NCBI RefSeq assembly: GCF_000787775.1
Contig: NZ_BBPM01000015.1
Coordinates: 1-43,590, forward strand
Source: Streptacidiphilus carbonis
GTDB taxonomy: Bacteria; Actinomycetota; Actinomycetes; Streptomycetales; Streptomycetaceae
Reading direction: 5' to 3'
Length of the DNA stretch: 43,590 nt
The notes under the pieces were generated by a model. The model did not search any database, was not told the DNA's origin, and saw only the letters and a program-made list of their open reading frames with translations. Numbering within the stretch: position 1 is the stretch's first letter; every line of letters starts with the position of its first letter. Made by a program: the position numbers and the translations under genes. Positions 1 through 43,590 of the stretch are shown in pieces.

Positions 1-1985
1 AGCGGACCAGCAGGGCCCGGTCCTCGGACCGCACCGGGGCGCCCGCCCCGACCATGGGGAACTGGACCGATGACGGGCTGTCAGCCCCCTGGTCGACCAC
101 CAGGGAGAGGGTGGTGTCGTCGGCGAGGAGCAGTTCGGCGCTCCAGTGGTCGACCTGCCGCGTCCTGGCGCTTGCGCGGATCTCGGCCTCCTCCTGGCGC
201 ACCCGCTCCAGGTCGGCGGGGTCGATCCGGGTGCTGAAGGGCACCTGTCCGTCGGCCTCGGCGCCCAGCTCGACCGGGAAGGACAGCTTGCGGTTGCTGC
301 CGTCCTCGGTGTGCCGCACCTGGAACCTGACCCCGTCCAGGCCCTCGCGCGCCCGGATCGAGCCGGCCAGCTCGATCAGGCCGTCGACCGGCCGGGCCGC
401 GGAGACCCGGGCCCTGACCGTCTCGATCCGCAGGCCGAGGTGCTGGTCGGAGATCTGCGGGATGAGCCGCACGTCCTGGTTCAGCCAGACCGGGGTGGGG
501 ACCTGGCCGGAGCCGGTCCTGCCCTCCTTGATCCGGGTCCGCCGCGGGCGGCCGGCGCCGAACTGCGCCAGCGTCACCCCCCAGTTGCCGTCCTTCCACT
601 CGCCGCGCTTCTTCAGGCGGTCCGGGTTGACCGTCACCGACCAGCCGGACCAGTCGGCGTGGTGGAACGGCAGGTTGCGCTCCCGGGCGGTCACGTCCGG
701 GCGGCGCACGGTGCGGGTGGGCAGCAGCAGGGTGCGCTTGCTCTTGCCGCCCTGGCGGAGCATCAGCGCGCGGACCGAGTCGAAGCGGTGCTCGGCGCCG
801 AGGTTCTTCTGGAAGGCGTGGCCCTCCAGCTTGAGCTCGCCGTCCTCCCAGGTGACCGTGTCCACGCTGGCGTGCAGGCCGACGGCGGCGACCAGGCTGG
901 ACACCGCCTCGTCCAGCGGTGGGCTGTCCTTGAGGGCGGGGTAGGCCGCCTTGGGCCGCAGCGTGCCCCGGGTCGGGATGGCCCGCGGGTACTCCTTCTC
1001 GAACTCCAGGATCGCCAGGATGTCGGCCATCCGGCGCTTGACGGTCAGCCAGAACTTGATCCGCAGCCCCTCGGGCAGGCGGTTCAGCACCGAGGGGTCG
1101 ATGTCGTCCAGGATCGGCCCGACATGGTCCAGGAAGAGTGTGCGGTACTCCTCGTCGGCGAACGGCAGCACCCGGTAGAAGATCTGCATCTCCTCGACCA
1201 GCACATTGTGGTCGTAGGAGCGCAGGTACTTGCCGTATTCCTTGCCGGGCTGGGACTTCAGGAAGTCCCTGACCATGCTGATCGAGGCCATCCGGTCGAT
1301 CAGGCCCTTGGGGTTGTCACGGTTCTGGGTGATCGACTTGGAGCCGACCTCGCGCATCCGCCACAGGTAGATCGGCTCCGACAGGGCGTCCACCTGCTTG
1401 GCCAGGTAGTGCAGCGGGATGCTCACCGGGGCGTCCTCGTACAGGATGCCGGGGTACTGCATCGCGTGCTCGTCCCAGAAGCTGCGCCGGTAGACCTTGT
1501 TCCAGGCGGTGCGGTCGGTGACCAGCGCCGGGAAGCTGCTGATGTGGGTGCCGATCCTGGTCTTCGCGAACGGCGCCTGGTGCACCCAGGACGGGTTGCT
1601 GCCGACGGCGCGGAAGCGGTGCACATTGCCGGCCACGAAGTCCGACCCGGACTGCTCCAGGGTCTCGATCATCAGCTGGTACGCCGTGGGCGGGACGATG
1701 TCGTCGCTGTCCACGAAGGCCAGGAACTCGCCGTCCTGGTGCATCTCGGCGGTGCCGGTGTTGCGGGCCGGGCCGAGGCCCTTGTTCTCCTGCTGGACCA
1801 GCCGGAACCGGGGGTCCCGCTGTGCGAACGCCTCGGCGATCACGGCGCTGGAGTCCGTGGAACCGTCGTCGACCATGACGACCTCGAAGGCGTTCGAAAG
1901 TCTGCGCGGCGAGGGATGCCAGGCACTCCTCGAGGTACAGCTCGACGTTGTAGATCGGGACGACCACGGAGAGACGGGGTGCCAT
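1..1985 (-). pseudogene. GT2 glycosyltransferase with beta-rich modules; frameshifted near the start and cut by the window edge
   Basis: Probable cell-wall polymer glycosyltransferase. The ATG at 1985 opens with MAPRLSVVVPIYNVELYLEE, a typical family 2 (GT-A) N-terminus. At about 1895 the frame breaks: one extra base in the TTCGAACGCC stretch separates the ...AAQTF segment from NAFEVVMVDDGS in the next frame. From there the frame stays open to base 1, about 630 more codons. Downstream I read the family motifs NKGLGPARNTG and FVDSDD (nucleotide-sugar and metal binding), then an alpha-helical stretch, then two copies of a beta-rich module (around VTWEDGELKLEGHAF and RPVDGLIELAGSI) that also occur in the paralogues at 9222-12758 and 4513-6557. 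By analogy a CDP-glycerol glycerophosphotransferase domain may follow beyond the left edge; that is inference. The indel may be a real inactivation or a sequence error. A start downstream of the break would lack the first strand of the fold. Confidence 0.75.
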
Positions 1986-2274
1986 GAGGTGGGGCGGACC
2001 TTTCTGGACTGACGGACACGGCGGACGTGCTCGACAGCGCGCACTGGTCCACTTGTACGACCCAGACTATCCGGCGCCCAGAGGGGTCGGCACCCTCCGT
2101 TCGGCTGGACGGCGGCAGCAGTAAAGGCCCCGGACATGTGCTGGACGGGGGCCCCGCGGCCGGACGCTAAGGTGTTCCCTCGGGTCGACCGCGTGGATGC
2201 CGCCTGCTCCACGCCCGCCACCTGGGTCTTTCGTGGGGGTTTCGGGGGTCGCTCCCGAAGAGATTGGAGCAGCC
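1986..2274. promoter_or_regulatory. Divergent intergenic region between two glycosyltransferase genes
   Basis: These 289 bases separate the oppositely transcribed genes starting at 1985 (minus) and 2275 (plus), so promoters for both must lie here. No reading frame in it looks coding. I see no clear -35/-10 pair. AT-rich patches near 2050-2070 and 2120-2130 are the likeliest places. Confidence 0.4.
2266..2269 (+). promoter_or_regulatory. Ribosome binding site fixing a GTG start
   Basis: GGAG, five bases before the GTG at 2275. This decides against a longer version starting at an ATG at 2197, which has no such site and would add 26 residues before the conserved PRFSIIVP strand. Confidence 0.7.
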
Positions 2275-4485
2275 GTGCCCCGGTTCAGCATCATCGTCCC
2301 CGCCTACCAGGTTCAGTCCTACCTGGGCGAGTGCCTCGACTCCGTGCTCGACCAGTCCTTCGCGGACTTCGAGCTGATCGCCGTGGACGACGCCTCGCCC
2401 GACGGCACCGGGGCGATCCTGGACCGGTACGCCGCCCGTGACCAGCGGGTCCGGGTGCTGCACCTGCCGGACAACGTGGGCCTGGGCCGGGCCAGGAACG
2501 CCGGGCTCGACGTGGCCACCGGCGACTATCTGCTCTTCCTGGACAGCGACGACATTCTCACCGAAGGCTCACTCGCTGCGGTGGCCGCCAGGCTCGCAGC
2601 CACCGGCGACCCCGAGGTCCTGGTCTACGACTACGCCCGGCTGTACTGGGACGACCGCACCGTCCGCAGCCGCGCCGGCGACGAGGGCGAGTTCCGCCCC
2701 GGCGGGGGCCGGCCCGACGTGTTCACCGCCGCCGAGCGCGAGAACGTCCTGGAACTGCTGATGGTCGTCTGGAACAAGGCCTACCGCAGGGACTTCGTCG
2801 AGGCGGCCGGCTTCAGGTTCCCGGCCGGGTACTACGAGGACACCCCCTGGACCTACCCGGTGCTGCTGTCCGCCCCCGGCATCGCCCTGCTGGACCGGGT
2901 GGTGGTGCACTACCGGCAGCGGAGGCAGGGCGGCAACATCCTGGCCACCGTCAGCCGCAAGCACTTCGACGTCTTCAGCCAGTACGACCTGGTGTTCGCC
3001 TTCGTCCAGGAGCGCCCGGAGCTGCACCGGTGGCTGCCGCTGCTGCACCGCCGGATGGTGGAGCACCTGCGCACGATCGCCGCCCACCCGGACCGGGTGC
3101 CGGCCGAGTCCCGCAAGGAGTTCCTGGCCCTGGCCGCCGACGCCGAGCGCCGGCACCGGCCGGAGGGCGCCCCCGAACTGGCGGTCACCGGTGACTGGAA
3201 GTCCGGGACGCTGGGCCGGATCGCCCGCGGCGCCCGGCGCGGCGTCAACGAGGCCACCCCCAGGGCCAAGAAGGCGGTGGCCCGGCAGCTGCTCAGCACC
3301 TATCAGAGCGTCCAGCGCAGACTGCCGCTGGACCCGCAGCTCGCCCTGTTCTCCTCCTACTGGTACCGGCTGCCCTCCTGCAACCCGGCGGCGATCCAGG
3401 CCAAGCTCAGCGAGCTGGCCCCGGAGATCCGACCGGTCTGGGTGGTGGAGGCAGGCCGCCGCAAGGACCTGCCCAAGGGCCTGGCCGCGGTCTCGCCCGG
3501 ATCCCGCGCCTACCGCGAGGCCGCCTCCCGGGCCACCTGGTCGGTCAGCAATGTCGACTTCCCGGTCAGCGTGCCCAAGCGCGAGGGCATGGTCTACCTG
3601 CAGACCCACCGCGGCACCCCGGTCAAGCAGATGGGTACGGCGCTGCGCGACTACCCGGCGGCCGGGTCGGCGCTGAGCTTCAACGCGATGCTGCGCCGGG
3701 TGGACTCCTGGGACTACAGCCTGAGCGCCAACCACTTCTCCACCCTGGTCTGGGAACGGGTCTACCCCTCCGACTTCCGGTCGCTGGAGTACGGCTACCC
3801 GCGCAACGACGTCTACTACTCGGCGGGCGCGGCCGAGGTGCTGGCCGCCCGCGAGGAACTGGGCATCAAGCCGGGGCAGACGGCGCTGCTGTACGCGCCG
3901 ACCACCCGCGAGTACCGCAGCAGCTACCGGCCCTCGCTGGACCCGGCCGCGCTGGTGCGCGACCTGGGCCCGGACCATGTGCTGCTGTACCGCTCGCCGG
4001 AGCTGAACGCCGGGGCCGGATACGTCGCGCCGCGCCGGGCCACCGGTGCCGGCGTCGTCGACGTCAGCACGCACCCCTCGGTGGAGCGGCTCGCGCTCGC
4101 CGCCGACGCGCTGATCACCGACTACTCCTCGCTGATGGCGGACTACGCCAACCTGGACCGGCCGATCGTGCTGTTCGCCGACGACTGGCAGGTCTACCGG
4201 GAGACCCGGGGCACCAACCTGGACCTCTTCTCCGGCCGTCCGGGGCAGTCGCCGGGTCCCACCGCCGCCGGCCAGGCCGAACTGACCGAGCTGCTGCGCT
4301 CCGGCGAGTGGCGGTCCGCCGCCGGCGACGGGCTGCGGGCCGCCTTCAGGGAGCGCTTCTGCGAGTTCGACGACGGCCGCGCCGCCGAGCGGGTGGTCCG
4401 CACCGTGTTCCTGGGAGAGCAGGTCCCGCTGCCGGTGCTGCCGTTGGCGGACCGCACCCCGGCGCCCAGGCCCGAAGGGCTCTGA
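2275..4485 (+). CDS. GT2 glycosyltransferase fused to a CDP-glycerol glycerophosphotransferase-like domain (catalytic histidines changed)
   Basis: A 736-residue two-domain protein, probably acting at the inner membrane face in teichoic-acid-like polymer synthesis. Residues 1 to about 230 are a family 2 glycosyltransferase: PRFSIIVPAYQ, VDDASPDGT and the metal-binding DSDD at residues 90-93. Residues from about 350 to the end match the CDP-glycerol:poly(glycerophosphate) glycerophosphotransferase family (TagB/TagF type), with EYGYPRNDV, LLYAPTTREY, ITDYSSLMADYANLDRP, YRETRG and RERFCEFDDGRAAERV. The family motif HGTP reads THRGTP here (444-449), so the histidine position is arginine. The second conserved histidine, in VRAH of the paralogue at 6737-8980, is serine (YRSP, S574). 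The transferase half may therefore use another mechanism or be non-catalytic. The start is the GTG with a well-placed GGAG. It converges on the disrupted paralogue ending at 4513, 27 bases away. Confidence 0.88.
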   Translation: MPRFSIIVPAYQVQSYLGECLDSVLDQSFADFELIAVDDASPDGTGAILDRYAARDQRVRVLHLPDNVGLGRARNAGLDVATGDYLLFLDSDDILTEGSLAAVAARLAATGDPEVLVYDYARLYWDDRTVRSRAGDEGEFRPGGGRPDVFTAAERENVLELLMVVWNKAYRRDFVEAAGFRFPAGYYEDTPWTYPVLLSAPGIALLDRVVVHYRQRRQGGNILATVSRKHFDVFSQYDLVFAFVQERPELHRWLPLLHRRMVEHLRTIAAHPDRVPAESRKEFLALAADAERRHRPEGAPELAVTGDWKSGTLGRIARGARRGVNEATPRAKKAVARQLLSTYQSVQRRLPLDPQLALFSSYWYRLPSCNPAAIQAKLSELAPEIRPVWVVEAGRRKDLPKGLAAVSPGSRAYREAASRATWSVSNVDFPVSVPKREGMVYLQTHRGTPVKQMGTALRDYPAAGSALSFNAMLRRVDSWDYSLSANHFSTLVWERVYPSDFRSLEYGYPRNDVYYSAGAAEVLAAREELGIKPGQTALLYAPTTREYRSSYRPSLDPAALVRDLGPDHVLLYRSPELNAGAGYVAPRRATGAGVVDVSTHPSVERLALAADALITDYSSLMADYANLDRPIVLFADDWQVYRETRGTNLDLFSGRPGQSPGPTAAGQAELTELLRSGEWRSAAGDGLRAAFRERFCEFDDGRAAERVVRTVFLGEQVPLPVLPLADRTPAPRPEGL

Positions 4486-4512
4486 GGGCCGGTCCGGGAG
4501 CCTCCGTCGGGA

Positions 4513-6557
<2,045 letters not shown>

Positions 6558-6736
6558 GGTGAAGCGGTGACCCTCCGGGAGTACGACAGGTGTGACGCGC
6601 GCTGGGGGGCGCCGACACGTCGCAGCCTCCGCGACGGGGGGCTCTAACCTAATTTTCAATGAACACACAACGTCCTCATGCTTTCGAGGACATGAATGCG
6701 TGGTGCAGGCCGGTGCTGCCGGTGCTGTCAGTGCCG
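6558..6736. promoter_or_regulatory. AT-richer spacer upstream of the disrupted transferase gene
   Basis: The stretch around 6645-6700 is clearly lower in GC than its surroundings and lies upstream of the minus-strand start at 6557, so it is the likely promoter region. The neighbouring minus-strand gene ends at 6737. I cannot place a convincing -35/-10 pair. Confidence 0.35.
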
Positions 6737-8980
6737 TCAGCGCACCGGGGCGGAGACCTGGAGCTGTGCCTGGCGGGGTGAGGGGGCGTGCGGCCGTTGC
6801 GCGAGCGGGAGCGGGGCCGGGAGCTCGCGCTGGTCCAGGAACAGCCTGCGGACCACCCGCTCGGCCGCCCGTCCGTCGTCGAGGGCGCAGAAGCGCTCCC
6901 GGAAGGCGGCGCGCAGCTTCGCCGAGTGCTCGCTTTCCCAGGCTCCGGAGCGGAACGCGTGCGCCAGGGTGTCCTCGTCCGCGGCCACCAGCCCGGGGGT
7001 CTCGCCGGGACGGCCGGACAGCAGGTCGAAGTAGACCCCGCGGGTCTCCCGGTACACCTCCCAGTCGGGGGCGTGCACGATGATCGGCCGGTCCAGGTTG
7101 GCGTAGTCGAAGAGGATCGAGGAGTAGTCGGTCACCAGGGCGTCGGAGGCCAGCATCAGCTCCTCCACGCTGGGGTGCTGCGACACGTCCCGGACCAGTC
7201 CGCGCCGCTGCAGGTCGCGCAGCCCGGCGTCCTCGCCGTAGAAGTAGTGGGCCCGGACCAGCAGGGTGCAGTCGTCGCCCAGGGCGCGGCAGAGCCGGGC
7301 GAGGTCCAACTGCAGCCGGAACTCCCGCTGGTGGTCCCGGTGCGTGGGCGCGTAGAGGATCGCCGTGGTGCCGGGGGCGATGCCCAGCCCCTCCCTGATC
7401 CGCAGCACGTCGGCACCGGTGGCGGTGGCCAGTACGTCGTTGCGCGGGTAGCCGGCCTCCAGGTTCTCGAAGGCGCCGGGGAAGACCCGGTCCCACACCT
7501 CGCTGGAGTGCCGGTTGGAGGACAGGCTCAGGTCCCACTGGGCGACCATGCCCATCAGCCGGTTCCAGTTGACCTTGGCGGAGCAGGCCGGGTGGTCCAG
7601 CTGGTCCAGGCCCATCTTCTTCAGCGGGGTGCCGTGATGGGTCATCAGGAACCGCTGCCCGGGGCGCTTGGGGAGGGCCATGCCGAGGCCCGAGTTGGTC
7701 ACCAGGTAGCCGGCCCGGGTGGCGTACCACCAGAACCTGGGGGAGCGCAGCAGCACGTGGTCGGTGCCCGCGGGCGCCGACTCGGCTCCCTTCGGCGTCA
7801 GCACCCACACGCCGCGGACGCCGGGGGCCAGTTCGCGTGCCTTGGCCTGGACCGCCCCGGGGTTGCTCCCGGTCGAGTCCCCCCAGTACGAGCAGTAGAG
7901 CGCCAGGTCGCGGCGGATCGGCAGCATTCCGCCGATCCGCCGGGCGGCCCCGACCAGATGTCCCTCGATCCGCCGGTGCAGCCGCTCGCGGCCCTGCAGC
8001 AGGCGCTTGCGGGCCTGGTCCAGCGCCTGCCCGGCCAGGAACAGCGAGCGCGAGCCGGTCAGCACACCCCGGGCGCGCAGGCCGCCGAGCCCCGGCAGCC
8101 CGCCCGCGGTCAGACCCCGTCGGCGCGTACAGCTCTCGGCCGCGGCCCGGAAGAAGGCGGCGGTCTCCGAGCGGGACGCGTCGCCGGGGCGGGACAGCTC
8201 GTCCAGGACGGTGCGGACCAGCCGCTCCAGCACCGACCGGGCCAGGTCCGGCTGGTCCTGGACCCGGGTGAGCAGCTCCTCGAAGCCGTCCAGCAGCGCC
8301 GGGTCGCACGCGCGGACGGCGGACGGCACCCGGGGGTCGCGCTGGATCCGGCGCACCAGGCACAGCTCGGAGCTGGTGGCCACGGTCCCGGCGTCCAGCA
8401 GCGAGCGGTAGGCGAAGACCAGTTCGGAGTCGGCGCCGGGCAGCGGCCCGGGGCCGTGCGGGGCGCAGAAGTCGCGGCGCAGCACCCGGTTGGACCGCAG
8501 CGCGGGCAGCCGCAGCAGCGTCGGCCGGGCCGCGGCCCCAGCGGTGCTGCCGCCGTCGGACTGGGCCGGCAGCACCGCGCCCCTGGCCGGCTGCGGACGG
8601 CGCTGCCAGTCGTCGGTCCGGTGCGCGAACACCAGCACCTGGGGGTCGCCGGCGGCGGCGAGCGCGCGGTCCAGCACTTCCAGCGCCCGCGGGGTGAGCG
8701 CGTCGTCGGCGGACAGCAGCAGCAGGTACTCGCCGGAGGCCCGGTCCGCGCCGAGGCGCAGCGCGGCGTCCTGGTCGCCGCTCCGGAGCGAGGACAGCAG
8801 CAGGACCCGCGGGTCCAGCCGGGTGAACTCGCCCGCGATCGCCGCGGTGTGGTCGGTCGATCCGGCGTCCACCACGATGAGTTGGACGTCGCCCCGACCC
8901 TGGGAGAGGACCGACTCCAGGCACTCCCTCAAGTGCCGCTGCGCGTTGTGGACCGGGACGATGATGCTGAAGCGGGGCAT
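6737..8980 (-). CDS. GT2 glycosyltransferase fused to a CDP-glycerol glycerophosphotransferase domain (both conserved histidines present)
   Basis: A 747-residue protein with the same two-domain layout as the gene at 2275-4485. The N-terminal GT2 domain (MPRFSIIVPVHNAQ) is degenerate: VVDAGSTD replaces VDDGSTD, and the metal-binding DSDD is SADD at residues 90-93. Residues from about 350 on form the TagB/TagF-like transferase: LYCSYWGDSTGSNP, LVTNSGLGMALPKRPGQ, THHGTPLKKMG (H449), EAGYPRNDV, LLVRAHYF (H578), VTDYSSILFDYANLDRP and RERFCALDDGRAAERV. It is the only copy seen here with both histidines conserved in the family, so it is the best candidate for active glycerophosphate (or other polyol phosphate) transfer from a CDP-activated donor. 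The start is the ATG at 8980; the upstream Shine-Dalgarno is weak. It is divergent from the gene at 9222. The real substrate is unknown. Confidence 0.88.
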   Translation of the reverse strand: MPRFSIIVPVHNAQRHLRECLESVLSQGRGDVQLIVVDAGSTDHTAAIAGEFTRLDPRVLLLSSLRSGDQDAALRLGADRASGEYLLLLSADDALTPRALEVLDRALAAAGDPQVLVFAHRTDDWQRRPQPARGAVLPAQSDGGSTAGAAARPTLLRLPALRSNRVLRRDFCAPHGPGPLPGADSELVFAYRSLLDAGTVATSSELCLVRRIQRDPRVPSAVRACDPALLDGFEELLTRVQDQPDLARSVLERLVRTVLDELSRPGDASRSETAAFFRAAAESCTRRRGLTAGGLPGLGGLRARGVLTGSRSLFLAGQALDQARKRLLQGRERLHRRIEGHLVGAARRIGGMLPIRRDLALYCSYWGDSTGSNPGAVQAKARELAPGVRGVWVLTPKGAESAPAGTDHVLLRSPRFWWYATRAGYLVTNSGLGMALPKRPGQRFLMTHHGTPLKKMGLDQLDHPACSAKVNWNRLMGMVAQWDLSLSSNRHSSEVWDRVFPGAFENLEAGYPRNDVLATATGADVLRIREGLGIAPGTTAILYAPTHRDHQREFRLQLDLARLCRALGDDCTLLVRAHYFYGEDAGLRDLQRRGLVRDVSQHPSVEELMLASDALVTDYSSILFDYANLDRPIIVHAPDWEVYRETRGVYFDLLSGRPGETPGLVAADEDTLAHAFRSGAWESEHSAKLRAAFRERFCALDDGRAAERVVRRLFLDQRELPAPLPLAQRPHAPSPRQAQLQVSAPVR

Positions 8981-9221
8981 GGGAATCCGTCGTGTCGAGT
9001 GCCTGGCGGGGGCGCGGCCGGCCCTGGGGTGGCGTCACGGCCTGCATCGACAGCGGAACGTATTGATCCGGTAACAGTCTGTCAAATCCGCTGTGCCGTC
9101 CAGCGGATGCGCCCTGGTTCACCTGAACGGGCGAGGGCGAGTGACCTTCTTCCGGCCGCCCTGGTTGGAGGTCCCATCGGGGACTCCCCGTCCGCGTCCC
9201 GCCCGGAGTCAGGTTGTTGCC
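8981..9221. promoter_or_regulatory. Divergent intergenic region between two glycosyltransferase genes
   Basis: A 241-base spacer between minus-strand (8980) and plus-strand (9222) starts. It contains an AT-richer patch at about 9058-9092 that could serve promoters in either direction. No coding frame or clear hairpin was seen. Confidence 0.35.
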
Positions 9222-12200
9222 ATGTCACCCCAACTCAGTGTCATCGTCCCCGTCTTCAATGTGCAGGACTACCTCGCGGACTGCCTGGACTCGATCGCGG
9301 CACAGACCATGGCCGACCTCGAAGCGGTGATGGTGGACGACGGCTCCACGGACGGAAGCACGGCGATCGCCGAGCGGTACGCGGCCGCGGACCCGCGGTT
9401 CCGGCTGGTGCGCCAGCAGAACGGGGGTCTCGGCAGCGCCCGCAACCTGGGGGTCCGCTCGGTCCACCCGGAAAGCAGGTACCTGGGCTTCGTCGACAGC
9501 GACGACGTCCTGCCCCGGGGCGCGTACCAGTACCTGTACGAGGCGCTGGAGGAGAGCGGCTCGGACCTCGCGACCGGCAACGTGTACCGGCTGCAGGCCG
9601 ACCGCCGGGTGCAGAACCACCAGCACGCGCATCTGGCCAGGACGGTGCTGGGCACCCATGTCAGCCGGGACCCGTGGCTGCTCACCGACCGGATCGCCTG
9701 CAACAAGCTGTTCCGCAGGGAGTTCTGGGAGCGGCACCGGCTGGCCTTCCCGGAGGGTGTGCTCTACGAGGACATCGCGCTGACCGTCCCCGCGCACTTC
9801 CTGGCAGAGGCCGTGGACGTGGTGCACCGGCACGTCTACTACTGGCGGATCAGAAGCGGCTCCATCACCCAGCGGGCCGCCGAGGCGCAGGGCGCCCGCG
9901 ACCGGATCGAGGCGGTCAACCGCACCAGCCGCTTCCTGGCCGAGCGCTCTCCAGCCCATCAGCGGGCCTTCGAGAAGCAGACCCTGTCCTATGACTTCCG
10001 CTTCCTGATGGACGCCTTTCCGAAGGCCGGCGAGGAGTACCGGGAGGCCGTCGTGGCCGGGGCCGCCGACTTCGCCGAACGGCTGGAGCCGGAGGCCTTC
10101 GCCGACCTCCCGGTCGACCTGCGGGCCAAGTGGGAGCTGATCCGCGGCCGCCGGACCGCGGAACTGCTCGACCTGATGCTGCTGGAGCAGCGCAGCCACC
10201 AGGGCTTCGAGGTCGCCGGCGGGGTCCGGCGCCGCGCGGTGTACCGCTCCGGCTCCGGCAAGCCGATCCCGCTCCCGGCCCGGGTCACCACCCTGCGCGG
10301 CGGTGAACTCCCGCTGACGGCCAAGTTGGAGGAGGTGGGCTGGTCGCCCGAGGGGTTGCTGGAACTGCACGGCTGCGCCTATGTCGAGAACCTCCCGGAC
10401 GGCTCCGCGCTCACCTCGTTCCGTACCGCCGTGCTCACCGGACCCGACCGGCGCCGCTCGCTGCTCCCGCTGCGGAGCCGTCCGTCGGTCGCCGCCGGGC
10501 GCGGCTCCTGGCAGGAACTGCACGACCACGGCGGCTCCGGCTTCCTGCTCACCGTCGACCCGGAGCGGTTCAAGCGCGACGGCCGTTGGCAGGTCGGCAG
10601 CTGGAGCCTGCGGATCGTGCTCGGGCGGGCCGGACTGCTGCGCAACGCGGGGCTGCGCGCCGCCGGGAGCAACGTCGACTTCACCCGGGTACGGCCGCTG
10701 GACCCGGACCGGCTGCTGCGGATCGGCTTCGACAAGGGGGTGGTGATCCTCAAGGTGGAGGAGGTGCAGGCCAGGATCGACGGCCACCGCCTGGTCGACG
10801 GATGCCTGGAGATCACCGGCCGGGTCCGCGAACGGCACCGCCCGGTACAGCTGACGGTCAATCAGAAGGGCTCCTCGGCACGGGTGGAGGTGCCGGTCCG
10901 CTGCGTCGCGGCGGAGGGCGGCTGGCGTCCCTTCCTGGCGGCCGTGCCGCTGGACACCGTCGGATCGGTCGCTCCCGCGGTCCAGGACGGCCCCCGTGAG
11001 CTGGCGCCCAGCTCGGTCGACGGCTGGTGGACCCGGCTGGTCACCGAGGGCGGGGCGCAGCTGGTGGTCAGCGCCGCGCCCGAACTCGCCTCCGGCAGCT
11101 ACCCGCTGCCGCCGGGGCCGGGCGGACCTCATCCGCGCCTGGGCGAGGAGCTGCAGCTGTTCGCGGGCACCGAGGGACAGTTGATGCTGGAGCGGACCCG
11201 GCGCCCGGCGGCCGAGCAGCTCGCCTGGACGCCCGGGGGACGGCTGGAGATCGCGGGAACGCTGCCCGGGGACGCCGGCCCGGTGGAACTGGTGCTGCGC
11301 CACAGCGGGCTGCACGAGGAGGCGCGCGTCCCGGTCACCCAGGCCGACGGCGGCTTCACCGCCTCCCTCGATCCGGCCGCCCACCCGGGGCCGCGCGGCG
11401 GACACCCGCTGCGTGAGGGGCACTGGTACGGCTTCCTGCGCCCGGTCGGCGCCGACAGCAGGGACGGCGAGCTGTCGCTGCGGCTCGCCACCTCCACCCT
11501 GGCCCGGCTTCCCCTGGACCGCCCGGGCGAGGGGCGCCGGTTCGCGGTGACGGCGTGCTACCGCGACATGTTCGTGCTCAGCTCCGGCGCCGCCCCCGGC
11601 TTCGAGCAGCAGAGCCCCTACCGGACCCGGCAGCTGGCCCGGGAGGCCTACCCGGCGGCCCGCCGGCTGCCGCTCCGCGACACCGTGCTGTACAGCAGCT
11701 TCGACGGACGCCAGTACGGGGACGCGCCGCGCGCCGTGCACGAGGAACTGCTCGGCCGCGACCGGGAGCTGCAGCACCTGTGGACGGTGGACGACGAGCA
11801 GGTGCCGCTGCCGCTGTCGGCCCGCGCCGTCGCGCTGGGCGGCGCGGAGTGGCACGAGGCGCTGGCCACCAGCCGCTATCTGGTCACCAACACCCAGCTG
11901 CCGCCCTGGTTCCGGCGGCGGGAGGGCCAGACCGTGGTCCAGTGCGGCACCGGGGTGCCGGTCAAGCGCACCGGACTGGCGCTGCGCGGCTCCGTCTACG
12001 CCGACCACAGCCGGCTGGCGGAGCTGCCCGAGCAGTCCCGGCAGTGGAGCCTGCTGTTGTCGCCGAACCGGTCCGGCACGGCGGCGCTGCGCCGGGCCTG
12101 GGACTACCGGGGCGAGATCCTCGGCGACTGCTCCCCGCGCACCGACCTGCTGCACGCCGAGGACCGGGAGAAGCTCGCCGAGGTGCTGCGGCGCCGGCTC

Positions 12201-12758
12201 GACCTGCCCGAGGGCCGCCGGACCGTGCTGTTCGCGCCGACCTTCCGGGACCACCGGGCGGTGGCCGGCGGCCCGCTGCGCTACGACTTCGCCCCCGGCC
12301 TGGACCTGGCGGCGCTGGCCGGCTCCCTCGGCGACGGGTACCGGCTGCTGGTGCGGCGCCACCCCGACACGGTCGCCTCGTTCCCGATCGGCGGAGCCGT
12401 CACCGACGTCACCGCCCACCCGGACGCCGTCGAACTGCTGCTGGTCGCCGACGTCCTGGTCACCGACTACTCCTCGCTGGCGGTCGACTTCTGCCGCACC
12501 GGGAAGCCGGTGCTGCTCTTCACCCCGGACCTGGACCAGTACCGGGACTCGGTCCGGGGCCTGGAGATCGACCTGCCCCGGCACGCCCCGGGCCCGCTGC
12601 TGCGGACCCAGGACGAGCTGGTGCAGGCCCTGCTGGGGCTGGACGCGGTGGCGGCCGACCACGCCGAGCGCTACGCGTCCTTCCGCGAGGCCCACTGCGG
12701 CGTACTGGACGCCGAGGGCGCCCGCCGCGCGGTCGACCGGATGCTGGCGCTCGGCTGA
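9222..12758 (+). CDS. Large GT2 / beta-module / CDP-glycerol glycerophosphotransferase-like protein (first histidine lost)
   Basis: An 1178-residue three-part protein. Residues 1 to about 250 are a canonical GT2 domain (MSPQLSVIVPVFNVQDY, VMVDDGSTDGS, FVDSDD with DSDD at 92-95, TDRIACNKLFRREFW). From about residue 365 to 770 come three beta-rich modules with the pattern W-x-x-x-G-x-L-x-L-x-G (VGWSPEGLLELHGCAYVEN; VDGCLEITGRV; LAWTPGGRLEIAGTL). From about 810 to the end is the transferase domain: VLYSSFDGRQYGDAPRAVHE, VLFAPTFRDHRA, LLVRRHPD, VTDYSSLAVDF. The motif normally reading TWHGTPLK is CGTGVPVK at about residue 907, so the first conserved histidine is missing although the second (RRHPD) is kept. 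The ATG at 9222 places the first beta strand at residue 4; an upstream in-frame start at 9093 would add unrelated sequence. It may glycosylate and bind polymer without transferring polyol phosphate; that is inference. Confidence 0.87.
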   Translation: MSPQLSVIVPVFNVQDYLADCLDSIAAQTMADLEAVMVDDGSTDGSTAIAERYAAADPRFRLVRQQNGGLGSARNLGVRSVHPESRYLGFVDSDDVLPRGAYQYLYEALEESGSDLATGNVYRLQADRRVQNHQHAHLARTVLGTHVSRDPWLLTDRIACNKLFRREFWERHRLAFPEGVLYEDIALTVPAHFLAEAVDVVHRHVYYWRIRSGSITQRAAEAQGARDRIEAVNRTSRFLAERSPAHQRAFEKQTLSYDFRFLMDAFPKAGEEYREAVVAGAADFAERLEPEAFADLPVDLRAKWELIRGRRTAELLDLMLLEQRSHQGFEVAGGVRRRAVYRSGSGKPIPLPARVTTLRGGELPLTAKLEEVGWSPEGLLELHGCAYVENLPDGSALTSFRTAVLTGPDRRRSLLPLRSRPSVAAGRGSWQELHDHGGSGFLLTVDPERFKRDGRWQVGSWSLRIVLGRAGLLRNAGLRAAGSNVDFTRVRPLDPDRLLRIGFDKGVVILKVEEVQARIDGHRLVDGCLEITGRVRERHRPVQLTVNQKGSSARVEVPVRCVAAEGGWRPFLAAVPLDTVGSVAPAVQDGPRELAPSSVDGWWTRLVTEGGAQLVVSAAPELASGSYPLPPGPGGPHPRLGEELQLFAGTEGQLMLERTRRPAAEQLAWTPGGRLEIAGTLPGDAGPVELVLRHSGLHEEARVPVTQADGGFTASLDPAAHPGPRGGHPLREGHWYGFLRPVGADSRDGELSLRLATSTLARLPLDRPGEGRRFAVTACYRDMFVLSSGAAPGFEQQSPYRTRQLAREAYPAARRLPLRDTVLYSSFDGRQYGDAPRAVHEELLGRDRELQHLWTVDDEQVPLPLSARAVALGGAEWHEALATSRYLVTNTQLPPWFRRREGQTVVQCGTGVPVKRTGLALRGSVYADHSRLAELPEQSRQWSLLLSPNRSGTAALRRAWDYRGEILGDCSPRTDLLHAEDREKLAEVLRRRLDLPEGRRTVLFAPTFRDHRAVAGGPLRYDFAPGLDLAALAGSLGDGYRLLVRRHPDTVASFPIGGAVTDVTAHPDAVELLLVADVLVTDYSSLAVDFCRTGKPVLLFTPDLDQYRDSVRGLEIDLPRHAPGPLLRTQDELVQALLGLDAVAADHAERYASFREAHCGVLDAEGARRAVDRMLALG

Positions 12759-12816
12759 GCCGGACGCGGCCGGGCGACGGCGCCCGAGCGAACCCACGAC
12801 GGCCGACCCGCCTGGG

Positions 12817-14061
12817 CTACCGGCTGCCCACCGGCTGCGAGGCGTTCGCGATGGCGTCGTCGAACGCCGGTGCCGGAGCGGTCACCGGCTGCTTCAGCAC
12901 TGACCGGAAGCCCAGCAGCACCGCGACGGCCAGGGTTCCCCACGCAGTCGCCGACCATCGGAGTTCGAGCAGCGTCCAGTGGGTGGCGCGGGCGTAGTCC
13001 CAAAGGCCGCCGCCGCTCCAACGGGAGTACAGCTCGGTCAGGAACAGCCCCGCAACCAGGTTGTAGGCCAGCCCGCCGTACAGGTCGGCGATGGCGGTAC
13101 CGGCGGCGGCCCAGGCGAGGTACTGCGCCGCGCTGGCGGTGCTGAGCAGCAGCATCACGGCCAGCGACAGACCGGCGGCGGCACCGGCTTCCTGCGGCTC
13201 GCGCCAGGCGACCCAGAGGCCCGCGACCGCGGCGAGGAGCACCACGGCGAAGCGGCCCGGTCCCACCAGCAGCGCGAGCCAGTGCGGCGGAAGTTCCAGC
13301 AGGGCCACGAACTTCGGTACGCCCCAAGGGCGGTAGAGCACTCCTGCGTAGTCGAGGACATCGGCCCGCACCTGCGCCGGATAGCGCAGCAGCGGGCCGG
13401 CCCACAGGGCGGTGAGCGCTGCGGCCAGACCGACGCCGAAGCGGTATCCCCCGCGTCCGCACAACCGGAACGCCGCCAGCAGCAGGGCGGGCGCTGCGAC
13501 GACCGGAACGAGTTTGACGCTGAGCGCGAGTCCCAGCGCGACGCCGCCCCACAGCGGCGACCGGCGCCGGGCCAGCAACCAGGCCGAGAGCAGGGTGAGT
13601 CCCACGAATACCGGGTCGGTATTACCGTGGAACCCGGAGACCGCCACCAGGACCGGGCTGAGCGCCACCACGATGGCGCACCAGCGGGCGCGGCGGATCC
13701 CCATCCGGTCCCGGGTCAGGTCGAGAACCAGCAGACAGGTCATCAGATCGGCGCCGCAGGCGGGGAGCCGGACCAGCAGGGGCATGGGAGCGCCGACGGC
13801 CTTCAGGTGCGCCATCATGTCGAGCAGGATGCCGGTGAGCGGCCCGTGGTTGTACACCATGGGCCCGGCATGGGCCGCGCCGTAGACGGAGACCGGACCC
13901 ACTGCGGCGATGGTGTGTGCGAATTCCTCGAAAGTCCGCACGTCGCCGGTCCCGTGCGTGGAGGCCGCGACGGCAATCTTCGCCGCTGTTGCGATGAGGC
14001 CCGTCAGGAGAACCTGGAGGCGGGCGTTCCGCAGTGTGATCGCCGGTCCTGTGATTGCCAT
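12817..14061 (-). CDS. Polytopic GT-C-type glycosyltransferase
   Basis: A 414-residue integral membrane protein with roughly ten hydrophobic segments. After the first one comes an acidic loop (THGTGDVRTFEEF), the usual site of catalytic acidic residues in GT-C enzymes that use polyprenyl-phosphate sugars. Next are PMVYNHGPLTGILLD and VSGFHGNTDPVFVGL, both matched in the tandem gene at 14190-15587 (VYNHPPLTGWVL; VSAYHGNTDSL). The two are clearly paralogues, resembling the GT87/DUF2029 or ALG6-like superfamily. It likely adds a sugar to a lipid-linked or wall-polymer precursor outside the membrane; substrate unknown. The ATG at 14061 follows an AT-rich promoter-like stretch. It converges on the large transferase gene ending at 12758 and fits the surrounding cell-surface glycan theme. 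The C-terminal 25 residues are charged and probably cytoplasmic. Confidence 0.75.
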   Translation of the reverse strand: MAITGPAITLRNARLQVLLTGLIATAAKIAVAASTHGTGDVRTFEEFAHTIAAVGPVSVYGAAHAGPMVYNHGPLTGILLDMMAHLKAVGAPMPLLVRLPACGADLMTCLLVLDLTRDRMGIRRARWCAIVVALSPVLVAVSGFHGNTDPVFVGLTLLSAWLLARRRSPLWGGVALGLALSVKLVPVVAAPALLLAAFRLCGRGGYRFGVGLAAALTALWAGPLLRYPAQVRADVLDYAGVLYRPWGVPKFVALLELPPHWLALLVGPGRFAVVLLAAVAGLWVAWREPQEAGAAAGLSLAVMLLLSTASAAQYLAWAAAGTAIADLYGGLAYNLVAGLFLTELYSRWSGGGLWDYARATHWTLLELRWSATAWGTLAVAVLLGFRSVLKQPVTAPAPAFDDAIANASQPVGSR

Positions 14062-14189
14062 GGCGAAACTCTAGCAACAATATATTGGTGTACTGACGAT
14101 CGAATTTTCGTTCGCGTCGGATGGGAAATGCGAAGGTGGGCCCCGTGATGGCGAATGCGAAACCGCGGGGAGCCGGGATTCGCGATCGT
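14062..14189. promoter_or_regulatory. AT-rich spacer between tandem GT-C genes
   Basis: Bases 14070-14112 are strikingly AT-rich for this window (an AATATATTG core and an AATTTTCG run). Read on the minus strand they precede the ATG at 14061, so they probably carry a separate promoter for that gene and the two GT-C genes may not be a simple operon. Confidence 0.4.
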
Positions 14190-15587
14190 TCAGGCGGTCG
14201 CCTGCTCCCTGCCGGGCGGGGTGGATCCTGCGGCTTCGGCCACGGACTCCGTGTCGGGCCGGGGCTGCGGCAGGGCCGCGCTCCCGGCCTGCCGGACTTG
14301 CCAGGCGCCGTAGCCGATCCCGAGGCCGAGCACGGTCCAGGTGAGCAGCCCGAGGAACAGTTCGCCGTCGCTCCACCTGGTGACATGCACCTGGTGCCAG
14401 GGGAAGCCTCCGCTCCAGCGGGTGTAGATCAGCACCAGCAGCGAACCGCCGAGGACGTTGTACCAGAGCCCCGGCCACAGGCCCACGACCAGCATCGACG
14501 GGGCCGCCCAGGCCAGGTACTGCACCCCGCTCGCGGTCGACAGGAAGAGCAGTGCGGACACGGTGAGCCCGGTGATCGCGGGCAGTTCCTGCGGCCGCTT
14601 CCAGGCCAGCACCGCGCCGAAGGCCATCACCAGCGCGACCACCGGTAGATGGCCGCTGCCGTAGAGGAAGTCCAGCACCGGCCTGGGCACCCCGAGCCAC
14701 CGCCCGGCCTGCAGCATTCCCCACTGGCGGTCGCCGCCGCCCTGGTACTCCAGCACATGATTCAGCAGCCCGCGCGGCGCCAGCACCAGGGCCGGGCCCC
14801 ACAGCACTGCCAGGGTCGCCAGCAGACCGGCCAGGAAGCGCCGCGCGGTGCCCGGGCCGATCCGGAACGCGCCCACCAGCAGCAGTGGGAGCGCGACCAC
14901 CGGGGGCAGCTTGACGCTCACCGCCAGCGCCGCCGCCACCCCGGCCCAGACCGGCGACCGCAGGTCGACCAGGAGCAGCACCGACGCCAGCGCGAACATC
15001 ACGCAGAGCGAGTCGGTGTTGCCGTGGTACGCGGAGACGGTGACCAGCACCGGGCTGGCGGAGACGGCGACCGAGCACCCCAGTGCGGTCAGCGGCCGCT
15101 GCCGACGCCGCATCAGTTCGAAGACCAGCAGCGCCGAGCAGAGGTCGCCCAGGCAGGGCGGGATCCGGATCAGCGTGGTGAAGGCGATGCCGTGCCTGGC
15201 CAGATGCCCCAGCGCCAGCAGCACCCAGCCGGTGAGCGGCGGATGGTTGTAGACCGGGAGATGCCTCGGCAACCGGGCCTCGTACACCCGGTAGGGCCCC
15301 AGTCGGAGGATCGCGCTGCTGAACCCGTGGAAGAACTGGGCATCCGCGGAGCCGACCGTATGGGCGGCGATGTCCAGTTTCAGGAGCAGCGCGACCAGCG
15401 CGGCGGCGGCGGCGAGAAATCGCGCCGTCCCGGCCGGCCGGGACCTGAGGAAAAGCAGTCTCATGAAATCGGAACGACCCGGACGCGCCCCGGTGACGGC
15501 CGCGCACAGCGGATCATCAGGACGAGTGAAACCGACTCCGAGCGCATGCCGAGAGATATGAGCTAGGCCGTGTAATTGCGACTTCAT
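14190..15587 (-). CDS. Polytopic GT-C-type glycosyltransferase (paralogue of the next gene)
   Basis: A 465-residue multispanning protein, or 424 residues if the ATG at 15464 (MRLLFLRSRPAG) is the true start. I favour the shorter form on protein grounds, because the extra 41 residues are hydrophilic and unlike the paralogue, but neither ATG has a good ribosome site. It shares VYNHPPLTGWVLLALGHL, YHGNTDSLCVMFALASVLLL, VSVKLPPVVALPLLL, VQYLAWAAPSMLVVGL and a late YTRWSGG with the gene at 12817-14061. The order of conserved segments, with an acidic residue in the first loop (LDIAAHTVGSADAQFFHGF), supports a GT-C lipid-linked-sugar-dependent transferase. The proline-rich tail is likely cytoplasmic. 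The donor and acceptor cannot be deduced; the neighbourhood suggests a wall polymer or glycoprotein. Confidence 0.75.
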   Translation of the reverse strand: MKSQLHGLAHISRHALGVGFTRPDDPLCAAVTGARPGRSDFMRLLFLRSRPAGTARFLAAAAALVALLLKLDIAAHTVGSADAQFFHGFSSAILRLGPYRVYEARLPRHLPVYNHPPLTGWVLLALGHLARHGIAFTTLIRIPPCLGDLCSALLVFELMRRRQRPLTALGCSVAVSASPVLVTVSAYHGNTDSLCVMFALASVLLLVDLRSPVWAGVAAALAVSVKLPPVVALPLLLVGAFRIGPGTARRFLAGLLATLAVLWGPALVLAPRGLLNHVLEYQGGGDRQWGMLQAGRWLGVPRPVLDFLYGSGHLPVVALVMAFGAVLAWKRPQELPAITGLTVSALLFLSTASGVQYLAWAAPSMLVVGLWPGLWYNVLGGSLLVLIYTRWSGGFPWHQVHVTRWSDGELFLGLLTWTVLGLGIGYGAWQVRQAGSAALPQPRPDTESVAEAAGSTPPGREQATA

Positions 15588-15766
15588 GAGGGTCCCCGCG
15601 GTCGGCGTCCGCGCTGCTTCCGCACTATTCTGCCGTTATTTGATAGTGGAGCAGAATTGATGGAGAATTCCTTGCCGGACATCGATTCACCGGCCGATCC
15701 CCGAATCGGTGTTCTGGCCCGACCGGCGTCGACGAACTGATGGCCGCGCAGGCGAGGTGTTGAACC
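15588..15766. promoter_or_regulatory. AT-richer divergent region with overlapping inverted repeats
   Basis: It lies between the minus-strand GT-C gene and the plus-strand remnant at 15767. Two small inverted repeats interlock: CACTAT (15623-15628) with ATAGTG (15643-15648), and ATTCTGC (15627-15633) with GCAGAAT (15651-15657). The local low GC suggests promoters. The repeats may be an operator, but this is only suggestive. Confidence 0.35.
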
Positions 15767-16066
15767 GTGTTGAAGAACTCCGTGCGACGTGTGCGTGCCT
15801 TCCTGTCGTGTGGCGGGGGACGACTTCCGGTGTGGTTCTGTCTGATCGCGGCTGTCTTCGCGCTCGTCCAGCTGACTGCGGTCACCGGGCGGGCGTCGCC
15901 CGACACCACGCAGTACGTCTCGTACAGCCTGATGCTGTCGGGCCACGGCCGTGCCCAGGCCGCGAGCGAGACAAGCCGGTACTTCTGCGCCAGCCGTAGG
16001 ACCCAGGCCGCGCAATCGGCACGTCTGGACGTCAGGGAGATGGACGATGCCGGCAGAGCGGGTTGA
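15767..16066 (+). CDS. Probable N-terminal remnant of a larger membrane protein
   Basis: A 99-residue frame from a GTG at 15767, preceded by GCGAGG about nine bases upstream. It has a basic N-terminus, one membrane segment (VWFCLIAAVFALVQLTAV) and then a loop SPDTTQYVSYSLMLSGHGRAQAASETSRYFCASR. That loop looks like the first extracytoplasmic part of a long polytopic protein, such as the GT-C-like proteins nearby. After about residue 85 the sequence becomes charged and unconserved-looking, and no other frame up to 16250 continues a membrane protein. I read it as a 5' fragment left after deletion or frameshift. It could still be expressed as a short membrane protein. Function unknown. Confidence 0.45.
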   Translation: MLKNSVRRVRAFLSCGGGRLPVWFCLIAAVFALVQLTAVTGRASPDTTQYVSYSLMLSGHGRAQAASETSRYFCASRRTQAAQSARLDVREMDDAGRAG

Positions 16067-16330
16067 TGGTCCTGGTCTGGATCCTCCCGTGGTGGGTCTG
16101 CCCCTCCTGTGGATGCACCGGAACGGGCCGGTACAGGGTCCGTCGGATCGCGTGTCCCGCCAGGCTGGTCCGCGCTCTGCTGTCCGTCCGCACCTGGCGG
16201 CAGCCGCCGCTGCTCCGACGACCACGGCGGTGCGTGACAAGTAACGAATATGACCGGAATCGACCGGTCGGAGCGGTACGTTCTTGGTCATGCAAGGATC
16301 GATGGTCCAGCCTCCGGGGGCGAACCCGCG
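16067..16330. other. Spacer without a convincing gene
   Basis: Bases between the remnant and the YihY gene. The frames here are open because of high GC but encode basic, cysteine- and arginine-rich peptides without the expected third-position bias. The region may be decayed remains of the gene starting at 15767. A promoter for the YihY gene probably lies near 16240-16300. Confidence 0.4.
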
Positions 16331-17392
16331 ATGGACTGGCTGACCAGGCTGCCGGTGGTCGGGCCGCTCGTGGCTTGGGTGCTGCGGAGCCGGGCCTACC
16401 TGGCTTTCGAGCACTTCAACGAGGCGGGTTCGAACCGGATGGCCGGTGCGGTCACCTTCTTCGGCTTCCTGGCGCTGTTCCCGCTGCTCACCGTGGCCAT
16501 GGCGATCGCCGCGGCCACCCTGAGCAGCGGGCGGGTGGCCGACATCCAGAGCGCCGTCGCCCGGCAGATCCCCTCGCTGTCGCAGTCCCTGGACCTGGAC
16601 TCGCTGGTCCGCAACGCCGGCACGGTTGGGGGGATCAGCGGGACGCTGCTGCTGGTCTCCGGCCTCGGCTGGGTGGACACCACCCGGGTCTCCATCCGGA
16701 CCGTGTGGCGGCTGCCGGTCGAACCCGGCAACGCGGTGCTGCGCAAGGCGCTGGACGTGGGCGTGCTCATCGGCCTCGGTGCGGTGGCCGCGGTGTCCAT
16801 CGCCGCCTCCGCCGCGACCTCGGCCCTCGCCGGACAGCTGGCGTCCTGGTTCGGTGTGGACAGCGCCTCCTGGGGCCGGGCGCTGCTCTCGGCGGCGAGC
16901 TTCCTGATCGCGGTCGGCGCCGACACGCTGATGTTCGCCTATCTGCTGGTCGGCCTGCCCCGCATCGGCGACCAGCGCAAACGCGCGGTGGTCGAGGGCG
17001 CGCTGCTGGGCGCGGTCGGTTTCGAACTGCTGAAGCAGCTGCTCTCCGCCTACCTCAGCAATGTCGCCGCCAAGAGCATGTACGGCGCCTTCGGCACCCC
17101 GGTGGCGCTGCTGCTGTGGATCAACTTCATCTTCCGCTGGCTCTTCTTCTGCGTCGCGTGGACCGCCACCGACGACCCGGACGCCGCCCGCGCCAGGGCC
17201 CGCGACCGCGCGGCCGAAGCCTGGACCGAGGCCGGCGGCAGCGGAAGCCCGACGGTTCCGCCGGAAGCGCCTTCGGCGGCCCCGGCGGTCGAGCACCGCA
17301 GTCCGAGGCGAGCCCTTGCCTTCCTGGCGGGGACGGCCTTCGGTTCGTTGGCCACCCGGTGCCTGAACCGACTGAGGAGGCGTCAGGTGTAG
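16331..17392 (+). CDS. YihY/BrkB family integral membrane protein
   Basis: A 353-residue inner-membrane protein of the YihY/virulence factor BrkB family. These have about six transmembrane helices and are often wrongly called ribonuclease BN; their biochemical role is not settled. The start MDWLTRLPVVGPLVAWVLRS followed by NRMAGAVTFFGFLALFPLLTVAM is characteristic, as is the late MYGAFGTPVALLLWINFIFRWLFFC segment. Five to six hydrophobic helices can be counted. The C-terminus is a charged, alanine/proline-rich cytoplasmic tail. An in-frame ATG at 16250 would add 27 residues without family similarity and has no ribosome site; GGGGGCG lies upstream of 16331, so I prefer the latter. The 3' end overlaps the convergent Uma2-like gene by 10 bases. 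Confidence 0.87.
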   Translation: MDWLTRLPVVGPLVAWVLRSRAYLAFEHFNEAGSNRMAGAVTFFGFLALFPLLTVAMAIAAATLSSGRVADIQSAVARQIPSLSQSLDLDSLVRNAGTVGGISGTLLLVSGLGWVDTTRVSIRTVWRLPVEPGNAVLRKALDVGVLIGLGAVAAVSIAASAATSALAGQLASWFGVDSASWGRALLSAASFLIAVGADTLMFAYLLVGLPRIGDQRKRAVVEGALLGAVGFELLKQLLSAYLSNVAAKSMYGAFGTPVALLLWINFIFRWLFFCVAWTATDDPDAARARARDRAAEAWTEAGGSGSPTVPPEAPSAAPAVEHRSPRRALAFLAGTAFGSLATRCLNRLRRRQV

Positions 17393-17931
17393 CGGCGGAA
17401 CCGGTCGGTTACCAGCGGCCTGCTGATCGGGTGCGGCAGTGGAACCGCCTCACCGAAGGGATGGTCGGCGGGTTCAAGATAGCGTCCGGCGCCCACATCG
17501 GGCCGCGAGTGGACGGTGGACATGCCAGTGGTCGGATCGACCACCAGATACACCGGGATCGACCCCCTTGCGTACAGCTCCCGCTTGTCGTGGTGATCCA
17601 TCCGCTTGCCGGAGTCGGAGACGACCTCCAGGACGAACAGGACCAGGGCGGAAGGATCTCGCCGGGATTGCCCTCGACCACGTCGGTGTCGGTGAGGAAG
17701 AGATCAGGATCCGGGCGGTCGTTCCGGCCGGTCGGGGGCGATCGCCATGGTGGACCAGCGGTCGTAGTCCTCGGTGGAGAACTGGTCACGAACCAGGTCG
17801 ACGATGCGATTGTGCAAGGCCTTGGGCATCGCCGTCATGATGATTCGGTTGTTGATCAGTTCGACGGACAATCCGGGAATCGGCTCCATGTCCCGGTGCA
17901 ACCGGAGCAGCCGATCATCGGTCACGCTCAT
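17383..17931 (-). pseudogene. Uma2-family (DUF820) endonuclease-like gene with two compensating frameshifts
   Basis: Uma2 proteins (PD-(D/E)XK-like fold, expanded in actinomycetes and cyanobacteria) are putative nucleases of unproven role. The ATG at 17931 gives MSVTDDRLLRLHRDMEPIPG...DRWSTMAIAPDRPE, then the frame hits a stop at 17704. The expected continuation DRPDPDLFLTDTDVVEGNPGE is in a second frame from about 17715, and ALVLFVLEVVSDSGKRMDHHDKRELYARGSIPVYLVVD is back in the first frame from about 17663 to the stop at 17383. Two opposite one-base shifts about 50 bases apart explain this. The catalytic-type segments (PDLFLTD, EVVSDS, YLVVD) are all still recognisable, so the damage is recent or a sequencing artefact. 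The full length would be about 182 residues, normal for the family. Confidence 0.78.
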
Positions 17932-18033
17932 CAGCGCCTCCCTCCTGTGCTTGCACTATAGGCCGGGTCTGGGACAGTGGCCCCGTAACCCAGCGGGGCG
18001 GTGACGCCGAGAGAGAAGGCACAGGGACCGGCG

Positions 18034-18774
18034 ATGGCGGAGCGGCACGGCAGGGTGCTGGTGGTCGACGACGACGCGGCGATCAGGCGGTCCCTGGAAC
18101 GGGGGCTGCGGCTGAGCGGCTTCACGGTGGCCCTCGCCGCCGGCGGCCTCGCGGCGCTGGACGCGCTGACCCAGGCGCCGCCGGACGTCCTGGTGCTGGA
18201 CGTCTCCATGCCCGACCTGTCCGGCACCGACGTCTGCCGCAGGCTGCGCGACCGGGGCGACGAGACCCCGGTGCTGATGCTGTCGGCGCTGGACCAGCTG
18301 GAGGACCGGCTGGCCGGACTGCAGGCCGGCGCCGACGACTACCTGGTCAAGCCGTTCGCCCTGCAGGAACTGGTGCTGCGGCTGCACGCGCTGCTGCGGC
18401 GCAGGCCGCCGCGCGCCACCGGGCTGCTGGCCGTCGGCGGCCTCACCGTGGACCCGGCCACCCGCGAGGCCCGCTACCGGGGCGACCCGGTGGAACTGAC
18501 CCGCCGTGAGTTCGACCTGCTGGAGGTGCTGACCCGGAACGCCGGGCTGGTGCTGACCCGGGACCAACTGCTGGAGCGGGTCTGGGGCTACGACTTCGAC
18601 GTCCGCACCGATGTGGTGGACACCTTCGTCAGCTATCTGCGCCGCAAGCTGGAGGCCGGCGGCCGCCCCCGGCTGGTGCAGACCGTCCGCGGCGTCGGCT
18701 TCGTGCTGAAGCCGGACCTGCCGGACCTGCCGGACCAGCCGGACCAGCCGGCCCCCCAGGGTGGTGCCGAGTGA
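18034..18774 (+). CDS. OmpR/PhoB-type response regulator
   Basis: A 246-residue two-component regulator. The receiver domain spans residues 1-120: acidic pocket VVDDD at 10-14, phospho-acceptor aspartate D56 in VLDVSMPD, serine S84 at the switch position and K106 in LVKPF. A winged-helix DNA-binding domain follows at about 140-235 ([53 protein letters not shown]). The tail is an unusual repeat, [11 protein letters not shown], from tandem nine-base units at about 18714-18750. The start could also be the GTG at 18001, adding 11 residues; ATG 18034 puts the first beta strand at the usual distance. It overlaps the kinase gene by four bases (GTGA), so the pair is translationally coupled. The signal and target genes are not evident. 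Confidence 0.88.
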
Positions 18775-20234
18775 GGCTCGCCACCAGGATCGCCCTGGTC
18801 ACCGCGGTGATCGTGCCGGTGTTGGTGCTGCTGGCCGGGCTGCTGCTGCTCGGCCTGGTCGGCCGGGACCTGCGGGCCGGACAGGACGGGCAACTGCGCG
18901 ACCGGGCCGCCGCCGCGCTCCCGTACGCCCGCACCGAACTGCACGCCGCCGACGCGGGCCGGCTGCGGCAGGAGGCCAACCAGCAGAGCCGGCTCGGCGC
19001 GGCCGCGCTGGACGTCGGGGTACGGCTGACCGCCGCCGACGGCACCGTACTGCTCAGCCAGGGCGCCCAGCCCGCCGCCGCCGACCCGCTGCCGGCCGTC
19101 ACCGCCACCACCGCCGTGCGGACCGTCACCGGCAGCGACGGCACCGCCTGGCGGGCGCTGGCACAGCCGATCCCCGGCACCGCCGCGCAACCCGGCGGCA
19201 CCCTCTGGCTGTTCGCCCGGGCCTCGGCCGTCCAGCGCGAGGTGCGGACCGTGCGCGGCCGGATCGTCCTGATCGCCCTGGTCGCCGCGCCGCTCGGCGG
19301 GCTGCTCGCCTACCTGGTCGCCGAGCGCGCCGCCGGTCCGCTGCGGCAGCTGCGCCGCCGCACCAGCGGGCTCGACCCGGACGACCCGGCGACCAGACTG
19401 CGGCTGGCCGAGCGGCCGACCCGGGTGGTCGAGGTGGACGAGCTGGCCGGAACCCTGCAGTCGGTGCTCCAGCGCTACGACGAGCAGGCGGCCCGCACCG
19501 CCGAGGCGTTGGCGACGGCGCGGGCCTTCGCCGCCTCCGCCTCGCACGAGCTGCGCACCCCGCTGATGAGCATGCGCACCAATCTGGACGTCCTCACCGA
19601 GCACCCCGGGCTGGCCCCGGAGGACCGTGCCGAGATCCTGGCCGACCTGCAGGCCGAGCACGCCCGGCTGCTGGGCACGCTCACCGCGCTGCGCGCGCTG
19701 GCCCAGGGCGACCTGGTGGAGCAGGACGCCTTCGGCCCGGTGGACCTGGGCGACCTGGTGGAGTCGGCGGCGGCCGACGCACGCCGCCGCGATCCGCGGG
19801 CCCTGATCACGGTCCGCTCCTCGGCCGGGTCGCTGCGGATGCACGGCTGGGAGCCGGGCCTGCGGATGGCGGTGGACAACCTGCTGGCCAACGCCCTGGT
19901 GCACGGCCGCTCGGCGGACGGCACGGCCCGGATCGAGCTGGCGCTCGGCCGCGTCGGCACCGACGCGGTGCTGACCGTCGCCGACCACGGCCCGGGGATC
20001 CCGCCGGACCTCCGCGACTCGGTCTTCGACCGCTTCCGACGCGGCCCCGACAGCCCGGGTTCCGGGCTGGGGCTGACCCTGGTCGCCCAGCAGACCGCCC
20101 TGCACCGCGGCACCGTCCGCTTCACCGAGCCGCCGCCCGGCACCCCCGGCGCGCTGGCCGAGCTACGGCTCCCGCTGGCCGCCTCGGCGCCGACCCTGCA
20201 ACTGCGCCGGGACTGGCTCAGCGCCGAGGGCTGA
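18771..20234 (+). CDS. Sensor histidine kinase
   Basis: A 487-residue membrane kinase, partner of the upstream regulator. The first transmembrane helix is at residues 6-30, then an extracytoplasmic sensor region of about 130 residues, then a second helix near 165-185 ([19 protein letters not shown]) and a HAMP linker. The dimerisation/phosphoacceptor box [11 protein letters not shown] has H259. The ATP-binding domain shows the N box [11 protein letters not shown]1 [10 protein letters not shown] box FDRFRRG and G2 GSGLGLTLV. All catalytic signatures are intact, so an active kinase/phosphatase is expected. The sensor region is alanine-, glutamine- and aspartate-rich with no recognised ligand fold. 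The gene starts with GTG inside the regulator stop codon. It ends six bases before the convergent small gene at 20240. Confidence 0.9.
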
Positions 20235-20239
20235 GGCGG

Positions 20240-20494
20240 TCACTCCTCCGGCCCGGCACCGGGCAGTCGGTACTCCGCAGCCCAGCGGGCCCATTCGGCC
20301 AGCGCCTGGTAGACCCTGACGCCGCCCTCGATGGTGATCCGCATCGACTGCACCCGCGGCGTGTGGCCGAACTCGCCGGCGTCCTTGCGCTGCGCGTAGG
20401 CCCGGTAGGCGGCGGCCTGGGCGGCCAGGGACCGGGCGCTGGGTACGGGTCCTGGGGCTGCCGAAGGCCTCTTGGGAAGCCACAACGTTTCCAC
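20240..20494 (-). CDS. Small hypothetical protein
   Basis: An 84-residue protein that I do not recognise. The GTG at 20494 has AGGA about nine bases upstream and gives VETLWLPKRPSAAPGP, followed by a helical, alanine-rich and aromatic segment (AAQAAAYRAYAQRKDAGEFG) and MRITIEGGVRVYQALAEWARWAAEYRLPG. It has no signal peptide or membrane segment, so it is probably cytoplasmic and folded mostly as helices. The frame could extend to 20824, but that would run antisense through the secreted-protein gene at 20565, so the short version is preferred. It converges on the kinase gene and is divergent from the secreted-protein gene. Confidence 0.6.
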   Translation of the reverse strand: METLWLPKRPSAAPGPVPSARSLAAQAAAYRAYAQRKDAGEFGHTPRVQSMRITIEGGVRVYQALAEWARWAAEYRLPGAGPEE

Positions 20495-20564
20495 AAAGAG
20501 GGTTCCTAGGCTCCCCGCAGAAGGGACGTCACCCGCCGCCCCGACCCTGTGGAGGAGACCTGCC

Positions 20565-20957
20565 ATGCCCATCCGCCGCGCGACCCTCGCCTCGGCCCTC
20601 GCCGGGACCGCCCTCGTCGGAGCGCTGATCGGCGCCGGCACCCCGGCCTCGGCGGCCGCGCAGCCCCCCGCCCAGCGGGAGGCCAAGGCCGTCTGCACCC
20701 GCGCCCCCCAGGTCGACGCCCGGATCACCCGGGCGCTGGCCCGACTGCACGGACCCGCGAGTGAGCGGGGCTCCATCGCCCGCCTGCAGAAGCGGGTGGG
20801 TGTCGCCAAGGCGGCCGGCGACACGGCGATCGAGACCTACCTCAACAACCGGCTGACCGCCCGTCAGAACATGGTCGGCACCCTCACCACCCGGCAGAGC
20901 GATCTCAAGCAGGTGGAGACCTGGTGCACCGCCAACCACCTCGGCGGCGCGAAGTGA
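20565..20957 (+). CDS. Small secreted protein with a cysteine pair
   Basis: A 130-residue exported protein. GGAGGAG lies just before the ATG at 20565. The signal peptide covers residues 1-30 (MPIRRATLASALAGTALVG...TPASA), probably cleaved after ASA. The mature part is about 100 residues with two cysteines, at 44 and 121, which likely form a disulfide, and long helix-forming stretches (RITRALARLHG, SIARLQKRVGVAKAAG, NRLTARQNMVGTLTTRQSDLKQVETW). The helices suggest a small coiled-coil or helical bundle. I do not recognise the family and no enzymatic motif is visible. Its stop overlaps the lipoprotein start by four bases, so the two are probably made together and may interact at the cell surface. 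It lies next to a two-component system, but no shared regulatory site was found. Confidence 0.8.
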   Translation: MPIRRATLASALAGTALVGALIGAGTPASAAAQPPAQREAKAVCTRAPQVDARITRALARLHGPASERGSIARLQKRVGVAKAAGDTAIETYLNNRLTARQNMVGTLTTRQSDLKQVETWCTANHLGGAK

Positions 20958-21151
20958 CACGCCGTCACCTGGTCTGGCCCGCAGTGCTGATCGCGGTACT
21001 CGCGCTCGGCGCCTGCTCCCACACCCCGGCGCCGTCGGCCACGCCCTCCGGGGTGTCCAGCAGCACCGTCCAGCAGATGCAGCAGCAGGTCGACGCGGCC
21101 CAGAGCGCCGCGGCTGCCGCCGACTCCGACGCAGCGAGCGACCCGAACTAG
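20954..21151 (+). CDS. Small lipoprotein
   Basis: A 65-residue lipoprotein starting at the GTG of the GTGA overlap with the upstream gene. It has the basic VTRRHLVWP, a hydrophobic core and the lipobox LGAC, predicting lipidation on that cysteine. The mature peptide is only about 45 residues, rich in Ala, Ser, Gln and Asp (QQMQQQVDAAQSAAAAADSD), probably a flexible or coiled rod. No family assigned. The coupled arrangement with the secreted protein suggests a cell-envelope pair. It is followed directly by the long inverted repeat at 21160-21275. Confidence 0.72.
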   Translation: MTRRHLVWPAVLIAVLALGACSHTPAPSATPSGVSSSTVQQMQQQVDAAQSAAAAADSDAASDPN

Positions 21152-21159
21152 GGTGCAAC

Positions 21160-21275
21160 GGGCTGCATGGCTCATCGCGCAGTTCCCGCGCCCCTGAGGT
21201 GGGTGCAACTGACCCACCGTGGTTCAGTTGCAGCCCCCAGGGGCGCGGGGCACTGCGCCACCAGCCATGCAGCCC
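21160..21275. repeat. Long inverted repeat (bidirectional terminator / dispersed repeat family)
   Basis: The outer arms GGGCTGCATGGCT (21160-21172) and AGCCATGCAGCCC (21263-21275) are perfect complements. The inner arms (21177-21212 against 21223-21258) are about 36 bases with a few mismatches, containing GCGCAGT, CGCGCCCCTG and GTGCAACTGA. It lies between convergent genes. The core is shared with the element at 37548-37670 and partly with the hairpin at 22894-22928. Confidence 0.85.
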
Positions 21276-21298
21276 GCCGCAGCCGGAGACGGCGACAC

Positions 21299-22558
21299 CT
21301 ACACCCGCGGCAGCGCCTGCCGCCGCCGTTTGGCGGCATACCGTCGCCGCCGCATCAGCACCAGCCCGCCGCCCGCCGCCACGGCGACCGCCACCAGCCC
21401 TGCCCCGGACGCCCCGGCCCACCCCACCGCTCCGAGCCCGGACGAACCCGAGGCGCCGACCGACACCCGCGCGGCCCTGGACGGCGCCGACACCGAGTCT
21501 CCGGCGGTCCCGGCCTTCGGCGCCGTGGAGGGTACAGCCGCGGCACCGTCCAGGCTGCCGACCGGGGTGACCCTGCCGTCGGCTGCGAAGCCCCAGTCGA
21601 GCAGTTCCCTGGCCTCGGCGTAGACCGCGTTCAGCTCACGGTCCTGCGGATTCATCACCGTCGCCATGATGGTCCGGTCACCCCGCCGGGCCGCCACCAC
21701 CAGCGTGTTCCCGGCGTTGGTGGTGTAGCCGTTCTTGACGCCGATCAGGCCGTCGTAGCGGGGGACACCGTCGATGCCCATCAGCATCCGGTCGGTGTTG
21801 TCGATCTCGAACGGCTTGCCCTTGGTGTTCGGCCCACCGGGGAACTCGGCCTTCCAGGTCCCGGCGTAGCGCGCGAAGTCCGCGTTCTTCAAGCCGTCCC
21901 GCGCGAACAGGCTGAGGTCGTACGCCGAGGACACCTGCCCCGGCATGTCGTAGCCGTCGGGCGAGACCACATGGGTGTCGTTCGCGCCCAGCCTGGCGGC
22001 CTGGGCCTGCATCTGCGCAACGGTCGCGGCCACCCCGCCGTTCATCGAGGCCAGTACGTGCACCGCGTCGTTGCCGGAGCGCAGGAAGACGCCGAGCCAC
22101 AGGTCGGACACCTTGTACGTCTGCCCGGGCAGCACACCGACCAGGCTGCTGCCCTCGCCCATCCCGGCCAGGTCCGCGTCGGTGACCTTGTGGACGGCCC
22201 GGGTCGGGATCTTCGGCAGCACGGTGTCGGCGAACAGCGTCTTCAGCGTGCTCGCCGGCGGCAGCGCCCAGTGCGGGTTCTGCGCCGCCAGCACCTGGCC
22301 GGTCGCGGTGTCGGAGACGATCCAGGACAGCGCGCTCAGCTTGGCCGGCAGCGCGGGCGCCCCCGGGCCCGGCTGCACCTGTACCCCTGGCAGCCCCAAC
22401 CGCTCACCGCCGACCGTGGACATCCGGGCCGGCGGTTTCGGTGCCGCGGTGGCGCTCGCCCTGGGCGAGGGCGTCGCCGCGGCGGGAACGGCGCCAACCA
22501 GCCCTACGGCGAGCGCGGTGGAGCACACGGCTGCTGCGGTACGGAGATCGAAGTGCAC
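21299..22558 (-). CDS. Membrane-anchored D-alanyl-D-alanine carboxypeptidase (S11 family)
   Basis: A 419-residue exported penicillin-binding-type enzyme that trims the terminal D-Ala from peptidoglycan stem peptides. It has a signal sequence (residues 1-28), a proline/alanine-rich spacer to about 60, then the S11 catalytic domain to about 330. The nucleophile motif STLK is at 103-106 (PPASTLKT), the second motif SGN at 161-163, and the third motif reads KNG at 275-277 (IGVKNGYTTNAG) instead of the usual KTG. A spacer, one C-terminal membrane helix (GLVAVAVAAGGGLVLM) and a basic tail RRRRYAAKRRR follow, so the enzyme sits outside the cell anchored by its C-terminus. The start is the GTG at 22558, directly before a good signal peptide; a longer version to 22801 would overlap the divergent gene. 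In S. coelicolor a carboxypeptidase gene is likewise adjacent to SCO4848 and near wall-polymer genes (from memory). Confidence 0.88.
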   Translation of the reverse strand: MHFDLRTAAAVCSTALAVGLVGAVPAAATPSPRASATAAPKPPARMSTVGGERLGLPGVQVQPGPGAPALPAKLSALSWIVSDTATGQVLAAQNPHWALPPASTLKTLFADTVLPKIPTRAVHKVTDADLAGMGEGSSLVGVLPGQTYKVSDLWLGVFLRSGNDAVHVLASMNGGVAATVAQMQAQAARLGANDTHVVSPDGYDMPGQVSSAYDLSLFARDGLKNADFARYAGTWKAEFPGGPNTKGKPFEIDNTDRMLMGIDGVPRYDGLIGVKNGYTTNAGNTLVVAARRGDRTIMATVMNPQDRELNAVYAEARELLDWGFAADGRVTPVGSLDGAAAVPSTAPKAGTAGDSVSAPSRAARVSVGASGSSGLGAVGWAGASGAGLVAVAVAAGGGLVLMRRRRYAAKRRRQALPRV

Positions 22559-22642
22559 CGGTCGACCGTACCCAACCGATCCCTCCGTCCCAACCACCCC
22601 CCCGAAAAAAACACACCAATGCCAGGCCGGGATACTTGCCCC

Positions 22643-22882
22643 ATGAGACTGAGCCGCCGCGCCTCCTGGTTCCTGACCGCCTTCGGCGTCTGGAGTCTTT
22701 GGATCTGGGCAACCTTCTTCAAGAACCTCTGGGCCGACGGCGAGGGCCTCGCCTTCACCGGCGGCGACCACTCCCGCCCCACCGCCTACTTCTGGATCCA
22801 CGCCACCCTCGCCCTGGCCTCCCTGGTGCTCGGCCTGGTCGTCGGCTCAGTGGGCGTCAGATCCCTTCGCCACAAGTCCTGA
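22643..22882 (+). CDS. SCO4848-family small membrane protein
   Basis: A 79-residue conserved streptomycete membrane protein with two transmembrane segments: WFLTAFGVWSLWIWATFF and AYFWIHATLALASLVLGLVVG. Between them is an acidic/aromatic loop with DGEGLAFTGGDHSRP. Function unknown. It diverges from the carboxypeptidase gene with 84 bases between the starts, an arrangement I recall as conserved in Streptomyces. A GATACT hexamer at 22631-22636, about six bases before the ATG, could be a -10 box giving a leaderless or nearly leaderless message; no Shine-Dalgarno is visible. It converges on sdhB with the hairpin at 22894-22928 between. Confidence 0.85.
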   Translation: MRLSRRASWFLTAFGVWSLWIWATFFKNLWADGEGLAFTGGDHSRPTAYFWIHATLALASLVLGLVVGSVGVRSLRHKS

Positions 22883-22893
22883 GACGCGAAAAG

Positions 22894-22928
22894 GGGCGCG
22901 GGGAACTGTGGAACAGTTCCCCGCGCCC
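22894..22928. terminator. Perfect 16-bp hairpin between SCO4848-type gene and sdhB
   Basis: GGGCGCGGGGAACTGT (22894-22909) and ACAGTTCCCCGCGCCC (22913-22928) form a 16-bp stem with a three-base loop, preceded by GAAAAGG. It lies between convergent genes and probably terminates both transcripts. The CGCGGGG / AACTG wording resembles the two long repeats in this window. Confidence 0.85.
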
Positions 22929-22937
22929 ACGGAATCC

Positions 22938-23732
22938 CTAGAAGCGACGGGTGACCAGCGCCCGCTTCACTTCCTGGATCGCCTTGGTGACCTCGATGCC
23001 GCGAGGGCAGGCGTCGGTGCAGTTGAAGGTGGTGCGGCAGCGCCACACCCCGTCGCGGTCGTTGAGGATCTCCAGCCGCTGCTCCGCGCCCTCGTCGCGC
23101 GAGTCGAAGATGAAGCGGTGGGCGTTGACGATCGCGGCCGGGCCGAAGTACTGGCCGTCGTTCCAGAACACCGGGCAGGACGTGGTGCACGCGGCGCAGA
23201 GGATGCACTTGGTGGTGTCCTCGAAGCGCTGCACGTCCTCCTCGGACTGGATCCGCTCGCGGGTCGGCTCGTTGCCGGTGGTGATCAGGAAGGGCATCAC
23301 GTCGCGGTAGGCCTGGAAGAACGGGTCCATGTCCACGACCAGGTCCTTCAGGACCGTGAGGCCCTTGATGGGCTCGATCGTGATCGGCTTCTCCGGCGAG
23401 ACGTCCTTGATCAGGGTCTTGCAGGCGAGCCGGTTCTTGCCGTTGATCCGCATGGCGTCCGAACCGCAGACGCCGTGGGCGCAGGAGCGACGGTACGTCA
23501 GGGTGCCGTCCTGCTCCCACTTGATGGTGTTGATCGCGTCCAGGACGCGGATCTTCGGGTCGACGGTCAGCTGGTAGTCCACCCACACCGCGTCCGGGTG
23601 CTCCTCCGGGTTGAACCGGCGGATCCGGACCGTGATGGTGATCAGCTCGACCTTGCCGGACTCGGCGGCGTCCAGACCGGCGGAGTGCGGGTTCCCGGCC
23701 TGCGGTGCGTCTTCGATCGTGGGGGTGCTCAT
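22938..23732 (-). CDS. sdhB: Succinate dehydrogenase iron-sulfur subunit
   Basis: A 264-residue electron-transfer subunit of complex II, on the cytoplasmic membrane face, passing electrons from SdhA flavin to the membrane quinone site. The N-terminal ferredoxin domain binds [2Fe-2S] through C84, C89, D92 and C104 (SCAHGVCGSD...LAC); the aspartate in place of a cysteine is also found in the E. coli subunit. The C-terminal domain has the [4Fe-4S] ligands C176, C179, C182 and [3Fe-4S] ligands C186, C232, C238 with C242 (CILCAACTTSCP; CRTTFNCTDACP). The N-terminal about 25 residues are a variable extension. Its ATG overlaps the sdhA stop by one base (TGATG), so translation is coupled. It is last in the sdhC-sdhD-sdhA-sdhB operon. 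Confidence 0.97.
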   Translation of the reverse strand: MSTPTIEDAPQAGNPHSAGLDAAESGKVELITITVRIRRFNPEEHPDAVWVDYQLTVDPKIRVLDAINTIKWEQDGTLTYRRSCAHGVCGSDAMRINGKNRLACKTLIKDVSPEKPITIEPIKGLTVLKDLVVDMDPFFQAYRDVMPFLITTGNEPTRERIQSEEDVQRFEDTTKCILCAACTTSCPVFWNDGQYFGPAAIVNAHRFIFDSRDEGAEQRLEILNDRDGVWRCRTTFNCTDACPRGIEVTKAIQEVKRALVTRRF

Positions 23733-25486
23733 CAGTACTTACGCTCCATCGGCTGGTAGCGGGTCACCACGACCGGCTTGTAGTCCAGGCGGATGCTGGT
23801 GTTCCCATCGGCGTCCACCTCGCGGTACGCCATGGTGTGCTGCATGAAGTTGACGTCGTCACGGGTCGGGTAGTCCTCGCGGAAGTGACCGCCGCGGGAC
23901 TCCTTGCGGGCCAGTCCGGACACGGCGGTGACCTCGGCCAGGTCGAGCAGGTTGCCCAGCTCCACGGCCTCCAGCAGGTCGGTGTTGAACCGCTTGCCCT
24001 TGTCCATCACCGAGATGTGCTTGTAGCGCTCCTTCAGCGCGGCGATGTCCGCCACGGCCTGCTTCAGCGTCGCCTCGGTGCGGTACACCATCGAGTTGGT
24101 GTCCATGGACTGCTGCAGCTCGCTGCGGATGTCCGAGACGCGCTCGCTGCCGTTGCCGTTGCGGATCCGCTCCAGCTGCTCGACGACCTGGGACTCCGGG
24201 TTCTCCGGGAGCTCCACGTAGTCGGCGGTGGCGGCGTACTCGGCGGCGGCGATGCCGGCCCGGCGGCCGAAGACGTTGATGTCCAGCAGCGAGTTGGTGC
24301 CCAGCCGGTTGGCGCCGTGCACCGACACGCAGGCCACCTCGCCCGCGGCGTAGAGGCCGGGGACGACGGTGTCGTTGTCCATGAGCACCTCGCCCTGGAC
24401 GTTGGTGGGGATGCCGCCCATGGCGTAGTGCGCGGTCGGCTGGATCGGGATCGGGTCCGTGTAGGGCTCGATGCCGAGGTAGGTCCGGGCGAACTCGGTG
24501 ATGTCCGGGAGCTTGGCGTCCAGCTGCTCCGGCGGAAGGTGCGTCAGGTCCAGGTAGACGTGGTCGCCGTCCAGGCCGCAGCCGCGGCCCTCGCGGATCT
24601 CGGTGTAGATCGCCCGGGAGACGACGTCGCGCGAGGCCAGGTCCTTCATGACGGGCGCGTACTTCTCCATGAAGCGCTCGCCGTCCTTGTTGCGGAGGAT
24701 GCCGCCCTCGCCGCGGGCGCCCTCGGTGAGCAGGATGCCCATCCGCCAGATGCCCGTCGGGTGGAACTGGAAGAACTCCATGTCCTCCAGCGGCAGACCG
24801 CGCCGGAACGCCGCGGCCTGGCCGTCGCCGGTCAGGGTGTGCGCGTTGGAGGTGACCTTGAAGAACTTGCCGTTGCCGCCCGAGGCGAAGATGACCGCCT
24901 TGGCCTGGAAGACGTGGATCTCACCGGTGGCCAGCTCGTAGGCGACCACGCCGGCGGTCCGCTTGACCCCGTCGACGTCGGCCATGAGCAGGTCCAGGAC
25001 GTAGAACTCGTTGAAGAACTCCACGCCCTCCTTGACGCAGTTCTGGTACAGCGTCTGGAGGATCATGTGACCGGTGCGGTCGGCCGCGTAGCAGGAGCGG
25101 CGCACCGCCGCCTTGCCGTGGTCGCGGGTGTGGCCGCCGAAACGGCGCTGGTCGATCCGGCCCTCGGGCGTGCGGTTGAACGGCAGGCCCATCTTCTCCA
25201 GGTCGAGGACCGCGTCGATGGCCTCCTTCGCCAGGATCTCGGCGGCGTCCTGGTCGACCAGGTAGTCACCGCCCTTGACGGTGTCGAAGGTGTGCCACTC
25301 CCAGTTGTCCTCCTCGACGTTGGCCAGTGCGGCGGCCATGCCGCCCTGGGCCGCGCCGGTGTGGGACCGGGTGGGGTAGAGCTTGGTCAGCACGGCGGTG
25401 CGGCTGCGCTTGGTCGACTCGATGGCCGCGCGCATTCCGGCGCCGCCGGCGCCGACGATGACGGTGTCGTACTTGTGTACCTGCAT
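23732..25486 (-). CDS. sdhA: Succinate dehydrogenase flavoprotein subunit
   Basis: The 584-residue catalytic subunit that oxidises succinate to fumarate in the TCA cycle. The FAD-binding Rossmann motif [13 protein letters not shown] is at residues 9-20. [10 protein letters not shown] carries H42, the histidine that bonds covalently to FAD in this family. Substrate-site segments follow: [31 protein letters not shown] and the late FAD segment [26 protein letters not shown]. The length and domain order are normal. The ATG at 25486 is 28 bases downstream of the sdhD stop, and the 3' end overlaps sdhB by one base. Confidence 0.98.
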
Positions 25487-25514
25487 GTCAGTCTGCTGCC
25501 TCGTCCGTCCGCGC

Positions 25515-25991
25515 TCAGCTGATGTTCGGGTCGAAGGTGAAGATCACCAGAGTGCCCAGCAGCACGGTGAACACCGTGGCGGTCACCAGCAGGACCTTCA
25601 ACCAGAAACGGGTGGTGTCGCGCTCCGCGTAGTCGTTGATGACCGTGCGCATGCCGTTCGCGCCGTGGAGCATCGCCAGCCAGAGCATCAGCAGGTCCCA
25701 GCCCTGCCAGAACGGGGACGCCCAGCGGCCCGCGACGAAGGCGAAGCTGATCTTGGTGACACCGCCGTCCAGCACCAGCTGGATGATCAGGTGGCCCAGC
25801 ACCAGGAAGACCAGCACCACGCCGGACAGGCGCATGAACAGCCAGGCCAGCATCTCGAAGTTGGTCCGCGACTTGCGGCCGGTCCTCTTGGTACGGGCAC
25901 GCGGGGGCTCGATCAGAAAGGCCGAGGGGTCCGTCGGTGCGGCGTTGGTGAGCTCGACGCCGGAGACGGAGCCAGTGGTTTCAATAGCCAT
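25515..25991 (-). CDS. sdhD: Succinate dehydrogenase hydrophobic membrane anchor subunit
   Basis: A 158-residue membrane subunit of complex II. A hydrophilic N-terminus of about 45 residues is followed by three transmembrane helices: [23 protein letters not shown], a middle one at [23 protein letters not shown], and [23 protein letters not shown]77-type and H-G-A residues in the first two helices are likely heme or quinone contacts (inferred from the family). The ATG at 25991 has GAGG upstream and lies eight bases after sdhC ends, so I reject the much longer frame to 26384. It is in the sdh operon. Confidence 0.93.
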
Positions 25992-25999
25992 TACTCGCC

Positions 26000-26377
26000 T
26001 CACCCGAACCAGTTGCGGAGGGTTTCCTGCAGGATCGGGTAGAAGGCACCAGCCATCAGCACGACCCACACAGTCACTACGGTCCAGAGCATCTGCCGCT
26101 GGTACTTCGGGCCCTTGGCCCAGAAGTCCACCGCGATGACCCGCAGGCCGTTCAGCGCGTGGAACAGGATGGCGGCCGTCAGGCCGTACTCCATCAGGTT
26201 GACGGGCCAGGTCTTGTACGTCGCGATCGTGCTGTTGTAGGCCTCTGGCGAGACCCGGACAAGAGCGGTGTCGAGGACGTGGGCGAACAGGAAGAAGAAG
26301 ATGAGGACGCCGGTGACTCGATGAGCCACCCACGACCACATGCCTTCCCGGCCGCGGTAAAGCGTTCCAGCCGGCAC
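26000..26377 (-). CDS. sdhC: Succinate dehydrogenase cytochrome b556 subunit
   Basis: A 125-residue membrane anchor and heme b subunit, first in the operon. The start is the GTG at 26377, giving VPAGTLYRGREGMWSWVAHRVTG; GGAGGG sits seven bases upstream. A longer frame from 26476 would add a low-complexity 33-residue leader without family similarity. Three helices are visible: GVLIFFFLFAHVLDTAL, EYGLTAAILFHALNGLRVIAVDF and WTVVTVWVVLMAGAFYPIL. S-x-x-H-R-x-T-G near the N-terminus and the histidines in FAHVLD and FHALNGLR match the quinone-site and heme-ligand positions of this family. With sdhD it holds the SdhAB head on the membrane. Confidence 0.94.
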   Translation of the reverse strand: MPAGTLYRGREGMWSWVAHRVTGVLIFFFLFAHVLDTALVRVSPEAYNSTIATYKTWPVNLMEYGLTAAILFHALNGLRVIAVDFWAKGPKYQRQMLWTVVTVWVVLMAGAFYPILQETLRNWFG

Positions 26378-26650
26378 GGAACAACCCTCCGGAAGCGGGG
26401 CGGGGGCTCGGCCGGCATCAGTGTCGGTCGTCAGCCCGGCCGGGTATGGTCCACCGGCCCCGGCCATCGTAGCCACGGGAACAGGCAGACAGCCCGCCGG
26501 GGGTCCACCGGATGATCAAACAGCCCTGCCCGGCGCAACCACCGCCCGGCTTTGTGGCCTGCTCCGATGGCCGGCCCGCCGCGGATCGGTGCCGCGGCCT
26601 GCGACGGACCCGTGCCTGCGGGCTCCGGGCCAGGTCAGCCGGGACACGCC
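26378..26650. promoter_or_regulatory. Spacer upstream of the sdh operon
   Basis: Together with the hairpin at 26651-26690 this gives a 312-base gene-free stretch between the sdhC start and the end of the UraD-like gene. The promoter for sdhCDAB must lie here, read on the minus strand. A candidate -10-like CATACC is at about 26446-26451 (minus-strand sense). No convincing -35 or operator was recognised, and I see no coding frame. Confidence 0.35.
26385..26390 (-). promoter_or_regulatory. Ribosome binding site of sdhC
   Basis: GGAGGG on the minus strand, seven bases before the GTG at 26377. It decides the sdhC start against the longer frame beginning at 26476. Confidence 0.8.
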
Positions 26651-26690
26651 GACAGCGGTGGCCGTGTGGGGGAGATCACCCCCGCTGTCT
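26651..26690 (-). terminator. Imperfect hairpin after the UraD-like gene
   Basis: GACAGCGG at 26651-26658 pairs with CCGCTGTC near 26682-26689, and an inner GGGGG/CCCCC pair frames AGATCA. It directly abuts the stop of the minus-strand gene at 26690, consistent with a terminator. The stem is interrupted. Confidence 0.45.
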
Positions 26691-27328
26691 CATGTTGCCG
26701 CCGAGGCGTGAGACGCCACCAGGTGCTCAAGCCGGTGCAGGGCGATCCTCCGCAGCTCCTCGGCCGCCGTGCTGCGCTCCTCGTCTGGGTCGTTGCCGAG
26801 CCTGGCCCGCAGGCTGACCAGGACCTGGTCCAGCATCTCCTCGGCCGGGCAGTCGTCCAGGCTCACCACGAACACATGGCCGAACCGCGCCTCGTAGGCG
26901 GCATGGGCCGCCTGCAGCGCGGTGTGCGCCGCCTGGCTGCCGGGGGCCCGCATCCCCAGCAGCGGCTGCGGCATGCTGCTCTCGTCGGCCAGAGCCTCCG
27001 TCAGGTCGGTGAACGAGAGGTCGTACGAGGCCTCGCTGGCGGCGGCCAGCAGCGAGGAGACGGTCGGATAGGGACGGTGCACGGCCAGCCGCAGCGCCCA
27101 GCGGCGGCTGCCGCAGCAGGCCAGCAGGGCCTCCTCGGCCGCGCCGAAGTCGGCCTCGTTGAATCGCCGCAGACCCGCGGGCAGCGCCGACGCCGGGGCC
27201 GCCAGGCCGGCGGCGGCCGTGGCGGGGGGCATGCTGTCCTGGTTCGGCTGCGCCGGGATGTCGCCGGTCAGCGGGTCCTCCTCGGTCGAACGGGGTGAGG
27301 GCGCTTGGAGACTGGTGCGGTTCGCCAT
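26690..27328 (-). CDS. UraD-like (OHCU decarboxylase family) protein lacking the catalytic histidine
   Basis: A 212-residue protein. After a variable leader of about 60 residues the core matches 2-oxo-4-hydroxy-4-carboxy-5-ureidoimidazoline decarboxylases of the urate pathway: LRRFNEADFGAAEEALLACCGSRRWALRL, RPYPTVSSLL, DLTEAL, then YEARFGHVFVVSLDD, LDQVLVSLRARLGNDPDEERSTAAEELRRIALHRLEHLV. In true UraD enzymes a segment reading HP-x-x-G supplies the catalytic histidine; here the equivalent is QPLLG, and the following SxGEQ-type glutamate is also absent (APGSQAAH). It may not decarboxylate OHCU; a ligand-binding or structural role is possible. The start is ATG 27328, or ATG 27232 (MPPATAAAGL), which has AGGA a suitable distance upstream. 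No other urate genes adjoin it. Confidence 0.75.
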   Translation of the reverse strand: MANRTSLQAPSPRSTEEDPLTGDIPAQPNQDSMPPATAAAGLAAPASALPAGLRRFNEADFGAAEEALLACCGSRRWALRLAVHRPYPTVSSLLAAASEASYDLSFTDLTEALADESSMPQPLLGMRAPGSQAAHTALQAAHAAYEARFGHVFVVSLDDCPAEEMLDQVLVSLRARLGNDPDEERSTAAEELRRIALHRLEHLVASHASAAT

Positions 27329-27560
27329 GCCCCTCTTCTATGGGCACCGACGGTGGAGTGACAGGACCGGTTGCGTGGGGCTGGTGGGACCTCAGAGCCG
27401 TACGGGCCGGCAGAACCCTTGCGGGACAAGGCCTGTCCAAGTCTGCGGCATCGTTTTCCCCGAGATAAGGATTCACTCGAATCGGCTATTAAGTCGAGAC
27501 CTTGTCCGCCGAATGATGGGACGGCTTCGTACGGGTGAACGGGCTCCTCCGCCCGGTCGG
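27329..27560. promoter_or_regulatory. Spacer between the UraD-like gene and the SDR gene
   Basis: A 232-base gap with an AT-richer core at about 27460-27500. It lies upstream of the minus-strand UraD-like gene, so its promoter is probably here. Nothing else was recognised. Confidence 0.3.
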
Positions 27561-28346
27561 CTACGGCTTCCGGGCGATCCTGTGCTGGGCCGCCTGGGCG
27601 CGCGGACGGACCACCAGCAGGTCCACATTGACGTGCGGCGGGCGGGTCACCGTCCAGGCGATGGTGTCGGCGACGTCCTCGGCGGTCAGCGGCTCGTCCA
27701 CACCGGCGTAGACCGAGGCGGCCTTCGCGGCGTCGCCGCCGAAGCGGGTGAGTGCGAACTCGTCGGTGCGGACCATGCCCGGGGCGATCTCGATCACCCG
27801 GACCGGTTCGCCGACCAGCTCAAGGCGGAGCGTTCCGGCGATGGCGTGGGCGCCGGCCTTGGCCGCGACATAGCCGCCGCCGCCCTCGTAGGGGGTGAAG
27901 GCGGCGGTGGAGGAGAGCACCAGCACCGTCCCCGCGCCGTCCGCGCCGTCGCCGCCCGCGGCCCGCAGGGCGGGAAGCAGCGCCTGGGTCATGTGCAGCA
28001 CACCGAGGACGTTCACCTCGTACATCCGGCGCCAGTCCTCCGGGTCGCCGTCCGCGACGGACTCCGCCCCGAAGGCCCCGCCGGCGTTGTTGACCAGCAC
28101 GTCGACCCGGTCCAGCGAGGCCGCGAAGGCGGCCACCGCGGTCCGGTCGGTGACATCGAGGACCTGGGCGGTGGCCGCCGCGCCGATCTCCTTCGCCACC
28201 TCCTCGATCCGCTCGGCCCGCCGGGCCACCAGGACCACCCGGAAGCCCTCGGCCGCGAGCCGCCGCGCGGTGGCGGCCCCGATCCCGCTGCTGGCGCCGG
28301 TCACCACGGCGACCTGCTCCCTCTGCTGACCCTGCTGACCTGCCAT
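27561..28346 (-). CDS. Short-chain dehydrogenase/reductase
   Basis: A 261-residue classical SDR, probably a soluble NADP-dependent oxidoreductase. The nucleotide-binding glycine motif TGASSGIG is at residues 16-23, with R residues after beta 2 (LVARRAERIEEV) favouring NADP. The structural NNAG is in VDVLVNNAGGAF. The catalytic serine is in VLVLSSTAAF and Tyr/Lys in GGGYVAAKAGAHAI. The C-terminal part (EIAPGMVRTDEFALTRFGGD) is similar to the YdfG/serine-3-dehydrogenase-like group. The substrate cannot be deduced. ATG 28346 is chosen because GGAGG lies nine bases upstream; a longer frame to 28406 has no support. The neighbouring amidohydrolase gene is divergent. Confidence 0.9.
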   Translation of the reverse strand: MAGQQGQQREQVAVVTGASSGIGAATARRLAAEGFRVVLVARRAERIEEVAKEIGAAATAQVLDVTDRTAVAAFAASLDRVDVLVNNAGGAFGAESVADGDPEDWRRMYEVNVLGVLHMTQALLPALRAAGGDGADGAGTVLVLSSTAAFTPYEGGGGYVAAKAGAHAIAGTLRLELVGEPVRVIEIAPGMVRTDEFALTRFGGDAAKAASVYAGVDEPLTAEDVADTIAWTVTRPPHVNVDLLVVRPRAQAAQHRIARKP

Positions 28347-28666
28347 GTCGTCACTCCTCCGGTCTCGTGCCCGTGCCGGGATCATCGTAGGCGGCGAGGG
28401 TGACACTGCGGCCTGCCACGGCAGGGAACCCGGCCGGGTGACTCCGCGTCAGCCCCGGGTGATCCAGCTCACCCGGCGTCAGCCGTGACCTGGCGGGCAG
28501 GCGATCGTTTGGACGATTGTCCGGGCTCGGCGGGAGGGGAGCGAACCATATGTCATACCCAGCGGCAGCCGGTCCAAGCGCCGGGAAGGCGGGTTCTTCC
28601 CCGTTCAGCGGTATTGATTCCGGCGATCCCCTGCCTCAGCCGCCCCAGGGTCGTACGCTCAATGAG
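28347..28666. promoter_or_regulatory. Divergent spacer between the SDR and amidohydrolase genes
   Basis: These 320 bases carry the promoters of both flanking genes. A short dyad, GGAC-GATT-GTCC, is at about 28511-28522. An apparent -10 for the amidohydrolase gene is listed separately. Open frames here have no coding look. Confidence 0.4.
28631..28659 (+). promoter_or_regulatory. Candidate promoter giving a leaderless amidohydrolase message
   Basis: TACGCT (28654-28659) fits a streptomycete -10 box; 17 bases upstream is a weak -35, CTGCCT (28631-28636). Transcription would begin at or just before the ATG at 28667, which has no Shine-Dalgarno. Confidence 0.4.
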
Positions 28667-29896
28667 ATGAGCCAGTCAGTCGACGGTGCGTCCGCCCCCG
28701 CAGAGACGTCCCTCCCTTCCTCCCCCTTTCGCGCCCGCGTGCAGGCCCTGCTGCCCGAGCTGGTCGAGATCCGCCGGGATCTCCACCGGAACCCGGAGCT
28801 GGGGCGGCAGGAGGTCCGCACCACCGAGCTGCTGAAGGCCCGGCTGGAGCAGGCCGGCCTGGAGCCGTGGGTGCTCCCCGGCGGCACCGGACTGATCTGC
28901 GACCTTGTGCCCCAGGACGCCGCGGACGCCCCGCTCCTGGCCTTCCGGGCCGATATCGACGCCCTGCCGATCGACGACGCCAAGCCGGACACCGTCCCCT
29001 ACCGCTCCACCGTCCCCGGCCGCGCCCACGCCTGCGGCCACGATCTGCACACCTCGATCGTGCTGGGCCTCGGGCTGCTGCTCGCCGAGGAGCTGCGCGA
29101 GGGGCGGCTGGGCCGCCCGGTGCGGCTGATCTTCCAGCACGCCGAGGAGGTCATGCCCGGCGGCGCCCTGGACGTGATCGCGGCCGGCGGGATGGAGCGG
29201 GTCGAGCGGATCTTCGCGGTGCACTGCGACCCCAAGGTCGACGTCGGCCGGATCGGGCTCAAGGTCGGCGCGATCACCTCAGCCTGCGACCGGCTGGAGA
29301 TCCACCTGGACGGCCCCGGCGGCCACACCGCCCGGCCGCATCTGACCACCGACCTGGTCGGCGCGGTGGCCGGCGCCGCCGTCGAGCTGCCGGGCCTGCT
29401 GGCCCGGCGGATGGACCCGCGCTGGGGCGTCAGCCTGGTGTGGGGCCGGATCGCCGCGGGGTCCGCGGCCAACGTCATCCCGCAGCGCGCCGAACTGGAG
29501 GGCACGGTCCGCTGCCTGGAGCTGCCGGGCTGGCGCGAGGCGCCGGGCGCCATCGAGGAGCTGGTCGGCCAGGTGGCCGAGACCTACCGGGCCAAGTGGG
29601 TGCTGGACTACCACCGCGGCGTCCCCCCGGTGGTGAACGAGGCGGTCTCGGTGGGGATGCTCAGCGACGCCATGGACCGCTGCTTCGGCCCCGGTCAGGT
29701 CGAGGGCACCGAGCAGAGCCTCGGCGGCGAGGACTTCTCCTGGTACCTGGAGCAGGCGCCGGGGGCGCTGGCCCGGCTGGGCGTCCGCGGCCCGGACGAG
29801 TCCGGCTCCCGCGACCTCCACCAGGGCACCTTTGATGCCGACGAGGGAGCCATCGGCGTGGCTCTGGAGCTGTTCACCTCCCTTGTGCTGGGATGA
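28667..29896 (+). CDS. M20-family amidohydrolase
   Basis: A 409-residue metallo-hydrolase of the M20D type (N-acyl amino acid / hippurate hydrolase-like), cytoplasmic, splitting amide bonds with a di-metal centre. Characteristic parts: IRRDLHRNPELG (34-46), FRADIDALPI (93-102), metal-binding HACGHD at 121-126, QHAEE at 157-161 with the catalytic glutamate, HCDP at 186-189, the dimerisation-domain GGHTARPH and the C-terminal GGEDFSWYLEQAPG. All metal-ligand positions are present. The start at 28667 is preferred because the preceding in-frame sequence (from 28517) is low in coding character; no Shine-Dalgarno is seen, so leaderless translation is likely. The natural substrate is unknown. It stands alone, divergent from the SDR gene. 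Confidence 0.9.
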   Translation: MSQSVDGASAPAETSLPSSPFRARVQALLPELVEIRRDLHRNPELGRQEVRTTELLKARLEQAGLEPWVLPGGTGLICDLVPQDAADAPLLAFRADIDALPIDDAKPDTVPYRSTVPGRAHACGHDLHTSIVLGLGLLLAEELREGRLGRPVRLIFQHAEEVMPGGALDVIAAGGMERVERIFAVHCDPKVDVGRIGLKVGAITSACDRLEIHLDGPGGHTARPHLTTDLVGAVAGAAVELPGLLARRMDPRWGVSLVWGRIAAGSAANVIPQRAELEGTVRCLELPGWREAPGAIEELVGQVAETYRAKWVLDYHRGVPPVVNEAVSVGMLSDAMDRCFGPGQVEGTEQSLGGEDFSWYLEQAPGALARLGVRGPDESGSRDLHQGTFDADEGAIGVALELFTSLVLG

Positions 29897-29969
29897 TGCA
29901 CAGGCGATGCTCCAACATCTGACGAATGGAGCGGTCGGGTAGCCCGCAAACGCACTCCGCAAGGGTGGA

Positions 29970-29999
29970 TTGCGACGATCTGATAACGCCCAGGCATAC
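29970..29999 (+). promoter_or_regulatory. Candidate promoter of the nucleoside uptake operon
   Basis: TTGCGA (29970-29975) and CATACG (29994-29999) are spaced 18 bases apart, giving a predicted start near 30006, upstream of the dyad at 30016-30027. Confidence 0.45.
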
Positions 30000-30015
30000 G
30001 TGACACAATCGTGTT

Positions 30016-30027
30016 CTACGCGCGTTA
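30016..30027. promoter_or_regulatory. Putative operator, nucleoside regulon site 1
   Basis: CTACGCGCGTTA; its complement TAACGCGCGTAG matches the deoA-upstream site at 11 of 12 positions and the add-upstream palindrome at 10. It lies about 10 bases after the predicted transcription start and before the BMP lipoprotein gene. A central CG in a short palindrome is typical of LacI-type regulators (inference). Confidence 0.6.
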
Positions 30028-30084
30028 ACGTCGCATTCAATCCGCGCCGGACCGGTGCGCGGGCTCTTGTCGGGAGGAACTGTG

Positions 30085-31203
30085 ATGAGGAAGCCCCTCG
30101 CGCTGGTGGCGGTAGCGGCAGCGGTCGCTCTGACTGCGACGGCCTGTGGATCGAAGCCTGTTGCGACGTCGGGTTCGGGCTCCAGCTCGTCCGCCGCGAC
30201 CGGTTCGAGCTCGGCCGCCTCCGGCACCGCCTACAAGGCCTGCATGGTCACCGACACCGGCGGCCTGGACGACCACTCCTTCAACGCCGAGTCCTGGGCC
30301 GGCATGCAGGCCGCGGCCAAGGCCGACCCGAACATCAGCGTCCAGAACGCGACCTCGGCCACCGAGAACGACTACGCCAGCAACATCGCCGGCTTCGTCT
30401 CGGCCAGCTGCAAGATGATCGTCACCGTCGGCTTCGCGATGAACGACGCCACGGTCGCCTCGGCCAAGAAGAACACCACCCAGGACTACGCGATCGTCGA
30501 CAACACGTCGACCGGCTCGCAGATCAAGGGCCTGGAGTTCAACACCGCGCAGGGCGCCTTCCTCGGCGGCTACTTCGCCGCGGCGATGACCAAGACCGGC
30601 AAGGTCGCGACCTTCGGCGGCGCCAACTACCCGACCGTGACCGTCTACATGGACGGCTTCTGGGAGGGCGTGCAGTACTACAACCAGAAGCACGGCACCA
30701 AGGTCCAGGTCCTCGGCTGGGACGAGACCAAGCCGAAGAGCGGCACCTTCGACCCGACCCAGAGCTTCACCGACCAGGCCGGCGGCAAGCAGATCGCCGC
30801 CACCTTCCAGGCCCAGGGCGCGGACATCATCTTCCCGGTCGCCGGCGGCACCGGCATCGGCGCGCTCGCCCAGGCCAAGGCCAGCGGCGGCAAGCTGAAC
30901 GCCATCTGGGTCGACGACGACGGCGCGCTGTCCAACGCCTCCTACGCCTCGGTGATCATGACCTCGGTCACCAAGGGCATCGCCAGCGCGGTCACCGCGG
31001 CGGTCACCGACGCGGCCAAGGGCAACTTCTCCTCCACCCCGTACATCGGCACCCTGGCCAACGACGGAACCGGCCTGGCCCCGTACCACGACTTCCAGTC
31101 GAAGGTCCCGGCCACGCTGACCAGCGAGCTGGCCACGGTCAAGCAGGACATCGTCAGCGGCACCATCAAGATCACCTCGAAGAACCAGCCCACCGCCGGC
31201 TGA
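30085..31203 (+). CDS. BMP-family nucleoside-binding lipoprotein of an ABC importer
   Basis: A 372-residue substrate-binding protein of the BmpA/PnrA/Med family, which in characterised members binds purine and pyrimidine nucleosides. The lipoprotein signal is MRKPLALVAVAAAVALTATAC with lipidated C21, followed by a serine/glycine linker. The mature domain opens with KACMVTDTGGLDDHSFNAESWAGM, the family signature around the ligand-binding aspartate and asparagine residues. ATG 30085 has GGGAGGAA upstream; an earlier ATG at 30055 would spoil the signal peptide. It heads the cluster of ATPase, two permeases, cdd and deoA, so nucleosides are the expected ligand. A strong hairpin follows (31221-31246), which should make the lipoprotein more abundant than the membrane parts. 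The dyad at 30016-30027 suggests repression. Confidence 0.93.
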   Translation: MRKPLALVAVAAAVALTATACGSKPVATSGSGSSSSAATGSSSAASGTAYKACMVTDTGGLDDHSFNAESWAGMQAAAKADPNISVQNATSATENDYASNIAGFVSASCKMIVTVGFAMNDATVASAKKNTTQDYAIVDNTSTGSQIKGLEFNTAQGAFLGGYFAAAMTKTGKVATFGGANYPTVTVYMDGFWEGVQYYNQKHGTKVQVLGWDETKPKSGTFDPTQSFTDQAGGKQIAATFQAQGADIIFPVAGGTGIGALAQAKASGGKLNAIWVDDDGALSNASYASVIMTSVTKGIASAVTAAVTDAAKGNFSSTPYIGTLANDGTGLAPYHDFQSKVPATLTSELATVKQDIVSGTIKITSKNQPTAG

Positions 31204-31220
31204 CCGAGGAGTTCCCTGGA

Positions 31221-31246
31221 GCGGGCGCGCTGCACAGCGCGCCCGC
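31221..31246 (+). terminator. Hairpin between the binding-protein and ATPase genes
   Basis: GCGGGCGCGCTG and CAGCGCGCCCGC form a perfect 12-bp stem with a two-base loop, 18 bases after the lipoprotein stop. It is followed by a pyrimidine-rich stretch. It probably acts as a partial terminator or 3'-end stabiliser, giving uneven operon expression. Confidence 0.75.
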
Positions 31247-31361
31247 CCCGTTCTCATTTCCCGTCCTACCTGTCCCCGTGGTCCGTCCGGACCGGGGCAG
31301 CTTTCGCCGATCGGCAATCTGATGCGCGGCGTGAGGGGCCATAAGAATAGTTGGAGCCTAG

Positions 31362-33004
<1,643 letters not shown>

Positions 33005-33008
<4 letters not shown>

Positions 33009-34393
33009 CCACGCCCACCCCGGATCAGAACTCATCCGAAGAGACGCCGCCTCCGGCCGCAGGGACACCCGCGACACCCGAACCTGTCGAGCAGCCCGCC
33101 ACGGCGCAGCCGACCGCCGACCCCGGGTCGGACCGCAGCCTCGGCACCGTCATCCGCAATGTCTTCACCGCCGAGAACAGCGCCATGGTCACCTTCCTGG
33201 CGATCGTGCTCTCGCTGGTCGTCGGCGCGGTGCTGATCGTCCTGTCCAACACCGCGACGATGGACAAGGCCGGCTACTTCTTCGCCAGCCCGGGCGACTT
33301 CCTCTCCTCGGCCTGGGGCGACATCTCCAGCGCCTACTCGTCGCTGTTCAAGGGCGCGATCTTCGACCCGGCGACGGTGTCCGGCACCCCGTCCCAGTTC
33401 TTCGGGCCGATCACCACCACCCTGGAGTACGCCACCCCGCTGATCTTCGGCGGCCTGGGCATCTCGGTCGCGTTCCGGGCCGGGATGTTCAACATCGGCG
33501 GCCAGGGCCAGACCATCATCGGCGCGATCTTCACCTCCTACGCGGCCTTCACCTTCACCTCGCTGCCCGGTGCGCTGCACCTGATCGTCACCGTGCTGGC
33601 GGGCCTCGTCGGCGGCATGCTGTTCGGCGGCATCGTCGGCTGGCTGAAGGCCATGCGCGGCGCCCATGAGGTGATCGTCACGATCATGCTCAACTACGTG
33701 GCGCTGCTGCTGCTCGGCGGCTGGCTGCTGAACACCGGCGCCTTCCACGACCCGACCCACGCCGGCCAGGCCATCTCCAAGCCGGCCGACCCGGACGCGG
33801 TGCTGCCGCACCTCTTCGGCAGCGGCCTGAACACCGACATCGGCCTGCTGCTCGCGCTGCTCGCGACCGTCGCCGTCGCCTGGTTCTTCCAGCGCTCCAA
33901 GCTCGGCTTCGAGGTGCGGGCCGTGGGCCTCACCCCGAGTGCCGCGCGGACCGCCGGTATCAACGTCCGCCGGGTGCAGATCGCCTCGATGCTGATCTCC
34001 GGCGCGCTGATGGGCATGATCGGCGTGACGCAGACCATCGGTCTGGCCAACCCCAACAACAACGCGATCGCCCCCAACATCGACGCGGGCCTGGGCTTCA
34101 CCGCCATCACCGTGGCGCTGCTGGGCCGCACCAAGCCGTGGGGGGTGGTCTGGGCGGCACTGCTGTTCGGCGCACTCCAGGCCGGCGGCGCGCTGATGCA
34201 GACCCAGGCACAGGTCTCCATCGAGATCATCACCGTCGTCCAGGCCATGATCGTCATCTTTGTCGCAGCCCCCCGGCTGGTGAAGGAGATCTTCCGGCTC
34301 CGGGCCACGAAGATCGAGAAGGGCGCGGCGCCGACCGCGACCCCGCCGAGCCCCGATCCCTTCCACACCACCTCTGTCGGAGGCCAGGCATGA
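33005..34393 (+). CDS. ABC transporter permease (nucleoside), first
   Basis: A 462-residue inner-membrane permease of the branched-chain/ribose-type superfamily. After a 55-residue proline/threonine-rich cytoplasmic leader there are about nine to ten transmembrane helices. The region [27 protein letters not shown] is typical of these permeases, as is [23 protein letters not shown], the coupling loop touching the ATPase. The C-terminus is charged. It starts four bases before the ATPase stop and itself overlaps the next permease by four bases, so it is translated as one coupled unit. It likely forms a heterodimer with the next protein. Confidence 0.94.
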
Positions 34394-35691
34394 CCACCGC
34401 TTCCACCCTGACCGGCAAGTCCACCGAGGACGCCCCGGTGGTCAGGACCGACCGGTCCAAGCTGATCGGCGGCATCGCCCAGGCCGTGATCGGCCTGTAC
34501 GGCCTGTGGGCCTTCGGCCTCGGCTCGCGCACGTCCCACAACGCGCACACCCTGTTCAACCTCAAGCTCGACCCCGCCTCCAGCGGCCCGAGCCCGATCT
34601 CGGCGCCCGCCGAGCCGGTGGCCATCGCGCTGGCGTCGATCGCCATCGTCTGCGGTCTGGTCCGGGCCTTCGCCCCGATCTCCGCCAAGGTCCAGCGCTG
34701 GCTGGCGGTGGGCTACTTCGCCTCCTTCGTGCTGGCGTTCCTGGTCTGGGCGGCGGCCGGCTCCGGCATCGGGCTGAACGTTCCCTCGATCATCCAGCAG
34801 ACGTCCATCGCGGCGGTCCCGCTGATCCTGGGCTCGCTCAGCGCGCTGCTCTGCGAGCGCTCCGGCGTGGTCAACATCGCGGTCGAGGGCCAGTTCCTGT
34901 TCGGCGCCTTCGCCGCGGTGATAACCGCCTCGATGACCCACTCGGTCTGGGCAGGCCTGGTCGCGGGCTGCCTGGGCGGCGCGCTGATGTGCGCGCTGCT
35001 CGCGGTCTTCGCCAACCGCTACCTGATCGAGCAAGTCGTCCTGGGTGTGGTGCTCAACCTGCTGGCGTCCGGCGTGACCGGCTTCCTCTACGACCGGCTG
35101 ATGTCCACCGACGGAGCCACCTACAACAGCCCGCCGAGCTTCAACTCCATCGCCATCCCCGGCCTGTCGAAGATCCCGGTCATCGGTGAGGCGCTGTTCA
35201 ACCAGAACATCCTGTTCTACGCGGCCTACCTGCTGGTCCCGCTGGTCTGGTTCCTGCTCTTCCGCACCCGCTGGGGCCTGCGCACCCGCGCGGTCGGCGA
35301 GCACCCGACGGCGGCGGACACGGTCGGCATCAAGGTGGTGGGGCTGCGCTACCGCAACGTCATCACCGCGGGCCTGCTCTCCGGCCTCGGCGGCGTCTGG
35401 CTGACCCTCGGTCTGGCCAGCCAGTTCGGCAAGGACATGAGCGACGGCAAGGGCTATATCGCCATCGCCGCGCTGATCGTCGGCCGCTGGTCGCCGATCG
35501 GCTCGCTGGGCGCGGCGGTGCTGTTCGGCTTCGCCACCGAGCTCAACCTGGCGCTGTCCTCGCTGGGCACGCCGATCCCCACCGCGTTCCTCTCGATGGC
35601 CCCGTACCTGGTCACCATCTTCGTCGTGGCGGCGCTCGGCGGCCTGGCCCGGCCGCCGGCGGCGTCCGGCAAGCCGTACCTGAAGGGCTGA
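34390..35691 (+). CDS. ABC transporter permease (nucleoside), second
   Basis: A 433-residue partner of the preceding permease, same superfamily. Visible signatures are ALLCERSGVVNIAVEGQFLFGAFAAV, LIEQVVLGVVLNLLASGVTGFLY and a late GEHPTAADTVGIKVVGLRYRNVI, the usual cytoplasmic loop of such permeases. About ten hydrophobic helices can be counted. The start is ATG 34390 in the ATGA overlap with the first permease; a longer upstream frame from 34138 lies inside that gene and is a shadow. Cytidine deaminase begins seven bases after its stop, linking uptake to salvage. Confidence 0.94.
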   Translation: MTTASTLTGKSTEDAPVVRTDRSKLIGGIAQAVIGLYGLWAFGLGSRTSHNAHTLFNLKLDPASSGPSPISAPAEPVAIALASIAIVCGLVRAFAPISAKVQRWLAVGYFASFVLAFLVWAAAGSGIGLNVPSIIQQTSIAAVPLILGSLSALLCERSGVVNIAVEGQFLFGAFAAVITASMTHSVWAGLVAGCLGGALMCALLAVFANRYLIEQVVLGVVLNLLASGVTGFLYDRLMSTDGATYNSPPSFNSIAIPGLSKIPVIGEALFNQNILFYAAYLLVPLVWFLLFRTRWGLRTRAVGEHPTAADTVGIKVVGLRYRNVITAGLLSGLGGVWLTLGLASQFGKDMSDGKGYIAIAALIVGRWSPIGSLGAAVLFGFATELNLALSSLGTPIPTAFLSMAPYLVTIFVVAALGGLARPPAASGKPYLKG

Positions 35692-35698
35692 CACCGCG

Positions 35699-36124
<426 letters not shown>

Positions 36125-36153
36125 CCTCGCGGCAGGCCTCCCGCTGGCACACG

Positions 36154-36165
36154 CAACGCGCGTAG
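36154..36165. promoter_or_regulatory. Putative operator, nucleoside regulon site 2
   Basis: CAACGCGCGTAG, immediately before the hairpin at 36166-36200 and about 90 bases ahead of deoA. It matches the inverse of site 1 and the palindrome before add, sharing ACGCGCGTAG. Confidence 0.55.
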
Positions 36166-36200
36166 AGTGGCGCGGTACGGGCACCCCGTACCGCGCCACT
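36166..36200. terminator. Perfect 16-bp hairpin between cdd and deoA
   Basis: AGTGGCGCGGTACGGG (36166-36181) pairs perfectly with CCCGTACCGCGCCACT (36185-36200) around a CAC loop. A pyrimidine-rich run (CTCTCTGTTCCTCTCCTCTT) follows, as in an intrinsic terminator for cdd. Because it lies within the deoA leader it could also act as an attenuator or hide a promoter signal. Confidence 0.7.
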
Positions 36201-36254
36201 GCTCTCTGTTCCTCTCCTCTTGTTGTTCTTTCGCTCCCTCCCTTGGAGATTCCC

Positions 36255-37535
36255 ATGGATGCCATCTCCGTCATCCGCGCCAAGCGCGACCGCGCCGAGC
36301 TGACCGACAGCCAGATCGACTGGGTCATCGACGCCTACACCCGCGGCGAGGTCGCCGACGAGCAGATGTCGGCCCTCGCCATGGCGATCCTGCTCAACGG
36401 CATGAACCTGCGCGAGATCAGCCGCTGGACCGACGCGATGATCCGCTCCGGCGTGCGGATGGACTTCTCCTCGCTGCCGATGCCGACCTCGGACAAGCAC
36501 TCCACCGGCGGTGTGGGCGACAAGATCACGCTGCCGCTGGCCCCGTTGGTCGCCGCCTGCGGCGCGTCCGTTCCGCAGCTGTCCGGACGCGGCCTCGGCC
36601 ACACCGGCGGCACCCTGGACAAGCTGGAGTCCATCCCCGGCTGGCGCGCGCTGCTCTCCAACGACGAGATGATGCACGTCCTGCGCGAGGCCGGCGCGGT
36701 CATCTGCGCGGCGGGGGACGGGCTGGCCCCGGCCGACAAGAAACTCTACGCCCTGCGCGACGTGACCGGCACGGTCGAGGCGATCCCGCTGATCGCCTCC
36801 TCGATCATGTCGAAGAAGATCGCCGAGGGCACCGGCGCACTGGTGCTGGACGTCAAGGTCGGCACCGGCGCCTTCATGAAGAACCTGACGGACGCCCAGG
36901 AGCTCGCCCGCACCATGGTCGGCCTGGGCAAGGCGGCGGGCGTCAACACCGTCGCACTGCTGACCGGCATGTCCACCCCGCTGGGCCTGACGGCCGGGAA
37001 CGCGCTGGAGGTCCGCGAGTCGGTGGAGGTGCTGGCCGGCGGCGGACCGGCGGACGTGGTCGAGCTGACCCTGGCCCTGGCCCGGGAGATGCTGGCGGCG
37101 GCGGGAGTCGCCGGTGGCAAGGACCCGGAGACGGCGCTCAAGGACGGCTCCGCGATGGACCACTGGCGCCGCATGATCACCGCCCAGGGCGGCGACGTGG
37201 ACGCCCCGCTGCCGGTCGCCCGCGAGCAGCACGTCCTCACCGCCGGTGCCTCCGGCGTCCTCACCGAGCTCGACGCCTACGCCGTCGGCGTTGCCGCCTG
37301 GCGGCTGGGCGCGGGGCGCGCGCGGAAGGAGGACCCGGTGCAGGCGGGGGCGGGCGTGGAGATCCACGCGAAGCCCGGCGCCCAGGTGACGGCGGGTCAG
37401 CCGCTGCTCACCCTGCACACGGACACCCCTGAGCGCTTCGACTACGCGCTGGAGGCCCTGGCCACCGGCATCACCGTCGCCCCGGCCGGAACGGCGTTCG
37501 AGCCGTCCCCGATCGTTCTGGACCGCATCGCCTGA
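36255..37535 (+). CDS. deoA: Thymidine phosphorylase
   Basis: A 426-residue homodimeric enzyme that splits thymidine (and deoxyuridine) with phosphate into base and deoxyribose-1-phosphate. The N-terminal helical domain begins MDAISVIRAKRDRAELTDSQIDW. The phosphate/substrate site is DKHSTGGVGDKITLPLAPLVAACG (K81, H82, S83), followed by the family signature SGRGLGHTGGTLDKLES. The C-terminal alpha/beta domain (VQAGAGVEIHAKPGAQVTAGQPLL) is complete. The ATG at 36255 has TTGGAG in front; the in-frame ATG four codons earlier overlaps that site and is less likely. Preceded by a regulatory site and hairpin, it may be transcribed both by read-through from cdd and on its own. Confidence 0.95.
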   Translation: MDAISVIRAKRDRAELTDSQIDWVIDAYTRGEVADEQMSALAMAILLNGMNLREISRWTDAMIRSGVRMDFSSLPMPTSDKHSTGGVGDKITLPLAPLVAACGASVPQLSGRGLGHTGGTLDKLESIPGWRALLSNDEMMHVLREAGAVICAAGDGLAPADKKLYALRDVTGTVEAIPLIASSIMSKKIAEGTGALVLDVKVGTGAFMKNLTDAQELARTMVGLGKAAGVNTVALLTGMSTPLGLTAGNALEVRESVEVLAGGGPADVVELTLALAREMLAAAGVAGGKDPETALKDGSAMDHWRRMITAQGGDVDAPLPVAREQHVLTAGASGVLTELDAYAVGVAAWRLGAGRARKEDPVQAGAGVEIHAKPGAQVTAGQPLLTLHTDTPERFDYALEALATGITVAPAGTAFEPSPIVLDRIA

Positions 37536-37547
37536 CGCAGTAGGGCG

Positions 37548-37670
37548 GGTGCGGCGTGTGCATGGATGATGTTCGCGCAGTGCCCCGCGCCCCTGTCTGG
37601 TGCAACTGGGCCAGTTGCAGACCCCCAGGGGCTCGGGGCACTGCGCGACAAGCCAGGCACACGCCGCACC
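37548..37670. repeat. Long inverted repeat (second member of the 21.2-kb family)
   Basis: Outer arms GGTGCGGCGTGTGC (37548-37561) and GCACACGCCGCACC (37657-37670) are perfect. The inner arms (from CGCGCAG at 37574 to CTGCGCG at 37647) contain the same words as the repeat at 21160-21275: GCGCAGTGCCCCGCGCCCCT, GTGCAACTG, CAGTTGCAG. It lies between convergent deoA and the MFS gene, so it can terminate both. Confidence 0.85.
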
Positions 37671-37671
37671 G

Positions 37672-38973
37672 TCAGGCCGGGTGGACGACGAGCCGCTTCC
37701 GTGAGGTCACGGTGCCGTAGAGGGTGACGCCGGCCGCCAGGGCCATCGCCGCGAGGGCCACCAGCACCGCTGCGGACCACCCGCCGCCGTGGTAGGCGTC
37801 GGCGCCGACGGTCCCTCCGAGGCTGTTGCCCAGGTAGTACGCGGCGAGGTAGAGCGCGGAGGCCTGGGCCCGCCCGTGGGTGGCCGTGCGGCCGACCGAC
37901 GCGGAGGCCACACAGTGGCCGGTGAAGAAGCCCGCGGTGATCAGGACCAGGCCGAGCAGGGCCAGCGGGAGCGAGTTCGGCAGGGTCAGCAGCAGGCCCG
38001 CCGAGGTGGTGCCGATGGCGAGGTAGAGGGTGCCCCGGCGCCCGAGGCGGCCGGTGACCTTGGCCGAGACCGCGGAGGCGAAGGTGCCGACGATGTAGAC
38101 CGCGAAGATGGAGCTGGCCAGCCCCTGCGACAGCCCGAACGGGGCCGCGACGAGGCGGTAGCCCATCACCGTGTAGACCGCGCCGAAGACCGTCATGAAG
38201 AGCAGTCCCAGTGCGAACAGCCATCCCAGCAGCGGGTTGCGCAGGTGCGAGGTGACGGTGCCGAGCAGCGCCGCCGGGTTGATCGGTCCGGGGCGGAAGT
38301 GCCGGGCCTTGGGGATGAGCACGCGGAAGGCCACCGCGCAGAGCAGCGAGAGGATCGCCACCGAGGCCAGCCCCCAGCGCCAGCCGTAGGAGCCCGCGAC
38401 CATGCCGGAGATCAGCCGCCCGCTCATGCCGCCGATGCTGTTGCCGGCCACGTACAGGCCCATGGCCGAGGCCAGCGCGGTGGGGTGCACCTCCTCCGCC
38501 AGATAGGCCATCGCCGTCGCCGGGAGTCCGGCCAGGGCGATGCCCTGGAGGGCGCGCAGGGCGGTGAGGGTGCCGAGGTCGGGGGCGAAGGGCAGTACCA
38601 GGGCGATGGCGGCGGCCGTGAAGACGGAGGCCGTCATCACGGCGGTGCGCCCGTAGCGTTCGGACAGGGCGCTCACCGGGATCACCGCGAGGGCCAGGCC
38701 GATCGCGGCGGCGGAGACGGTGAGGCTGGCCTGACCCGGCGTCAGCTGCAGCGAGGCGGAGAGCGCCGGCAGCAGTGCCTGGGTGGAGTAGAGCAGCAGG
38801 AAGGTCGCGAGCCCGGCGCCGAAGAGGGCGAGCTGGGTGCGCCGCAGGCCCCGGCTGCCCGGGAGGTGGCGCAGGTCCGGCGCACCGGCACCGATCGTGG
38901 TGGCGGCGGGGGACGGCGAGATGAGGGCACCCGGCGACGATTGCTCGGATGCCCCGCTAGTGGCGGGCGGCAT
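37672..38973 (-). CDS. MFS transporter
   Basis: A 433-residue major facilitator, probably a drug or metabolite exporter of the YnfM-like group, with twelve predicted transmembrane helices. The first helix is LALFGAGLATFLLLYSTQALLPAL. The loop 2-3 signature is SALSERYGRTAVMTASV (a variant of G-x-x-x-D-R-x-G-R), and the midpoint repeat is ARLGRRGTLYLA-like (KVTGRLGRRGTLYLAIG). The start is ATG 38973 (MPPATSGASEQ), because a good promoter (TTGGAC, 18 bases, TAGATT) places transcription start at or within a base or two of this codon, predicting a leaderless message. An ATG at 39015 would lie upstream of that promoter. It is divergent from the LysR gene, the classic layout of a regulator controlling its neighbour. 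Substrate unknown. Confidence 0.9.
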   Translation of the reverse strand: MPPATSGASEQSSPGALISPSPAATTIGAGAPDLRHLPGSRGLRRTQLALFGAGLATFLLLYSTQALLPALSASLQLTPGQASLTVSAAAIGLALAVIPVSALSERYGRTAVMTASVFTAAAIALVLPFAPDLGTLTALRALQGIALAGLPATAMAYLAEEVHPTALASAMGLYVAGNSIGGMSGRLISGMVAGSYGWRWGLASVAILSLLCAVAFRVLIPKARHFRPGPINPAALLGTVTSHLRNPLLGWLFALGLLFMTVFGAVYTVMGYRLVAAPFGLSQGLASSIFAVYIVGTFASAVSAKVTGRLGRRGTLYLAIGTTSAGLLLTLPNSLPLALLGLVLITAGFFTGHCVASASVGRTATHGRAQASALYLAAYYLGNSLGGTVGADAYHGGGWSAAVLVALAAMALAAGVTLYGTVTSRKRLVVHPA

Positions 38974-38980
38974 ACCTGAG

Positions 38981-39010
38981 AATCTAGGCAGCGGGCGCTG
39001 ATGCGTCCAA
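38981..39010 (-). promoter_or_regulatory. Promoter of the MFS gene (leaderless)
   Basis: On the minus strand TTGGAC (39010-39005) is followed after 18 bases by TAGATT (38986-38981), close to the streptomycete vegetative consensus. The start codon is seven bases downstream. The region also reaches the 5' end of the LysR locus, so LysR binding here could affect both genes. Confidence 0.6.
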
Positions 39011-39049
39011 TGCATGGAAGCCGGATGATTGATGCGGCAGGGTATGAGC

Positions 39050-39054
39050 GGAGG
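39050..39054 (+). promoter_or_regulatory. Ribosome binding site fixing the LysR start
   Basis: GGAGG, six bases before the ATG at 39061; it decides against the in-frame ATG at 39001. Confidence 0.75.
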
Positions 39055-39060
39055 TCAGCG

Positions 39061-40032
39061 ATGGGGCGGAAACACCTGCGTGACGCAGAAGACATGACCG
39101 TCGGCGGCGCTGCCGAGCTGGCGCCGGAGGCGGCGGCCGTGCTGCTCGCGCCGCTGCTGGCGCAGTTCGCCGCCGTCGCCCGGGTGGAGCACGTGACACG
39201 CGCCGCAGCCGAGTTGGCGATGCCGCAGCCGACCCTCAGCAGGGCGGTGGCCAGGGTCGAGCACGAACTGGGCGTCGCACTGCTGGCCCGTGAGGGGCGT
39301 ACGGTGCGGCTGACCCGGGCCGGGCGGATCTTCCTGGCGGCGGTGGAGCGGGCCCTCGCCGAGGTCGAGCGCGGGGCCGAGGCGGCCAGGGCCGAGGCGG
39401 ACCCGGTCGGCGGCCGGGTCGCCTTCGGCTTTCTGCACACCATGGGGTCGGAGGCGGTGCCGGCGCTGCTCCGCGGCTTCCGGGCGGACTTCCCGAAGGT
39501 GCGCTTCCAACTGGTGCAGGACTACACCGACTCGATGCTGCAGCGGCTGCGCGAGGGCGAGCTGGACCTGTGCGTCGTCTCGCCGCGTCCGGAAGGACCC
39601 GAGCTGACCTCGCGCCGGCTCGGCGAGCAGCGGCTGCGGCTGGTCGTCCCCGCCGACCACCGGCTCGCCTCGCGGCAGCGGGTGCGGCTCGGCGAGGTGG
39701 CCGAGGACGCCTTCGTCACCCTGGAGCCCGGGTACGGCCTGCGTCGGATCACCGACGCGCTGTGCGCGGAGGCGGGGTTCACGCCCCGGGTGTCGTTCGA
39801 GGGCGAGGAGGCCGAGACCCTGCGCGGGCTGGTCGCGGCCGGGCTGGGGGTCGCGGTGCTGCCGCCGGCCACGGCCCCCCGGCCCGATGTCGCGGAACTG
39901 CAGCTGTCCTCGCCCGGCGCACGCCGGGAGATCGCGCTGGCATGGGTCACCGGCCGCGCGCTCACCCCGCCGGCCGAGGCCTTTCGCACATACGTGCTTT
40001 CCGCGCGCGAGCGGCTGCCGCTGCACAGCTGA
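39061..40032 (+). CDS. LysR-family transcriptional regulator
   Basis: A 323-residue regulator, a tetrameric DNA-binding protein in the family. The winged helix-turn-helix is at about residues 28-85 (FAAVARVEHVTRAAAELAMPQPTLSRAVARVEHELGVALLAREGRTVRLT). The effector-binding domain from about 110 to 310 shows VAFGFLHTMGSEAVPALLRGFRADFP and GELDLCVVSPRP, with a late LVAAGLGVAVLPPAT. Start ATG 39061 has GGAGG six bases upstream. It is divergent from an MFS transporter and so probably controls it in response to a small molecule. It also precedes add, but the site before add is a short palindrome unlike LysR targets (T-N11-A), so control of add by this protein is not supported. Confidence 0.9.
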   Translation: MGRKHLRDAEDMTVGGAAELAPEAAAVLLAPLLAQFAAVARVEHVTRAAAELAMPQPTLSRAVARVEHELGVALLAREGRTVRLTRAGRIFLAAVERALAEVERGAEAARAEADPVGGRVAFGFLHTMGSEAVPALLRGFRADFPKVRFQLVQDYTDSMLQRLREGELDLCVVSPRPEGPELTSRRLGEQRLRLVVPADHRLASRQRVRLGEVAEDAFVTLEPGYGLRRITDALCAEAGFTPRVSFEGEEAETLRGLVAAGLGVAVLPPATAPRPDVAELQLSSPGARREIALAWVTGRALTPPAEAFRTYVLSARERLPLHS

Positions 40033-40052
40033 GACCTGAAATTCACCTCCAT

Positions 40053-40064
40053 CTACGCGCGTAG
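40053..40064. promoter_or_regulatory. Putative operator, nucleoside regulon site 3
   Basis: CTACGCGCGTAG, a perfect 12-bp palindrome that overlaps the first two bases of the add ribosome site (AGGAG at 40063-40067). Same core as sites 1 and 2. Its position just upstream of the start codon suggests repression of add. Confidence 0.6.
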
Positions 40065-40077
40065 GAGTTATCGTTGG

Positions 40078-41217
40078 GTGATGGAGAGCACCCTTCCCCC
40101 CAGCGTCCCCACCGCGGATGCCCCCGGCGTCCCCACCGCGGACCAGATCCGCCGCGTCCCCAAGGTCCTGCTGCACGACCACCTCGACGGCGGGCTGCGC
40201 CCCGAGACGATCGTCGAACTCGCGGCCGGGATCGGCTACGACGGCCTGCCGACCACCGACCCGGCCGCCCTCGGCGTCTGGTTCCGCGACGCCGCCGACT
40301 CCGGCTCCCTGGTCCGCTACCTGGAGACCTTCGCGCACACCTGTGCGGTCATGCAGACCCGCGAGGGCCTGATCCGCGTCGCCGCCGACTGCGCCGAGGA
40401 CCTGGCCGCCGACGGCGTCGTCTACGCCGAGGTGCGCTACGCCCCCGAACAGCACCTTGAGCGCGGGTTGACCCTCGACGAGGTGGTCGAGGCCGTCAAC
40501 GAGGGCTTCCGCCTCGGCGAGGCCCGCGCCGCCGCCGAAGGCCACCGGATCCGCATCGGCACCCTGCTCACCGCGATGCGGCACGCCGCCCGCTCCCGGG
40601 AGATCGCCGAGCTGGCCAACCGCTACCGCGACCTGGGCGTCGTCGGCTTCGACATCGCCGGCGCCGAGGCCGGCCACCCGCCGACCCGGCACCTGGACGC
40701 CTTCGACTACCTCAAGCGGGAGAACAACCACTTCACCATCCACGCCGGCGAGGCCTTCGGCCTGCCGTCCATCTGGGAGGCGCTGCAGTGCTGCGGCGCC
40801 GACCGGCTCGGCCACGGCGTGCGCATCATCGACGACATCTCCGTCGCCCAGGACGGCGTCGTCAAGCTCGGCCGGCTCGCCGAGTACGTCCGCGACCGCC
40901 GGGTGCCGCTGGAGATGTGCCCCACCTCCAACCTGCAGACCGGCGCCGCCGCCTCCTACGCGGAGCACCCGATCGGACTGCTGCGCCGACTGCACTTCCG
41001 GGTGACGGTCAACACCGACAACCGGCTGATGTCCGGCACCAGCCTGAGCCGCGAGTTCGAACACCTGGTGGAGGCCTTCGGCTACACCCTGGACGACCTC
41101 CGCTGGTTCACCATCAACGCGATGAAGTCGGCCTTCATCCCGTTCGACGAGCGGCTGGCGCTGATCAACGAGGTCATCAAGCCCGGCTACGAGAAAGTCG
41201 CCGCCGAGACCGTCTGA
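40078..41217 (+). CDS. add: Adenosine deaminase
   Basis: A 379-residue zinc enzyme that deaminates adenosine and deoxyadenosine to inosine forms in purine salvage. The TIM-barrel metal and active-site residues are all visible: HDH at 33-35, catalytic HAGE at 222-225, GHG at 245-247 and D314 in VNTDN. The aspartate pair of many ADAs (TDD) is TDN here, a variant I believe is common in actinobacteria. MCPTSN precedes it. The N-terminus carries a duplicated VPTAD/GVPTAD stretch from a short tandem DNA repeat and is outside the barrel. The start may be GTG 40078 (10 bases from AGGAG) or the next codon ATG 40081; both give the same fold. It shares the putative operator with the uptake operon and deoA. 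Confidence 0.95.
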
Positions 41218-41218
41218 T

Positions 41219-41280
41219 CGGCGTCCCCACCGGCGTCCGCAACGGCCTCCCATCGGCGTCCCGATCGGCGTCCCGACTGG
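41219..41280 (+). repeat. Degenerate tandem repeat after add
   Basis: Units close to ATCGGCGTCCC recur about five times directly after the add stop. The word GGCGTCCCCACC also occurs twice near the 5' end of add (about 40100-40145). Noncoding here; no function can be assigned. Confidence 0.6.
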
Positions 41281-41442
41281 CTCACTGACATCGGGTTAGG
41301 CCGATCGGGGGACGGGGATTTGGGCGTGTTGTCACCTCGTGGATACGTTTGGCGGCCAGTCGGACACGTGGCGTAACCGTCGATGCGATGCCGTTGACCC
41401 GGTTCGCCGCCGTCCCCACCCGAGGACACGAGGAATCAGCTC

Positions 41443-41895
41443 ATGAAGAAGGCAATGCTCCAGGCCGCCGGAACCGCCGTGCTGGGTGCCGCGCTGGCGG
41501 CGGCTGCCGTGACCCCGGCTGCCGCGGACGGACTCGGCGGCGCGCTCGGCGCGGCCGACAACGTCCCGCTGCAGGGACTGGCTGCCGGACCGGTCTCGGA
41601 CGGCCAGTCGGTGCTCTCCTCGCCGAACGGCAGCGTGCACGCGGTGACCGGCACGGCGCAGGGCCTGGTCAACAGCGCTGCGCCTTCGGTGCAGAACGCC
41701 ACCCAGAACGCGACGCTGCCCAGCGTCCGCTCGGCCGCCCCGCAGACCCGTGACGGTCTGCCGGTCTCCACCTCGGCCCTGCCGGTGGCCGGCAGCCTGA
41801 ACAGCCTGCCGGGCGTCGGCACGGCCACCGGCTCGGTGCAGTCGGGCCTCGGCCAGGCGACCTCCGCGCTGCCGGTGCACACCCCGCTGGGCTGA
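41443..41895 (+). CDS. Secreted low-complexity protein
   Basis: A 150-residue exported protein. GAGGAA lies about eight bases before the ATG at 41443. The signal peptide is MKKAMLQAAGTAVLGAALAAAAVTPAAA, cleaved about residue 28. The mature 120 residues lack cysteine and charge, and are rich in Ala, Gly, Ser, Val, Leu, Asn and Gln, with rhythmic segments such as SVQNATQNATLPSV and LPVAGSLNSLPGVGTATGSVQSGLG. This suggests a cell-surface or extracellular structural protein and not an enzyme. I do not recognise a named family. It stands alone and is followed by the strong two-sided terminator at 41926-41976. Confidence 0.8.
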   Translation: MKKAMLQAAGTAVLGAALAAAAVTPAAADGLGGALGAADNVPLQGLAAGPVSDGQSVLSSPNGSVHAVTGTAQGLVNSAAPSVQNATQNATLPSVRSAAPQTRDGLPVSTSALPVAGSLNSLPGVGTATGSVQSGLGQATSALPVHTPLG

Positions 41896-41925
41896 CACGG
41901 CGCCGCGCGCCCCGCGCCGTACGCA

Positions 41926-41976
41926 GCGAAAGGGCCGGGCCCGCCACCGTCACGGTGGTCGGGCCCGGCCCTTCGC
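41926..41976. terminator. Bidirectional terminator hairpin
   Basis: GCGAAAGGGCCGGGCCCG and its near-perfect complement CGGGCCCGGCCCTTCGC flank a CCACCGT/CACGGTGG pair, making a stem of about 24 bp. AAA on one side and TTC on the other flank the GC part. It lies between the convergent secreted-protein and PspC-domain genes. Confidence 0.85.
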
Positions 41977-42020
41977 GTCGGTACGCTGCGCCGGCCTCAC
42001 GCTTCGCGCGCGGCGGGCGG

Positions 42021-42215
42021 TCAGGCGGACTGGGGGAGCAGCAGCCAGAGCGCCAGGTAGACCAGGAACTGCGGCCCGGGCAGCAGGCAGGACAGCAGGA
42101 ACAGCACCCGCACGGTCCACGGGGTGAGGCCGAACCGCTCGGCGATACCGGCGCAGACACCGGCGATGACGCGGTTGTGGCGGGGACGGGACAGGGTGGT
42201 GGCGATGGCGCTCAT
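42021..42215 (-). CDS. PspC-domain small membrane protein
   Basis: A 64-residue protein consisting of one PspC domain: RPRHNRVIAGVCAGIAERFGLTPWTVRVLFLLSCLLPGPQFLVYLALWLLLP. The pattern R-x-x-x-R-x-I-x-G-V-C-x-G-I-A and the following membrane segments are typical. In enterobacteria PspC senses membrane stress; small single-domain versions in actinomycetes have no proven role. The length is short but complete. The start ATG 42215 gives MSAIATTLSRPRH. It is the only gene between the terminator and the VanZ-like gene and is probably monocistronic. Confidence 0.9.
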   Translation of the reverse strand: MSAIATTLSRPRHNRVIAGVCAGIAERFGLTPWTVRVLFLLSCLLPGPQFLVYLALWLLLPQSA

Positions 42216-42424
42216 GGCAGATCTCCGTTGGCCGGTGCTCGGTTCCCCGCTGCGGGGCCCCGTCGTTCTCTGCTACCAGCCTCCTGCCCCGCAGCGCCGG
42301 ATTCCTCAGCCGCCTCGACGATTCCGGCCCTGGCCCGGCCCCGCTCCGGGATGACCCCGGTCTCGGGGTGCTCTCCGGGTCCGACCCTGAGCCGGAGTCC
42401 CCGCCCGGTCGCGCCGACCGCGGG
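42216..42424. other. Spacer without recognised features
   Basis: A 209-base gap between the VanZ-like and PspC genes. A promoter for the PspC gene is expected near its start, but no clear hexamers or hairpins were seen. Confidence 0.3.
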
Positions 42425-43009
42425 TCAGGGTGCCAGGTGGGCGATCTCGAAGGGGTTCAGCGACCCCCGGGGACCGCCGCCGTTCCCGCCGTTCCCGCCG
42501 CTCCCGTGGTTGCGGTGCCTGCGGCGCAGTGCGGCCCTTGCGGCCGGGACGACGGCGAGGTGGGTGAGCGCGACGCCGACGCCCGCCAGCAGCACATCGT
42601 CCACGTCCAGCAGATGGCTGGTCATGGTGGACATCAGTACTTCCAGCCCGGTCGCGACGAGGACCGCGGCGAACCCGGTGCGGATGAACGACGACAGCGT
42701 GGACGCGTACAGCCGCCCGCCAGCGAGCGGCAGCAGCACGCCCAGCGGAGCCAGCAGCAGCAGGCCCCGCAGCAGTTCCAGGTAGGCGTGCGCGGTGCCG
42801 GCGCTCAACTCGGAGCGGACGGTGGCGAACGGCGTCAGATTGCTGTCCGCCATCCAGGCCGCGGACACCGGCTGGAACGCGGACCACAGCACCAGCCCGA
42901 GGTGGACCGCGAGCAGCAGCAGGCCGAGACGCCGTGCGTTGCGGTGCACAGCGGAGGGGTCGCCGACGGCGCCCTCCGTCGGGGACCGCTTGTCGATACC
43001 GGTTCGCAC
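42425..43009 (-). CDS. VanZ-like membrane protein
   Basis: A 194-residue membrane protein of the VanZ family, some of which confer low-level glycopeptide (teicoplanin) tolerance in other bacteria; most have unknown function. Four to five transmembrane helices are visible, beginning LGLLLLAVHLGLVLWSAFQPV, with the conserved loop NLTPFATVRSEL, then LLRGLLLLAPLGVLLPLAG and an EVLMSTM-x-D-V-DDVLLAGVGVAL segment (the acidic pair is conserved in the family). The tail is Gly/Asn-rich (GSGGNGGNGGG). Start: GTG 43009 with AAGGAG eight bases upstream. The frame could extend to 43030, but that start lies inside the ribosome-site region and is unlikely. Confidence 0.85.
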   Translation of the reverse strand: MRTGIDKRSPTEGAVGDPSAVHRNARRLGLLLLAVHLGLVLWSAFQPVSAAWMADSNLTPFATVRSELSAGTAHAYLELLRGLLLLAPLGVLLPLAGGRLYASTLSSFIRTGFAAVLVATGLEVLMSTMTSHLLDVDDVLLAGVGVALTHLAVVPAARAALRRRHRNHGSGGNGGNGGGPRGSLNPFEIAHLAP

Positions 43010-43017
43010 GCCGGTGT

Positions 43018-43023
43018 CTCCTT
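43018..43023 (-). promoter_or_regulatory. Ribosome binding site of the VanZ-like gene
   Basis: AAGGAG on the minus strand, eight bases before GTG 43009; it rules out the in-frame GTG at 43030. Confidence 0.7.
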
Positions 43024-43121
43024 GCTGCACGCCGGGGAGGACGCGCCTCTGGTCGGTCTCGGTTCCACTGTTCCCACGAACGGGTGCTGCCCGGGTCCGC
43101 CCGGCGGGGTACGGGGTCTGC

Positions 43122-43583
43122 TCAGCCGGAGGAGCCGCTGGGGTGCAGACAGGAGAGGGTGCCGTCGGACTCGGTGGCGGAGGCGGAGGGGGTCAGCCCG
43201 GCGCGGGCCGCCGCCTTGGCCGAGGCGGCGGCAGCGGCCCGCGCCGAGGACGCGGCCGCGGCGGCACTGTCCTGCTCCTCCTTGGTCATCGGCGGCCACA
43301 GCCTGGTCGGCGCGGCGGACGGGACCAGGCTGGCGTCGTTCTCCAGCGCGGTCAGCGCGGCGCTGGGTCCGGGCGGGCAGGCGGTTCGTGACGCCGGGTC
43401 GCCCGCGTCGACCGGGACGGCGGTGTCGCGGATCCCGCAGCCGCTGAGCGCGACCGCGAGCACCGCGGCGCACGCGGCCAGCGAGGCGGCCGCGGCGAAG
43501 CGGGCCCTCCGCCGGACCGGGCGCGCCGGACGGACCGGCGGGGCCGACGCGACCCTGCGGACGGGGGTGCTGTGCTGCCTCAT
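43122..43583 (-). CDS. Hypothetical lipoprotein
   Basis: A 153-residue predicted lipoprotein. It has a long basic N-terminus, a hydrophobic stretch (FAAAASLAACAAVLAVALSGC) with the lipobox LSGC, and GIRDTAVPVDAG after the cysteine. The mature part has PxxP/Ala-rich sequence and an alanine-rich helix ([25 protein letters not shown]), with two further cysteines (TAC, LSC) that could form a disulfide. I do not recognise the family. The start ATG 43583 is within seven bases of the window edge, so an upstream partner is not visible. Confidence 0.8.
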   Translation of the reverse strand: MRQHSTPVRRVASAPPVRPARPVRRRARFAAAASLAACAAVLAVALSGCGIRDTAVPVDAGDPASRTACPPGPSAALTALENDASLVPSAAPTRLWPPMTKEEQDSAAAAASSARAAAAASAKAAARAGLTPSASATESDGTLSCLHPSGSSG

Positions 43584-43590
43584 GCGCTGT

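What the first reader, a model, noticed from the sequence alone, without database searches (positions are those of the whole stretch)
1..12758. Five modular wall-polymer transferase paralogues with unequal loss of catalytic residues
The copies shuffle three parts: GT2 domain, beta-rich module and TagB/F-like domain. At the HGTP motif they read THRGTP (2275-4485), TWHGTP (4513-6557), THHGTP (6737-8980) and CGTGVP (9222-12758). At the second histidine they read YRSP, deleted, VRAH and VRRH. Family work on TagF shows two conserved histidines are needed. Only one copy has both, and that copy has a weakened GT2 acidic motif (SADD for DSDD). This suggests division of labour, with inactive partners or acceptors of a different chemistry.
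Basis: partly seen in the sequence, partly recalled or inferred. Interest (0 to 1): 0.7.

Follow-up and report, generated by a model that had tools for sequence, protein, structure and literature searches.

The report
Wall-polymer enzymes splitting their two jobs
A row of related cell-wall enzymes in a soil actinomycete, each built from a sugar-adding half and a phosphate-linking half, has copies in which one half or the other has lost its usual active-site residues, and the same kind of loss recurs in related bacteria, so it looks like specialisation mixed with ordinary gene decay.

Summary
The motif readings are correct. The window is the first 43.6 kb of a Streptacidiphilus contig. Of five copies, copy 1 is cut by the contig end and frameshifted; copy 3 is broken by an out-of-frame deletion (intact in S. 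jeojiense). At TagF H444/H584 copy 2 has R/P, copy 5 T/H, copy 4 H/H with a degenerate GT2. Copy 5's TGVP and copy 4's GT2 changes are in 3 of 3 species; copy 2 lost its residues stepwise, and its GT2 and TagF are under relaxed constraint. Of 276 TagF domains sampled from Streptomycetaceae, 58 lack H444 (11 also H584); 55 of these 58 keep an intact GT2. Of 57 domains with GT2 altered or absent in frame, 54 keep both histidines. Best reading: bifunctional enzymes splitting into glycosyltransferases and phosphotransferases that act together; published single-domain mutants do so in trans. Against: the exclusion is borderline after allowing for kinship; three genomes hold a lone His-less gene; a GT2-less neighbour is not clearly commoner beside His-less copies (16 of 23) than beside intact ones (9 of 19); loss of H444 alone need not abolish activity.

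The parts
1..1985 (-). copy 1: long type, GT2 plus start of the beta-rich module; TagF domain lies beyond the contig end; one extra base at ~1890 breaks the frame
   Evidence: whole orthologue L028:10301-14098(-) has TWHGTP and IRPH
2275..4485 (+). copy 2: short type GT2-TagF (open from an ATG at 2197); GT2 motifs intact (LDSDD 2539-2553, YYEDTPW 2830-2850), TagF H444->R (3604-3621), H584->P (3988-3999)
4513..6557 (-). copy 3: beta module plus TagF without GT2, broken by an out-of-frame deletion at ~4839; frame with TWHGTP ends at 4818
   Evidence: open in S. jeojiense L030:2587-5100(+)
6737..8980 (-). copy 4: short type GT2-TagF; both TagF histidines kept, GT2 degenerate (VDAGSTD 8852-8872, LSADD 8702-8716, YED motif lost 8417-8440)
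9222..12758 (+). copy 5: long type GT2-linker-beta-TagF; GT2 intact (VDSDD 9492-9506, LYED 9762-9782); TagF H444->T in CGTGVP (11943-11960), H584 kept (12351-12362)
1986..2274 (.). stretch between the divergent starts of copies 1 and 2
8981..9221 (.). stretch between the divergent starts of copies 4 and 5
12817..14061 (-). GT87-type membrane glycosyltransferase next to the array
21299..22801 (-). S11 D-Ala-D-Ala carboxypeptidase, followed by sdhB (22938-23732) and sdhA (23732-25486): like the genes beside the tandem pair in L061

Best explanation
The array descends from bifunctional wall-polymer enzymes: a GT2 domain that adds a sugar, in the long type followed by a TarS/RmlT-like linker and beta module, fused to a TagF domain that adds an alditol- or sugar-phosphate. 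After duplication the copies specialised. Copy 5 (and, in other genera, long copies with Q, L, V, I, R or T at H444) is now mainly a glycosyltransferase; its TagF domain has lost the catalytic base but is kept by selection, most likely to hold the polymer chain, the membrane or a partner. Copy 4 (and GT2-less relatives such as copy 3 of S. jeojiense) is now mainly a phosphotransferase. Together they would make or decorate one polymer in trans. The window strain's array is also partly decaying: copy 3 is broken, copy 1 is frameshifted or mis-sequenced, copy 2 is under relaxed constraint. Shown: motifs, their conservation, constraint, co-location, fold class. Inferred: activities, complex formation, the polymer.
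For: 276 distinct TagF domains in 152 loci: GT2 intact/TagF His intact 164; GT2 intact/His lost 55; GT2 altered/His intact 22; no GT2 in frame/His intact 32; GT2 altered/His lost 2; no GT2 in frame/His lost 1 (Fisher, intact GT2 against all others, p = 0.0005, not corrected for kinship). At least 15 tree changes for the TagF state and 17 for the GT2 state. 38 of 48 loci with a His-less copy also hold an intact-TagF gene in the stretch fetched. In genus g14, 16 loci have a GT2(+)TagF(-) gene next to a GT2-less TagF(+) gene; L061, one of them, lies beside the same S11-sdhB-sdhA genes as the window. Constraint (NG86 w): copy 5 GT2 0.14-0.17 and TagF 0.22-0.29, copy 4 TagF 0.21-0.30 and GT2 0.29-0.37, gene X GT2 0.72 against TagF 0.19; eight g14 loci, TagF(-) median 0.31, partner TagF(+) 0.38. 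The copy 5 model matches TagF, RmlT and TarS. Single-domain mutants of TagF-like polymerases restore full polymer synthesis in trans (PMC5974469, section 13 read).
Against: Without the GT2-less genes the association is not significant (GT2 intact against altered, p = 0.077). Independent pairs: not significant; simulations on the tree give P 0.11 to 0.04 (loss only) and 0.11 to 0.006 or less (reversible), by rate. In g14 the GT2-less neighbour stands beside 16 of 23 His-less long copies but also beside 9 of 19 with both histidines, so it is not tied to the loss. Three of 107 listed genomes (G038, G133, G146) hold one PF04464 match only and it is His-less, with TagF w 0.45-0.52. In g9 the GT2 of His-less copies is no more constrained (0.46) than that of intact ones (0.40). 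Cps7A is active with Tyr at H444 (PMC11666461). Copy 2 looks like decay. No biochemistry, expression or polymer data.
Confidence: 0.45

Rival explanations
1. TagF domains without H444 but with H584 are still active, with another base or a different acceptor, like the priming transferase Cps7A; they start or cap chains while the H/H copies elongate.
For: 47 of 58 His-less domains keep H584; they keep R582 (57 of 58), the TDYSS Asp (58 of 58) and the last Asp (57 of 58). Copy 5 keeps all of these and both TDYSS serines. Cps7A has Tyr at the H444 place and is active (PMC11666461, passages). Lone His-less genes persist in three genomes. Short His-less copies such as copy 2 often keep the His just before the H444 place.
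Against: The second Ser of TDYSS, kept in 208 of 218 His-intact domains, is kept in only 24 of 58 His-less ones. Alanine mutants at either histidine of Cps1B and Cps7D made no polymer (PMC5974469, section 13).
Confidence: 0.27
2. Simple decay: duplicated copies are losing function at random and the altered motifs are steps on the way to pseudogenes.
For: Copy 3 is deleted out of frame and copy 1 frameshifted. Copy 2 lost its residues stepwise, with w 0.36-0.51 in GT2 and TagF within the trio against 0.13-0.45 among four His-intact orthologues. Frame-broken TagF genes also occur in L103, L104 and L151.
Against: Copy 5 and eight g14 His-less genes are open, conserved between species and constrained in GT2 and TagF. 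Genes with both domains altered are rare (2 of 276).
Confidence: 0.22
3. Part of the damage (copy 1 insertion, copy 3 deletion) is sequencing or assembly error in a repeat-rich draft contig end.
For: Copy 1 and contig C105 are 94-100% identical over most of the GT2 part and both contigs stop at the same residue, so reads may be misplaced. A single extra C is a common kind of error (general knowledge).
Against: The genome search found no second copy-3-like TagF (7 PF04464 matches in all), so mis-assembly there is less likely. The changes in copies 2, 4 and 5 are not affected.
Confidence: 0.3

Closest known systems
TagF-like capsule polymerases with GT-A/TagF architecture (Cps1B, Cps12B, CslB; PMC5974469)
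   Same: N-terminal GT-A domain fused to a TagF-like domain; the same catalytic histidines and DXD motif in intact copies; engineered one-domain mutants work in trans
   Different: Here the one-domain changes are natural, in neighbouring paralogues of actinomycetes; the long type has a beta module between the domains; product unknown
TagF of Staphylococcus epidermidis (3l7i; mutants 3l7j and 3l7m)
   Same: Best sequence match in the PDB for copies 2, 4 and 5 and best Foldseek match for copy 5
   Different: Copies 2 and 5 lack H444 (copy 2 also H584); copy 4 has both
TarS and RmlT wall teichoic acid glycosyltransferases
   Same: Foldseek matches of the copy 5 model; sequence match in the GT2 part (residues 47-281 to RmlT, 48-255 to TarS); TarS_linker hit below its cut-off
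   Different: They carry no TagF domain (known architecture, recalled)
Cps7A, a priming PF04464 glycerol-phosphate transferase (PMC11666461)
   Same: No histidine at the H444 place, histidine at the H584 place, as in copy 5
   Different: Cps7A has Tyr, copy 5 has Thr in a changed CGTGVP motif; activity of copy 5 untested
SCO2589/SCO2590 of Streptomyces coelicolor
   Same: Consecutively numbered genes both annotated as CDP-glycerol glycerophosphotransferases (PMC6629963, one passage) and named among wall teichoic acid glycosyltransferases (PMC3937824, passage)
   Different: Their sequences were not seen here; whether they show the split motifs is unknown

Membership tests
PF04464 (CDP-glycerol glycerophosphotransferase / TagF family) | profile match over the curated cut-off | tested here: met
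   copies 2, 4, 5 over most of the profile (328.9, 374.8, 255.1 bits; cut-off 22.1); copy 3 in two fragments; copy 1's TagF is not in the assembly, its G010 orthologue has it
catalytically standard TagF-like transferase | His at the H444 and H584 places | tested here: not met
   met by copy 4 only among readable copies; copy 2 R/P, copy 5 T/H
catalytically standard TagF-like transferase | other donor-site residues: R582, TDYSS, final Asp | tested here: met
   present in copies 2, 4 and 5
GT-A/TagF-like bifunctional polymerase (PMC5974469 type) | active-site motifs intact in both domains of one protein | tested here: not met
   no readable copy in this window has both; the G010 orthologue of copy 1 does
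GT-A/TagF-like bifunctional polymerase (PMC5974469 type) | polymerises a phosphate-linked glycopolymer in vitro | not testable with these tools
   no assay
TarS/RmlT-like wall teichoic acid glycosyltransferase | GT2 domain, linker and tandem beta domains in this order | tested here: inconclusive
   Foldseek E about 8e-18 (RmlT) and 9e-14 (TarS) over 600-700 columns, but TM-scores only about 0.13/0.23, no aligned ranges printed, and model mean pLDDT 62
split polymerase pair | one partner GT2 intact/TagF altered, neighbour TagF intact/GT2 altered or absent | tested here: met
   copies 5 and 4 in 3 of 3 species; 16 g14 loci
split polymerase pair | physical or functional complementation | not testable with these tools
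   needs biochemistry

The most novel reading that the evidence does not exclude
In Streptomycetaceae, bifunctional GT2-TagF wall-polymer polymerases have repeatedly separated into complementary one-activity partners encoded side by side: TarS/RmlT-like glycosyltransferases that keep a retired TagF domain as a polymer-binding platform, and phosphotransferases that keep or discard a dead GT2. Polymer structure would then be set by which partners are combined, a natural version of the trans-complementation that I know only from engineered mutants.
Probability: 0.32. Interest if true: 0.65.

Novelty: new variant of a known kind. Interest (0 to 1): 0.48.

Why it matters
In Streptomyces a teichuronic-acid-like polymer on wall teichoic acid is a receptor for lectin-guided umbrella toxins and varies between species (PMC13274773, passages); to my knowledge few actinomycete enzymes of this kind have been assayed. 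If TagF domains without the catalytic histidine are kept as binding platforms, naming genes by family alone ('CDP-glycerol glycerophosphotransferase') would be misleading for many of them (58 of the 276 domains sampled here; not a random sample). The pairs also allow a direct test of trans action between two halves of a polymerase.

Tried and rejected
Rejected: (a) that the changes are only sequencing errors: copy 5's TGVP is in 3 of 3 orthologues found and copy 4's GT2 changes in 3 of 3. (b) That another histidine stands at the H444 or H584 place in copies 2 or 5: the alignments to solved TagF are ungapped there and show none. Copy 2 does keep the His one residue before the H444 place, as intact short copies do (THHGTP); no atomic superposition could be made, so it is not excluded as a stand-in. 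(c) Free shuffling of modules: BLAST shows two stable architectures. (d) Strict mutual exclusion of the two losses: not significant by independent pairs, borderline by simulation. (e) That a His-less copy always needs a partner: three genomes contradict it. (f) That the GT2-less neighbour comes with the loss: it also stands beside 9 of 19 intact g14 long copies.

Led nowhere: the genome-contig scan with copy 5 returned one relative only. Pfam gave no family for the beta module of copies 3 and 5. The AlphaFold models were of moderate quality (mean pLDDT 62 for copy 5, 65 for copy 2), so no residue-level claim rests on them; the copy 2 model was not searched against structures. YN00 rates mostly failed, so only NG86 values are used; in these high-GC genes NG86 values are rough and only comparisons between domains are meant. 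Papers on SCO2997 and PdtA (PMC3194905, PMC5007769) are not held. Listings of searches for such split pairs or this array showed none by title or opening of abstract; the library lacks most subscription papers.

Rows dropped or limits: the 276 domains come from stretches that I chose (12, 40), not from all matches in the 107 genomes listed. 12 partial domains were set aside and one repeated domain sequence was counted once. 'No GT2 in frame' includes cut or frame-broken genes (L135 is cut; L035 and L033 are frame-broken; L104 and L047:11592-12824 may be). The GT2 classes rest on the DXD and ED columns of an automatic alignment. Confidence was lowered a little (0.50 to 0.45; novel case 0.35 to 0.32) after the recount.
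Full report
What was checked. The window is bases 1-43590 of contig C125 (160,059 bases) of an 8.46 Mb draft genome. The one named relative found is Streptacidiphilus jeojiense NRRL B-24555; handle G004 has the same contig (number 41, 62,865 bases), and the window's genome is in the same genus group, so the genus is taken to be Streptacidiphilus. Pfam finds GT2 in copies 1, 2, 4, 5 and PF04464 in copies 2, 3, 4, 5. By HMMER alignment the altered residues fall on the two histidines changed in solved TagF mutants, without gaps: copy 2 has R and P; copy 5 has T at the first place and keeps H at the second.

Copy 3 (4513-6557) is not an enzyme with one histidine missing: the frame stops at 4818 and the last part of TagF lies in another frame after a deletion of about 0.45 kb near 4839. 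In S. jeojiense the gene is open (837 aa) with both histidines and lies in the opposite orientation relative to copy 2; in the G010 stretches the copy 3 protein matched only copies 1 and 5. Copy 1 is cut by the contig end and, compared with a near-identical stretch on contig C105, has one extra C near base 1890. Contigs C125 and C105 both stop at residue 740 of this protein. Within the genome the two genes are 94-100% identical over most of the GT2 part but 57-75% in parts of the beta module; in G010 the corresponding genes are 96-100% identical over nearly all of TagF. That looks like gene conversion between two loci and would explain the assembly break. In G010 copy 1 is whole with both histidines, and the array continues with a further short copy, gene X (both histidines, GT2 degenerate), whose orthologue in the window's genome is at the end of contig C122.

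Two architectures. BLAST among the copies shows a short type (GT2, about 130-160 residues, TagF; copies 2, 4, X and C113) and a long type (GT2, about 600 residues of linker and beta module, TagF; copies 1, 5). Copy 3 is a long type without GT2, nearest (57%) among those compared to a long gene of another genus. In five other Streptacidiphilus genomes (G001, G003, G009, G011, G012) a long and a short gene stand divergently side by side; in G002 the order differs (L179). Copies 4 and 5 are a further such pair in the trio of window strain, S. jeojiense and G010; copy 1 of S. jeojiense is missing at its contig end.

Are the altered motifs inherited? Copy 5: CGTGVP in 3 of 3; copy 4: S at the first DXD aspartate, A in VDDGS and no YED in 3 of 3. 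Copy 2: H/H in the five orthologues from other Streptacidiphilus examined, C/H in G010 and S. jeojiense, R/P in the window strain. Pairwise NG86 w: copy 5 GT2 0.14-0.17, beta module 0.36-0.39, TagF 0.22-0.29; copy 4 GT2 0.29-0.37, TagF 0.21-0.30; gene X GT2 0.72, TagF 0.19; copy 2 GT2 0.36-0.45 and TagF 0.37-0.51 within the trio, against 0.13-0.26 and 0.24-0.45 among four of its His-intact orthologues. So copy 5's changed TagF is held like an active domain, the degenerate GT2 of copies 4 and X are freer than the intact GT2 of copy 5, and copy 2 is relaxed in both domains.

The family picture. PF04464 was listed for 107 genomes of the family and stretches around many, not all, of the matches were taken. 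Of 276 distinct full TagF domains, 58 lack H444 and 11 of these also lack H584; the other 218 have both. At H444 the 58 have Q 33, R 7, T 5, C, L, G, V 2 each, and Y, I, E, A, D once each. By GT2 state: intact with both histidines 164; intact with His lost 55; altered with both histidines 22; no GT2 in frame with both histidines 32; altered with His lost 2 (L155, L175); no GT2 in frame with His lost 1 (L104). Fisher's test gives p = 0.0005 for intact GT2 against all others but p = 0.077 for intact against altered alone, and related genes are not independent. On a FastTree tree without the motif columns there are at least 15 changes of the TagF state and 17 of the GT2 state; independent pairs are not significant, and simulation of the GT2 trait on that tree gives P from 0.11 to 0.006 or less according to model and rate. 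I take the exclusion as suggestive only.

Where the altered copies sit. 48 loci hold a His-less copy; in 38 an intact-TagF gene lies in the same fetched stretch. Of the other 10, L029 belongs to the same array as L028, and in L103 and L104 a neighbouring TagF gene is frame-broken. In genus g14, 16 of 23 His-less long copies have a GT2-less, His-intact neighbour, but so do 9 of 19 long copies with both histidines, so the neighbour is not tied to the loss. The L061 pair lies beside the same kinds of genes (S11 carboxypeptidase, sdhB, sdhA) as the window array. In eight g14 loci the His-less TagF is as conserved as its partner's (mean identity 89.9 against 88.9%; median w 0.31 against 0.38, GT2 0.11). 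In seven g9 loci a His-intact gene stands between two His-less ones; there the GT2 of one His-less group is no more constrained (0.46) than that of the intact genes (0.40), and its TagF is similar (0.36 against 0.32). G038, G133 and G146 have one PF04464 match each and it is His-less; its GT2 w is 0.16-0.18 and TagF 0.45-0.52. Of the 10 single-match genomes are His-intact and 3 His-less.

How it may work. The AlphaFold model of copy 5 (mean pLDDT 62) matches TagF, and also RmlT and TarS, glycosyltransferases of wall teichoic acid; aligned ranges are not printed, but the sequence match to RmlT and TarS is in the GT2 part, so I infer that the GT2-linker-beta part is the match. A free-standing GT2 with a TarS linker lies near gene X on contig C122. 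In the capsule polymerase Cps1B a GT-A mutant and TagF histidine mutants make no polymer alone but do so at wild-type level when mixed (PMC5974469, section 13 read). By their residues copies 4 and 5 resemble those mutants. The likeliest mechanism is that copy 5 adds the sugar and copy 4 the phosphate-linked unit, on the same chain. The rival that copy 5's TagF is active by another route is real: Cps7A works with Tyr at the H444 place (PMC11666461, passages) and copy 5 keeps H584, both TDYSS serines and the arginines. In many other His-less domains the second TDYSS serine is gone (34 of 58), which speaks for lost phosphotransfer there.

Known and new. TagF-type enzymes, GT2-TagF fusions, the need for two histidines and trans action of engineered halves are known. 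S. coelicolor SCO2589 and SCO2590 carry annotations of this family (PMC6629963 and PMC3937824, passages), but their sequences were not seen here. I found no account of natural loss of one or the other activity in neighbouring paralogues in the listings. Schertzer 2005 and Lovering 2010 were seen only as references in other papers.

Verdict. Real, partly misread (one copy broken, one cut off, one decaying), and part of a wider, repeated pattern that deserves a biochemical test: a new variant of a known kind.

Noticed in passing
window 1-1985 and L032 (contig C105) 1-1990; L028:10301-14098 and L033:4527-8230: Two distant long genes in one genome are nearly identical in parts of GT2 (and, in G010, in TagF) but differ in the beta module: looks like gene conversion around a diverging middle.
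   Followed up: partly
window ~1890: One extra C breaks the frame of copy 1 compared with C105; could be an error in the draft.
   Followed up: partly
L031:4175-5842: Free-standing GT2 with a TarS linker near gene X, beside a class I (Trp/Tyr type) tRNA synthetase and a lactate/malate dehydrogenase gene.
   Followed up: no
L033:4527-8230: The G010 paralogue of copy 1 on contig C2 is split between two frames at the start of TagF.
   Followed up: no
window 12817-14061 and 14190-15587: Two neighbouring proteins, one a clear and one a weak (below cut-off) match to glycosyltransferase family GT87.
   Followed up: no
L047:3279-6461 and L055:3804-6806: A third architecture in genus g9: degenerate GT2, about 350-residue spacer, TagF with TWHGSAYK.
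   Followed up: no
G046:C23, G148:C1084, G087:C1:6330834, G091:C2, G135:C11, G073:C7, G035:C22: Weak PF04464 matches (E about 1e-30 to 1e-34) inside open frames of 1470-1959 codons: perhaps a remote subfamily.
   Followed up: no
L031:87-2393 and L028:7906-10215: Gene X reads ADYSS or GDYSS where most relatives read TDYSS, although both histidines are kept.
   Followed up: no
PDB 3l7m: The entry title says H548A, but the letter change in the alignment is at residue 584.
   Followed up: partly
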